DNA from: a virus
IMG/VR virus record: IMGVR_UViG_3300021960_007868
Span: 1 to 50,886 of that record
Direction: 5' to 3' (one strand)
DNA length: 50,886 bases
Under the pieces are notes generated by a model that was not told where the DNA came from, made no database searches, and saw only the letters and a list, made by a program, of their open reading frames with translations. Position numbers and translations under genes: made by a program. Below, piece after piece: positions 1 through 50,886 of this stretch; within the stretch, counting starts at the first letter, position 1; the number at the start of each line of letters is the position of its first letter.

Positions 1-252
1 GTAGTCTAACATTTTTACAAAATGAAAGTTTAGTAAAGGATCGCCAAAATTGCCACAGAATGTAATCTTTTTAATTTGTTTCTTTATTGCAGGTGTAAAT
101 ATATTTTTAAATTGCTGTATAGTCCAGTCTGATTCTTTAAGCAACGGATTTGATATTCCACCATGATGATTCCTACTACACATAGGACATTTTGCTTGAC
201 ATCGATTGCTAATTTCTACATGAATACTTTGTAATTGATTAATACTAAACAC
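1..252 (-). CDS. Radical SAM protein, N-terminal part (cut by window edge)
   Basis: Reading the minus strand from a GTG at 252 gives 84 open codons running off the left edge. Residues 18-25 carry the radical SAM cluster motif CxxxCxxC (C18, C22, C25), which in this superfamily binds the [4Fe-4S] cluster that cleaves S-adenosylmethionine. About 45 residues later a CGNFGDP segment sits where the GGEP motif of radical SAM proteins normally lies. An in-frame TAG two codons upstream makes GTG 252 the furthest upstream usable start. No Shine-Dalgarno sequence is visible; a TATAAATA lies 4 nt before the start, shared in layout with the divergent gene at 291. The C-terminal half, including any SPASM domain and the substrate, cannot be judged. 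The radical SAM call is firm; the function is unknown. Confidence 0.85.
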   Translation of the reverse strand, partial: MFSINQLQSIHVEISNRCQAKCPMCSRNHHGGISNPLLKESDWTIQQFKNIFTPAIKKQIKKITFCGNFGDPLLNFHFVKMLDY

Positions 253-256
253 TTTC

Positions 257-264
257 TATTTATA
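257..264 (-). promoter_or_regulatory. T4-type late promoter motif TATAAATA, 4 nt before GTG start
   Basis: An exact TATAAATA on the minus strand ends 4 nt before the GTG start at 252. In T4, late transcripts begin a few bases after this element, so the start codon would lie at or next to the transcript 5' end. Confidence 0.6.
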
Positions 265-278
265 TGCGCAGTTAATGA

Positions 279-286
279 TATAAATA
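279..286 (+). promoter_or_regulatory. T4-type late promoter motif TATAAATA, 4 nt before ATG start
   Basis: An exact TATAAATA on the plus strand is followed by CTAT and then the ATG at 291. It lies 14 bases from the divergent minus-strand copy at 257-264, forming a compact bidirectional promoter region. Confidence 0.6.
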
Positions 287-290
287 CTAT

Positions 291-1031
291 ATGGATCAGA
301 TAGAATTTTATAACGCTTACAAAGACGTTAAAATTACCCCAAAGCCTTTGCCAGATTATAGTTTAGAAGACAAAGTAAAATGGATTTTCTCAGGACACGG
401 ATATCATTGGGTTGAGTTTGACTTTGTTATGCCTAATTGGCTAAACGAAAGTACACATGCAAATGACTATTACGTTGCACACAGAGATATTTTTTCAGGC
501 GAAGGCACACATCACGGCTGGAGCAGTTGTGTGTTGCACGGCATTGATACTGATAAAACAAACGTTTGGCAGACTTACGGATACGAGTCAGAACCAATTT
601 ACAAATGGACTGAGCTTGGTTGTAAAACTAAGAAAATTAAAACGTTTTTTGATTGTGTATTTCCGGCAGAACAATATGCTAGAATTAGATTTATGAAATT
701 AGCAGCAGGAGGCTGGATTTCTCCCCACAATGATTTTAGTCCAATGATAAGCCTTGATAATTTATTTGACTATCCACTACCAATTAACATTGCTATTGAT
801 CATCCTGATGAGTGTTATATGACTATAAAAGACAACGGTTGTGTTCCATTTAAATCAAATAGTGCATTTATGGTTAATATTTTTAATGACCACAGTGTAA
901 TAAACAATAGTAGTAAAGATAGAATTCATTTAATAGCACATTGCTATCTTGGAAATAAAAGAAAAGAATTCTGTGAACTTATTGTCAGTAGCTACGAGAA
1001 ACAACATGCAAAAATACAAAGCCAAGTTTAG
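291..1031 (+). CDS. 2-oxoglutarate/Fe(II) dioxygenase, aspartyl/asparaginyl hydroxylase-like
   Basis: 246 aa. The C-terminal half carries the iron-binding facial triad of 2-oxoglutarate-dependent dioxygenases: H146-x-D148 in a GGWISPHND context and distal H201, followed by R211 in a DRIHL segment that fits the 2-oxoglutarate-binding arginine. This pattern is typical of the aspartyl/asparaginyl beta-hydroxylase family, which hydroxylates protein side chains or small molecules using O2 and 2-oxoglutarate. The substrate is not predictable. The next methionine is residue 47, so ATG 291 is the reasonable start, although it has no Shine-Dalgarno sequence and lies 4 nt after TATAAATA. The gene overlaps the next plus-strand gene by 26 bp and is divergent from a radical SAM gene. 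Family call fairly sure. Confidence 0.75.
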   Translation: MDQIEFYNAYKDVKITPKPLPDYSLEDKVKWIFSGHGYHWVEFDFVMPNWLNESTHANDYYVAHRDIFSGEGTHHGWSSCVLHGIDTDKTNVWQTYGYESEPIYKWTELGCKTKKIKTFFDCVFPAEQYARIRFMKLAAGGWISPHNDFSPMISLDNLFDYPLPINIAIDHPDECYMTIKDNGCVPFKSNSAFMVNIFNDHSVINNSSKDRIHLIAHCYLGNKRKEFCELIVSSYEKQHAKIQSQV

Positions 1032-2166
1032 TGCATCAAAAACATGCGTATGTATTGTAAACGATGTTAAAAACTATTCAGTAGACAAGCAAATTGTAAT
1101 CAATCGTGCCGATTATACTATAAGCAATCTTACCGGAATAGGGTATGATGTTTTTGAAGACACAAGTATAGATAAACTATTATTACATGTTTCAAAGTCT
1201 TACGACTATGCTGTTGTAATAAGTGCCGGTACAGAATTTATAAATGGCAATACATTTTTTGATAATCATCCCAAAGAGTATGAGTTAATTGCACACATAC
1301 TCGACGGCGGTGATGCTTATTACGGAATTCACCCTCAATGCTTTAGTATTAACTTAACAACTTATATCGACTTAGGTAGTCCAAAGTTTGGCAAAGAAGA
1401 ACCATTTTCGAGTCATGTACAACATAATCCAATGCGTTCTTACAACAACATACACGATGACTATTTGCCAACGTGGGTTGCTCCTGGAAAGATTGAAGGA
1501 AAATATAAACACAAACTACCAGGCTGGAATCTTATAAGTGCATTTCTTAACAAGCACAAACGTATTGAAACTTATAGTGCCGAAGTACGTGAAGGTAAAT
1601 TTTATCTATATACAAAAAGTGAAACAACTAGTTATGTATACCAGAAATACAATTATTGTTTAACCACACATGTACATAATACTGCAACCGGCAAAGCCCA
1701 CAGTTATCCACGACCGTATGACACACCTATATACGAGCTAATAACTCCTGCTAACAAACATGCTGCTAAATTACGTAGCCCGACGGCACTTATAAAGTAT
1801 TACGATTATAACCAAGCAGCATTAGATAGTGTAGGCGGTGGGTTTCAATGCGATCCTATTAATAATCCAGAGGACTTTGTAAAATGGTTGCCTAAGAACA
1901 ATCCGCAAGGCACTGTAATTGATATGAGTAATATATTTTGCTACGAGGGTACTGCTATGATGTATAGTTTATATTATAGAGTACAACAGGAAAACTTGCT
2001 TATAAATCTTTTAAAAGACAGTCTTCCTACTGCAACAATTATATTTGATCAACGTGCTGCTGAAGGAATAAAACCCTGGCGCCTAGAACACGGACTAGTT
2101 GAAAGTTTAGAAATTACAGACTTTGAGAGTTTAGATCTGCCATCATGGTATCAAACTTCTCTTTAG
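1006..2166 (+). CDS. Unknown protein, possibly GT-A glycosyltransferase-like
   Basis: 386 aa from ATG 1006; the reading frame is open back to a TTG at 949, but ATG 1006 has a weak purine-rich GAGAAA upstream and is preferred. It overlaps the dioxygenase gene by 26 bp, so the two are co-transcribed. I do not recognise a named family. The segment around residues 60-120 (SYDYAVVISAGTEF, then AHILDGGDAYYGIHPQCFSI) has the feel of a GT-A glycosyltransferase core in which a hydrophobic strand ends in an acidic metal site, but no clear DxD is present at that point. No signal peptide or membrane segment is seen. Its 3' end overlaps the convergent radical SAM gene by 53 bp. Function unknown; the glycosyltransferase idea is weak inference from residue pattern and neighbours. 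Confidence 0.6.
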   Translation: MQKYKAKFSASKTCVCIVNDVKNYSVDKQIVINRADYTISNLTGIGYDVFEDTSIDKLLLHVSKSYDYAVVISAGTEFINGNTFFDNHPKEYELIAHILDGGDAYYGIHPQCFSINLTTYIDLGSPKFGKEEPFSSHVQHNPMRSYNNIHDDYLPTWVAPGKIEGKYKHKLPGWNLISAFLNKHKRIETYSAEVREGKFYLYTKSETTSYVYQKYNYCLTTHVHNTATGKAHSYPRPYDTPIYELITPANKHAAKLRSPTALIKYYDYNQAALDSVGGGFQCDPINNPEDFVKWLPKNNPQGTVIDMSNIFCYEGTAMMYSLYYRVQQENLLINLLKDSLPTATIIFDQRAAEGIKPWRLEHGLVESLEITDFESLDLPSWYQTSL

Positions 2167-3169
2167 TTTTTGCTTTTGGCGCACATATACCGCACCAGCA
2201 ACTTTTCTTTTTACACACTATACCAGTGTTGTGCATTTTAGAAAATATATCGTTAGTATTGTTTAAGTTACCAATTGGTCCAACTTTGCTATCATAATTC
2301 ATTCTGCAATCTTTGTTTGTAAACACTTCACCTGTAGTTTGTCTAATATATAAAAAATGATCAGCTACACTACAATGCCAATTTTTAAAATGATTGTCTA
2401 CATACTTTGTATCACAGCCGCTTGCGCAAAGAGTTTTATTACCACAACATGCCCTACCTTCTGCACTGAGATTTAATCCCTTTACAAATACATGTGCTAA
2501 TTTATCTTTTGTTGTTACTGTGCGTCCAAGTAGATACTCGGTTTGTTCTGCATTATAGTTCCAGCGCATATCAAGCCAATGATGATCAAGTTGTCGTGGA
2601 TGATAAGGAACATTGTTATCTTTGCACCACTCAATCATACCAATGCAGTTATCCCATAATTTAGGATGCATCATTAGATTTACTGTAAAGTTAATATTGT
2701 TTTCTTTACAATATAGTATATTATTTTTTACTAGTTGCTGTTGCTTATCTGTACTTTCGGCATGATAGCTTATTGTGTAATAATCAACATATTCGCTTAT
2801 ACGTTTCCATTGACGCATACCAACTACTGCATTTGTAATAAATGCTGTACCCATATACCAATTAATAGATTTCTTTTTATAAGCTATACATTTGAGTATA
2901 TCAACAATGTGTGGATGAAATAAACTTTCGCCGCCTTGGATATTTAAATTTGCCTGTCTTGCATGTTGAGGACGCTCTTGCATTTTTTTGTCTACATATT
3001 TAAAAATAAAATCTACAGTTTCGTTACAGGCTCCTAGACTCGGATGTTCAGTTTTGTTATCGTGTCCGTCACCGCAGTATCTGCAATCAAGATTACATTT
3101 CAGTGTGCTTTCCCACGCAACTTGAAATATTCTATCTTCTTGAGGTATTAGTGTATCAAAGTTAGGCAT
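2114..3169 (-). CDS. Radical SAM protein with C-terminal cysteine cluster
   Basis: 351 aa from ATG 3169, which has a strong GGAGAG Shine-Dalgarno 3 bases upstream. A longer in-frame start at 3217 lies inside the upstream gene and is less likely. The cluster motif is C25-x3-C29-x2-C32 (CNLDCRYC), followed by NIQGGESLF, the GGE motif that contacts SAM. The C-terminal third is rich in cysteines (RACCGNKTLC, then KKKSCWCGIC near the end), which suggests an auxiliary Fe-S cluster of the SPASM or twitch kind. It is the last gene of the 8939-2114 operon, overlapping the radical SAM gene upstream by 8 bp, and it overlaps the convergent plus-strand gene by 53 bp. Reaction and substrate unknown. Confidence 0.85.
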   Translation of the reverse strand: MPNFDTLIPQEDRIFQVAWESTLKCNLDCRYCGDGHDNKTEHPSLGACNETVDFIFKYVDKKMQERPQHARQANLNIQGGESLFHPHIVDILKCIAYKKKSINWYMGTAFITNAVVGMRQWKRISEYVDYYTISYHAESTDKQQQLVKNNILYCKENNINFTVNLMMHPKLWDNCIGMIEWCKDNNVPYHPRQLDHHWLDMRWNYNAEQTEYLLGRTVTTKDKLAHVFVKGLNLSAEGRACCGNKTLCASGCDTKYVDNHFKNWHCSVADHFLYIRQTTGEVFTNKDCRMNYDSKVGPIGNLNNTNDIFSKMHNTGIVCKKKSCWCGICAPKAKTKEKFDTMMADLNSQSL

Positions 3170-4070
3170 GTTCTCTCCACTTTGTAATAATAGTTTCGCC
3201 GCTGCAAGGACATACATCTTTATTGCATGTTATAGGTGCTATGTTTATTCTGGGTAAGTCGTAAATGTTGTATCCAAGATGAACTCCGCAGTTTCCTCCA
3301 ACGTTTCCCTGTCTATCTATTTTTACCAAATCAACACCTAGATTACATTTCCATCCTTTGAAATGATTTAAGTTGTTTACAATAAAATAATTATCGTCAG
3401 TGTATTCAACATTGTCAATACTAAACTGTGTTCTTGGTTTGCGTTGTACACGGTTATACCAATCCATATCTGGATAGCGTTTAATCGAATCTGTTACATA
3501 TGCAAGTTGTTCTGTTGTGTACTTGTGTGAGCCGTTATACACAACAGTCTTAGCAATTACAGGAAATGGCATTTTACTAGCACACACAGCGTCTACAAGC
3601 ATCTTACAGGTATCAAAGTTGTTAGGATCCATTAGCACATCAATATTTGTTTCAATATCATTATTATATAAGTAATCAGCTACTTCAATACAATGCTCTG
3701 TATTTGAAAATTCGTGATGCAAACTTATATGTACTACGTCAAAACAATGAAAGTTAGCAATCCACCAACGCATACTTTGACTAGCGTTTGTACTTAAACA
3801 AATAGTTACATCATGTGCTAGTTTTAAAGCATTACAAAGTTGAGGCAAGTGTTTCCAAAGTGTTGGTTCACCTCCAATAAGGTATAGTCTAGTTTTTCGT
3901 TGATGCTGTTTAATATAATTTAATAATGCTGCTTCTATTTTATTAATATCGGGCCACAATACAGTTCCTTCATTAGCCCCTGGAAAGCAGTAATTACATT
4001 TGTAATTACAAACATTACCTAAGTCAAGTTCTATAACAAAATCTGTATCAGTATTTTTTATCGATATCAT
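3162..4070 (-). CDS. Radical SAM protein, short form with C-terminal Cys cluster
   Basis: 302 aa. The motif C21-x3-C25-x2-C28 (CNYKCNYC) is followed by a clear IGGEPTLW SAM-binding motif. The C-terminus has FKGWKC, a CG pair and then a C-x4-C-x-C group ending near residue 290, likely ligands for a second Fe-S cluster. The same C-terminal layout is found in the radical SAM protein at 16046-17017, so the two are probably paralogues. Its start overlaps the stop of the upstream twitch-type radical SAM gene by 4 bp (ATGA), and its end overlaps the downstream radical SAM gene by 8 bp, so the three are translationally coupled. Substrate unknown. Confidence 0.87.
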   Translation of the reverse strand: MISIKNTDTDFVIELDLGNVCNYKCNYCFPGANEGTVLWPDINKIEAALLNYIKQHQRKTRLYLIGGEPTLWKHLPQLCNALKLAHDVTICLSTNASQSMRWWIANFHCFDVVHISLHHEFSNTEHCIEVADYLYNNDIETNIDVLMDPNNFDTCKMLVDAVCASKMPFPVIAKTVVYNGSHKYTTEQLAYVTDSIKRYPDMDWYNRVQRKPRTQFSIDNVEYTDDNYFIVNNLNHFKGWKCNLGVDLVKIDRQGNVGGNCGVHLGYNIYDLPRINIAPITCNKDVCPCSGETIITKWREHA

Positions 4071-5446
4071 AACAAATGAGCTAATTCAGGAAATACGTCT
4101 TTAGCATTTACTCCTCTAATTGTATCAAGTTTGTTTACATATTCTTTGAATCCTGGTAACAGGTGACTGTTGTCCTGTGCATCCATATGATTTAATATTG
4201 CTTCCCAGCGGCGCCATCCATAGGGATTTTGTTTCCAAAACACAGTATCTTTGGTATAATGGTCGTACAAGTATCCTTTAAACTTATTAAATGTTTCTCG
4301 TATTTGCTGCTTGTCTTCTTTGGGCAATATTTGTATACTCATAAATGTTGGAATATACAACAAGTGCATATTAATTAACCCGCCTCCGGCTTTAACTCCT
4401 TTTATTTCTTCTGTGTTTACTTTACGGAAATTTTGTGATAGTTTCCAATGTATAAAATCAGGAAGATGCTTGATGTTAAATATTTGTATTGCAGTAGCAA
4501 TGCTAGGACGTATATTATCAGGTGTATTGTCTAACATATGTAAATTAGTTTCTACTGTGTTCCAGTCTGTAGGAAAACGTATGTAGTTGTTGCGTGGACC
4601 AGCTGCATCCATACTCACACCTACTTTGACAAGTTCAAAGTGTTTCCATAACTCAATTAGTTCCTCATCAACTAAAATCCCATTGGTATTGTATCGCAAA
4701 CGTATACGTGTGTTGTATCCTTGCCGTATAATTTCTTCTATAAACTTTTTATGCTCTTTAATCATTAGTGGCTCACCGCCAGCAAAGTATACTTCACGCA
4801 AGTTAGGTATTTGTTTGTACAAGTCGTGCCAAAATATTTCTTGTTCGTGCCATTTGTTGTTAAACTCTGCTTTGTCCCATTGCATTTGGCGCTTTACTTC
4901 AGGATCTTCAAGCTGAGGCTCTAATACTTTCCAGTCTTTTACCCACTTGCTACTATCATGCGGACTACACATAACACACTTAATATTACAAGTGTGTCCT
5001 AAACGCAAGTCTAAATATTGTAATTCGTCTTTGTATCTTCCATCTTCTTTGGTATCGTTGAGCAGTTGAGGAATATCAAGTCCACGTTCCATCCAAGTGC
5101 CAGTTTCCCATACACGTTTGCTTACTACACCTTTTGATTCTTCTTCAAAACATTTTGTGCAACTAGCAGGTATTTTACCATCCATCATAGTGCGTCTTAC
5201 ACCACGCATGTACTCACTGTTCCAGGCTTCCATAGGAGAACTTTTTGCAAAGTTTAAATGCTGTCCTGCATCTGTTTTTACAATACCAACTGTATGATCA
5301 GTTCCAGCGCCACTGGCATTGGCACTACAACACAATCGCATGTCGCCGTTGGGTCTTGTTGCCAAGTGTATCCAGGGCAATGCACAAAACGTTGGAGTAG
5401 CTTGTTCAGCAAGATGTTCTTTAAATAGATTTACAAAATCTGTCAT
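4067..5446 (-). CDS. Twitch-domain radical SAM protein
   Basis: 459 aa. The N-terminus (about residues 20-105) has the pattern of an N-terminal twitch/SPASM-like domain: CALPWIHL starting at C21, the pair C39-C40 after PNGDMRL, a W-N-S-E-Y-M segment, then C96-x2-C99. These cysteines would bind an auxiliary Fe-S cluster. The radical SAM core follows with C153-x3-C157-x2-C160 (CNIKCVMC) and FAGGEPLM. This arrangement matches proteins annotated as twitch domain-containing radical SAM proteins, common in phage and surface-polysaccharide loci but without a known reaction. Proteins at 17010 and 18286 share the layout. Overlaps the methyltransferase gene upstream and the radical SAM gene downstream by 4 bp each. 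Confidence 0.88.
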   Translation of the reverse strand: MTDFVNLFKEHLAEQATPTFCALPWIHLATRPNGDMRLCCSANASGAGTDHTVGIVKTDAGQHLNFAKSSPMEAWNSEYMRGVRRTMMDGKIPASCTKCFEEESKGVVSKRVWETGTWMERGLDIPQLLNDTKEDGRYKDELQYLDLRLGHTCNIKCVMCSPHDSSKWVKDWKVLEPQLEDPEVKRQMQWDKAEFNNKWHEQEIFWHDLYKQIPNLREVYFAGGEPLMIKEHKKFIEEIIRQGYNTRIRLRYNTNGILVDEELIELWKHFELVKVGVSMDAAGPRNNYIRFPTDWNTVETNLHMLDNTPDNIRPSIATAIQIFNIKHLPDFIHWKLSQNFRKVNTEEIKGVKAGGGLINMHLLYIPTFMSIQILPKEDKQQIRETFNKFKGYLYDHYTKDTVFWKQNPYGWRRWEAILNHMDAQDNSHLLPGFKEYVNKLDTIRGVNAKDVFPELAHLL

Positions 5447-6048
5447 TTACGTCCTATTAGCAAGAATCTATTATACAAGGGAAGTTCTAATGTGTCTCTA
5501 GTATATACTTTACTTAGTCCGCTAGTTTTTTCAAATTCTTCTATTGTGTTATAACAGCGTATGTGATTTGGTATATCAATATAATTATTATTTTGTATTG
5601 CAATAGCAGTTCCTTGGGGTACACGCTCTAACCAAGTATTGTATTGCTCTTGTGTAATGTGTTCGGTACTAGTATTAATTACTAGATCAGGCTTGTATTC
5701 GTATTCGTATGTACACATATCACAAGTAATAGCATTAAACTTACCGTCTATCTCTTGTCGTTTACAAATCATGTTTGCTACTTCTTCACAAGTTGGGTCA
5801 ATGTCAACACTACGTATGTCATTTATTTCAATGTTGCTGTTGAATAGCAAACTAGACAATACGCCGTTCCATCCACCAAAAATTACAATGTTTAACGGAC
5901 CTCGTCTATGAGAATTATGTAGATGCTCAACTAACCATACTTTGCTTTTTAATTGCCCTTTCCAAAAACTTTCTAAAACACCAAAATGATTTTCGTTGTT
6001 GCGTATTGCATCCATCCAAAATGCTACATCATCTAAATCTACCAACAT
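5443..6048 (-). CDS. Class I SAM-dependent methyltransferase-like protein
   Basis: 201 aa. Residues 53-62 (NIVIFGGWNG) form a glycine-rich strand-loop like methyltransferase motif I, residues 81-84 (VDID) give the acidic residues expected to hold the SAM ribose, D110 follows a short strand, and DLVINTSTEHI near 121-131 fits the motif IV strand. Together this is a Rossmann-fold methyltransferase, shorter than many. Acceptor unknown. Start ATG 6048 overlaps the end of the upstream gene by 10 bp; the stop overlaps the twitch radical SAM gene by 4 bp. In this operon it could methylate a sugar or peptide handled by the neighbouring enzymes, which is inference. Confidence 0.7.
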   Translation of the reverse strand: MLVDLDDVAFWMDAIRNNENHFGVLESFWKGQLKSKVWLVEHLHNSHRRGPLNIVIFGGWNGVLSSLLFNSNIEINDIRSVDIDPTCEEVANMICKRQEIDGKFNAITCDMCTYEYEYKPDLVINTSTEHITQEQYNTWLERVPQGTAIAIQNNNYIDIPNHIRCYNTIEEFEKTSGLSKVYTRDTLELPLYNRFLLIGRK

Positions 6049-7118
6049 GTTTTAATCATACTTTCTTTGATGCTTTTAAAATGCTTGTAATTATGCTTAC
6101 GCACGTCAAGTGTAGCCCGTTGCAATTCTTCAAGGCTGTAGTTACTAATAGTATTATACAACGAATTTATTGCTTTGTAAAGTCTTTTTTCTTGGTCAGA
6201 ATCATCATAACTTTCATCCCATAAATGATCGAATGTTTTAAATCCTAACTCTTTAAGATATTTAAGCGTGTGCTTTGGTCCAATAATAATAAATGCTTGT
6301 TTACATACAATAGGCTTCCAAGTTTTTTCGCTAAGGAAAATATGTTCATGAACATTCCAATGGGGTTCGTAATGTGTTTCTGTTACTACATTAATTAAAC
6401 TATCTTGATATACTAATCTGTTATAATCGTGTGGACGTGAGCCTCTTGAAAAATCTTCTGTATCAAAATTCAACGGCAACTTGTGTTTGGTAATTTCTTT
6501 TTGTTCATTTATAATATCAAATGTTTCTTCTGTAAAGTTTTTGTAGCTCATTACAATACTATCATACATAGTAGGCACTTCTTCATATGTTTCGTATTGC
6601 TTGTCTAAACAAGTAACAGTGCCTCTGTCCAATAATCCTAAATAATCCATATATGTTACAGTTTGTAAACGATGCGGGTGCGGACGGTTGTTCAAACAAC
6701 AAAAATAATTTGCTCTGTCATATTTTATTTTATGCAAATTATAATCTATTAAATTATCATACACTCTATGATACCACTCAGGATAGTAAACAGTTCTGAA
6801 GTTTGGATTATCTGTCCATTTTGCATATTCGTTTTCTGCATTATATAAAGATGTTGCAAATATAACTTTGTGTTGCAAATTATTTTCACAAACAAATCTG
6901 TCAATTTTTGGAAAGCGTCTATATGCATATCCTTCTAGTAAATCATGTAGTATTAAAAATACATTAGGTCTTTGTAATTCTGCTATATACTCAAATTTAT
7001 CACGCTCGCGAAAATAACGTATAAAATAATATTCTCCGTCGCCGTTCCAATTTTCGTAAGCTAGGTAAGGTAAGCCAAAAGGATCAGTACATCTATTGTG
7101 TTTCTTATCACTATACAT
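6039..7118 (-). CDS. SEKT-family protein, possible GT-B-type glycosyltransferase
   Basis: 359 aa. The C-terminal third contains LSEKTWKPI, then FIIIGPKHTLKYLKELGFKTF and a DESYD segment. The shape 'SEK-x-P-I ... F-I-x-x-G' resembles the nucleotide-sugar-binding end of GT-B enzymes such as the fucosyltransferase GT10 and exostosin GT47 families, where a conserved EK pair contacts the donor. The middle holds CCLNNRPHPHR, also conserved in the paralogues. Three relatives lie in this window (7111-8049, 10380-11462, 14021-15364). It overlaps the upstream paralogue by 8 bp and the methyltransferase gene by 10 bp. Membership in a four-gene family is clear; the glycosyltransferase role is inference from motif and context. 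Confidence 0.6.
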   Translation of the reverse strand: MYSDKKHNRCTDPFGLPYLAYENWNGDGEYYFIRYFRERDKFEYIAELQRPNVFLILHDLLEGYAYRRFPKIDRFVCENNLQHKVIFATSLYNAENEYAKWTDNPNFRTVYYPEWYHRVYDNLIDYNLHKIKYDRANYFCCLNNRPHPHRLQTVTYMDYLGLLDRGTVTCLDKQYETYEEVPTMYDSIVMSYKNFTEETFDIINEQKEITKHKLPLNFDTEDFSRGSRPHDYNRLVYQDSLINVVTETHYEPHWNVHEHIFLSEKTWKPIVCKQAFIIIGPKHTLKYLKELGFKTFDHLWDESYDDSDQEKRLYKAINSLYNTISNYSLEELQRATLDVRKHNYKHFKSIKESMIKTCW

Positions 7119-8049
7119 CTTGTACTAAATCCATAGCTAATTCAAAATTATGCTTACGTATTTTGCGAGTAAGTTTATTTAATTGTTTTAGTGTGTACTT
7201 TTTTAATAATATATCCAATTGATCTATTGCTGCATACATTCTTTTATCATTGTCCATAGTATCATAAGACTCGTCAAATATATTTCCAAATGTTTCAAAG
7301 CCAATATCTCTTAATCTTTTTAAAGTATATTTTTGTCCAATAATTATAAACATCTGTCCTGCAAGTATAGGCTTCCATGTTTTTTCACTTAAAAATAATC
7401 CCGGTTCATTATAAAACGTTTCACTTGTTAAATTAATCAAAGCTGAATAAATTTTTGGATTAAAGTCATAAGGTTTACTATATTCCATTGGATTGGCTGA
7501 TTCTACATGGTCTACATGCAAAGGTAATAACTTTTCTGTATCTTGTAGGATTTCTTTTGACAAAGGACTATTTTTACACCTTTGTACAAAATTAGTATGT
7601 GTGTCTTTTTTTAAACTTCTAAAACTAACAATTCCTTTATCAATTAGATTTAAATTATGGAGATACGCTAAAGCCTCACATCTATGTTCGTGCTGTCTGT
7701 TATTAAGATTACAAAACCATTTACTTTTGTAATCACGATGTAAATTTATATCATTGTTTTCATAAAAAGATCTTATAGATTCAAAATGAGAATTTTTATA
7801 GACTATTTGCATTTTAGCTATACAATCATTTTGTTTACACCACTGCTGATAAATTTCTGCACCGGCCAAGTTAGCTGATTTATATATTATTTTACTGCGG
7901 AATTTTAATTTGTGAACTTTTTTAAAATATGCATAAAGAAATCCTTCAGACATATCATTCACAACTATTGTTATGTTAGGATCATTTTGTAAGGTTTGCG
8001 GTAACCTTAAAAGACCTTGTGGATCTGTTAGGTAATAATTGTTTTCCAA
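7111..8049 (-). CDS. SEKT-family protein, possible GT-B-type glycosyltransferase (TTG start)
   Basis: 312 aa, paralogue of the protein at 6039-7118: it shares CNLNNRQHEHR in the middle and LSEKTWKPI, FIIIGQKYTLKRL, IGFETF and DESYD near the end. The start appears to be TTG 8049: an in-frame TAG lies two codons upstream, the next ATG is residue 33, and residues 8-13 (TDPQGL) line up with TDPFGL of the paralogue. It lacks about 35 N-terminal residues present in that paralogue after this point. The 5' end overlaps the epimerase gene by 22 bp. A glycosyltransferase role is inferred only. Confidence 0.6.
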   Translation of the reverse strand: MENNYYLTDPQGLLRLPQTLQNDPNITIVVNDMSEGFLYAYFKKVHKLKFRSKIIYKSANLAGAEIYQQWCKQNDCIAKMQIVYKNSHFESIRSFYENNDINLHRDYKSKWFCNLNNRQHEHRCEALAYLHNLNLIDKGIVSFRSLKKDTHTNFVQRCKNSPLSKEILQDTEKLLPLHVDHVESANPMEYSKPYDFNPKIYSALINLTSETFYNEPGLFLSEKTWKPILAGQMFIIIGQKYTLKRLRDIGFETFGNIFDESYDTMDNDKRMYAAIDQLDILLKKYTLKQLNKLTRKIRKHNFELAMDLVQDV

Positions 8050-8939
8050 TGACTAATTGTCCTATCAACGCCTTCTTCGTAAGATACTTTAGGTTTCCAT
8101 CCTGTCTTACTTGTAAGCAAGTTGTGATTACTATTTAACCACCAGATTTCGCCGTGGCGTGGATCTTTTGTATCCCAGTTGATAGTCCCGTTCCAGCCTA
8201 ATTGTTGCTGAATATACTCAGCACAATGTTTAATCTTACGTGGATCGTCTGGACCAATAGTGTAGAAGTTGCCTTTACATGCATCTCTATTTTCAATTAC
8301 AGCCATCCACGCATCTAGCAAGTCACTGATGTAAATAAAGTTTCTATATGGCTCTGCATAGCCTAGATTACAAGTATCTCCTTTTAACATCTGTGCAATA
8401 ATTTGTTCAGTAACAAAAAAGTCATTATCTTTGCGTCCGTAACTATTTGTTTGTCTAAAACTTGCCCAAGGCAGTCCGTATGCTCTGCCAGCATACTCTA
8501 AATATTTTTCACATCCATACTTAGCAACAGCATAAGGAGCATTTGGATTTGGCTGTGTATGTTCATCAAAAGCAACGCTGTCTTTATAAGTTCCGGTTTG
8601 TTCTACTTCGTCTGAAATTGGTTGCCAGCCATAAACTTCCATTGTACTTGCAAACACAAAATACGGTAAGGTGTTAAGTTGTCTACATGCTTCAATAAGA
8701 TTAACTGTACCAACGTAGTTTACTTCACTAAAACTAACTTGTTCATAAAAACTTTTTTGTACTTCGGTACGTGCAGCAAGATGAACTACAATATCTGGAT
8801 TAACTTCTTTTACTTCTTGCTGAATACCAGTGTGATGTGTCAAGTCTGTTTTTAATTCGTGTACTTCTCCAATTGCTTGTAGTCGTGGCAACAAATGTTG
8901 TCCTATAAATCCACTTGATCCTGTTAATAATATTTTCAT
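8028..8939 (-). CDS. NAD-dependent epimerase/dehydratase (extended SDR)
   Basis: 303 aa, the usual length for this family. The N-terminus has the extended-SDR Rossmann motif G7-x2-G10-x2-G13 (TGSSGFIG), and the catalytic residues are visible as S98/T99 in FASTMEVYG and Y136-x3-K140 (YAVAK). HLAARTEV around residue 53 is also typical. Such enzymes epimerise, dehydrate or reduce nucleotide sugars; the exact activity cannot be assigned. It is the first gene of the 8939-2114 minus-strand operon, with a tandem AAGGAG-type Shine-Dalgarno (AAGGAGTAAGGAG) and a TAAATACTGTA promoter motif 23 nt upstream. Its presence makes a glycan pathway the likely theme of the operon. Confidence 0.9.
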   Translation of the reverse strand: MKILLTGSSGFIGQHLLPRLQAIGEVHELKTDLTHHTGIQQEVKEVNPDIVVHLAARTEVQKSFYEQVSFSEVNYVGTVNLIEACRQLNTLPYFVFASTMEVYGWQPISDEVEQTGTYKDSVAFDEHTQPNPNAPYAVAKYGCEKYLEYAGRAYGLPWASFRQTNSYGRKDNDFFVTEQIIAQMLKGDTCNLGYAEPYRNFIYISDLLDAWMAVIENRDACKGNFYTIGPDDPRKIKHCAEYIQQQLGWNGTINWDTKDPRHGEIWWLNSNHNLLTSKTGWKPKVSYEEGVDRTISHWKTIIT

Positions 8940-8957
8940 GTTTAACTCCTTACTCCT

Positions 8958-8970
8958 TACAGTATTTACA
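8958..8970 (-). promoter_or_regulatory. Late-promoter-like TGTAAATACTGTA upstream of epimerase operon
   Basis: The TAAATA core is at 8968-8963 on the minus strand, with a 23-nt leader containing tandem AAGGAG sequences before ATG 8939. The extension CTGTA recurs at 12203 and 27968. Confidence 0.5.
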
Positions 8971-9004
8971 ATCCATTAAGTATATAGTTATTAGATCTGG
9001 TGGT

Positions 9005-9010
9005 TAAATA
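9005..9010 (+). promoter_or_regulatory. TAAATA element 4 nt before ATG 9015
   Basis: TTAAATACATTATG: the TAAATA core ends 4 nt before the start codon of the DegT-like gene. The same spacing occurs at four other starts in the window. Confidence 0.45.
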
Positions 9011-9014
9011 CATT

Positions 9015-9602
9015 ATGTTCGATATAGTAGATAACTTTGAAAAACAAATAGCAGAATTCTTTGGTGCACCGTATGCTGTAAGCACTGATTGCTGTACTCA
9101 TGCGGTTGAACTATGTTTGCGTTATAAAAATGCTAAAAGTATAACTGTGCCGCATCATACATATCTAAGTATTCCAATGACAGGAAAGAAACTTGGCATT
9201 GATGTTCAATGGACTAATGCTAAATGGTCTGAATATTATTATCTTGGTAACAATATTTACGATGCAGCAGTATTATGGAAACCAAACAGTTATGTATCAG
9301 GCAGCTATATGTGCTTGAGTTTTCAATTTAGAAAACATTTAAGTTTAGGGCGAGGCGGGGCAATACTACTTGATAACAAAGAAGACAGAGATGCACTTAT
9401 AAAATTAGGATACGATGGTAGACATCGTAATTGTAGTTGGATGGAACAGGATATTAATAGTATTGGATATCATTACTACATGACACCCGAAACTGCACAG
9501 CTGGGATTAGATAAATTGCCTAACGCAATTGCTACACCGGCAAAAGTATGGACTTGGAAAGATTATCCTAATGTATATCGTCGCTTAAAGAATAGTGTGT
9601 AA
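9015..9602 (+). CDS. Compact DegT/DnrJ/EryC1-like PLP aminotransferase
   Basis: 195 aa from ATG 9015 (an in-frame GTG at 9000 would add five residues; ATG is preferred because of the TAAATA-N4-ATG layout). Family features are: FFGAPYAVSTDCCTHAVEL near residues 15-34, like the GT-S-AL cofactor-loop region; YDAA with D83, where these enzymes hold the PLP ring nitrogen; and LSFQFRKHLSLGRGG with K107 as the likely Schiff-base lysine. Normal members have about 370 aa; this one lacks the C-terminal domain and has a shortened middle. It may be a minimal enzyme, one half of a split enzyme, or a decayed gene, but the key residues are intact. Related enzymes aminate nucleotide keto-sugars. The 3' end overlaps the convergent SGNH gene by 35 bp. 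Confidence 0.72.
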   Translation: MFDIVDNFEKQIAEFFGAPYAVSTDCCTHAVELCLRYKNAKSITVPHHTYLSIPMTGKKLGIDVQWTNAKWSEYYYLGNNIYDAAVLWKPNSYVSGSYMCLSFQFRKHLSLGRGGAILLDNKEDRDALIKLGYDGRHRNCSWMEQDINSIGYHYYMTPETAQLGLDKLPNAIATPAKVWTWKDYPNVYRRLKNSV

Positions 9603-10383
9603 ATATATCAGCTATTCTATCGTAGTCTGCATTTGTATTAATTAAATCATGTATCCAATTTTGTATTTGTTGATTGTCTTTAATATTTTCACGTATACAT
9701 TTGTCCGTAATTTCTTGCTGTAAATCCATAAACATTTGTTTGGTTGATCTTTTCATTTTCATGTCTAACGGTTTATACACATGTTCAATTAATAATTTAA
9801 AATGCTTTCGTGTGTCAGGATGAATATCATTTAAATTTCCAAATGCTGGATTATAATCATCCCATAGACAAGTTGTAATATCTTTTAGATAAGGATTATA
9901 TAATTTTGCAAGATTCATAGCAACGTTATATTCGTTATCAGTTAAAGGAATTTCTTTTAAATCGTGTTCAGCATTAATTGGATCAAAACTATGTGCTTGC
10001 CAAAGTATTTTATCACCATACATCTTGTTTGCAGCAGCAATTGCAGTTGAATTTCTTACAATGTCGTTTCCTAAGTTCCAATTTTTTGCATGCCAGTCTC
10101 GTTTTCCTCGTTGCGCATGAAAGATGCTGCCAAAGTTATCCCATTCACCAAATGTGTTTATTCGATCTTCACGTTCAAATCCGGACCATAAAACAATTAT
10201 TTTATCCTCAGGTGTAAATTTCCATTTTAAGTCAGCTTCAATCATTCGACTCATAATTCCAACATTACCTAATCCTGCAATGCCTAAGTTATAATATTTG
10301 CACCCAAGGTCAACTGCCATTATATCAGCCCATGTTGGCCAACAATACTTTGTAAAACTACAACCAAATGCAAATAATCTCAT
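9568..10383 (-). CDS. SGNH/GDSL-type hydrolase
   Basis: 271 aa. Block I is FGCSFT with S9 as the probable nucleophile, GLGN with N40 fits the oxyanion-hole asparagine, and NDIHPDTRKH near residues 185-194 fits the catalytic D-x-H block. SGNH enzymes are esterases, acyl-ester or O-acetyl hydrolases or transferases. No signal peptide is seen, so it acts in the cytoplasm or virion. It is a close paralogue of the protein at 11459-12187, especially in the N-terminal third. Its start overlaps the upstream SEKT-family gene by 4 bp (ATGA) and its end overlaps the convergent DegT-like gene by 35 bp. Confidence 0.72.
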   Translation of the reverse strand: MRLFAFGCSFTKYCWPTWADIMAVDLGCKYYNLGIAGLGNVGIMSRMIEADLKWKFTPEDKIIVLWSGFEREDRINTFGEWDNFGSIFHAQRGKRDWHAKNWNLGNDIVRNSTAIAAANKMYGDKILWQAHSFDPINAEHDLKEIPLTDNEYNVAMNLAKLYNPYLKDITTCLWDDYNPAFGNLNDIHPDTRKHFKLLIEHVYKPLDMKMKRSTKQMFMDLQQEITDKCIRENIKDNQQIQNWIHDLINTNADYDRIADIFTHYSLSDDIH

Positions 10384-11462
10384 AATATTTCCTCAAATGT
10401 TAAATTGTTGTCCTTGAGCCAATTGTTAAAGTGTTCTTTTTCAGTAAAAACATTTTCTTTGTAATTCTCGTGCCAATGGCTATTTTGTGTTGTTGAAAGT
10501 AAATGCAATAATTCTTCATCAAACACGTTAGGCGTTTTTAGATACTTACTACAAATTAAATTGAAGTTATGTTCAATTGCAGGTTTGCATTTTTCTAACA
10601 GATTGTTATAATCACTGTCTTTGTGTTTTGCAACTTGCTGAAACATTGCTTCACAACGTTCTTGATCATCTTCAATTGTATCAAAACTATAATCAAAAAT
10701 TTCATCAAACAATTGAAATCCAAGTTCTCGTAATGCAGTATGAAAATTTGGTACACCATATATAATAAAAGGACGTTTGTGTATGATTGGCGTATATGTT
10801 TTTTCGGTAGTAAATATACATTCAAGATTGCTTTCGCATACTATACTTAACAGACTGCTTTTATAATGCGGTGGTGGAACAAATATATCTCCGCTAAATG
10901 TTGTTTTCCAGTCTAACATCCTTTGTTTTTTTGGATTTGGAAAATGTTCAAATTTATAATCTTTGCTAACTTCATATGCGTTCCAAGATACATGTCCATA
11001 ATCTTGTAATTTAGACTTGTACATAGTGTCAATAAACATACACCTGTGTGGATGCCCTTTACCGTTTGTTGATACAAATAGTTTATTAATTGTTTCGTGT
11101 GTGGCCAAAGGAAGTTTGTGTTGTATTAGTCGACTAATACAGATATTTGCAAAGAAATGCATCAAGGGTGTTTGTCTTGCATCATTAATATAGTAACGAT
11201 TATTTAAACTGCCTTTGTATGCTGGAGATATTAAATGTACTTTAACATCAACTGACGCTGCATACTTAGAAAATTTCTTCCATGTTTTTGCACTATCAAA
11301 AATATAAACTGCTTCATATTCTTCAAAGGATGCAATAATAACTTGTTTACAATTTGGATGCGCCATTGTACGTTTTAAGTCTTGAAACATTTTTTCATTT
11401 GTGCCGTGTGTCCACACAAACCACCAAACTGTGCCATTGTTGTCTATTGGAAATGGAATCAT
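10380..11462 (-). CDS. SEKT-family protein, possible GT-B-type glycosyltransferase
   Basis: 360 aa. A more divergent member of the family: FTTEKTYTPI replaces SEKTWKPI, followed by RPFIIYGVPNFHTALRELGFQLF and then DEIFDYSFDTIEDDQERC. The region around residue 130 (STNGKGHPHR) matches the NNRPHPHR segment of the others. It sits between two SGNH hydrolase genes and is coupled to both by 4-bp ATGA overlaps, so the three form one transcript. A glycosyltransferase role is inferred from the EK-P-I/F-I-x-x-G pattern and the locus. Confidence 0.58.
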   Translation of the reverse strand: MIPFPIDNNGTVWWFVWTHGTNEKMFQDLKRTMAHPNCKQVIIASFEEYEAVYIFDSAKTWKKFSKYAASVDVKVHLISPAYKGSLNNRYYINDARQTPLMHFFANICISRLIQHKLPLATHETINKLFVSTNGKGHPHRCMFIDTMYKSKLQDYGHVSWNAYEVSKDYKFEHFPNPKKQRMLDWKTTFSGDIFVPPPHYKSSLLSIVCESNLECIFTTEKTYTPIIHKRPFIIYGVPNFHTALRELGFQLFDEIFDYSFDTIEDDQERCEAMFQQVAKHKDSDYNNLLEKCKPAIEHNFNLICSKYLKTPNVFDEELLHLLSTTQNSHWHENYKENVFTEKEHFNNWLKDNNLTFEEIL

Positions 11463-12187
11463 TGCATAAACTCTCTTGGTTCAAAAGGATACCCTAACTC
11501 GTCTAGTATCTCATAAATTTTTCTGCCTTTGCGTAATTCATCAACACAAGTAGTTTGTATATCAGTCCAATATTGTTCAGTTTTACTATCAATCTCAATA
11601 GGCATTTGTTCTTTTACAATTTGTAAATGCGCAAGTATGTCTGGATGCGGATCGTTGTGCAATCCTTCAAAACTAGTATTGCCTGTTTCTAAATTTTTGT
11701 ATAACATATCAATAGTAAAATCTTTAAAATGATCAAGTAATGGCAATCCAACAACTGCATCTTCATAATGCTGATCAAATCCACACGCTTGATACATTAT
11801 TATATCTCCGTATGTTCTGTTTACATAATGCATTGCTGTAATATTTTTTAATGCATCGTGATTTGGACTATCAAATTCCCTCATAAACTTGTTCCATGTT
11901 TTGCCGCCGTTTTCACTAAACGTATTTCCATGCTGTAAATAATTGCCGCCCATTAATCTATCTTCACGGTTCCAACTAGTCCACATTATAATAATCTTAT
12001 CGTCAGCTGTAAATTTATGCATCATATCAGCCTCAAGAATACGATAGCTTATACCAACATTGCCAATTCCTGCCATGCCATAATTATATACTTGAGTTTG
12101 GTTTTCAAGTTGCTTTTGTATAATTTCAGGCCAGCAGGGCCATAGGTAGTGTGTAAAGCTACAACCAAAAGTAAATAATCTACGCAT
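11459..12187 (-). CDS. SGNH/GDSL-type hydrolase
   Basis: 242 aa. Block I FTFGCSFT with S10, oxyanion block GIGN with N43, and NDPHPD near residues 178-183 with D179 and H181 as candidate catalytic acid and base. The first 75 residues are very like the SGNH protein at 9568, including the EADxxxKFTxxDKIIxxW stretch, so the two arose by duplication. It is the first gene of a three-gene minus-strand unit. An AGGA Shine-Dalgarno precedes ATG 12187, and an exact TATAAATA lies 24 nt upstream, inside the beginning of the divergent amidinotransferase gene. Confidence 0.72.
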   Translation of the reverse strand: MRRLFTFGCSFTHYLWPCWPEIIQKQLENQTQVYNYGMAGIGNVGISYRILEADMMHKFTADDKIIIMWTSWNREDRLMGGNYLQHGNTFSENGGKTWNKFMREFDSPNHDALKNITAMHYVNRTYGDIIMYQACGFDQHYEDAVVGLPLLDHFKDFTIDMLYKNLETGNTSFEGLHNDPHPDILAHLQIVKEQMPIEIDSKTEQYWTDIQTTCVDELRKGRKIYEILDELGYPFEPREFMQ

Positions 12188-12196
12188 ATAATTCCT

Positions 12197-12202
12197 TAAA
12201 TA
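12197..12202 (+). promoter_or_regulatory. TAAATA element 4 nt before ATG 12207
   Basis: CCTTAAATACTGTATG: the TAAATA core ends 4 nt before the amidinotransferase start codon. No Shine-Dalgarno sequence is seen between or upstream. Confidence 0.45.
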
Positions 12203-12206
12203 CTGT

Positions 12207-13211
12207 ATGAGTATTTATAGCACCAATGAGTGGGATCCACTAAAGAAGGTTTGTGTTGGCGTTGCCGATTACTGCCGTATACCCGAGATGGACGAGAGTC
12301 TAAGAGTTATTAACTATGCTGATAGAAAAGATGTAAGCGATGTTGTTCCAGGATTATATCCACAACAAGTAGTTGATGAAAGCAATGAAGACCTTGAAAC
12401 ATTTGTAAAGTTTCTAGAAGGCGAAAGTGTTGAGGTTGTAAGACCGCAGCGTACAGAAGATGTAAAGTATTACAACTACTGCCCAAGAGACACTGTATTT
12501 GTACACGGCAAACGTGCATTTGCTGCGCCTATGGCACTTGAAGCAAGAGAAGACGAGTGGAAGCACATGCTACCAGGTGTTGCTCCAATTGAAATTGGAC
12601 ATCGTACAGACCGTACTGGACTATACGACGAGTCATGTGTTGGTGATCCAGATAAACTAGCGCTCACAGAAACTGCTCCGTGTTTTGATGCTGCTAATGC
12701 TATTCGTGCAAACGATGATATTATGTATCTAGTTAGCAACAGCGGAAACAAGGCCGGTGCAACATACTTACAAGACTGGATGAATAAACCTGCTAGTAGT
12801 TTTGACGAACCTGGAAACTTTAAAGTACATACACTTGAAAATGTTTACAGCTATATGCATATTGATAGTACTATTGCATTTTTACGTGAAGGACTGTTAC
12901 TTGCTAATCCAAGCAGAATTAAAAGCCGAGATGTATTACCAGGACCTTTCAAAGATTGGGACATTGTTTGGGCACCAGATGCTGTAGATGCCGGGCATTA
13001 TCCAGGATTGTGTAATAGTAGTATTTGGACATGGAATGTTAACTTGTTTAGTGTTAATCCTAATCTAGTAGCACTTGAGGAACACCAAGAACCTACACGT
13101 AAAGCACTAGAAGCAGTTGGCATCGAATGTGCTATGCTACCACTACGTCATGCACGTACACTTGGCGGATGCTTCCATTGTTGTACATTAGATTTAATTA
13201 GAGAAACATAA
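12207..13211 (+). CDS. Glycine amidinotransferase-like enzyme
   Basis: 334 aa. It matches the amidinotransferase fold shared by arginine:glycine amidinotransferase and streptomycin-pathway StrB1. The triad is visible: D161 in APCFDAAN, H218 in YMHIDS, and C325 in GGCFHCCTLD, which aligns with the GGGFHCWTC of the animal enzyme. CPRD near residue 92 is also conserved. The reaction moves an amidino group from arginine to an amine, making guanidino compounds. Homologues occur in marine phages as far as I recall; the acceptor there is unknown. It stands alone on the plus strand, divergent from one SGNH gene and overlapping the next convergently by 18 bp. The start follows a TAAATA element by 4 nt without a Shine-Dalgarno. 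Confidence 0.9.
   Translation: MSIYSTNEWDPLKKVCVGVADYCRIPEMDESLRVINYADRKDVSDVVPGLYPQQVVDESNEDLETFVKFLEGESVEVVRPQRTEDVKYYNYCPRDTVFVHGKRAFAAPMALEAREDEWKHMLPGVAPIEIGHRTDRTGLYDESCVGDPDKLALTETAPCFDAANAIRANDDIMYLVSNSGNKAGATYLQDWMNKPASSFDEPGNFKVHTLENVYSYMHIDSTIAFLREGLLLANPSRIKSRDVLPGPFKDWDIVWAPDAVDAGHYPGLCNSSIWTWNVNLFSVNPNLVALEEHQEPTRKALEAVGIECAMLPLRHARTLGGCFHCCTLDLIRET
12212..12219 (-). promoter_or_regulatory. T4-type late promoter TATAAATA inside amidinotransferase 5' end
   Basis: Exact TATAAATA on the minus strand within codons 2-5 of the divergent gene, followed by a 24-nt leader with AGGA and then ATG 12187. Likely promoter of the SGNH/SEKT/SGNH unit. Confidence 0.6.
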
Positions 13212-13967
13212 AGTTTGTAAATACTTTTGTGTTTCGATATGAAAGTTAACTCCGTCGTGTTCCCTGTCTCTAGCTTCGTGACTTCCAATGTTTGGAGAGA
13301 TTTCGTGTATCTTAGTAAACAGCGGAATCTCGATAGGTTCCCAAGAAAAATTAATTACTGGTACTCCTAAACTTTCCCATACTAAATTAAATCCTTCGAT
13401 CTGCTGGATAATAGATTTATCACGTTCGCCATTATCAACAATATAGCGTCTTTCCCACCATCTTCCATCGTGCGTTTTAGTTTCACTCATGTCTGCTATT
13501 TCAATATCATCTTGCTTTGTAAAACCAAACATTTTCCTACCAATTTGTGGCCATTGACAGACTACTAGTTTAGGCTTTGGTAAATTATTTCTTTTCCATA
13601 ATAATGCATTTATATACTGCGCTTCAGGGCTAGTTGATTGTTTAGCACAATTATACAAATCTAATTTTAAATTAGTTGCAAGTAGACTTGCCCATGTATC
13701 TTCTACATTTAATCCTACTCCTTCAGTAAAACTACAGCCAAATGTTAGTAAAAAATCTTTATCAAGATCTTCTATTTCCTTTGTACGATGTCCAAGACTA
13801 TTAAACTTATATTCTATTTTTTCATTATGATATTTCCAGTCACTTGGCATACGTGTGGAATGAAATTTAAACTTAGGTTTGCTATCAGTTGAATAAAAAT
13901 TTACTGTTTGATTTACAAAAGGTCTATCAACTAACAAATTATGGGTTTTATTAAAACACAGGTTCAT
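13194..13967 (-). CDS. SGNH/GDSL-type hydrolase with N-terminal extension
   Basis: 257 aa. A roughly 70-residue N-terminal extension ending in KFNSLGHRTKEIEDL precedes block I LTFGCSFTEG, with S79 as the candidate nucleophile. This N-RxxE preface is common in SGNH proteins of this group. Near the C-terminus, HDGVNFH supplies the D and H of the catalytic block. No signal peptide. A GGAG Shine-Dalgarno lies 7-8 nt before ATG 13967. It is a single-gene unit on the minus strand, its end overlapping the amidinotransferase gene by 18 bp and its start facing the divergent SEKT-family gene at 14021. Substrate unknown; an O-acyl or O-acetyl sugar would fit the locus. Confidence 0.7.
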   Translation of the reverse strand: MNLCFNKTHNLLVDRPFVNQTVNFYSTDSKPKFKFHSTRMPSDWKYHNEKIEYKFNSLGHRTKEIEDLDKDFLLTFGCSFTEGVGLNVEDTWASLLATNLKLDLYNCAKQSTSPEAQYINALLWKRNNLPKPKLVVCQWPQIGRKMFGFTKQDDIEIADMSETKTHDGRWWERRYIVDNGERDKSIIQQIEGFNLVWESLGVPVINFSWEPIEIPLFTKIHEISPNIGSHEARDREHDGVNFHIETQKYLQTLCFSN

Positions 13968-14020
13968 TTTAGAATCTCCTACTAAATATATACGTACTTA
14001 ACGAAAATTGGAGTAGTATT

Positions 14021-15364
14021 TTGCATAACTGGTTTAACTGTCTTTATTTCTTACCTCGAAGTAAATGCAAGCCCGAACTAATTCGAAACGATGGCAACAC
14101 AACACCATTACAACAGATTGGCAAAATTGAAGGATTAATGGATTTAACCAATGAAAGTTTTATTGGAAGATTTCCCGAGCCTACTATAATTTATAACGGT
14201 ACACACAATATTCCAAATTTGGATAAACTTTTTATATCAGATAAGCATACTCAAATTCTAAAAACTCAAACTATACATTTTTTCTTTTTTGAAGTATTAA
14301 CACACTACATACCAAACAAGCATGGCAGACTTGAACCGCACATTTTAAAAATTGATAACGAGCCTGAAAAAATTTCAAAGATTCGTTGTTATGAATTAGA
14401 TACGCTAAATGCATGGGCAAAACAACATGATATAGATCTTGTTGTATATTGTACAGATCATAAGAGTTGGGAATACTATCAAGATATCTATCTAAATATT
14501 ACACTGCGTTCGTTAGACTTGTTTGTAAGTTGGTTTAGTCAACGATTTAATATGCAAGAGGAATATAACCGAGCTGGAATGATACCAGGAGATATATATC
14601 CTATTATTCAACATAAAAAAGTTATTAAAAAGTTTTTTAGTGCAGCATGGAGATACGATCCTACTAGACATTTTATGAATGCGTTTTTAGCAAAAGAAGG
14701 AATTACCCAATCAAGCGAAATTAGTTTTTATCATAAAGTTAGCACCGACGATATGATTGCAAATATGTGGTTTGACTGGAAACAATTTGAAAAACGACAT
14801 CCCCAAATGGCAAGCGATTTGATCGAAGGTAACGAAATATTACAAACACAGGTTCCGTTGAGTTTTGAGACAAAAAATCCAATTGCTTGTGACATAACAC
14901 AATCCGATCCTGATTACAATACACCTGGGCCATATAATAGACGACGAACACAAGACCCTGAATTAACATATTCACGGTGTTTTGTTGCTATTATTAATGA
15001 AACTCGAGTAACACAACCATGGCCGAATATTAGTGAAAAAACAATGAATCCAATAAAAGCATTTCGACCAATGATTCATGTTGCTGCGCCTGGTACATTA
15101 AAATATTTACAAACTATGGGATTTAAAACATTTGACGATTTTTATCCTGAAGATTACGACAACATTAAATGCACCAGCGACAGATTAGTTTCTGTATGCG
15201 AAACAATTAAGTATGTAAATAGTTTTGATATTAAAGAGTTACGTAAAATGTATGTTAAATTAATACCTCGAGTAATGCACAACTATGAAGTATTACAACA
15301 CACTTACAAATGGTTTGACGAATATAATTTAAAACTAGATTCCCAAAGTTTATCTGCCCAATAA
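14021..15364 (+). CDS. SEKT-family protein, possible GT-B-type glycosyltransferase (TTG start)
   Basis: 447 aa, the longest and most divergent of the four family members and the only one on the plus strand. The family core is near the C-terminus: ISEKTMNPIKAFRPMIHVAAPGTLKYL, then MGFKTFDDF and EDYD. TTG 14021 has GGAG 7 nt upstream, while the first ATG in frame would remove 39 residues and has no such signal, so TTG is the better start. The 3' end overlaps the convergent SGNH gene by 61 bp, the largest such overlap in the window. The function is inferred as for its paralogues. Confidence 0.58.
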   Translation: MHNWFNCLYFLPRSKCKPELIRNDGNTTPLQQIGKIEGLMDLTNESFIGRFPEPTIIYNGTHNIPNLDKLFISDKHTQILKTQTIHFFFFEVLTHYIPNKHGRLEPHILKIDNEPEKISKIRCYELDTLNAWAKQHDIDLVVYCTDHKSWEYYQDIYLNITLRSLDLFVSWFSQRFNMQEEYNRAGMIPGDIYPIIQHKKVIKKFFSAAWRYDPTRHFMNAFLAKEGITQSSEISFYHKVSTDDMIANMWFDWKQFEKRHPQMASDLIEGNEILQTQVPLSFETKNPIACDITQSDPDYNTPGPYNRRRTQDPELTYSRCFVAIINETRVTQPWPNISEKTMNPIKAFRPMIHVAAPGTLKYLQTMGFKTFDDFYPEDYDNIKCTSDRLVSVCETIKYVNSFDIKELRKMYVKLIPRVMHNYEVLQHTYKWFDEYNLKLDSQSLSAQ

Positions 15365-16053
15365 GTGTGCGCCGGTAACTTATGATGCCAGTATTCCTGA
15401 TCTGCTGTATTAAATCCGTTATTTGAGCAGTGTTCGTAAAAACTTTCTTCAGAATTATCCCAATCTAAAAAATGTTCTTTATCAATACGTTGTGCATAAT
15501 AATCATATCTAGAAGAATTATTACAACATTGAAATGCATTTCTAAAAACATATTTTGCACCATGTGCTTTTAACAACTCTTGAGTTTGAATGATATTATT
15601 GTATCTGTTAATATCCCACTGTACAGGATTTATAAACAGATAATTTCCTAACTTATCTAAATTACTATGCCATAATTTTGGTGCCCAATCAGGATAATGC
15701 TGTGGATGCAAATGTGTTACTCTAGTATCAGGCTTATAAGTAATAAAGTCAAATGCTGTTGTATTGCCGCTTTCAAAAAAATATTCTGTTCTGTTTGTGC
15801 CTGTCCAATGTATTAAAAATATAGTGTCCTTGACTAGTGTAGGGTTATCTATAATCCAATAGAGCGTTGTACGTGCAATATAGTCGTTACTAGCACCAGG
15901 ATACGCAATGTTTGTGTAATTGTATCCCAAACGTTTTGCTATCTGTGCGCCAAAACAATTTTGCCTATTGTAATTACCTTCGCCAATACCGCTGCCTTCG
16001 ATCTCGCTTCCGGCACTATGACTGCATCCATTAACAAAAAGATGATTAGGCAT
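15304..16053 (-). CDS. SGNH/GDSL-type hydrolase
   Basis: 249 aa. Block I is VNGCSHSAGSE with S11 as nucleophile, YPGASND supplies N56 for the oxyanion hole, and a histidine-rich HHKLPAHTYWAD near residue 228 likely gives the catalytic histidine. LIHWTGTNRTEYF around residue 90 is the block III-like strand. It is a different subgroup from the 9568/11459 pair. As the last gene of the 24399-15304 operon it overlaps the upstream radical SAM gene by 8 bp, and its 3' end overlaps the convergent SEKT-family gene by 61 bp. Substrate unknown. Confidence 0.7.
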   Translation of the reverse strand: MPNHLFVNGCSHSAGSEIEGSGIGEGNYNRQNCFGAQIAKRLGYNYTNIAYPGASNDYIARTTLYWIIDNPTLVKDTIFLIHWTGTNRTEYFFESGNTTAFDFITYKPDTRVTHLHPQHYPDWAPKLWHSNLDKLGNYLFINPVQWDINRYNNIIQTQELLKAHGAKYVFRNAFQCCNNSSRYDYYAQRIDKEHFLDWDNSEESFYEHCSNNGFNTADQEYWHHKLPAHTYWADKLWESSFKLYSSNHL

Positions 16054-17017
16054 TTATAGGCTCTTTTGGTATAATTATATCTGTGCCGCAATGACAATGT
16101 TGTTTACTACATATAACAGGCTTCATATCAAATGTCAAGTCTTCATCTAAAATATTTCCATGTGAGTTGCCAACTCCGCAACTTGCACTTGACATTTCAC
16201 CTCTTGGATTGATAAACAATGCATCGTCAACAAAACACTTCCACCCTTTGAAGAAGTTTTGTCTATCTGCAATAATGGTGTTGCTGTTTGTTGGCACAAT
16301 TGTTCCGTCATCATAATAACTATTACTAATTGCTTTGTTTTGTCTATACGGCTTTGGTATAGACATTTTAGTTTCAAACTGTGCAGCTTCTAAAAACTTA
16401 ACCTTTTCAGGATCAGTATATTGCCAAGGTCCGGCATTAACACTCATTTCGTCAAACAACGGTGTCCATTCTAAATTGTAATTAGGCACTTCTTCTTTTA
16501 CACGATTGCCAAATTCGACTACTTCCCAAAAGCGTTCTTCATGCATCAACATCTTTGTGCATAGATAGTCAACTTTGTTGCATAAAAATTGTGCATTTTC
16601 AATGTAACGATCTTTCTTACAAAATTCTACATGAAAACTAGCAACAATATCGTCAAACAAATGACAATGCTTTTCCCAATACTTTACAGGACGTGATAAG
16701 TTTGTATTCACTGCTACTGTAAGATTGTCGCCTAATTCGTCTTTTAAATATTCTGTAAGAGGAATAAAGTTTTCCCAGTGTGTAGGTTCGCCGCCACTGT
16801 AAAATATTTTAAAGTATTTGTACCCTTTGTCTTGATACTGCTGAAATATACCACGTACATTTTTCATGTACGTGTCAAGATTACTATTGTTTCGATTTGA
16901 TCCTGCCCAATTACCTGGATTGCAGTATGTACACTGAAAATTACAGAAATTATTTACTTGCCACGTTATTGTAGCATACGGTTCTGCCATTGGAGTAATT
17001 TTTGTTAAGTTAGACAT
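16046..17017 (-). CDS. Radical SAM protein, short form with C-terminal Cys cluster
   Basis: 323 aa. C25-x3-C29-x2-C32 (CNFQCTYC) is followed by FYSGGEPTHW. The C-terminus carries FFKGWKC, a SCG motif, then PVICSKQHCHCGTDI, which matches the layout of the protein at 3162-4070 and suggests an auxiliary cluster ligated by C-terminal cysteines. As in that case the gene immediately upstream is a twitch-type radical SAM (8-bp overlap), so a short-plus-twitch pair occurs twice in this window. Substrate unknown. Confidence 0.87.
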   Translation of the reverse strand: MSNLTKITPMAEPYATITWQVNNFCNFQCTYCNPGNWAGSNRNNSNLDTYMKNVRGIFQQYQDKGYKYFKIFYSGGEPTHWENFIPLTEYLKDELGDNLTVAVNTNLSRPVKYWEKHCHLFDDIVASFHVEFCKKDRYIENAQFLCNKVDYLCTKMLMHEERFWEVVEFGNRVKEEVPNYNLEWTPLFDEMSVNAGPWQYTDPEKVKFLEAAQFETKMSIPKPYRQNKAISNSYYDDGTIVPTNSNTIIADRQNFFKGWKCFVDDALFINPRGEMSSASCGVGNSHGNILDEDLTFDMKPVICSKQHCHCGTDIIIPKEPINA

Positions 17018-18293
17018 ATTTTCTTAACCACTCCATTTCAGGAAACGTACTCCAAAAGTCTTCTTTACGATGTTGATCAAGTCCGTGATTTTTGTCGAAG
17101 AACTGTTTTAGTTTATCTTTGTTTAATTTGCCTGTATTCATAAATTGTATCACACTATCAATTTTACCAAGTACATCTTTTACTACTGCTGGATTAGTTG
17201 CTATACGATCTTTAATCTTATCGTATGCCCATGCTTTATAATCAATGTACTTACTACGTAATTCAATCTTATACTCGTTTGGGATATTATCTAAACGCAT
17301 AAAGTCTGGATCAGTTAACATATTTAACCTACAATTTTCAATATCAACTAGTCCACGTTCAACCCAGTCCATATGAAAGTCTGGCCAGTTCCAAGCATTG
17401 TACATGCTTATTGTTGGTGTTAGTTCAAAATGAATATTAGGCAAGTGTTCGAGCATTTCTTGTCGATTACGTTCAACAGTATCCCATACTGTGCCAAACC
17501 GCATAAACTCAGCTCTTGCGCCCATTGCATCTAAACTTGCACTAACTTGGATATCAGGAAATTCCTTCCAATAATCAATAATACTCTTTTGTTTAAATCT
17601 TAGATTACTAAAATTAGTTGTATAACGTAGTCGCACATCAGTCTTGCCAATGTCAATCCAATGGTCTAATATTTTATAATGTTCGTCTGTGATAAGTGGC
17701 TCACCGCCTGCCCAATACACTTCTTCAACATCGGGCAAGTATTGTTGTAATTCGTTCCAAAAGTCTTTGTGCTTTGCTACATTAACAATATTACTACCAT
17801 TATTTTTTAGTATATTAGCAACTTCATGCTTTCCGTATAACTCGCCGTGTTCTTGAGCATGTAAACTACTCAGTTCGGGTCCGCATGATCTGCACTTCAT
17901 GTTACATATGTTACTAAAACGTATATCCATGTACGCCATACGCATTTCATCAATGCTACCGTCTGTATTTGTTTTTTCAACTAGATCAAAATGTTTATCG
18001 CCAAACCATTGATTATGATTTTTACGCAATGTCCAAATGTAAGTACTATCCTCAAGTTCGTAGCAACGTCTGCAACAATCTAGTTTTTCACCTTTGAGCA
18101 TTGCCAAACGTAGTTCTTTGTATTTGTCACTATTCCAAACTTCTTTGATACTGTTTTCTTTAACGTTACCGAAAGGCTGATCACTATCAGCAATGCAACA
18201 AGGCATTGCTCTGCCATCGGGCCAGGCGTGCATGTGTATCCACGGAAGAATACAAAATGCTTTATTGTGTTTTAGTAAATTATCTTTATCCAT
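17010..18293 (-). CDS. Twitch-domain radical SAM protein
   Basis: 427 aa. N-terminal twitch-like region: CILPWIHMHAWPDG from C14, the pair C32-C33, WNSDKYKELRLAMLKG, then C73-C74-x2-C77. The radical SAM core has C130-x3-C134-x2-C137 (CNMKCRSC) and WAGGEPLI. It is similar in layout and wording to the downstream-numbered neighbour at 18286, pointing to tandem duplication. It overlaps the 18286 gene by 8 bp and the 16046 gene by 8 bp. The family reaction is unknown to me; members usually occur in clusters with glycosyltransferases and other radical SAM genes. Confidence 0.88.
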   Translation of the reverse strand: MDKDNLLKHNKAFCILPWIHMHAWPDGRAMPCCIADSDQPFGNVKENSIKEVWNSDKYKELRLAMLKGEKLDCCRRCYELEDSTYIWTLRKNHNQWFGDKHFDLVEKTNTDGSIDEMRMAYMDIRFSNICNMKCRSCGPELSSLHAQEHGELYGKHEVANILKNNGSNIVNVAKHKDFWNELQQYLPDVEEVYWAGGEPLITDEHYKILDHWIDIGKTDVRLRYTTNFSNLRFKQKSIIDYWKEFPDIQVSASLDAMGARAEFMRFGTVWDTVERNRQEMLEHLPNIHFELTPTISMYNAWNWPDFHMDWVERGLVDIENCRLNMLTDPDFMRLDNIPNEYKIELRSKYIDYKAWAYDKIKDRIATNPAVVKDVLGKIDSVIQFMNTGKLNKDKLKQFFDKNHGLDQHRKEDFWSTFPEMEWLRKYV

Positions 18294-19503
18294 TTATCAT
18301 TGATACCAGTTCAGGAAATGTTTCAACAAAATTTTCATTGCGTATTTTATCTCTCCTTATAGTATTATGTATAAACTCTTTGCCGTTTTGTTCCCAGGTG
18401 TGATCGCTATTAGCAAATTTTACAGCATTTTGTATGTGCTGTGTACACCAGAAGTCATCTTTAATTTCACTAATAACTTTTAACAGACCAAGTGTACCTT
18501 GTTCTTTTAATTCTAACGGAAGATTTTGCGCACTATAAAAACTAGGATTTAACAAATGATAAATGCTAATGTAATCGTGTTTGCGCAACAAGTCTTTATC
18601 AATCATATATCTAAAAAAGTCACCAAGTGTAACATAATTTAAATTACTTAACACACAGTTGAATTGATAGTTAATAAAATCAACATCTCTAATTGTATGT
18701 AAATTATTTTCTACTGTAAACCATTGAGTGCCATTGCGAATATATTCGGCCTTTGGACCAAAGTGATCTAAACTAGCACTAACTTCAATTTCTTTAAAAT
18801 TACTCCACATGTCAAGTATGTCGTATTTTTTATATCTAAAGTTACTCATGTTTGTATTGTAGCGCAATGTAATGTCTTTGCAACTACCATTAGCAATCAT
18901 TTCATTGAGTATTGTATAGTGTTCGTCAGTAATAAGTGGTTCACCGCCTGCAAAGTATGCTAATTCAATATTAGGAATCTGTTCTAATACTTGATCTAAT
19001 AGTTTACCACTACTATCAGCGTGTTGTACAACTCTAAATCCAGGAGGCGGCGCATCGTGTTCTTTGTGTTCTTGCCCCCATTTACTACTAAATTCACTAC
19101 CACAAGTTCTGCACTTAAAGTTACAAATATTGCTAAAACGTATATCGTAATATGCCATTGTAAACTTATCTAGGCTACCGTCTTCGTTAGTATAAGGAAC
19201 TAAGTCTTCGTACTTGTCTGCAAATTTTTCAATACTGTATTTTCTAAAACTGTAAGGAGAACTTTCTTCATGTTTGTAACAAAATGTACATGCTTCGTTT
19301 TTACGACCAGCTAACATATCAAGTCGTAACTGCTTCATGCGTTCAGTATTAAACGCTTGTTCAAGTGTTGTATCTTTTACATTAGCAAACGGCTCAACAT
19401 AATCACTACTACAACACGGATACACATCGCCCTTGGGTGTTACATTTAAGTGTAACCAAGGAAACATACAAAACGTTCCATTATCTAAATGCTTGTCTTT
19501 CAT
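18286..19503 (-). CDS. Twitch-domain radical SAM protein
   Basis: 405 aa. The N-terminal domain has C12 in FCMFPWLHLNVTPKG, the pair C30-C31, RLDMLAGRKNEAC with C72-x2-C75, and the core has C127-x3-C131-x2-C134 (CNFKCRTC) and FAGGEPLI. The stretch YDIRFSNICNFKCRTCGSE is nearly shared with MDIRFSNICNMKCRSCGPE of the 17010 protein. It overlaps the upstream radical SAM gene by 4 bp (ATGA). Function unknown beyond radical SAM chemistry. Confidence 0.88.
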   Translation of the reverse strand: MKDKHLDNGTFCMFPWLHLNVTPKGDVYPCCSSDYVEPFANVKDTTLEQAFNTERMKQLRLDMLAGRKNEACTFCYKHEESSPYSFRKYSIEKFADKYEDLVPYTNEDGSLDKFTMAYYDIRFSNICNFKCRTCGSEFSSKWGQEHKEHDAPPPGFRVVQHADSSGKLLDQVLEQIPNIELAYFAGGEPLITDEHYTILNEMIANGSCKDITLRYNTNMSNFRYKKYDILDMWSNFKEIEVSASLDHFGPKAEYIRNGTQWFTVENNLHTIRDVDFINYQFNCVLSNLNYVTLGDFFRYMIDKDLLRKHDYISIYHLLNPSFYSAQNLPLELKEQGTLGLLKVISEIKDDFWCTQHIQNAVKFANSDHTWEQNGKEFIHNTIRRDKIRNENFVETFPELVSMING

Positions 19504-20885
19504 AGCGTACTACTTGCTTCCTTGCATAACGCAAAGAAGTCAGACATTTCTGGAAATGTTTTTTCAAAATCTAGATTGCGTCTGCGATCATGTTCCTTGA
19601 AAAAGTTCCAAAAATCTTTACGACCTTCACGTACTTTGTTAACATCGTAAGTTGTATTTTTCATGTAATCAACTACACGACGAAACTTTTCGTATTCCAT
19701 TTCACTAAAATGTTCTTTGCTGCCTTCTTTGGTGTTGTCTTTAATAAACTGCAAATGACTTTCCATATACGGCAAATATGTTTCTTTGGGCAAAATATTA
19801 ATATCGTGTTGTAAAGGTTCTTTTAGATACGGTGTATCAAAATGAATACGTTGCCAACGTCCACTGTCGACATTGTTGTATTTGCGTCTTTGCTCAAGTA
19901 TTTTTTCAAGTAATGTTTCAAATGTTGTTACACTAAACAAACTAAATGTAATCATATATGTTACCGGTGCTGTTGTGCTTTGCATAAAATAATCAAAGTT
20001 ACGTTCAAACACACTAAGATCAAGACCGTCTCTAATATACTCAGCACGTTCATTCCATGTGTCTAAACTTGTAAACAACTTAAATGATTTAATTTTGTTT
20101 TGTGTAAGCAAACTATTTACACTATCAGTAAACTTAGCCAGTTGACGTTCTTTACCGCCAAAGTTACTGTTTACATTAAGTTCAAGATTTGGCTTAGGTT
20201 CTTTTTCAAGTTCGTCAAATAGTCTATATGTACTTTTTTGCATTGTAGGCTCACCACCTGTAACACGTAAGATGTTTAGTGTCTTACTAACTTCAGGCCA
20301 CCATTTCCACCATGCACGTACATATGGATTGCTGTCTTCTTCATATACTTTAAACCAGTCAACATCGCATCTATGATTTTTTGACATATCGTACGGGCCA
20401 TGTTGTCTAATTTCCTGGTGAAAGCGACTACTTGCTTTTGGATGACAATAACTACAACGGAAATTGCACTCGTTGCCAAATGAAACTTCGATGTATTCAG
20501 GATTTACATTAAAGTCCCAAGGATTAAATTTAATTTCTTGTAAACGTTGTTCGTTGTAAATACTGCCGCTGCGAATGTGTCTATCGCTAATATAGTCATC
20601 GCCCATGTTTTCAATATTCCAACAGTAGTTACAACCAACACATTGCTTGCCTTCTAACATTTCCTTACGTTCTTGTTTTTTATGTTTTGTATTATGTAAC
20701 GCACTTGGGTTAGTTAATAACTCATCAACATCAATCTTATGAGGTGCTGGATGGTAGCAACTGTGTGTTTCGCCTGTCTGTAAATATATTGTTGTATGAT
20801 ACCATTTTGCAAAACAAAAAGTCGGCGAAAAGTGCCGAGTAGTAATATCATTAATGTGTTTTACTTTGTCTGTCTGTAGAGACAT
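19500..20885 (-). CDS. Radical SAM protein with modified N-terminal Cys domain
   Basis: 461 aa. The core motif is C140-x3-C144-x2-C147 (CNFRCSYC), followed by VTGGEPTMQ. The N-terminus begins TFCFAKWYHTTIYLQTGETHSCYHP and has C24, C43 and then C82-x2-C85-x2-C88, a variant of the twitch pattern in which the double cysteine is replaced by a single one and the PW is replaced by KW. It is therefore a diverged relative of the three twitch-type proteins. Its start is separated by zero bases from the stop of the glycosyltransferase-like gene downstream, and its stop overlaps the 18286 gene by 4 bp. Substrate unknown. Confidence 0.86.
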   Translation of the reverse strand: MSLQTDKVKHINDITTRHFSPTFCFAKWYHTTIYLQTGETHSCYHPAPHKIDVDELLTNPSALHNTKHKKQERKEMLEGKQCVGCNYCWNIENMGDDYISDRHIRSGSIYNEQRLQEIKFNPWDFNVNPEYIEVSFGNECNFRCSYCHPKASSRFHQEIRQHGPYDMSKNHRCDVDWFKVYEEDSNPYVRAWWKWWPEVSKTLNILRVTGGEPTMQKSTYRLFDELEKEPKPNLELNVNSNFGGKERQLAKFTDSVNSLLTQNKIKSFKLFTSLDTWNERAEYIRDGLDLSVFERNFDYFMQSTTAPVTYMITFSLFSVTTFETLLEKILEQRRKYNNVDSGRWQRIHFDTPYLKEPLQHDINILPKETYLPYMESHLQFIKDNTKEGSKEHFSEMEYEKFRRVVDYMKNTTYDVNKVREGRKDFWNFFKEHDRRRNLDFEKTFPEMSDFFALCKEASSTL

Positions 20886-21818
20886 TTATTTTCCTTTGCG
20901 TGGTATTCTTGACGGACTTTGATATAGTGTTTTAAAGAAATGACTTTGCTGTGCATTTAAACATTCTTCAGCAATTGGAATTTCAAGTTCGTTGATAAGT
21001 TTTTGTCCTAATTCTTCTGTATAGTATTCGATGTCTTCATCTACAATGTCACCTTTTTCTTTCCAGTAGTTATTAAGATATTCAAAGTCACGTACTTGCA
21101 CATAGTCCCAATCTGTACACATTGTTTTATACAGACCTTCGCGAGCACCATATATTGCCCAACGACCGTTTTCAACATCGGCACCAATCATTAACCAGAC
21201 ATACAATCTATGCAAATTTTTCCAATGATTCTTTTTAAAGTCATCAATGCTTGGCTTCATGCCTCTGTCAAGTGCCATTTTAACACCTTCTCTAAATCCA
21301 GCACGCCATGCTTGATGCGGTGTATGATTATTCATAATTTCGCTATGGCACTGATTAATCTGTATATATTCCATATCCCAGCAAAAGTCAACTTGTGCAT
21401 GTGGATTGTTTGGATCAGCATTTTCATGTGTACGCATGTTAAGCACTTTTTCTTTAGGCCAACATTTAATACCGCCATTGCCGTACATTAATCCGTTGAT
21501 AGTATTTTTTGCACTCCAACTTACTACGCAGTCTTCAAACTTAATTGCTTTATTCCAATGTGCATCTTCGTGTGAATCTAAATCAAACTCTCTGCCAAGA
21601 AACTCTGCACTAACAATATTATCGCCATCAATAGTAATAAATCGATCAGTTTCGCTTAGTTCTGCACAAGCCTTATGTGCAGCGTCTGAACCTTCTACTC
21701 CATGTACACGTTTAGCCCAAGGAACTTTACTACACAAATCTGCATAATTTTTTTCAGCGTTTGGCTCATCATAACTTAGATAAATGATATCATAATCTAA
21801 AATTCTAAACTTGCTCAT
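20886..21818 (-). CDS. Glycosyltransferase-like protein with DxD motif
   Basis: 310 aa. The N-terminus reads like a GT-A glycosyltransferase: DIIYLSYDEPNAEKNY as the first strand and loop, a nucleotide-binding half, and DRFITIDGDNIV with D64-G-D66 as the metal-binding DxD. The C-terminal half (WRAGFREGVKMALDRG) has no recognised domain. The family resembles glycosyltransferase-like proteins found in marine phage and surface-polysaccharide loci. It is coupled to the upstream gene by a 4-bp ATGA overlap and abuts the radical SAM gene downstream. Acceptor unknown. Confidence 0.65.
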   Translation of the reverse strand: MSKFRILDYDIIYLSYDEPNAEKNYADLCSKVPWAKRVHGVEGSDAAHKACAELSETDRFITIDGDNIVSAEFLGREFDLDSHEDAHWNKAIKFEDCVVSWSAKNTINGLMYGNGGIKCWPKEKVLNMRTHENADPNNPHAQVDFCWDMEYIQINQCHSEIMNNHTPHQAWRAGFREGVKMALDRGMKPSIDDFKKNHWKNLHRLYVWLMIGADVENGRWAIYGAREGLYKTMCTDWDYVQVRDFEYLNNYWKEKGDIVDEDIEYYTEELGQKLINELEIPIAEECLNAQQSHFFKTLYQSPSRIPRKGK

Positions 21819-22387
21819 AGTAAAACCTCATGGTAATATTCTTCAAATCTCTTTATAGTATAAATGCTAACGTTGTTTTCGTCAAGTTCTAAATCGCTTG
21901 AAAATTTAAATTTAAAATCTTTATTGGCTAAATCAGCCGTGTTGACACTGATAAATTGATGCAATACATGCGGATCGTTTTTATTTGTAATACTAAATCC
22001 TAACTGACTTTTATATGCAAGTTTGCCTTTGCGTAAATTATCAGATATAGCCGAATCGAGTTTTATTTGCCAACAACGATTTTTTATATCTTGAATAATA
22101 GTAATGTCAGGACGAGTTGACGAAGTATTTGGAATTTGATATATTTGCTCGTTGATATCAAATCGATGTTCGTCTTCGATAAACCGATGCATCAGTTTGT
22201 GTGCTTTTGTTACAGTATCAAATATTACAACATAATTACTTACAACTTCATTGCCTGTAATTAAATTAGCAACTTCTTCATACTGAACTTCAATATAATT
22301 ACTACCTTCTTTAAAACTGTTGCCGATTCGAGTAATCGAGCCGTCTTCGTTAAAGTATACATATCGCACTGTTGATAGTTCTAACAT
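21815..22387 (-). CDS. Unknown protein in glycosyltransferase/radical SAM operon
   Basis: 190 aa. I do not recognise it. It looks like a small mixed alpha/beta soluble protein with no cysteine cluster, no membrane segment and no signal peptide. It is joined to the GT8-like gene upstream by a 1-bp TAATG overlap and to the DxD glycosyltransferase gene downstream by ATGA, so it is made together with them. It might be an accessory subunit, but nothing in the sequence shows this. Confidence 0.65.
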   Translation of the reverse strand: MLELSTVRYVYFNEDGSITRIGNSFKEGSNYIEVQYEEVANLITGNEVVSNYVVIFDTVTKAHKLMHRFIEDEHRFDINEQIYQIPNTSSTRPDITIIQDIKNRCWQIKLDSAISDNLRKGKLAYKSQLGFSITNKNDPHVLHQFISVNTADLANKDFKFKFSSDLELDENNVSIYTIKRFEEYYHEVLL

Positions 22388-23226
22388 TATATTCCTAATT
22401 GTGTTTCGTATGTTTTTATAATTTTTTCATTACAAAAACTATCTTCGGTATAATGAAAAATACCAGTCTGTGTATAATTTCCAATTGTTAACTGACACTT
22501 GTTATTTAAGTAAACACCAAGTTGTTGTTGCCAATTGTTGACGTATAATTTGTCCCAGTTTTGATTATGTAATTTCATATGCGTAAATGTAGGATAACTA
22601 GTATCTAATGTAACATTGTGTTCGCATCCTAAAATTTTTGTAGCAATTGCACAGCTAACGTCCATACTAGGCCACTTTTGAAAATACTTACCGCCGGCAT
22701 ATTGTCCGTAAAATAGTTCCCAGTTATGCATGATAAGTTCGACTAATTTAAAAAACTTGTGTGCAGTATCGCTTTTCTTAAACCAGTGACATCCAACATA
22801 TATATTGGGCAAATAATGATTTCTAAATGCTTTTCTGTAATATGTATTGTCTGCTATTTCACCACGGTATGTTAGTACCTTATTTACAAAATACAAATCT
22901 TTGTTTTTCATTAAATCGTGCCAATGAGAAATATCAGATAACACCAACATGTCAGTATCAATTACTGCTGTTTCGTCAAATGGTGTTGCATGGTAGATTT
23001 TCCATCTGTTTTCAATCTTCCATTGGCTGCCTTCGGCTTCGTCTTTCCATGGGATGTCAACTACATGATCAAACAACTGTTTGTATTTTTCAGGAATCGT
23101 GTTGTTTGTAATTACTGCAATTTTACTTTTTGGATTTGTTAGTCTAATGCTCATAGCTGCAACACTAGCTTGTTGTACGTAATCAACATTGCTATTTTGT
23201 GCAAACATTGTAAAATTAATACTCAT
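22387..23226 (-). CDS. GT8-like glycosyltransferase
   Basis: 279 aa from ATG 23226 (a TTG codon immediately upstream is also in frame); AGGA lies about 9 nt before. The layout fits GT8-like GT-A enzymes: repeated strand-helix units (SKIAVITNN), a middle WRWKIYHATPFDETAVIDTDMLVL segment with D90-T-D92 as the DxD, and a C-terminal HYTED segment. These enzymes move sugars from nucleotide donors. It is a paralogue of the product of 23216-24058 and its gene overlaps that one by 11 bp. Confidence 0.68.
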   Translation of the reverse strand: MSINFTMFAQNSNVDYVQQASVAAMSIRLTNPKSKIAVITNNTIPEKYKQLFDHVVDIPWKDEAEGSQWKIENRWKIYHATPFDETAVIDTDMLVLSDISHWHDLMKNKDLYFVNKVLTYRGEIADNTYYRKAFRNHYLPNIYVGCHWFKKSDTAHKFFKLVELIMHNWELFYGQYAGGKYFQKWPSMDVSCAIATKILGCEHNVTLDTSYPTFTHMKLHNQNWDKLYVNNWQQQLGVYLNNKCQLTIGNYTQTGIFHYTEDSFCNEKIIKTYETQLGI

Positions 23227-24058
23227 CAATGATCCTATTCAAACTAAATTTATTCATAATATGAACATTGCAGTCTTTTATGCAGAGAGGAAAATAATCT
23301 ACTCTGTCTTGCTTTTGCATTAATAATTTAATAGTGCTACCTTTAATTTCATAACACACATCTTTATCAGTTGCATAATATTTTTTACCAGGCATTTGTC
23401 CAATAAAGTTTCCTGACATGTGTCCGTTAAGTATGTGTGCTGCAATACTAAATGCAAAATCGTTTCTAAAAGTTAAAGATTGTATTCTATACAAATTACG
23501 ATAATGTGCCCAGTTGTCTTTGATATGGGTAACTAAATTAAAATACATTTCTGTTTTTGGAGATTTTTTAAAATAGATAATAGTTGCCCAATAAAAATCA
23601 ATACCGTTTGGAGAAATATGTTTAAATTCAGAGGCATCTCTCCAGCCTGATAAGTCAACTGAATCTTTGTATAGCAAAAGATCCTTTTGCTGTGCAAAGC
23701 AATGTTTTAGTGTATCATTACATAATATGTAATCGGTATCCATTACAATAGTTTCGTTATAAGGAGATAGTTCGTAAACTTTATCACGGCTGGTATTTTT
23801 CCATTGTAACTTGTATTCTGCATGAACACCGTCTCGGAATTTTTTATAATTATTTACACCAGAATTTTCAATTGTAATAACTTTATCAAATACCGACACT
23901 TTATCTTTATAATTTTCGTAAAGATATGCACTGGTACTTGTAACTAAAGTAACAGGTATTTTTAAATATTTTTTTATTCGTTCTGCACAAAATATTGCTT
24001 GTTTTATATAATCAACTTGGTTGTTATTACATGCAATTAAAAGAGCACCTTTGCTCAT
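23216..24058 (-). CDS. GT8-like glycosyltransferase
   Basis: 280 aa. YELSPYNETIVMDTDYIL has D107-T-D109 as the DxD metal site, preceded by a GALLIACNNNQVDYIKQAIFCAERI opening and IPVTLVTS strand as in GT-A folds. It aligns in outline with the protein of 22387-23226 (NxxVDYxxQA, then ET-V-DTD), so the pair is a duplication. The start overlaps the 24055 gene by 4 bp (ATGA). Donor and acceptor unknown. Confidence 0.68.
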   Translation of the reverse strand: MSKGALLIACNNNQVDYIKQAIFCAERIKKYLKIPVTLVTSTSAYLYENYKDKVSVFDKVITIENSGVNNYKKFRDGVHAEYKLQWKNTSRDKVYELSPYNETIVMDTDYILCNDTLKHCFAQQKDLLLYKDSVDLSGWRDASEFKHISPNGIDFYWATIIYFKKSPKTEMYFNLVTHIKDNWAHYRNLYRIQSLTFRNDFAFSIAAHILNGHMSGNFIGQMPGKKYYATDKDVCYEIKGSTIKLLMQKQDRVDYFPLCIKDCNVHIMNKFSLNRIIDEY

Positions 24059-24399
24059 GTTTCGATAATACCTTCGACTGATCTATTTGATATAAGTTTG
24101 TCGTATTCGACAAAGTACTTGTTGCTTGCTTGAAAATATGTGTTACTAATACCTTCTTGAAATTCTTCAATTACTACATTTACTGGAATATTATTGTTGT
24201 CAGTAATTACAATTTCATCTTGTCCAGAATTTTTCATTGAATAGCAAAATGTAATCAATTCTTTTGTAGCTGTAAAAGTTCCGCCTTTGTAATAATAAAG
24301 CAAATCTTCTTGATATTTTTCTTTTAGTATGCGTCTTTGGTTGTCTAAAGTAATCATATAATTACTAAATTCAAGTGCTTTTTGTAGCCGTTCATCCAT
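24055..24399 (-). CDS. Small conserved phage protein of unknown function
   Basis: 114 aa beginning MDERLQKALEFSNYM. From memory, similar small proteins are widespread in marine T4-like phages, but I know no function. It has no motif I can name; two short beta-rich stretches (GGTFTATKELITF and DEIVITDNNNIPVNVV) flank a linker. It is the first gene of the long 24399-15304 operon, with TGGAG as Shine-Dalgarno and a consensus host-type promoter directly upstream. That position suggests it is made early in infection. Confidence 0.7.
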   Translation of the reverse strand: MDERLQKALEFSNYMITLDNQRRILKEKYQEDLLYYYKGGTFTATKELITFCYSMKNSGQDEIVITDNNNIPVNVVIEEFQEGISNTYFQASNKYFVEYDKLISNRSVEGIIET

Positions 24400-24411
24400 T
24401 ACAAATCTCCA

Positions 24412-24435
24412 TTATCGTATTATTATAAACGATAA
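24412..24435. repeat. Inverted repeat flanking the -10 box
   Basis: TTATCGT (24412-24418) and ACGATAA (24429-24435) are perfect 7-base complements separated by 10 bases that contain the TATAAT. It could be an operator for a repressor or activator, or a weak hairpin ending the upstream virion transcript; there is no T-run after it on the minus strand. Confidence 0.6.
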
Positions 24436-24450
24436 ATGAGTAAATGTCAA
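24422..24450 (-). promoter_or_regulatory. Perfect sigma70-type promoter TTGACA-N17-TATAAT
   Basis: On the minus strand TTGACA (24450-24445) is followed by exactly 17 bases and TATAAT (24427-24422). Transcription would start near 24415 and read into the gene at 24399. Both hexamers match the bacterial consensus fully, which is unlike the TATAAATA motifs of the virion genes and implies early transcription by host polymerase. Confidence 0.8.
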
Positions 24451-24453
24451 CTA

Positions 24454-25488
24454 TTATTCTGGTTGCGGAGTTGCGTCTGCTAGTGTGTGTATGTTTGTAA
24501 TACTAGTACCATTTACAACACCAGTATTATCTACCGCAGTATAGTTTGCAGCATTATAATTAAATGTACTATCAGCATCGTATGTAGTAACTGCGCTTGT
24601 AAGTGTTCCGTTTACTGTTTCGTCGATTGGATCGTCATCGCCACCCGGATCAACGCCTTGACCACCTGTGCCAGTGTCGCCATCAACAAATCGTATTTTT
24701 AAACGTAGTTTATCAGTAGTAAAATATCCATATATGTCATAATAGTTATCTGAATATACTCCACTACCGGATTTACGGAACATTAATCTATATGTGTTTG
24801 TTGTAAGATCTTTTAAACCTCTGTATATCGTTCCTGAATCAGCACTAGTATTGCATTTGTCTATTTTAATTGTGCCAGCTGCTGATAATAGATCGGCCCA
24901 ATCTAAAGATTTTGCTCCACTAGCACCTGATAGCGAAGGATTAAAATAAATGCGGCCACCGCTTTCAATCCAATGATTCATACGAGCTGCACTACTAAAG
25001 TTTACTGTAATTACATGGTGTAGTATAGCATTACTTGCAGCAACACCCCAGTTAGTAGTCCTTTCAGCACTAGCAGAGGCAGCAAGACTAAAACTTGCAT
25101 CTGGAAATCTTAAATGATCAGCATCAACACTAAATGAAAATGTTTCAATACTAGTTGCTACTGCTTCATAATCATTATATCCCATTTGTGAAGAATTTGG
25201 TACAGCACTTTGAGAACCGTCAGATTGATCATGCGATAAAGACGTGTCAGCGCCAATTGTTTGTCCAGTTGCAGGCGGTACTAAACTTGGCATTGACTGA
25301 TTTTGATGCACATAGGCGCTAGTTAAGTCTAGAAATAAATTAATATGCTCGTCATCTTCAACAGTAGTATCTGCCGCTTGGTCAGAAGAGCGTACTGTTT
25401 GACCGTATAAGGTATCATATACCGCATCAACTGAGTCTTTGATACTATTGTAGTTTGCTGCTGTAATTGATCCGCCGACAGCTACCAT
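24454..25488 (-). CDS. Virion structural protein (tail-fibre-associated type)
   Basis: 344 aa. It opens MVAVGGSITAANYNSIKDSVDAVYDTLYGQ, a signature shared with the next protein (MAVGDIISVARYNQM) and, from memory, with virion proteins of marine T4-like phages. A second shared block is LTSAYVHQNQSMPSL. The rest is low-complexity, Ser/Thr/Asp-rich beta-type sequence with a GGDDDPIDE linker before a repetitive tail. It lies 1 nt after its paralogue, with AGGAG as Shine-Dalgarno. Exact location in the particle unknown. Confidence 0.75.
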   Translation of the reverse strand: MVAVGGSITAANYNSIKDSVDAVYDTLYGQTVRSSDQAADTTVEDDEHINLFLDLTSAYVHQNQSMPSLVPPATGQTIGADTSLSHDQSDGSQSAVPNSSQMGYNDYEAVATSIETFSFSVDADHLRFPDASFSLAASASAERTTNWGVAASNAILHHVITVNFSSAARMNHWIESGGRIYFNPSLSGASGAKSLDWADLLSAAGTIKIDKCNTSADSGTIYRGLKDLTTNTYRLMFRKSGSGVYSDNYYDIYGYFTTDKLRLKIRFVDGDTGTGGQGVDPGGDDDPIDETVNGTLTSAVTTYDADSTFNYNAANYTAVDNTGVVNGTSITNIHTLADATPQPE

Positions 25489-25489
25489 G

Positions 25490-26422
25490 CTATGCTCCTA
25501 GTGTTTGTGTATTTGTGTAAACCGGAGATGCTACTTCGACATAATCATTTGATAATGCGTTTGAATAGGTTGCACGTTGTTGCTCTACAATACTTCTAAA
25601 GTTTCCGCCTACTGGTTCGTCAATGCCAGAAGTGCCATCTCCTGGATCTAGCGGTTCGCCGTCTTGATAAGATACTTTAAAAGTTATCTTGTTTGATGCA
25701 CTATTCATTTTAGCTTGATATGTAATGTTGTTGTTTTCATATGCTCCAGCACCTGGTTCGTAATACCATATGTTAACATAGTTTCCGCCGGGTGTCAAGT
25801 CATAAGCACCAATATTATAATCAGTGCCTGAGCCAGCAACTGTATCTGTATAACTAAACTTTACAACGCCTACAGTAGTACAGATGCTGTTCCAACTTGT
25901 ATATTTTGCACCCGAGCCATCGGATATTGACGAGCGAGTTCTTATTTCTCCGCCACTATTAAAAAATGCACGTAAATGGTCAGCATCAGTAAAAGTTACT
26001 TCCCATTCGTGTATAATAATTGGTGTACCTGGCTGTCCCCAATCTGCACTGCGATTGACTGCTAGTTTAGATTCAGTTGATACTTGATTAATATTATAGC
26101 TTAAGGCATTGGTTTCAACATCAACTGCAATTGATTCATATTCAGCATATACACTATCAGTAATATCGTCACTTGTAACAATATCAGTTAATGTTGGAAG
26201 GCTATTATTTTGGTGTGCATATGCTTTTGTTAGATCAGTTTTAAGAGTCTGCATATGTGTAGAATTAACCACAGTTGGGCTATTATTTACATTTGTAGGT
26301 AAGCTACTACTTGCAACAGCTTGCCCATATCCAAATGTTGTTGATCCGGTACCTAATACTTTGCTTGCTCTTGCTTGCATTTGATTGTACCTTGCAACAG
26401 AGATAATATCTCCGACAGCCAT
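25490..26422 (-). CDS. Virion structural protein (tail-fibre-associated type)
   Basis: 310 aa, paralogue of the 24454-25488 product: N-terminal VGDIISVARYNQMQARASKVLG followed by FGYGQAV, then LTKAYAHQNNSLPTL, then a VTFTDADHLRAFFNSGGEIR block that matches VNFSSAARMNHWIESGGRIY of the other. A DGEPLDPGDG linker precedes the C-terminus. GGAG precedes ATG 26422, and an exact TATAAATA lies 23 nt upstream of the start, so it begins its own late transcript as well as being readable from upstream. Confidence 0.78.
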   Translation of the reverse strand: MAVGDIISVARYNQMQARASKVLGTGSTTFGYGQAVASSSLPTNVNNSPTVVNSTHMQTLKTDLTKAYAHQNNSLPTLTDIVTSDDITDSVYAEYESIAVDVETNALSYNINQVSTESKLAVNRSADWGQPGTPIIIHEWEVTFTDADHLRAFFNSGGEIRTRSSISDGSGAKYTSWNSICTTVGVVKFSYTDTVAGSGTDYNIGAYDLTPGGNYVNIWYYEPGAGAYENNNITYQAKMNSASNKITFKVSYQDGEPLDPGDGTSGIDEPVGGNFRSIVEQQRATYSNALSNDYVEVASPVYTNTQTLGA

Positions 26423-26445
26423 AAAATTCTCCTACATTGTGTGTA

Positions 26446-26453
26446 TATTTATA
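26446..26453 (-). promoter_or_regulatory. T4-type late promoter TATAAATA
   Basis: Exact TATAAATA on the minus strand, overlapping the TAA stop of the upstream tail-fibre gene, with a 23-nt leader carrying GGAG before ATG 26422. Confidence 0.65.
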
Positions 26454-27942
26454 CCTTTAAAACACACTCTACTAATTTTTCGGCTTCGTCGCTGTTTGTT
26501 TCTAATGCTACACCTACTAACGATCCACCGTTGATTGCAGTACTTGCACAACCGTTGTCGTGTACATATACCGATTGTCCTTTTTTAACTGGACCACTAA
26601 TGCGTACTGGAACACGACCTTTAAGTGCGATATACTGTCCTTCAGCTTCACTATTCATCATAATAGCCGGATCAGTTGACACAACACCAATTGCAACACA
26701 ACCAATGTTTGCAGGCTGTGTTTCGTGGTCTTCGTCTGCGCTAACACAAACTACTGTTCCAGGAATCAATTCTTCTGCTGTTGTATATTTTTCTGCTAAA
26801 TCAGCATAACGTGCTTGTGTTGCTGTTCCAGTAAAAATATTTGCAGTTAGATTACCGCTTGAATCTCTAGCTGCAATACTATTATTGTTTGCACTAGTTG
26901 ACGCAGTTCGATAATTTCCTGATACTTCTAGTGTATTTGCTTGTGTTGCTGTTCCAGTAAATGTTGTAGCATACATATTAACAAGAGGATTAGCCGAGGT
27001 GCCTATAGTACTAGTTGTAATTCCAGGATAAATTGCTGTATCAGTAATTACCCAACGATCTGAATCAGCATTATTTGAAATGCGTAACTCGTCTCGGTGC
27101 ATTTGTATTCTTGGTGTTTCGTTATCAGCGCCAATCTTTACTGTAAGATCAACTCCGTCGCCTAGTGTATATCCAGCATCACTAAACGATACAAGACTTG
27201 CAAAATTTAATGATGCCGATTGAATAAAATCGCTCGGACCATATGTGTTTGTTCCATCGGTAAGTTTTAGTGCTGCACTTGATGTACCCCAATAATAATT
27301 TACATTACCTCTTGAATCAGTGTTTGATTTTCCTGAAACATCAACTGCTCTTAGTGTATGTCCTGCTTTGATAGTAGTCCAGTCACTTGACGACCACTCG
27401 TCTCCTAAGTCAGGCTGTGTAACATTTACTGTAAATTCTGATTCACTAATTATTTCAACAATAAAATCATCTGCATATGCTGCAATAACATTACGATCAA
27501 CATTTGCACTGTCTTTAAGTTTAATTGTTTTCATTTCAGTTACTTGAGCAGCAGTTGCTTGCGGTCCAATTAAGTTCCATTCATTGTTTGAATTTTTACC
27601 ATATAACTGATTAGTAGTAGAATTCCACCATAGATCGCCTTCTGCAAATCCTACCGGTTGTGTAGAACTTACTTCAGCGCCGGCTGTTGTTTTAAAATTA
27701 GTTCCGTCGTAAACTTTTAGTCTTTCAGCAGTTGCATCATACCATAGTTGGCCAGTAATTGCTTTTGTAGGTGCAGCAGTTCCTTGAAAATTTTCTAATA
27801 AAAATAAAAAATTCTCGTTTTGTTGCTCGCCATACCCTGCAAAGTTTTTACCAATTAACTTTAATTCGGTTGTGTTATCAACTGTTCCATCTTCAACTGT
27901 AACTAGTTGTGAACCATTATATCTGTTAATTATATAAGCCAT
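26449..27942 (-). CDS. Tail fibre/virion protein with shared N-terminal module
   Basis: 497 aa. Residues 1-90 are the module shared by three consecutive proteins: an ITxVEDGTVDNTTxLKLIGKNFAGYGE stretch, NENFLFLLENFQGTAAP, then GQLWYDATAERLKVYDG. The middle is beta-type fibre sequence with repeated FTGTATQA motifs. The C-terminal 115 residues start ADLAEKYTTAEELIPGTVV and contain AIGVVSTDPAIMMNS and GRVPVRISGPVKKG, a terminal domain seen in many phage fibres and structural proteins. A GAAGG Shine-Dalgarno precedes ATG 27942. Confidence 0.8.
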   Translation of the reverse strand: MAYIINRYNGSQLVTVEDGTVDNTTELKLIGKNFAGYGEQQNENFLFLLENFQGTAAPTKAITGQLWYDATAERLKVYDGTNFKTTAGAEVSSTQPVGFAEGDLWWNSTTNQLYGKNSNNEWNLIGPQATAAQVTEMKTIKLKDSANVDRNVIAAYADDFIVEIISESEFTVNVTQPDLGDEWSSSDWTTIKAGHTLRAVDVSGKSNTDSRGNVNYYWGTSSAALKLTDGTNTYGPSDFIQSASLNFASLVSFSDAGYTLGDGVDLTVKIGADNETPRIQMHRDELRISNNADSDRWVITDTAIYPGITTSTIGTSANPLVNMYATTFTGTATQANTLEVSGNYRTASTSANNNSIAARDSSGNLTANIFTGTATQARYADLAEKYTTAEELIPGTVVCVSADEDHETQPANIGCVAIGVVSTDPAIMMNSEAEGQYIALKGRVPVRISGPVKKGQSVYVHDNGCASTAINGGSLVGVALETNSDEAEKLVECVLKV

Positions 27943-27968
27943 TTATATCTACCTTCTTTATGTTACAG

Positions 27969-27976
27969 TATTTATC
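27969..27976 (-). promoter_or_regulatory. Late-promoter-like GATAAATA followed by CTGTA
   Basis: GATAAATACTGTA on the minus strand directly after the TAG stop of the upstream gene, with a 26-nt leader containing GAAGG before ATG 27942. Confidence 0.55.
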
Positions 27977-29829
27977 TAAACGCTACTTGATAAGTCTTCT
28001 TGCCAGACCCAAGCGCCGGCTACTACTGCAAATCTTTTTAATGTTCTAGTTACAGTTAATGTTACTGTATCAGTAACATCAGTAAAACTAAAGTCAGTAA
28101 CAACTGATTGGTTTTGTACACCAGCACTGTCAACTGCTGTAAAACTTTTTGAAACTCCATCTGTTGCATTATAAGTATATTGGCCTGCATACGATGTACA
28201 ATGTACTCTAGCACTTACTCCGTTATTTTTTGTAGTTGATGGACATAGATCGTTTACTAATAATGCAAGTTGTATATTAGTTAATCCAGTTGAATCAACA
28301 CTAAGTTCTATGTTGTGCGATTTATAAATATCATCAACATATTTTTTATGAGCTGCATCGTTATCAGTGCCAGGTGTTGCTAAGTTTCGAATTTTTGTTG
28401 TACCAGTCATAGTTATATCGCCATTGATATTTAGACTTAGATCGTTAGTACAAGAAATAGTTGACCCATTTAAATTAATATTGTCAACATTAAGAATTGA
28501 TAGTGTACCAATACTTGTAAGACCACTTGCTGTTGTAACACTTGAATGAAGTTCATTAATAGTTAGTACATTAGTTCCGTTAATTTTATAACCAAGACCG
28601 TCAGCAACATCAATGTTTACACTTGAAGTCCAAGAGTTAGTAGAATTTTTCCAAATAAGTTCTTTATCAAGTCCTGAAGATTTTAAAATTATGCCGCCTT
28701 CGTCAGCTTGGGCATCAGTTAACAACGAACTATCATCATTGATACCAAGTTCAATCTGCTTATCTTGTACTCTTAAATTAACTACTTCAAGTGCGGTATT
28801 TGAACCTTTAACTGTTAGATTACCCTCAATAATTACATCACCGTTTGATGGGCTAGTACCAACATGTAATGCTGCTTGTGGAGCAGAATTAAATATACCA
28901 ACATGTTGATTACTTGTTTCAATTTTAAACGAGCTTGACTGAGAGCCAGAACTTGACGTTTGAATATCAATGTTTGCATTGTCTCGGAATGCAGTAAGAA
29001 CAATATCTCTATCTACTGATGTAGTATCAGTTGCTATACTAAAGCGTGATACATCTCCAACTAAAAATCCTCTGTCATTATTAACGTGTAAGTGCTGATT
29101 AGTAGTTTGATAAGTTGCAATTGGCAACGAAGGACTTACTTGTAAGAAACTTGCTGCGCTATATACAACTCCTCCCGAAATTAAATTATCAGCATTTGTA
29201 GCATTACCATTCCAATAAAAATCAGTATAGGTTGGAACAATATTTACACCTTGCTTAATAGCATATGGTGTTGAAAATCCAGTTAACAATGCGGCGTTTA
29301 CATCAATTACTGCTGGAGTAAATGCTTCTTTACTTACAAGAGCAACAGTATTATTTCCAACGCTCCAGCGTCCAACAATTTTATCAACACCGTAGATATC
29401 AACTAACGTAATAGCATCGTATTCTGTTTTACCTTGTGTTCGAGTATAGCTCGGTCCTGCTAAAAATTCTGCGGTGCCGTCGCTAAAATAAAGTTGTTTG
29501 TTAGTTGCATCAATCCATAAATCACCTGCAACCATACTTGGTTTTAATGCGGCATATGTTGTAGTGTCGGTGCCTCTAAATTGTTCGCCGTCCCATACTT
29601 TTAATCTGCCTGCCGATGTATCATACCATATTTGTCCTCTTAAAGGATTTGCTGGCGCACTTGTAGCAGCAAAGTTTTCAATTATCTTAATAAAGTTTTC
29701 GTTAAAGGCTTCGCCATATCCTGTATAATTTCGCCCTACAAGTGTTATATCAGTTGTTGTAGAGTCAACTGACCCATCAACTAGGTCTACTAACAGTGTT
29801 CCGTCAGTTTGGTTTAGTTTGTAACTCAT
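27976..29829 (-). CDS. Tail fibre/virion protein with shared N-terminal module
   Basis: 617 aa. N-terminal module as in its neighbours: GSVDSTTTDITLVGRNYTGYGE, NENFIKIIENFAATSAP, GQIWYDTSAGRLKVWDG, GDLWIDATNKQLYF. The long middle contains HVGIFNSAPQAALHVG and a 'GNLTVKGSNTALEVVNLRVQDKQIELG' type section that is typical of repetitive fibre shafts in marine T4-like phages, then IRNLATPGTDNDAAHKKYVD, a coiled linker also frequent in fibres. The ATG overlaps the collar-domain fibre gene upstream by 4 bp (ATGA). Confidence 0.8.
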   Translation of the reverse strand: MSYKLNQTDGTLLVDLVDGSVDSTTTDITLVGRNYTGYGEAFNENFIKIIENFAATSAPANPLRGQIWYDTSAGRLKVWDGEQFRGTDTTTYAALKPSMVAGDLWIDATNKQLYFSDGTAEFLAGPSYTRTQGKTEYDAITLVDIYGVDKIVGRWSVGNNTVALVSKEAFTPAVIDVNAALLTGFSTPYAIKQGVNIVPTYTDFYWNGNATNADNLISGGVVYSAASFLQVSPSLPIATYQTTNQHLHVNNDRGFLVGDVSRFSIATDTTSVDRDIVLTAFRDNANIDIQTSSSGSQSSSFKIETSNQHVGIFNSAPQAALHVGTSPSNGDVIIEGNLTVKGSNTALEVVNLRVQDKQIELGINDDSSLLTDAQADEGGIILKSSGLDKELIWKNSTNSWTSSVNIDVADGLGYKINGTNVLTINELHSSVTTASGLTSIGTLSILNVDNINLNGSTISCTNDLSLNINGDITMTGTTKIRNLATPGTDNDAAHKKYVDDIYKSHNIELSVDSTGLTNIQLALLVNDLCPSTTKNNGVSARVHCTSYAGQYTYNATDGVSKSFTAVDSAGVQNQSVVTDFSFTDVTDTVTLTVTRTLKRFAVVAGAWVWQEDLSSSV

Positions 29830-31901
29830 ACTACAATATCTCCTACGTAAATAATATATTCAACTGTTGTAAACGGACTTGTATGGTAGTACGGGTCGTT
29901 TTCAATATCAAGCATTGCTCCAGTTTGGCTAATGCCAGTTCCAGCTGTTGTTCCGATAATATTTTGCGCACTTGCACCAGTGTCAGTTCCTCCGGTGATA
30001 TTAGTGCTTGCATAATATTGCTCGCCGTTGTCACCTTGCAAGCTGTGTTTGTGATCTGGCAGCATAGCTTGTGTAATTGTACCTGTTTCGCTACCGCCGG
30101 TTAAACCTACTGTATTTGCTGCTGCATCATTCAATAAACGATTACCTGTTGTAGCATCGCCTAAATGTCCTACTAATCCTCGTCCTCTAAAATCTGGTAA
30201 GTTAAAAGTAGTTGCGCCGCCATCGGATGAACCGTATAATATTCCAATAATTAGATATAAACTTTCTTCGCTGCCGCCACCTCGTGTAAGTTGTTGTCCG
30301 TGGCATAGTGCCCACCCAGTTGGTGCTGCTGTACCTGCATATGGCATTATCATTCCTAGTTGAAATGACGGCACTGTGCTAACAATTTGTGCTTGTGTCA
30401 TATAACGCAAGCCTTCGCTGTTCTCAACTAAAAACTTGTCGGTTGATGCTACATCAACTGCAATTGGAGTTTGGTCTGTAACAAAACTTGGCTTAATATT
30501 AAGTGTCCATTCTTTTGTAGTTCCGCCAACTTGTCCATCAAATTGTACACTTCCAGTTGCAGTGACATCACCGGCACTGTTAAATTGGAATGTAGTCGGA
30601 CTTGATAGTTTGCCTGCACTAGCTGCACTGCCGCTTATATTACCTGTTACTGTGCCAACTAAATTACCATTAAAAGTATTTGCATAGACATTTGCATATC
30701 TTAGATTTGCAGTACCAATGTTGTTTGCTAAATCGGTATATGGTTGTATATTTTCAGCATATATTGAACTAGTATTATCGATATCGTTTACATTAAAATA
30801 TGCATCGCCGCCGACGTTTAAATCTTTACTAAGACCAATACCGCCAGGTGTGTTAATAGCACCATCTGTTGGATTTGTACTATTTAACGTGCTGATAGAA
30901 ATAATTTTACTACCTTTTATGTTACCGCCTACATCAAGAACTTCTTCTGGTGATGTGTTTAATAATCCGTGTTTGCCGTCACTTGTAATTGTAGTTGCTG
31001 TAGTATTTGCACCTGCATTATTAACATTAAAATTAATCTGACCGTCAGTTGCTTTGTTTCTAATTATAACGCTACTGCCAGTTACACTAGCAGTTAAAAT
31101 ACCATTTTCGCCAATTGCAAGTCCAGTATTAGTTTGAATACGTACATCTTTATCAAATCGATTTGCTGCATCTAATCTTGCAACATTTTCGTATACTAAA
31201 CTAGCTGTGCCTGCTGTATTTACAAGTGCTTCAGACTTTTCACTAGTTCCGTAATATTTTGCTTTTGCGCCATTAAAGGCAAGTTCTGTTGGAATGTTTA
31301 CGCCCGGCTTTACAACATATCCAGTTGGAAATCCTGTAATTTTTAACTTTGGTGTAAATTCAATGTAACTGTAAATTGACATTATATTATTTTGCACATA
31401 ATTAATTAATACTACATGATCAACGTCTGTGCCTAGCTGTGTACTAGTTCCTACTAAGGTAGCAATTTTACTACCAGTTGCAGTTGATTCGCTGTAGTCA
31501 GGCCCAATTAATACCCAGCCACTACCACTGTAAATGTATGCTTGTAAATTTGCAGTATCAACCCATATGTCGCCAAGTACACTTGCACTTGCTTCAGGTT
31601 GTGACTGTGCTTTTTTAATACCACCTGCTGCTACCCAAGCTGCTCCATCATAAACTTTTAGCTGATCAACTCCAGTTGTAGTATCGTACCAAAGTTGCCC
31701 TTCAACTGGACTAGAAGGTGCTGTTGTATTTGCAAAGTTTTCTAGTAAATGTAAAAAGTTCTCATTGACATACGCACCGTAACCAGTTAGGTTTTGACCA
31801 ACTAATTTTAAACTGGTATCAGTATTATTAAGTCCGTTTTCTTCAACGGTTATACTACCGTTGTTTGTAAAATCAGTAAATCGTACGGTATAGTCTGCCA
31901 T
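29826..31901 (-). CDS. Tail fibre protein with C-terminal T4 gp12-like collar domain
   Basis: 691 aa. It begins with the shared module (ITVEENGLNNTDTSLKLVGQNLTGYGA, NENFLHLLENFANTTAP, GQLWYDTTTG). The shaft includes HGLLNTSPEEVLDVGGNIKG and YANVYANTFNGNLVGTVTG. Residues about 512 onward (GMIMPYAGTAAPTGWALCHGQ, then FNLPDFRGRGLVGHL and MLPDHKHS) are a phage tail collar domain of the kind at the end of T4 short tail fibre gp12. Such domains form the trimeric receptor-binding end, and the HKH histidine segment coordinates metal in related fibres. Two bases separate its ATG from the stop of the upstream gene. Confidence 0.88.
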   Translation of the reverse strand: MADYTVRFTDFTNNGSITVEENGLNNTDTSLKLVGQNLTGYGAYVNENFLHLLENFANTTAPSSPVEGQLWYDTTTGVDQLKVYDGAAWVAAGGIKKAQSQPEASASVLGDIWVDTANLQAYIYSGSGWVLIGPDYSESTATGSKIATLVGTSTQLGTDVDHVVLINYVQNNIMSIYSYIEFTPKLKITGFPTGYVVKPGVNIPTELAFNGAKAKYYGTSEKSEALVNTAGTASLVYENVARLDAANRFDKDVRIQTNTGLAIGENGILTASVTGSSVIIRNKATDGQINFNVNNAGANTTATTITSDGKHGLLNTSPEEVLDVGGNIKGSKIISISTLNSTNPTDGAINTPGGIGLSKDLNVGGDAYFNVNDIDNTSSIYAENIQPYTDLANNIGTANLRYANVYANTFNGNLVGTVTGNISGSAASAGKLSSPTTFQFNSAGDVTATGSVQFDGQVGGTTKEWTLNIKPSFVTDQTPIAVDVASTDKFLVENSEGLRYMTQAQIVSTVPSFQLGMIMPYAGTAAPTGWALCHGQQLTRGGGSEESLYLIIGILYGSSDGGATTFNLPDFRGRGLVGHLGDATTGNRLLNDAAANTVGLTGGSETGTITQAMLPDHKHSLQGDNGEQYYASTNITGGTDTGASAQNIIGTTAGTGISQTGAMLDIENDPYYHTSPFTTVEYIIYVGDIVV

Positions 31902-31904
31902 AGT

Positions 31905-32513
31905 TTATCCCTCAATTCCGCTTAAACTTTGAATTCGTACAGTATAATCAACTTGAATCAAACGGTTCAAACTCTTCTGTACAGGATGAAAAATAACATG
32001 TGTAATTAATCTACCTGTTCCACTTGCTGAATAACTACGTAATCCTAGTTCGTCAAAAACGTAAAGACTTTCGTTGCTTCCAGCTGTATCAAATGCATCT
32101 TGCCCTGCTGGTTCGCCATAATCTAGCAAACACCTAACCAAAATATCAGTATAGTTTGTACCACTTACATGACGAATTTCTGTCTTGTTTCGTATTGGGT
32201 CGTTGTTGTTTACACTGCGTTCATCTACTACTTTAGTAAATGTTTGATTATACAAACTTGCATTTGTACCTGTGCTATTTGGTGTTAGGTATGTTACAAT
32301 ACCTGTTGGGTCAACGCTAGTTCCTCCATTACCAAAACTCATATCACTAATAAAGCCTTGTCCTTGATTTGCCAAACTTTCAGCAAGTGCTAAACTCATA
32401 TTTTCATAATGAATTGCATTGCGTTTGTTTACAAAAACTTCGCCATTATCAGGATCTGAAATCTTGATATGTCCTTCTACGTGTATTCCATTTAAGTCAT
32501 TAAACTGTGTCAT
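31905..32513 (-). CDS. Conserved virion structural protein
   Basis: 202 aa, starting MTQFNDLNGIHVEGHIKI with DPDNGEVFVNKRNAIHYENMS and LVRCLLDYGEPAGQDAF further on. From memory this is a conserved virion protein of marine T4-like myoviruses, placed between the baseplate wedge and the tail fibre genes; its precise role (baseplate or fibre attachment) is not known to me. AAGG lies before ATG 32513, and a TAAATA motif 18 nt upstream overlaps the stop of the giant gene. Confidence 0.78.
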   Translation of the reverse strand: MTQFNDLNGIHVEGHIKISDPDNGEVFVNKRNAIHYENMSLALAESLANQGQGFISDMSFGNGGTSVDPTGIVTYLTPNSTGTNASLYNQTFTKVVDERSVNNNDPIRNKTEIRHVSGTNYTDILVRCLLDYGEPAGQDAFDTAGSNESLYVFDELGLRSYSASGTGRLITHVIFHPVQKSLNRLIQVDYTVRIQSLSGIEG

Positions 32514-32531
32514 CTTTTTTACCTTATACTG

Positions 32532-32537
32532 TATTTA
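32532..32537 (-). promoter_or_regulatory. Late-promoter-like AATAAATACAGTA
   Basis: TAAATA core at 32537-32532 on the minus strand with an 18-nt leader before ATG 32513. Its first three bases are the TAA stop of the giant gene, so chance cannot be excluded. Confidence 0.4.
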
Positions 32538-35500
32538 TTTAGGTAGCTCAATAGTTGCTCCGCGGATAAATCTTGCAATTGCAGAATTGCTATTTCTTAA
32601 TGTTTCACCGGCAGCAATCCAACGTTTTCCTGTTCTTTTCACTACACGGATCTCTGTGTCTACTGCTGGTGTTGTTGTAAATTGAATATACTTATTACCT
32701 CCAACTGTTACAACTTCGTACTCTTTTGTTCTAATTTCGTCTGCTTCAGGACTATCTTGTGCAAGAGTTTTATTGTAAACTGAAATATCAACTTTACTTA
32801 ACTTGCGTCCTCCTACAAACACTTCGATTTCGTTTGCGTTATCAATATCAAATCCTAAATCAACAATTTGATTTGAACCATCGGCTCTGTCTCTGTATAC
32901 ATTATATGTATCTCTATAGTCAATAGTTTCAGCTGAACCTTGACCGTAAGCTATATCGCCAGCTGCATGTAAGTCTTTTACACCAGTACCTAGTGTGCCT
33001 CTTCTGAGCTGAGATAACGTATTTCCTTGTACTGCAAAGTATTCAATACGTTCTCCGTCTACCCAAATAATACCAGGCAAGTTTAATAAAATATCAGGCT
33101 CTTGAATTCCTGTAGCATCTACTAAGACAATTTTATTGTCGTATGGACTAACAGGATTAGCAATCATAAAACTATTTTCTTTACTAAGACGTTTGTAATG
33201 TGTTCTACCTAGCATGTCTCTAAATATTCTATAGCCAAATTTATCTGACGATACCGGTGCTGCCCAATGCATTACTTGAATACGATCGTTTTCATTTACT
33301 ATATCTTTAAGACGTACTGCATTTAAATTTTCCATTACTTCATAATCAACAATTGGATGCAATAATCTTTTGTTCTTAACAACCCAAACATATTGAGCAC
33401 CGGCTGCTGCTGATTCAAGTTGGACAATTCCACTTGATAACAAGTTTCGTCTAGCAAATTCATCAGTGTTTTCATTAACTACTGTTTCGGTTAAAACATC
33501 ATATGTAAATCTTCTAAATTGATTAATATCATGATTACTAAAGTGCATTACTCGATATGTAGTAAAGAGATCATCGTAGATATTAGGATTAATGCTAATA
33601 CTGTCACTGTCAATAAATTCAATTTCGCTAATTTTTACGGCTGTTGAATCAGCAGTTACATAGAAATCTTCGTCTGCTATAAATTCATCTCTTATATCAC
33701 TAACCATACTTTGTACAACAACAATATTATTACTTACTGACTTTACAATAGGCTCAAAGCGTGTTGACGATGCTCCGCTAACTAATAGCAACGGCTGTCC
33801 TACTGTTACTTGAGATTCCATATTAACTGCTGTACTACCGTCAAGTGTAGTAAATGTTAATGCAGTATCAATAAAATAATAGTCTGCATTTTGTAAACAA
33901 TAGATATCTAATTTACTTCCTGCTGGAGCAACATTAGTATCAAGTAGTGTAATTCTAGCGTTTACATTATCCCAAGACCATTTCGAAGTGTCAAGTCTTA
34001 CATCATTTACATATACAATAAAATCAATTTTTGCTACTGATGCTAAATTTTCAAATTGCCATCCATCAATATCGTAACTTAAACTACTTGTAGTTGTAAA
34101 TCTAATACTATAGCCAGGGCTTAAAATATCTTCATCGCCAAACACTAATAAGTTATGTCCTAGTGGCAAATCATTAATTGGGGTAAATGTATCGGTAAAG
34201 TTCCAATAGTTTCCAATACCATTTGACCACGAGTAATCGTTATTAATTTGACTATAAGAAGTAATTCCGCTATCGTAAACAGCATATTGAATAACATTGC
34301 CTTGGTCTAGTCTTACTCTACCGCCTGGAATTTCGATTACTAGTTTGTCTGCAGGCTCAGTTGTGTTGCTATTGTTCAAGAAATAATCGCTGCCCTCAGT
34401 CTGAACAGCACCATTTAATATTACAATGCAACTTGCATCACTACTGTAATCAGCTGCTGTTACAAAACGCCAGTTGTCACTTTGTATTGCACTCGAATCT
34501 TGTAGATCAAATTCATTAATTTCAATTGTTTTACTATCAATTAAACTATTACCATTTGCACCAAATGTCATTACAGTAATAATTGATCCTACGTTAATAT
34601 CAATATCGCTGTCAATGAATACACTTTCTAAACTATAATCATTATTGTAAGTGTCTGTTCTTAGTACAACCTTATCGACCATTACAACAATGTTATCTTC
34701 ACCAAAAGGTTTTTCAGGATATGCAAACTCTCTAGTCGACCCATCAAAGATATAATGAGCTACATGTATTTGTGCTTGTCCGTCATTTTGCCTAGTATAA
34801 ACTTGTAAATCAAGTGTATCAGTTACAGTACCCGGAACTAACTCTTCTGGGCCTCCACTGTTTGTTGGAGTAAAGAAGCCATCGCCGTCAACAGTTATTT
34901 CACCCGAAGGTATACCAGTGGCTGTAGTTCTGTCTAATGCTCCGCCTTGAAGTGCAGTATCGAATGTCGATCCTACTGGTGAGAAACTACCATCGCTTGA
35001 TTGTTTTCTAATAATAACTTCGTCGTCAGCAGTTGTACTAAATGCTCCATTAATATCAATTTCTGTTTGAACACCGTCTCCGGTAATTGTAGCCATTACT
35101 GCATTTTTATTAGCAGTAATAGTACTTCCGTCGTATAACGGATCGTCAAGTCTTACACCGTTTAAATATAGGTTATACTCTACGCCGCTTTCTAGCGGAG
35201 AAGATAATGTAATTATATTTGTACTACCGTCTAACTTAATAATTTCGTCGTCGTATGTATTATCAAATGTATCCCAAGGTAGGTCACTAAATCCGCCAAC
35301 TCCAAATCCTTGTTCGCCGCCGAAATCAAAGCTATCATACAATGCGCCTTCGTATTCAACACCAGTCATTAGTTGACTAAATTCTTTACCAGGCATACCA
35401 GTTGTTGGATCATATTCATAGAATATTCTATCTGCTGCATGTAACAACGTTGTATCTTTTTTGTATTTTACAACTACTACATCATCAATTTTTGGTTCTG

Positions 35501-38500
35501 TAACTAGTGTAATTTTGCCTAAATATCTGTCATATCCTTTTGTAGTATCAAGTTTATTAACAACACTATATTCAGTATCTAATAATTCAACGTTGTTGAG
35601 TGTCACTGAGTATGTTGTAATATTTTGATTGATTGGCCACTGTAGTGTAAAAACTTCTTGTGCTCCAGTTCCAATAAACGTTTCAGTTTTGTCAATTGTT
35701 TCAAAATACTTTTTGCCGCTGATACGATCAAACTTTACAGTCATGTGTGTACTTCGAACGTTTGGATTGCCTAGTATTGCAGATGCTCTAACTGCTGTGC
35801 CATCGTTTGACTGGTTGCCTGAAACTGTGATAGTTGGTGCAGATAACACTCGACTACCTTTATTTAAAATTTCAATACTTTTAACTTTACCTTTGGCAAC
35901 ATATGCTTTTGCAGTTGCTCCACTTGTACCGCTTATAGTAACAGTTGGTGTATCGTAGAATCCACTGCCGCCGTCGGCAACATCAATTCTTATAATTTCG
36001 TATGCATTATTGTCAACCCAATTTTTATAAGGATATGTAAAATATTTTTCCCAAAGATTTGTTACTTCGTTATTATTAAACTTTGCTGCACTAGGAGTAA
36101 TTTTACCTCCAATATAACTTGGTGGCAAATCAAAGTCTGTTATCATACTTTGTGTAGGTTCTATCTTTTCATATGCACTAATGTATTCTCTAACTTTTGT
36201 TTTGAAAGGCTTTACTTCGTTTATGTAATCTTGATAGTTTTCTAGGTTATCATTTTGATATGCAACTTTTTGTTTTAAATCGCCGACATTGTGTTTGGCA
36301 CGTAAGAAACTAGATTTAAATACCCAATCAACATTGTTCTGTTCTGATAATACATATCTAACACTTGCAAAGAATAATTTGTTGTATTCAACTACTAAGT
36401 CGCCAACAAATATATCTTCTTTTATTGCATTAATAATATTGCGCAATTCGTTTACTGGTTCTCTATCATAAAAAGTAATATCGTAAACACCAGCGTCATA
36501 CCCAGTAGTTTCTGTGGTATAATTATAAATTACATCTAATAATTTAATTGTTCCGTTTTGTCGACCTACTGTATCATAATTAAGAGTGTAATCTTCTGTA
36601 TCTTGATTGTCGGTTTTCTTTAGTAACAGCCAGCCGCCGGTGCCAATATTTTTAATTTTTACTACATCACCAATTGAATTGTCTAATCCAAATAATTGAT
36701 AGCTACCATCAATAACTTGATGAATTACAGTTGATTCGCTATAACCAGCAGCATACCAGTCAGTATAACTCCAGTACTTTGTTGTATCAAAACTTTGGTT
36801 GTCGGTTCTTTCCCAATCTGCTGTAGTCTTATTGTAAATGTAAATTGCCCAGCGTCCGCCAATTGTTTCGTCAGCTGTAACTAAAACACTAAACGGTCTT
36901 ACTTTTAAGAAAGTAGTTGGTGTATAATCGTATCCTTGATTTTTTACCGTAACACTAGTAATTTGTCCATTACTGTTAATTGTTGATGTTATTTCAGCAT
37001 TTTTACCAGTAACATCTTCAATTTCAATCACCGGTGCTGCTTTATATCCATTACCAGGATTATTAATAGTAACACTAGTAATTTTACCAAATTCAATTAC
37101 AGGAGTTAAAACTGCTTGTGTGTTTTTTGCAGTACCAACAAATTGCAATTCGCTAACAGTATCAATCTGTTTATCAAATTTTCCTTCAGCAGCTAACGGC
37201 AACGAATCAACTAATAATAATTTACTAATACTATAATTGTCAACAATTAAAGTTTTGGCAAACACACTGTTTATTCTATCAACAAATTGTTTAACTGCTT
37301 CAATGCGGTTAATAAACATTCCTTGTCTTGGTTGATTTAGAACTCCGTATTTTTTTGTAGCTGATAATGTAATATCAGGTACAGTATTTCCTACTTTGTC
37401 ATAACCAACCAAACTGTCAATCCACTTTTGCTCAATAGAACTATTTGGCATTGACAAATCAAGACCTTCCGTCATCAAATCATATTCTCGATGAATTGGA
37501 ACGTTAATTGTTGTGTCTTTTTCTTTTCTAAAATGCAAAATAGTATTATCTTCTTGTACTAAATTTTTACAGTTATAAATTGCAAATTTGTTATTTTCTA
37601 ATAATGCTACAAATCTATATCCTGTGCCAGCTGGATCTGCAATTAGGTTTGTTATAGATTCGCAACTTAACGAACGTCCAGCAACACGAGGCACAATTTG
37701 TGCATTTTCTACCCAATAATAATATTTTGTAGTAAATCCTTGCTTTACTGGATCATAAACTTGTTTGCTACTATAGGTATCGTCGTCGTATAGGGCCAAG
37801 CCACTTATACCTTTTGTGTAACCAGCAGTTGTTCCTGATTGTGCATTCCACTCGCTTGGCAGTAAGTTAGTTTCAACCCATTCACAAACTTGTATACGTG
37901 AGTTAGGTAATAGTTTATTAAACACATTTGTTCGATATTGACTATTGCCTTGATACGGATTATACCAGCTTGCTTCCTTAAGGTTCCACCAAAGTTTTCC
38001 AACATAACGATCGGTCCAATTTGATTGAACATCGACAATAACATCACTAGTATCACTAGACGACGAATATGTAGCTGGATCATACCATGTTTTAAAACTT
38101 AGCTCTTGTTCTGCAGGTCCTGCAATTTTACCCTGTCGTGGATCAATTACGTCTAATCTTTGAATTATGTCAGCAGTATCTTTTGCATATAAAAATACTT
38201 GTTGCAATTGTTCAATATTTGGTTTAGCAATTTGTGTTGTAAGTTCGCTCCAAGTATTTTTACCTGTTGCAAAACTAAAGTCAACTATTAGTCCTGGATT
38301 AACAGATGTTACATACCTCGAGTCATTATCGTAAGGCTTAGGCATAAGTGTTGCAACTATTGTTGAAATATTTAAATATAGATGATTGTCATTTAAGACA
38401 ATATTTTCCATTTCGTGGGTTGCAGTATTGCGGCTATAGTCAACATCTTCGGCATACACATACAAATCATTAATTTCTTGGAATAAAATAATTCTTCCTG

Positions 38501-41500
38501 TATCTGGAATAATTTTCTTAATTTCAGTGTTGCCATTATCAAGTAACATACCATTTTCATCGAATGTTGTCATTTCAACTAAATCACTATTTTTACCAGT
38601 AATTGCTAATTTGTTTTTACTAAAACTTACACTCGATCCAAACGCTTCGCATTTGTCTACATACGGACTTGTAATATTTTGTTGTAATTCATAAACATTA
38701 TTTGAATTTTGCTTGTATACATAAACTGTTCCTGCATCAGTATCAACGTCATCGTTATAAGGTGCAGTAATTGCAATTTTTGTACCGTCATCGTTGATAT
38801 CAAAATACTTGCCCCAAGATTCTCTTTTTAGTATGTCTTCGTTAAATGATTGAATAAATGTCCATCTATCAACAGGCTGATGATAAACAGTTAGTCTACG
38901 TAATCCGTTGACTGTAGAACTAACAACCATTTTGTCACCTAGCACATCAAGTGCAATTTTTTCACCAAAGTTTTCTTCGCCAGTATCTAAATCTCCGTCA
39001 AGGTCTTGTTCTCTATTTGGAACAAAGCCAGTGTGTTCAATATCGTCACTTATTTTCCAGCTTGCAGTATCTGTTGGTAATTTTTGTCCTACTGGAGTTG
39101 ACGACGGTCTTTCAACTAATGCTTCGTATAATTGTCCTTGATAGAAAACTATATCAGTTGTTCTGTATTCTTCGTTTTGATCAAATACACCTTTGTAATT
39201 ACGATTGCGTGTCCAGCGCCAGTCTGTGTTGTATTCAAAGAAATAAACTCTTCCTTGTCCTGCTCCTGTAGCGCCAACAAATAATTTGTAAATACCATTG
39301 GCAGTTTTTCTAATTTGCAAAGACGTACCAAAGTTTTCATTAGCGTTTGGATCAGGACTTGTCATAATTATTTTTTGATCGTATTGTTGAGTTTCAGTAT
39401 TAAGTTCATAAATGTAAATTACACCTTGATTACTTAATCCTGATGAAGTTCCTACACCAGCAGGAATATAATATGCTGGTTCCCAATCTCTATTATCGCT
39501 AATTCCAATCGAACTACTATCACTGTTATCAGTATGCCAATTGCTTACGTCATTTTTAGCACGCCACAATGTACCTCTATCAACAACAATATCTCCTGTA
39601 AGATATGCCTCAGTAGGATCTAATGTTCCTTTAAATTTTGTTAACGCATTATCAGCTAGTGGTGCACCAACAACAATAAACTTACTATCAGATGATACTG
39701 CAACGCCTAATCCATATCCACTATTATCAGCAGTAGCATCTGATGCTGATAATGTTTGTATATCAGTAAATGCAAATGTTGGAGAATTTCTACGCTTAAT
39801 TGTTGCAATGCCAGCAAAATCTAAAGACGTATCGTCTGGATCTCCAGTAACTAAAAGTGTGTTTGAACCATTTACATCTGTTGATTTAACAAATGTTGTA
39901 TTTGCATTAGCATATTCTTGTTGCAAACTTACAATACTATTATTTTCGTATACACTAAAATTTCCAGTTCCGTTGTCATCAACCCACAAACGATCTTTTT
40001 GATCTTTTTGTATGTCTTCAATAAGAGTGTTTAAATTTTCGATGTTTGCAAATCTACGTTCAACAAATCGACTTAGGCTTGCGCCACCTGCTGCACTAAA
40101 GCTATCATCTTCTTCTTCAAAACTAATTTCGCCATCAGTTGTTGATACTGGAAATGTAATTGTATTAGCAAGTACATTGGATACTTTATAAAACCCTTTA
40201 AAATTTGGAATACTTGAAAAAATACCTATTACATCGTCTTTGGCAATATTTTCAACTTGTCTATCAAGTGTAATTTTTACAGCCAAGGACCCGTCTGCAT
40301 TTGTAATATTAACAAATCCTGTGACTTCAAAATCACTCTTTGTATGTTTTAACACTGTCCACGATTGTTTATCTGTTGTAATCCAAACATGTTTTCCAAT
40401 TTCAAGATCGTCAATATTAATATTAACAATATCGCTTCTCGATGTCACAATGTATGCAACATCATCATTTCTTACATATCCTGAATCTTTTGTATATGTT
40501 GAATTTGTTGCTAGAGAAGATACAATAGTATGATCGTAGTCATCTGGAACTTTGTATCCTGCGGTATTAGGTATCTCAATAATTAAATCAGAACGTCCTA
40601 TTGTTTTGCTTGCATTTAACTCATAAATCTGCGGCTCTAATTTATAATTATTTTCAGTTAATTGATATTCAATTTCTGCAATATTTTCAATTGATCCGTA
40701 CTGTCCTAGTCTAATAGCCCATTCTTCATATAATTCAACACTGTCACTATCAGTACTACTAAGTGCATCAAACAATTTTGTTATGCTATTTGAAGTACCT
40801 TTTTCCTGTATAAACCCTTGATAAAATTTATATTGGCTAACACTGTCTGTAATAATATTTTCTAAGTATTGACGTTTTTGGTAACCAATTAGATGTTGTG
40901 CAAGACGTTGTTGTTCACTATCAAAATTATCAGTATCAAGATCATAAAAGTCAGCAAACTGATTTGCTTTGTAATCCCAGTTTGGATAAATTTGAGATAC
41001 TGGACGATCATCTAGTCTACGCCATCTACTATCGTTAAATGTTTCACCTGACGTGTGATTCGAAAATGCACTATAATAAAATTCTTTATGCTTAACAACA
41101 TCGCTAACTCTGTAATCTGCATTAGGTGCCCATTGCACAACTTTAGCTTCGTCATAAAAGAAGCCTGGAATTGATAAGCTACCATTCCAGTTATCTGTTC
41201 TGTATCCAACAAGTTTTATTCTTTCTTGTCTAAATCCTGCTGATTTGTCATATATTGTATCTGCAAAGACTGTTTGGTTATCAAGTAAGACAACATGTTC
41301 TTTTTGCACCAATGGCAATTTAATTAAATAAATTGGTCTATCAGAATCGACTGTTCGTATAGTAAACGTATTATCGTCGTTGCGGAAAATACTTGTAACA
41401 CTGCTATCCATAAAATTGCCGCTGCTATCAAGTATGTTTACATCATAAAATGCATCAAATAAATTATCAATTGTAAACTTATCACGCTTGAATTCTACTT

Positions 41501-44500
41501 TATTTGCAGCTGGACTTATTGCTAATACAGTTTCGTTGTCCCAATTTTGTGTTGTAAAGAATAAAAACTCTTTTACAAGTAATACAAAGTCTTCAGGCAA
41601 TCCACTTTCAGGATTTAAATTTTCAAAATTCCAACCTTGTACTTTTAGATATTCTTCATACCCTAATAAAAAGTCAACAACGTCTTGTTCTGTTTTATAA
41701 ATTGTACCGTAAGGAATTGCTGTTGGATTATCTCTATCAAACATTTTTCTAATAATTGCATCTTTGCCTCCAGTTATTGGAAGTTCAGCAAGTTTAGTAT
41801 ATTTTTCAGTCTCAAAATTTTCTTCGCTTTCGTGACTAACTTTTGCTCTATAAAATTTATTTTCAAATCGTACAATAGTACCGATAACATAAGTTTGATT
41901 AGAATCCCAATTAACAAACTCTTCGCTAATGCCGCCAACGTTAATTGCACTGTCACCATTGCGATTCATATATGGATAAATTGTAAAGGTTGGATTTAAG
42001 GTATCGTACCCGCCAATAATATATCCATTTTGTGTTTTAGTAATAATCACACCCGACAATACTGCAATATCTTGTATTCCACTAGTGTTTAAAAATATTT
42101 TATAATTTTCATCTGGAACAAATACTGTGGTTTTATTCAACGGACTGCGACTATCAAGTAATAATTTTAATTTTGTTTTTTCAGCAAAGCCGCCTAGTTT
42201 TACAGATAACTGATTATTAAGCCCTTTTACTGTTGTTTGGTAATTTGAATACTTGCTTTCTACAGACCACTTTACATAGTTTGCAATATAATTTACAAGC
42301 CCACTAGTGTAAACCTGTGTTGTTTCGTTTGCAATACTCGGAAACACCAGATCCTTTGTAGAAATTTGTTGGTTAGTTTCTGTATAAACAAAGTTTCCAG
42401 CCATATCCTTTTTAATACGACTAGCATCAAATCCTAATCCAAACAACTTAGCAGGCTGAGTTAATGCCCATGCCTTTAGTAATGCAAATCTATATTCACT
42501 ACTATTTCTAAATGCCGATTCAACCGGTCCTTGATCACCGTATACAAAATCTTCAGATGATGAAGGTAACAAAAATCCTTTTGCAATTCCACTATCAAGA
42601 GGACTTTGTAGCTCCCCATTGTCGTTTACTGGAATAATACTTAATAAATTTGGTCTTATATATTTTGTTAATTGTATAGTTGCTTTGCTAGGTTCTTTAA
42701 CAAACCCATCTCTTAAGTCTTGCCACATTACTGTGTTAGAATATGTATAAGGAGCAGGACCGTATTGTGTTTCCCACCAAGTTGGTTTGATTGAAAATCC
42801 TAACATCTCCCACGGATGTGTATGTGGACGATCAGTATCGTAATACTGTTTAAAAATTGCTCTCCAGCCGCCGGGTAAACGTTTGCCGTTTTCGTCTACT
42901 GAATTACGATAGTTAAATGTAAATCCATTTGTACCGTTCCAATTAGTATTTTCAGTATAGTTTGGATTTCCAGCAACACTTAACCAGCTACTAAATTCAT
43001 CTAACGTTAATCCGTCAATTGTTTCTTTTGTAACATTTGTATCTCTATATGCTCCGCCAACAAAATCGTGTATGTTTAGATATTCAGGATTATAAGATTG
43101 TTTACAGTTATTGTAAATTCGCTTTTCAAGTTCAAGTAATAAGTCGTCTCTGTAATCGCCAAACTCAACTGTATAACTGCCATCGTGTCCTACAATAACA
43201 TTTTGTGTACCTAATGCGTTAGTAATAACAGCTCTTTCAGGAGTATATAACGGATACAATCCTAATTTAGTCGGTGTTGGTGGAACATAACATCCGTTTG
43301 TATTTTCGTACTCATATACAACTATGTCTTGTCCAACAGTTGGATTAGAATATTTAATAAATCCATTTTCGAATGTATAGTCAACATTGTGTAACTTTTG
43401 TTCATCGTTGACGTATACTAATACTGCACGTTTGCCTAATGTTTTTAAGTCAAAATTTGTAAAGCTAGTTGGTAAGTATGTAGTTTCATTGTATTCAACT
43501 GTATTTGTTGTTTCAGTTGATGCATTAATTGGAATTACATCAGATGAAAAGAAAGACGATGCTTCAGTTTTGTCCTTGTTTAATTTATTCATAATTAAAT
43601 CAACATGTCGTCTTACATCGCCGTGAAATCCAGTCCGAGTCGACTCGTATAAAAATGCACGTTTGAATCTACTATATTCCTTTGAAGCATATTGAATAGA
43701 CTTCATAATATTTGCTTCTTTATCCACTATATGATAAGCTGCTAGATTAAATGGTCCGCTATGTTTTACAAATTGAGTACCAAACAAACTTTGCGTGTTT
43801 GGTTGCAGGTCTCTTAAATTGGTATTGCCTGGCGACTGTCCTCTGCCAGCTGATCCAAGATTTTCAAGTATAGTATTAACATGCTTTGTAACTTCACCTA
43901 AAGTAAAATTAGTTAAGTTTTCATTAAGAGGGTTACTCTCTAAGTTTTGAGGAATTTCGTAATAACCGTTTAAATTTTTGGTTGCTGAACTATAGCATTT
44001 AAGGGTTACAATACTTTCACTATTTAAATTTTTTAAAAATCTAACACGCTTATGAGGAACACTGTTTTCAACCACATAATCAGTATCTTGTATTTTGCGT
44101 TTTCCATTAACATAAACTTTTATAATTAAATCAGTCAAGTCATTACTATTATTAAACACATCAATATCAAAATTATTTAATTGACTATTATACTGTCTAA
44201 TTACTGCCTGACGAGATTTAAATTTAGTTTTAGTCCATACATTTTTATATTCATAATTTCCATTAGAATCAAATAATTTAAAAAATCCACTGTCAGTTTT
44301 TGCATTTATTTTATTTTGTATTTCGTCTTGATAATTCCAAGTATCTGTATGATAATTAAAATCAAAAACAATATCGCCAAAATTGTTTATACTTTCGTAT
44401 GCAAGTGGAAATCCTAGCTCTGCATCGTTTGTACCAGTTCCAATTTTATAAGAAAATAATTTTGTTCCTGTAAAACTTGATGCCAAGTACTGTGTTGTGT

Positions 44501-46280
44501 CGCTATAACTATAACCATTGATATCAAATAAATCAAAATGCGGTTGTTCGTTTACTTTTGTTTTTTCTTGTCCAGGTATCCATTTAGTATCATGATAGTG
44601 ATACATTTTTCCAGCATTAACATTGCCACGTTTTACTAGCACAGTATCGCCTTGTACTGGTGTTGTGTCTGCTGTTTCAACTAGCGTAATTTGTCTGTTT
44701 TTTATTGTTCCGGTTCCGAATAAGATAAACTTAACTTCGTAAATTTTTCCATTAACTAAAATATCAGGATCAGCTGTAAACAAAATACGCATACCGTTAG
44801 TAACTTCAACACCATCAATTATATAACCGCCGGCGCCTTCTATTGTACTAAAAACATCTTTTGTAAATGTGTCAACTAAGTCAACATTTGTTTTTGCTAA
44901 ATTTCCGTGATTGTATAATTTTAATCCAGCTTTGTATTCAATAATCGGACGTTTGGCTCTTGCAGTTTCGTCGAAACTTACTGGCAGGCCGTTGGCTACA
45001 AAACTTGCTTCGATTATATCTTTATGAAACCAACGATTGTATCGACTCCAGGGATTTCGATCAGGACTTGAACGGTTAATACAGATGTAATCTTTTACTG
45101 ATAAGAATGCCGAAGCATCCTCATAAGGATATTTGTCAAATCCAAATTCTTCGCCGTCAAATGGCACTTCTTTAGTAGATGTAAACGAAGTTGGAATTTC
45201 AAGATCCTGCTCATTAACTAATCGTATGCTACTACCAACGCCTTCAACAAAATAATATCCTGAAGAATATTTTGCAGGAGTAACTTCGCCTTGAAAATAA
45301 ACTTTCATTCCATTGCTTAAACTAATAGTGTTATTAGAATATGTACTCATTCCAATAATTTCTTCTTCAACATTGATTTGAGAGTTTTCAATTATATTAT
45401 AAAAACTAAAAATTCCTGTTAAATTTGCATTATTTTGACTTAGATAAAATAGTGTGTCTGGTACTTCATCTGGTACTACAAAAACAATCTTACCTTGTTC
45501 GATAAAACTATCTTGTGTTTCAATGTAAGTGCCCTCTTCGTTTACTTTGTATTTTGTAATTCCAGTATTATAAAGTGTGCTTATGTTTTCTGCATCAACT
45601 TGTAGTAAAGGATCGTTGTCAACAAAAGCAATATTATTTGCTATAGCAAAAGGATGCCCAGGACAATCAATAACAAATTCATATGTTTGTCCTTTGTATA
45701 ACTTAATACTTGGATTCTTTGTAATACCGTCTGGTGTAAACAAATAACTTTCAACTTGATCATCTTGTCCTAAAACAATATTATAAACACTAGTTGTATT
45801 TCTTGTTCGTCCAGCAATACCGACTGGTTCTGGACCAAGTGGTAACCAAAAATATTCTCTAAAGTTTGTAAATTTATCCCAATCAATCTGCGGATCCCAG
45901 CTATACGATTGTTGGCTATTTAAAGCACTATGATTTGCATTAGCGCCTTTAAATGTTTTTACCATTCCCATATAATCGTTATAGGTTGCAAAAAATTCTA
46001 CATTGTCTAATTCATCTTTGTAAACAATACTTGATTCAAACTGATAGTTTTCTCTATCTGCCGAAATATCAGGTAAAAAGTTATCTGTTACAGCAGCCGA
46101 CGGACTATTACGTCGACCAACATATGCATCAAGTTTTTCAACAACACCCTCTGATATCATTGAGTCAATAGTTGACTGTATAAATTTTGAGTTTGTTTCG
46201 GTTCTGAAATACCTAGGAAGAAGATTTTTAGCCGAACGTTTAGTATCGCCTACTGGTAAAGGATAATCTTGGTTTTCCAT
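32535..46280 (-). CDS. Giant virion/baseplate structural protein (4581 aa)
   Basis: 4581 aa in one uninterrupted frame, 27% of the window. It lies directly after the gp6-like gene (1-bp TAATG overlap), where T4 has gp7-gp10, so a baseplate or tail-periphery role is likely. The N-terminus contains FREYFWLP-type segments. Visible modules: a cupredoxin-like beta domain at about residues 165-297 whose copper ligands are largely lost; an FG-GAP/integrin-like propeller at about 2167-2570 (GYGLGVAVSSDSKFIVVGAP, NFGTSLQIRK, WGKYFDINDDGTKIAITAP, AFGSSVSFSKNKLAITG); two pairs of G-x-G-Y...P repeats near 3060-3130 and 3425-3505; and many beta repeats of the type V-x-V-N-x-x-x-L-x-x-x-D-Y in the middle and last third. 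No catalytic motif seen. The assignment as structural is strong; equivalence to gp7 is a guess. Confidence 0.85.
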   Translation of the reverse strand: MENQDYPLPVGDTKRSAKNLLPRYFRTETNSKFIQSTIDSMISEGVVEKLDAYVGRRNSPSAAVTDNFLPDISADRENYQFESSIVYKDELDNVEFFATYNDYMGMVKTFKGANANHSALNSQQSYSWDPQIDWDKFTNFREYFWLPLGPEPVGIAGRTRNTTSVYNIVLGQDDQVESYLFTPDGITKNPSIKLYKGQTYEFVIDCPGHPFAIANNIAFVDNDPLLQVDAENISTLYNTGITKYKVNEEGTYIETQDSFIEQGKIVFVVPDEVPDTLFYLSQNNANLTGIFSFYNIIENSQINVEEEIIGMSTYSNNTISLSNGMKVYFQGEVTPAKYSSGYYFVEGVGSSIRLVNEQDLEIPTSFTSTKEVPFDGEEFGFDKYPYEDASAFLSVKDYICINRSSPDRNPWSRYNRWFHKDIIEASFVANGLPVSFDETARAKRPIIEYKAGLKLYNHGNLAKTNVDLVDTFTKDVFSTIEGAGGYIIDGVEVTNGMRILFTADPDILVNGKIYEVKFILFGTGTIKNRQITLVETADTTPVQGDTVLVKRGNVNAGKMYHYHDTKWIPGQEKTKVNEQPHFDLFDINGYSYSDTTQYLASSFTGTKLFSYKIGTGTNDAELGFPLAYESINNFGDIVFDFNYHTDTWNYQDEIQNKINAKTDSGFFKLFDSNGNYEYKNVWTKTKFKSRQAVIRQYNSQLNNFDIDVFNNSNDLTDLIIKVYVNGKRKIQDTDYVVENSVPHKRVRFLKNLNSESIVTLKCYSSATKNLNGYYEIPQNLESNPLNENLTNFTLGEVTKHVNTILENLGSAGRGQSPGNTNLRDLQPNTQSLFGTQFVKHSGPFNLAAYHIVDKEANIMKSIQYASKEYSRFKRAFLYESTRTGFHGDVRRHVDLIMNKLNKDKTEASSFFSSDVIPINASTETTNTVEYNETTYLPTSFTNFDLKTLGKRAVLVYVNDEQKLHNVDYTFENGFIKYSNPTVGQDIVVYEYENTNGCYVPPTPTKLGLYPLYTPERAVITNALGTQNVIVGHDGSYTVEFGDYRDDLLLELEKRIYNNCKQSYNPEYLNIHDFVGGAYRDTNVTKETIDGLTLDEFSSWLSVAGNPNYTENTNWNGTNGFTFNYRNSVDENGKRLPGGWRAIFKQYYDTDRPHTHPWEMLGFSIKPTWWETQYGPAPYTYSNTVMWQDLRDGFVKEPSKATIQLTKYIRPNLLSIIPVNDNGELQSPLDSGIAKGFLLPSSSEDFVYGDQGPVESAFRNSSEYRFALLKAWALTQPAKLFGLGFDASRIKKDMAGNFVYTETNQQISTKDLVFPSIANETTQVYTSGLVNYIANYVKWSVESKYSNYQTTVKGLNNQLSVKLGGFAEKTKLKLLLDSRSPLNKTTVFVPDENYKIFLNTSGIQDIAVLSGVIITKTQNGYIIGGYDTLNPTFTIYPYMNRNGDSAINVGGISEEFVNWDSNQTYVIGTIVRFENKFYRAKVSHESEENFETEKYTKLAELPITGGKDAIIRKMFDRDNPTAIPYGTIYKTEQDVVDFLLGYEEYLKVQGWNFENLNPESGLPEDFVLLVKEFLFFTTQNWDNETVLAISPAANKVEFKRDKFTIDNLFDAFYDVNILDSSGNFMDSSVTSIFRNDDNTFTIRTVDSDRPIYLIKLPLVQKEHVVLLDNQTVFADTIYDKSAGFRQERIKLVGYRTDNWNGSLSIPGFFYDEAKVVQWAPNADYRVSDVVKHKEFYYSAFSNHTSGETFNDSRWRRLDDRPVSQIYPNWDYKANQFADFYDLDTDNFDSEQQRLAQHLIGYQKRQYLENIITDSVSQYKFYQGFIQEKGTSNSITKLFDALSSTDSDSVELYEEWAIRLGQYGSIENIAEIEYQLTENNYKLEPQIYELNASKTIGRSDLIIEIPNTAGYKVPDDYDHTIVSSLATNSTYTKDSGYVRNDDVAYIVTSRSDIVNINIDDLEIGKHVWITTDKQSWTVLKHTKSDFEVTGFVNITNADGSLAVKITLDRQVENIAKDDVIGIFSSIPNFKGFYKVSNVLANTITFPVSTTDGEISFEEEDDSFSAAGGASLSRFVERRFANIENLNTLIEDIQKDQKDRLWVDDNGTGNFSVYENNSIVSLQQEYANANTTFVKSTDVNGSNTLLVTGDPDDTSLDFAGIATIKRRNSPTFAFTDIQTLSASDATADNSGYGLGVAVSSDSKFIVVGAPLADNALTKFKGTLDPTEAYLTGDIVVDRGTLWRAKNDVSNWHTDNSDSSSIGISDNRDWEPAYYIPAGVGTSSGLSNQGVIYIYELNTETQQYDQKIIMTSPDPNANENFGTSLQIRKTANGIYKLFVGATGAGQGRVYFFEYNTDWRWTRNRNYKGVFDQNEEYRTTDIVFYQGQLYEALVERPSSTPVGQKLPTDTASWKISDDIEHTGFVPNREQDLDGDLDTGEENFGEKIALDVLGDKMVVSSTVNGLRRLTVYHQPVDRWTFIQSFNEDILKRESWGKYFDINDDGTKIAITAPYNDDVDTDAGTVYVYKQNSNNVYELQQNITSPYVDKCEAFGSSVSFSKNKLAITGKNSDLVEMTTFDENGMLLDNGNTEIKKIIPDTGRIILFQEINDLYVYAEDVDYSRNTATHEMENIVLNDNHLYLNISTIVATLMPKPYDNDSRYVTSVNPGLIVDFSFATGKNTWSELTTQIAKPNIEQLQQVFLYAKDTADIIQRLDVIDPRQGKIAGPAEQELSFKTWYDPATYSSSSDTSDVIVDVQSNWTDRYVGKLWWNLKEASWYNPYQGNSQYRTNVFNKLLPNSRIQVCEWVETNLLPSEWNAQSGTTAGYTKGISGLALYDDDTYSSKQVYDPVKQGFTTKYYYWVENAQIVPRVAGRSLSCESITNLIADPAGTGYRFVALLENNKFAIYNCKNLVQEDNTILHFRKEKDTTINVPIHREYDLMTEGLDLSMPNSSIEQKWIDSLVGYDKVGNTVPDITLSATKKYGVLNQPRQGMFINRIEAVKQFVDRINSVFAKTLIVDNYSISKLLLVDSLPLAAEGKFDKQIDTVSELQFVGTAKNTQAVLTPVIEFGKITSVTINNPGNGYKAAPVIEIEDVTGKNAEITSTINSNGQITSVTVKNQGYDYTPTTFLKVRPFSVLVTADETIGGRWAIYIYNKTTADWERTDNQSFDTTKYWSYTDWYAAGYSESTVIHQVIDGSYQLFGLDNSIGDVVKIKNIGTGGWLLLKKTDNQDTEDYTLNYDTVGRQNGTIKLLDVIYNYTTETTGYDAGVYDITFYDREPVNELRNIINAIKEDIFVGDLVVEYNKLFFASVRYVLSEQNNVDWVFKSSFLRAKHNVGDLKQKVAYQNDNLENYQDYINEVKPFKTKVREYISAYEKIEPTQSMITDFDLPPSYIGGKITPSAAKFNNNEVTNLWEKYFTYPYKNWVDNNAYEIIRIDVADGGSGFYDTPTVTISGTSGATAKAYVAKGKVKSIEILNKGSRVLSAPTITVSGNQSNDGTAVRASAILGNPNVRSTHMTVKFDRISGKKYFETIDKTETFIGTGAQEVFTLQWPINQNITTYSVTLNNVELLDTEYSVVNKLDTTKGYDRYLGKITLVTEPKIDDVVVVKYKKDTTLLHAADRIFYEYDPTTGMPGKEFSQLMTGVEYEGALYDSFDFGGEQGFGVGGFSDLPWDTFDNTYDDEIIKLDGSTNIITLSSPLESGVEYNLYLNGVRLDDPLYDGSTITANKNAVMATITGDGVQTEIDINGAFSTTADDEVIIRKQSSDGSFSPVGSTFDTALQGGALDRTTATGIPSGEITVDGDGFFTPTNSGGPEELVPGTVTDTLDLQVYTRQNDGQAQIHVAHYIFDGSTREFAYPEKPFGEDNIVVMVDKVVLRTDTYNNDYSLESVFIDSDIDINVGSIITVMTFGANGNSLIDSKTIEINEFDLQDSSAIQSDNWRFVTAADYSSDASCIVILNGAVQTEGSDYFLNNSNTTEPADKLVIEIPGGRVRLDQGNVIQYAVYDSGITSYSQINNDYSWSNGIGNYWNFTDTFTPINDLPLGHNLLVFGDEDILSPGYSIRFTTTSSLSYDIDGWQFENLASVAKIDFIVYVNDVRLDTSKWSWDNVNARITLLDTNVAPAGSKLDIYCLQNADYYFIDTALTFTTLDGSTAVNMESQVTVGQPLLLVSGASSTRFEPIVKSVSNNIVVVQSMVSDIRDEFIADEDFYVTADSTAVKISEIEFIDSDSISINPNIYDDLFTTYRVMHFSNHDINQFRRFTYDVLTETVVNENTDEFARRNLLSSGIVQLESAAAGAQYVWVVKNKRLLHPIVDYEVMENLNAVRLKDIVNENDRIQVMHWAAPVSSDKFGYRIFRDMLGRTHYKRLSKENSFMIANPVSPYDNKIVLVDATGIQEPDILLNLPGIIWVDGERIEYFAVQGNTLSQLRRGTLGTGVKDLHAAGDIAYGQGSAETIDYRDTYNVYRDRADGSNQIVDLGFDIDNANEIEVFVGGRKLSKVDISVYNKTLAQDSPEADEIRTKEYEVVTVGGNKYIQFTTTPAVDTEIRVVKRTGKRWIAAGETLRNSNSAIARFIRGATIELPK

Positions 46281-49200
46281 TAATAACTGCTGCCTCCGCT
46301 TGAGCTACTTGTACTTACTACTACTTCGGCTTGGCTTCCAACAGTTTGACTTGTTTGGCTAGACGAAGTTACAATAGCACCATCTGCTTTTAATCTATCA
46401 GCAGTAATTGCTGTAATTATTTCAACATTATCAACAGTTGCTCCGCTGATAAAAATTTCATCGTTTTCGCTTCTTACTTCAAACAAACTACCAAAGGTGT
46501 CTGTTGCTGAATCAGGCACAAGAACAATACTGTTTAAATTAGGTGCTAGTTGTTGCATAATATATGCACTTAGCTCACTCCAATAAAAAGTATCGCCAAA
46601 CTCCCAATTTTCTAAAGCAAAGAATTCGTTTGTTGCTTCAATAACTTGTGTCTTGATGTCTTGGTCGTTAACAACACGAGCAGAATTTTTTACTACCTTC
46701 ATTGTGGCTTGTAATCCTGGCTTAGCTTTCTTTCCAAATAAAACTTTAAATTTAACTGGATGATATATAACTTCGTCGCTAATTGATTTAATTTTATTAA
46801 TTTCAGCACCATAATTTCTGTAAAGCTGATCTGAACTTTGAGGAAGTGGCTCAGCTTCAAGTGTTCCAGCAAGATATTGTCTATAACTTGTATCGTATGT
46901 TTTTGTTAAAAGATATGTATCCATAATATTACTACTACTTGGATCAATTCTAGCATTTTCGTCACTAGCATGTGTATATTGGAATTTTAATCCGCTACGT
47001 CCTTCGTATGCTTTATAATTATAAACTTGTGTTCGTGTTCTGTTTGTACTATCAATTTTTAAAAATACATTGTTTGTAATTACGTAATAGATTGGATTAT
47101 TTGGTGTAGTTACACTCGCGGCTGCTTCAGACTGTACAACTAAAATATTTTCAGTTGTTTGATTAACATAACTATAAAACTCGTTATCGTCGTTTGCTTT
47201 TTTAACAAAAATATATTTGTCATTGCCGGCTGTTACAGGAGCAACAATGTCGTTAAATATTTGTGGATTATCTACTACACCGTCGTCGTCACTGTCAAAA
47301 AATACAACTTCAACTTTTTTACTATTTACATACCCATTTCCGTCAGTAAATTCTTCGCTTACTGCCCAAGGATAATCAACTGTAAATGGCGACAATCCGC
47401 CGGTTGAAGCTAAATCTTTATTAATGTTTAATACACTAATTTTATCTCTAATAATATTGCCTGTTTTACTATCGTATATTTTTTTACTTTTTTCAAAAAA
47501 GAATCTTACTTCTTTGTCGCTTTCAAATACATAACGTAAAGATCTACTTGTAATAGTATAATCAACTCCATTAGTTTCAAATAAGAATAACCAACTTCGA
47601 TCCAGAGCCTGTTGGGTAGAATCTCCTGATAATGCATATGACCATGTGTCATTTACATTTAAATTTTCTTGAGTTACAACTTGCCAACGACGACTCACGG
47701 TGTCATATCTTAAACCTACTGTTCTATATGCAAACAATTGATTAACTAAGGAATTTTTAACCTCGGTAATTAAATCTCTAGTAAACTTTGGTTTTACACT
47801 ATCAATTACTGCACCTGATGGAATTGCATCATTAAGAATAATACCACCTAGTCCTGTTGCTGACAATTCGTTACCACCTTTTGTAACACTTATTACTTTT
47901 GTCCAAAGATATGTAACAGATCCTTCGTGATCTGCATTTCCAGCCATTAGTTTGTTATTATCAGTTTTCATAAAATGATAACCAGCAGGCGCTGTAAATT
48001 TAATTAGTGCGCCGGGCTCAATATATCTAAACACACCTTCGGTAAACGAAGAAACTATATACTTAAATGCAGTTGTATCAGATTCATTGCTGCTATCAAC
48101 AACAAATCCACTGCTACGATTTGTATCCTGAGTTGTTTGTTGCCATACAATATCTAAATCTGTATAATCTTGGTCAATAAATTGATCATAATAAAAATTA
48201 CGTGTATTTTTATCTTGCAACAATGGCTCAATTGTATTTGCTACAATTCCTTCAACATCAGTTTTTGTAACAAAACTAAATTTTGTTTTTTCTTCTTGGT
48301 AATCTTTATAAATTACTCCATCAGTGCCAAATAAATTTGTTGAGCTATACTTGCCTGTACTATCACGCAGATCATAGTATCTATTAATGCCGCTGCTTGT
48401 TCTGTTGACGCTCTTTACTTTAATAATATTTTGGCTTATTCCAAGAGGTCCAAGATTATAATCTTCTGCTGTAATTAAACGATTTTGTGTATAATATGTA
48501 CTAGGTGCGTTGTCTTTAATACTTTGTGTTGTTTCGCTACTTGTTGCAGTTGCTACTGATTGTTTTAAACTACAAAGCATTGTAAGTGTTTCATTTTTGC
48601 CGTTTGCACTTATATACGGAAGTGTAATCTTAATATTTTGAACATTGTTTGGAAAAATTGTATAGTCAAGATTTGCACTTGTTCTATAATAGGATCTAAA
48701 ATTGCCTTTAGGAAGATTACCAAAAATGCCGTCTGCAAAAATTAAATTTATACGATCATTTGTTCTTGATAGTACACTATAAATATTTTTAATTTTTTTG
48801 CTAACACTATTGTAAATTACATTATTACCTTCAACAGCATCAACCTTTGTCCAAAGTTCTTGTTCTTGGCCATTACTATCTAAACTGTATAACCAAACAT
48901 CGCTGTTGTTTACATTTGCAGCGTCAACTTCAACTTTTTGGTTTGGAGTTGGTAAATCAATTTGAAAATCACCACGCTGCAAACTACCTTGTCTAAAATG
49001 AATAAAAAATCCAGTGTTTGCACTGCCGGCGCCCTGGCCGTTGTCTTTGTATAAAAATGAAAATTTGTTTCCAGCACGAGGTGCTTCTTCAACAATATCG
49101 TTTTCATCAATGTCAGCGCCAACTGCTTCAAATTCTAAATTAGTTCCGTTTATTACTTTACTAAAACTATAAACCGGGAACGATGTTGGAGACGAATTAA

Positions 49201-49765
49201 TATTATATTTCTCAGTTGGAACACCGGCAATAATAGCCGATTTGCGTGGCGATCCAAACTGATTGGTATTAAGCATACTTGCATTAAGTACTTTAATAAA
49301 TTGATCATACCAGTTTTCGTTTGTTTGGTCATTCCATTTAATTGGTCTACCTGATAAATTACTACCAGTTGTATCTGACACACTTTCAGTTGTAGTGATG
49401 CTATCAATTTTTAAAAATCCAGCAGCTGGTTGATTTCGGGTTACGTTATAACTAATTAAACGAGCTAGTCTAAGAACACTTTCTCTACGCTCGGCTAATT
49501 CAATAAAGTTTTCTCTCGCATTTAGATCAACACGAAAACTAATATTTTGTCCAAGAAATGCAATTAGATCAATTAGTGAAAGATATTCACTACTTTCAAT
49601 ATAATCGTTAAAATCTTCTGGATAATTTTGTCTAATATAATTAACCATTGTTCGACGTAGATTGTCAAAGTCGTAACTTTTGAAATCTGCGTACTTGAAA
49701 CTCTGGTATATTTTCTGCCAGTCTTCGGCTAATAAAAGTCTATTTTGTCTATCGGTTGCAGACAT
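46280..49765 (-). CDS. 6: Baseplate wedge protein, T4 gp6-like (Baseplate_J type)
   Basis: 1161 aa, against 660 in T4 gp6, so it has large insertions. The N-terminal signature is clear: FDNLRRTMVNYIRQNYPEDFNDYIESSEYL, then LIDLIAFLGQNISFRVDLNARENFI and AERRESVLRLARLISYNVTRNQPA. The C-terminal domain (FFALENWEFGDTFYWSELSAYI, QQLAPNLNSIVLVP, FGSLFEVRSENDEIFI) matches the gp6 dimerisation region. It ends in a Ser/Gly-rich tail. In T4, gp6 forms the inner ring that joins the six baseplate wedges around the hub. GAGGA is the Shine-Dalgarno before ATG 49765, with CATAAATA 24 nt upstream. Confidence 0.93.
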   Translation of the reverse strand: MSATDRQNRLLLAEDWQKIYQSFKYADFKSYDFDNLRRTMVNYIRQNYPEDFNDYIESSEYLSLIDLIAFLGQNISFRVDLNARENFIELAERRESVLRLARLISYNVTRNQPAAGFLKIDSITTTESVSDTTGSNLSGRPIKWNDQTNENWYDQFIKVLNASMLNTNQFGSPRKSAIIAGVPTEKYNINSSPTSFPVYSFSKVINGTNLEFEAVGADIDENDIVEEAPRAGNKFSFLYKDNGQGAGSANTGFFIHFRQGSLQRGDFQIDLPTPNQKVEVDAANVNNSDVWLYSLDSNGQEQELWTKVDAVEGNNVIYNSVSKKIKNIYSVLSRTNDRINLIFADGIFGNLPKGNFRSYYRTSANLDYTIFPNNVQNIKITLPYISANGKNETLTMLCSLKQSVATATSSETTQSIKDNAPSTYYTQNRLITAEDYNLGPLGISQNIIKVKSVNRTSSGINRYYDLRDSTGKYSSTNLFGTDGVIYKDYQEEKTKFSFVTKTDVEGIVANTIEPLLQDKNTRNFYYDQFIDQDYTDLDIVWQQTTQDTNRSSGFVVDSSNESDTTAFKYIVSSFTEGVFRYIEPGALIKFTAPAGYHFMKTDNNKLMAGNADHEGSVTYLWTKVISVTKGGNELSATGLGGIILNDAIPSGAVIDSVKPKFTRDLITEVKNSLVNQLFAYRTVGLRYDTVSRRWQVVTQENLNVNDTWSYALSGDSTQQALDRSWLFLFETNGVDYTITSRSLRYVFESDKEVRFFFEKSKKIYDSKTGNIIRDKISVLNINKDLASTGGLSPFTVDYPWAVSEEFTDGNGYVNSKKVEVVFFDSDDDGVVDNPQIFNDIVAPVTAGNDKYIFVKKANDDNEFYSYVNQTTENILVVQSEAAASVTTPNNPIYYVITNNVFLKIDSTNRTRTQVYNYKAYEGRSGLKFQYTHASDENARIDPSSSNIMDTYLLTKTYDTSYRQYLAGTLEAEPLPQSSDQLYRNYGAEINKIKSISDEVIYHPVKFKVLFGKKAKPGLQATMKVVKNSARVVNDQDIKTQVIEATNEFFALENWEFGDTFYWSELSAYIMQQLAPNLNSIVLVPDSATDTFGSLFEVRSENDEIFISGATVDNVEIITAITADRLKADGAIVTSSSQTSQTVGSQAEVVVSTSSSSGGSSY

Positions 49766-49789
49766 GATTACATTCCTCGGCTAATACTA

Positions 49790-49797
49790 TATTTATG
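49790..49797 (-). promoter_or_regulatory. Late-promoter-like CATAAATA upstream of gp6-like gene
   Basis: CATAAATA on the minus strand in the 52-nt gap after the gp25-like gene, followed by a 24-nt leader with GAGGA before ATG 49765. Confidence 0.55.
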
Positions 49798-49817
49798 TAT
49801 ATTAAAATGTACGCACA

Positions 49818-50264
49818 TTAAAGTATGGCGTTTGACTGGTTGTCAAATTTCAAAGTCATTTGTTCACTGATGTTATATTCAATGTATGTAAGGTCTGCAT
49901 ATATTTGTATGCCAGACTCATATGCATCAACAATAATATTACTTGCATTTACTCTTGGATCATAATTTAGTATCTGAGTTACATTATCAAGCACTGCTTT
50001 TTTAATTGAGTCAGTCATTGGTTCAAAAAGTACGTCCCAGATGATAGTACCAAAAGTTGGATTCTCAAGTTTTTCGCCAATTCGAATATGAAAATGATTT
50101 AATATATCTTGTTTAATTAATTCTAAATTTCTTAATTTAAAATTCTTATCTTCGGTGTTGACTGTACTCAGCCCTTTGTAGCTTTTATCCACTAGAGGTT
50201 GATTCATAGTCTTAGGTGACGTAATTTTTAAATTTTTATATAGATTTTTCTCTAGTGTGCTCAT
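49818..50264 (-). CDS. 25: Baseplate wedge protein, T4 gp25-like
   Basis: 148 aa, close to T4 gp25 (132 aa). Residues 44-81 carry the family signature: LRNLELIKQDILNHFHIRIGEK, then ENPTFGTIIWDVLFEP. Gp25 belongs to the lysozyme-like gpW/gp25 fold family and, with gp6 and gp53, forms the core bundle of the wedge. The gene precedes gp6 in transcription, as in many marine T4-like phages. TAAATA lies 4 nt before ATG 50264, right after the stop of the upstream hydrolase gene, and there is no good Shine-Dalgarno. Confidence 0.92.
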   Translation of the reverse strand: MSTLEKNLYKNLKITSPKTMNQPLVDKSYKGLSTVNTEDKNFKLRNLELIKQDILNHFHIRIGEKLENPTFGTIIWDVLFEPMTDSIKKAVLDNVTQILNYDPRVNASNIIVDAYESGIQIYADLTYIEYNISEQMTLKFDNQSNAIL

Positions 50265-50268
50265 GTTG

Positions 50269-50274
50269 TATTTA
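50269..50274 (-). promoter_or_regulatory. TAAATA element 4 nt before ATG 50264
   Basis: GGTAAATACAACATG on the minus strand: the TAAATA core ends exactly 4 nt before the start of the gp25-like gene, 2 nt after the TAG stop of the upstream gene. Confidence 0.45.
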
Positions 50275-50276
50275 CC

Positions 50277-50886
50277 CTATAAAGCTGAGTCAGTTGGAAA
50301 GACATTTGTATTTTGTGTCGTTGCTTGTTGTGTTTCTTGAACTTCAACCAAAGGTAAATCAAACCCTTCTGGAATATCCCAATTGCGTCTAATTTGATTT
50401 ACATAAAGTCCTGATTGTCCTTGTGGTCTAAATATTGCATAGGTGCTTAATTTATAATTATTAGCTTGGTTGCCACCAAATACTTTAATTTTATTATTTG
50501 CTGGATCAAGGCTATGGACAAAACATACATGTCCTTTTCGTGAATCTTCTCGTCTAGTCATTACACACAAATCGTATTTTCTTATTTTTGTAAAATCTCG
50601 CCAGTCAACTGTTTTTCCATATCTCAAATATGTTTGACTGCCTACACCAGGAACATTATGTTCTTGTCCAGATTTCCATAAAACCCATGTTGCAAAAGCA
50701 CCACACCATGGATAGTTACTTCCGTCATTTGGCATTCTACCTCCGCCAGCAACTCCCCATGCTTCGGCTATATTTGGATTTGGTGGAGATCCTACTTCAC
50801 GCCAATTTTGATTTAAATTGCCTTCTAATATTTGTTGAATACTAGCATATGCGGTACCTGCTGGTGAAGGATTAGCAGGAGGCTGT
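50277..50886 (-). CDS. CHAP/NlpC-P60-like cell-wall hydrolase, C-terminal part (cut by window edge)
   Basis: The frame is open to the right edge, giving at least 202 residues; an internal ATG at 50735 is not the true start because the conserved domain extends upstream (NIAEAWGVAGGG). The domain resembles the NlpC/P60-CHAP group often named TIGR02594 family: PWCGAFATWVL supplies the catalytic Cys (residue 61 of the visible part), KGHVCFV the His (119), and FGGNQANN the polar third residue (about 139). Such enzymes cut peptide bonds in peptidoglycan. Its place just before gp25 suggests a tail-tip cell-wall enzyme, possibly filling the role of the T4 gp5 lysozyme, which is inference. A Gln/Thr-rich tail of about 25 residues ends the protein. 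Confidence 0.8.
   Translation of the reverse strand, partial: QPPANPSPAGTAYASIQQILEGNLNQNWREVGSPPNPNIAEAWGVAGGGRMPNDGSNYPWCGAFATWVLWKSGQEHNVPGVGSQTYLRYGKTVDWRDFTKIRKYDLCVMTRREDSRKGHVCFVHSLDPANNKIKVFGGNQANNYKLSTYAIFRPQGQSGLYVNQIRRNWDIPEGFDLPLVEVQETQQATTQNTNVFPTDSAL

Follow-up and report, generated by a model that had tools for sequence, protein, structure and literature searches.

In phage T4, RNA structures at the ribosome site silence the genes e, soc, 49 and I-TevI (PMC3014915). For e and I-TevI, the structure arises on long early transcripts, and a late promoter located in its upstream arm yields an RNA without it; for e, masking lowers translation about 100-fold (PMC3014915). PMC2988022 points out that every gene regulated by such a nested-promoter hairpin is late.

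Here we analysed the complete virus record IMGVR_UViG_3300021960_007868 (50,886 bases, the whole stretch of DNA, hereafter the window), in which a promoter lies within an inverted repeat upstream of an enzyme operon. As with T4 e, soc, 49 and I-TevI, and also segB and Aeh1 mobE, the hairpin proposed here would exist only in the longer read-through RNA, and in both cases a promoter nested in the upstream arm of the hairpin would give a short translatable mRNA (PMC3014915, PMC2988022). In T4 a late (TATAAATA-type) promoter is nested in the hairpin and silencing affects early or middle read-through, whereas here the nested promoter is of the sigma70, early type and late read-through would be the one silenced. 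Since the promoter class is reversed, the mechanism would be of a known kind acting in the opposite temporal direction, in an enzyme operon; this reversed arrangement is not described in the portions of the T4 literature that were compared (PMC3014915, PMC2988022).

The early promoter with stem-loop (PeSL) of T4-like phages likewise combines an early promoter with an intergenic stem-loop, but the present site mostly has no T run, occupies a fixed genomic place and overlaps the Shine-Dalgarno sequence. The stem-loops of PeSLs are reportedly terminators and recombination cassettes, a description attributed to Arbiol 2010 and Comeau 2014. Cyanomyoviruses carry sigma70 early and NATAAATA late promoters, the same promoter classes as here, and no nested hairpin is described in the available portion of PMC2984593. 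The operon resembles the host recognition cluster of pelagimyophages, in which radical SAM cassettes and GT8 enzymes are interspersed with fibre genes and presumed to modify the surface of the host (PMC7029224). In both, the fibre genes have GT8-type glycosyltransferases and radical SAM cassettes behind them; the middle or late promoters of pelagimyophages could not be predicted in that study.

The right half of the window encodes T4-type baseplate genes (gp6-like, 46280–49765; gp25-like, 49818–50264), a 4581-aa protein and fibre-type proteins. The 4581-aa protein is a single ORF (32535–46280) located between the fibre genes and baseplate gp6; it may occupy the position that VrlC has in pelagimyophages. 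The late motif NATAAATA occurs nine times in the window, and seven copies lie at most 45 nt upstream of gene starts, where 0.12 would be expected. Four of these seven starts belong to fibre or baseplate genes (26422, 27942, 32513 and 49765); outside the virion units are two more (252/291) and the accessory gene at 12187, so the accessory genes are not all early. The earlier note had assigned such motifs to all virion units, which is essentially right; four virion starts (29829, 31901, 25488 and 46280) have no late motif of their own and look operon-internal. A second minus-strand cluster at 2114–8939 encodes an NAD-dependent epimerase and a further three radical SAM proteins; it is preceded by a TGTAAATA motif, not by a sigma70 promoter. 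The late unit that precedes the operon contains the following features.

26446–26453, minus strand: TATAAATA late-type motif, upstream of the fibre genes preceding the operon
24454–26422, minus strand: two fibre-type genes, read towards the operon

The operon itself runs from 24399 to 15304 and comprises ten genes with no strand change.

24055–24399, minus strand: first gene, 114 aa, predicted helix-hairpins-helix, with weak likeness to prefoldin and DUF4376 phage proteins
23216–24058, minus strand: GT8-like glycosyltransferase paralogue, with a DTD motif and an hhalign match of 99% to the second 280-aa protein
22387–23229, minus strand: GT8-like glycosyltransferase, with a glycogenin profile match (E 1e-4) and a DTD motif
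21815–22387, minus strand: 190-aa core gene, fast-evolving
20886–21818, minus strand: 310-aa gene, the most conserved of the core, with a DGD motif and an N-terminal alpha/beta half
15304–20885, minus strand: lineage-variable operon tail, four radical SAM proteins and a DUF6071 protein

In the relatives checked, the fibre genes are followed by the first five genes (114, 280, 280, 190 and 310 aa) in unchanged order, a comparison limited by the reach of the relatives' loci and, in a few, by a 190-aa gene too divergent to match. For the first and fifth genes, no homologue was found among 50,697 phage records. For the 310-aa protein, the DGD motif and the N-terminal alpha/beta half, in a weak model, suggest a GT-A-like enzyme. 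The radical SAM genes behind the conserved core differ between lineages, and in the window three of the four exceed the threshold for the twitch-domain family NF033640. A terminator-like site lies at 20822–20838, just past the start of the first radical SAM gene and at the border of core and variable tail.

The promoter and the hairpin upstream of the first gene are arranged as follows.

24422–24450, minus strand: sigma70-type early promoter TTGACA-N17-TATAAT (−35 box 24450–24445, −10 box 24427–24422, 12/12 match)
24415, minus strand: predicted transcription start, 7 nt past the −10 box, from sigma70 geometry
24429–24440, minus strand: hairpin left arm CUC-AU-UUAUCGU, within the promoter spacer and outside the early transcript
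24407–24418, minus strand: hairpin right arm ACGAUAA-UG-GAG, whose GAG belongs to the Shine-Dalgarno GGAG (24410–24407)

The perfect housekeeping promoter and the framing of its −10 box by TTATCGT/ACGATAA, both pointed out in the earlier note, were confirmed. No other 12/12 sigma70 match than this promoter was found in the window, and chance would give 0.05 per window and about 0.001 immediately upstream of a gene start. The repeat is likewise the only exact match in the window. The stop codon of the fibre gene lies only a few bases before the −35 box, and NATAAATA is not present in the leader of the 24399 gene. A query with the first gene retrieved at least 585 relatives, all metagenomic contigs, which we grouped into lineages by a simple identity cut-off, so that related sequences are partly non-independent. 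Each of the 61 distinct upstream sequences in the first set of relatives carries a promoter of at least 10/12, and 54 carry one of at least 11/12, while shuffled upstream sequences reach at least 10/12 in about 3.8–3.9% and 11/12 in 0.16%. In 61/61, the distance between the −35 box and the stop codon of the upstream ORF, the fibre gene, is −4 to 14 nt. When more divergent relatives are included, the promoter is found in 97 of 113 distinct upstream sequences. Eleven of the 16 relatives without it have TAAATA in the same region, and thus the operon has apparently switched from the early to the late class in some lineages.

L368, L375, L376, L378, L382, L399: late-like TAAATA, no sigma70 promoter, upstream of the p114 homologue
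L403, L411, L412, L417, L419: late-like TAAATA, no sigma70 promoter, upstream of the p114 homologue

In a sister genome, 54 of 92 sigma70-type sites lie near ORF starts, compared with 4–7 of 24–36 for control motifs, and the genes behind this promoter class are of early or replication type (exonuclease, SbcD-like, GTP cyclohydrolase and regulator-like). Early transcription of the operon from 24399 to 15304 by the host polymerase is, as a prediction from these sequences, well supported. Of the earlier proposal of an early operon with its own regulator, the early part is thus upheld, by the promoter in all 61 sequences and the same class before early genes in the sister genome, while the dedicated regulator is not.

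The related genomes show further early-promoter arrangements. In G001 (L113, L114; −10 boxes ending at 57253, 65011, 70685, 83605 and 90638) and G006 (L131, L132; 18496 and 29381), perfect TTGACA-N16/17-TATAAT promoters are followed by an ATG 5–6 nt past the −10 box, so that the mRNAs are predicted to be leaderless; the genes concerned include one radical SAM protein and one weak QueC-like match. In L131:500–10500 (G006), short early genes are densely packed, most of them behind their own TTGACA-N17-TATACT/TATAGT promoter, and long inverted repeats cover the −10 box at 864, 1620, 2053 and 2332, apart from the Shine-Dalgarno sequence.

In the window, TTATCGT (24435–24429) and ACGATAA (24418–24412) enclose a 10-nt loop that contains the −10 box, and beyond a 2×2 internal loop CUC (24440–24438) pairs with GAG of the Shine-Dalgarno sequence (24409–24407). 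The 7-bp repeat alone has p of about 0.11–0.13 against an AT-rich promoter background. Folded as RNA together with the leader, the region reaches z −3.25, and none of 200 dinucleotide shuffles is as good; compared with re-pairing with other lineages, the window arms give z −3.6 (p about 0.009), among the strongest.

The sequence TTATCGT/ACGATAA is common only to near-identical phages, and elsewhere the same position holds unrelated arms: CTAGTAT/ATACTAG, TCTCCTAGTACTATAT/ATATAGTCCTAGGAGA, TTATTCATA/TATGAATAA, GGCAATAT/ATATTGCC and ATTGTATC/GATACAAT. When the Shine-Dalgarno pairing alone was shuffled, the excess was only modest, and we therefore adopted a stricter left/right null, in which real spacers (with the −10 box) were joined to real leaders of other lineages, avoiding composition artefacts. 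Across 33 lineages, the native hairpin energy is −237 compared with −127 ± 10.6 after re-pairing (0/20,000 permutations; about 10 sd, P ≤ 5e-5), and 16 lineages unrelated to the first set replicate this result (−123 vs −64 ± 9.1; z −6.5, P ≤ 5e-5). Stems scoring at least 8 are formed by 15 native pairs compared with 5.9% of swapped pairs (44 lineages). The earlier note had suggested checking whether the repeat is conserved in relatives: the arm sequence is not, whereas the ability of the promoter spacer to pair with the leader that follows the −10 box is. An ordinary early promoter whose repeat is an accident of AT-rich sequence would agree with the p of about 0.13 for the 7-bp repeat in the window alone; the excess of about 10 sd over re-paired arms, replicated at 6.5 sd, contradicts it for the family as a whole and makes it extremely unlikely, and it could still hold for single lineages.

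Several lineages, such as L173, L202 and L171, show no hairpin at this position. As a general trait of early promoters the hairpin was rejected, as the other early promoters of two sister genomes are without it (n=11 each); the early array of a third sister genome does show the hairpin signal, among promoters that are mutually similar and include its own p114 promoter. At L371:1440–1500, a 13-bp hairpin (AACCCTCCTTATT/AATAAGGAGGGTT) lies over the Shine-Dalgarno sequence with no good −35 box.

A palindrome over a −10 box could also be a DNA operator, at which a dimeric phage or host repressor shuts the promoter and which co-evolves with its protein in each lineage. The perfect 7-bp arms around the −10 box fit such a site, and the antisense strand likewise folds above chance. 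The half-site, however, is not conserved, and arms unrelated between lineages make a fixed operator unlikely. An operator common to several sites was rejected, since the window and the records of six relatives hold no second exact copy apart from the orthologous site, and the operon proteins have no match to an HTH family. The dedicated regulator of the earlier note, as a DNA-binding protein, finds no support, given the same unrelated arms and the lack of recurrence elsewhere in the sister genomes.

The strands and the mismatches bear on whether the repeat acts as RNA or as DNA. The sense strand folds more strongly in the first set (mean z −1.33 vs −0.68; 44/61), an excess not replicated in the second set (z −6.5 vs −7.4), so that strand asymmetry alone is indecisive. 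Among non-Watson-Crick positions, native stems have 15.8 G-U against 2.9 A-C, compared with 184:137 in swapped stems (p 0.013), a preference for G-U over A-C that runs counter to an operator. Specifically, in L088 the innermost A of the right arm is replaced by G opposite T with a G-U pair kept, and the stems of L165 and L221 exist only as sense-strand RNA. An RNA hairpin in read-through transcripts, predicted to mask the ribosome-binding site (RBS), explains the repeat better than a DNA-binding site does, and we regard the operator as unlikely.

Two other roles of a hairpin at this place were weighed. In a composite terminator-promoter of the PeSL kind, the hairpin would end or weaken upstream late transcription and the nested promoter would restart it. 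Early promoters with stem-loops are known in T4-like phages (cited in the available portion of PMC4503421), and in a few lineages (L178, L397, L239) the stem is followed by a T run. Only 6 of the 61 sequences, however, have at least four T after the Shine-Dalgarno sequence, which speaks against a terminator as the general role; the stem of the window, AT-rich and closing a 10-nt loop, lacks a T run, and a terminator scan did not list it. We consider this role quite unlikely. The hairpin lies just past the fibre stop codon in 61/61, and it might instead protect or process the 3' end of the fibre mRNA, its nearness to the ribosome site being incidental. The energy needed to open the RBS depends on the native left arm, and we take this role to be very unlikely, although the leader is too short for geometry alone to decide.

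These opening energies favour the RNA hairpin that masks the RBS. The left arm lies entirely upstream of the −10 box and of the predicted start, so that the short transcript would lack one arm and only read-through RNA could form the hairpin. By folding and covariation, the arms are predicted to pair in the long RNA and to mask the RBS. Over 33 lineages, the predicted cost of RBS opening is 3.4 kcal/mol in the early transcript, 7.9 in native read-through RNA and 5.8 with a foreign left arm (P 5e-5), and the replication set gives 3.0, 7.7 and 5.2, respectively. The corresponding values of the window are 2.0, 7.8 and 5.2 kcal/mol; for this single case the masking of GGAG does not differ significantly from that by foreign left arms (p 0.12).

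We propose the following sequence of events. Early in infection, the unmodified host RNA polymerase would start at about 24415, inside the right arm; the early mRNA, without the left arm, would leave GGAG free, and the glycosyltransferase/radical-SAM operon would be translated. Later, transcripts from NATAAATA late promoters would cross the fibre genes into the operon, a read-through expected because the fibre stop codon lies only a few bases from the −35 box and because the terminator scan found no minus-strand terminator-like site from the late motif at 26453 up to the start of the operon. These longer RNAs would hold both arms, the −10 region would become the loop, and the Shine-Dalgarno sequence would be covered or abutted, so that the operon would be poorly translated late. 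In our judgement the element is probably an early promoter set within a translation switch, by which the operon is expressed early and silenced translationally on late read-through.

The gene content points to a purpose of the switch. Early glycosyltransferases may remodel the host surface, and early-only modification of receptors or precursors might benefit the phage by avoiding late waste or a late change of the receptor.

Together, we lean towards reading this locus as an inversion of the T4 nested-promoter switch, in which an early host-type promoter within an RBS-masking hairpin confines the glycosyltransferase/radical-SAM operon to early expression, late fibre read-through is silenced, and compensatory change maintains the pairing across dozens of environmental T4-like lineages. 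If so, nested-promoter hairpins would serve both temporal directions in T4-like phages, and RNA folding would solve the problem of read-through where no terminator separates late from early genes. The arrangement would also provide a sequence-level marker of early-acting genes in the host-recognition islands of uncultured relatives of pelagi- and cyanomyophages, and it would argue that glycosyltransferases beside fibre genes act on the host before virion assembly.
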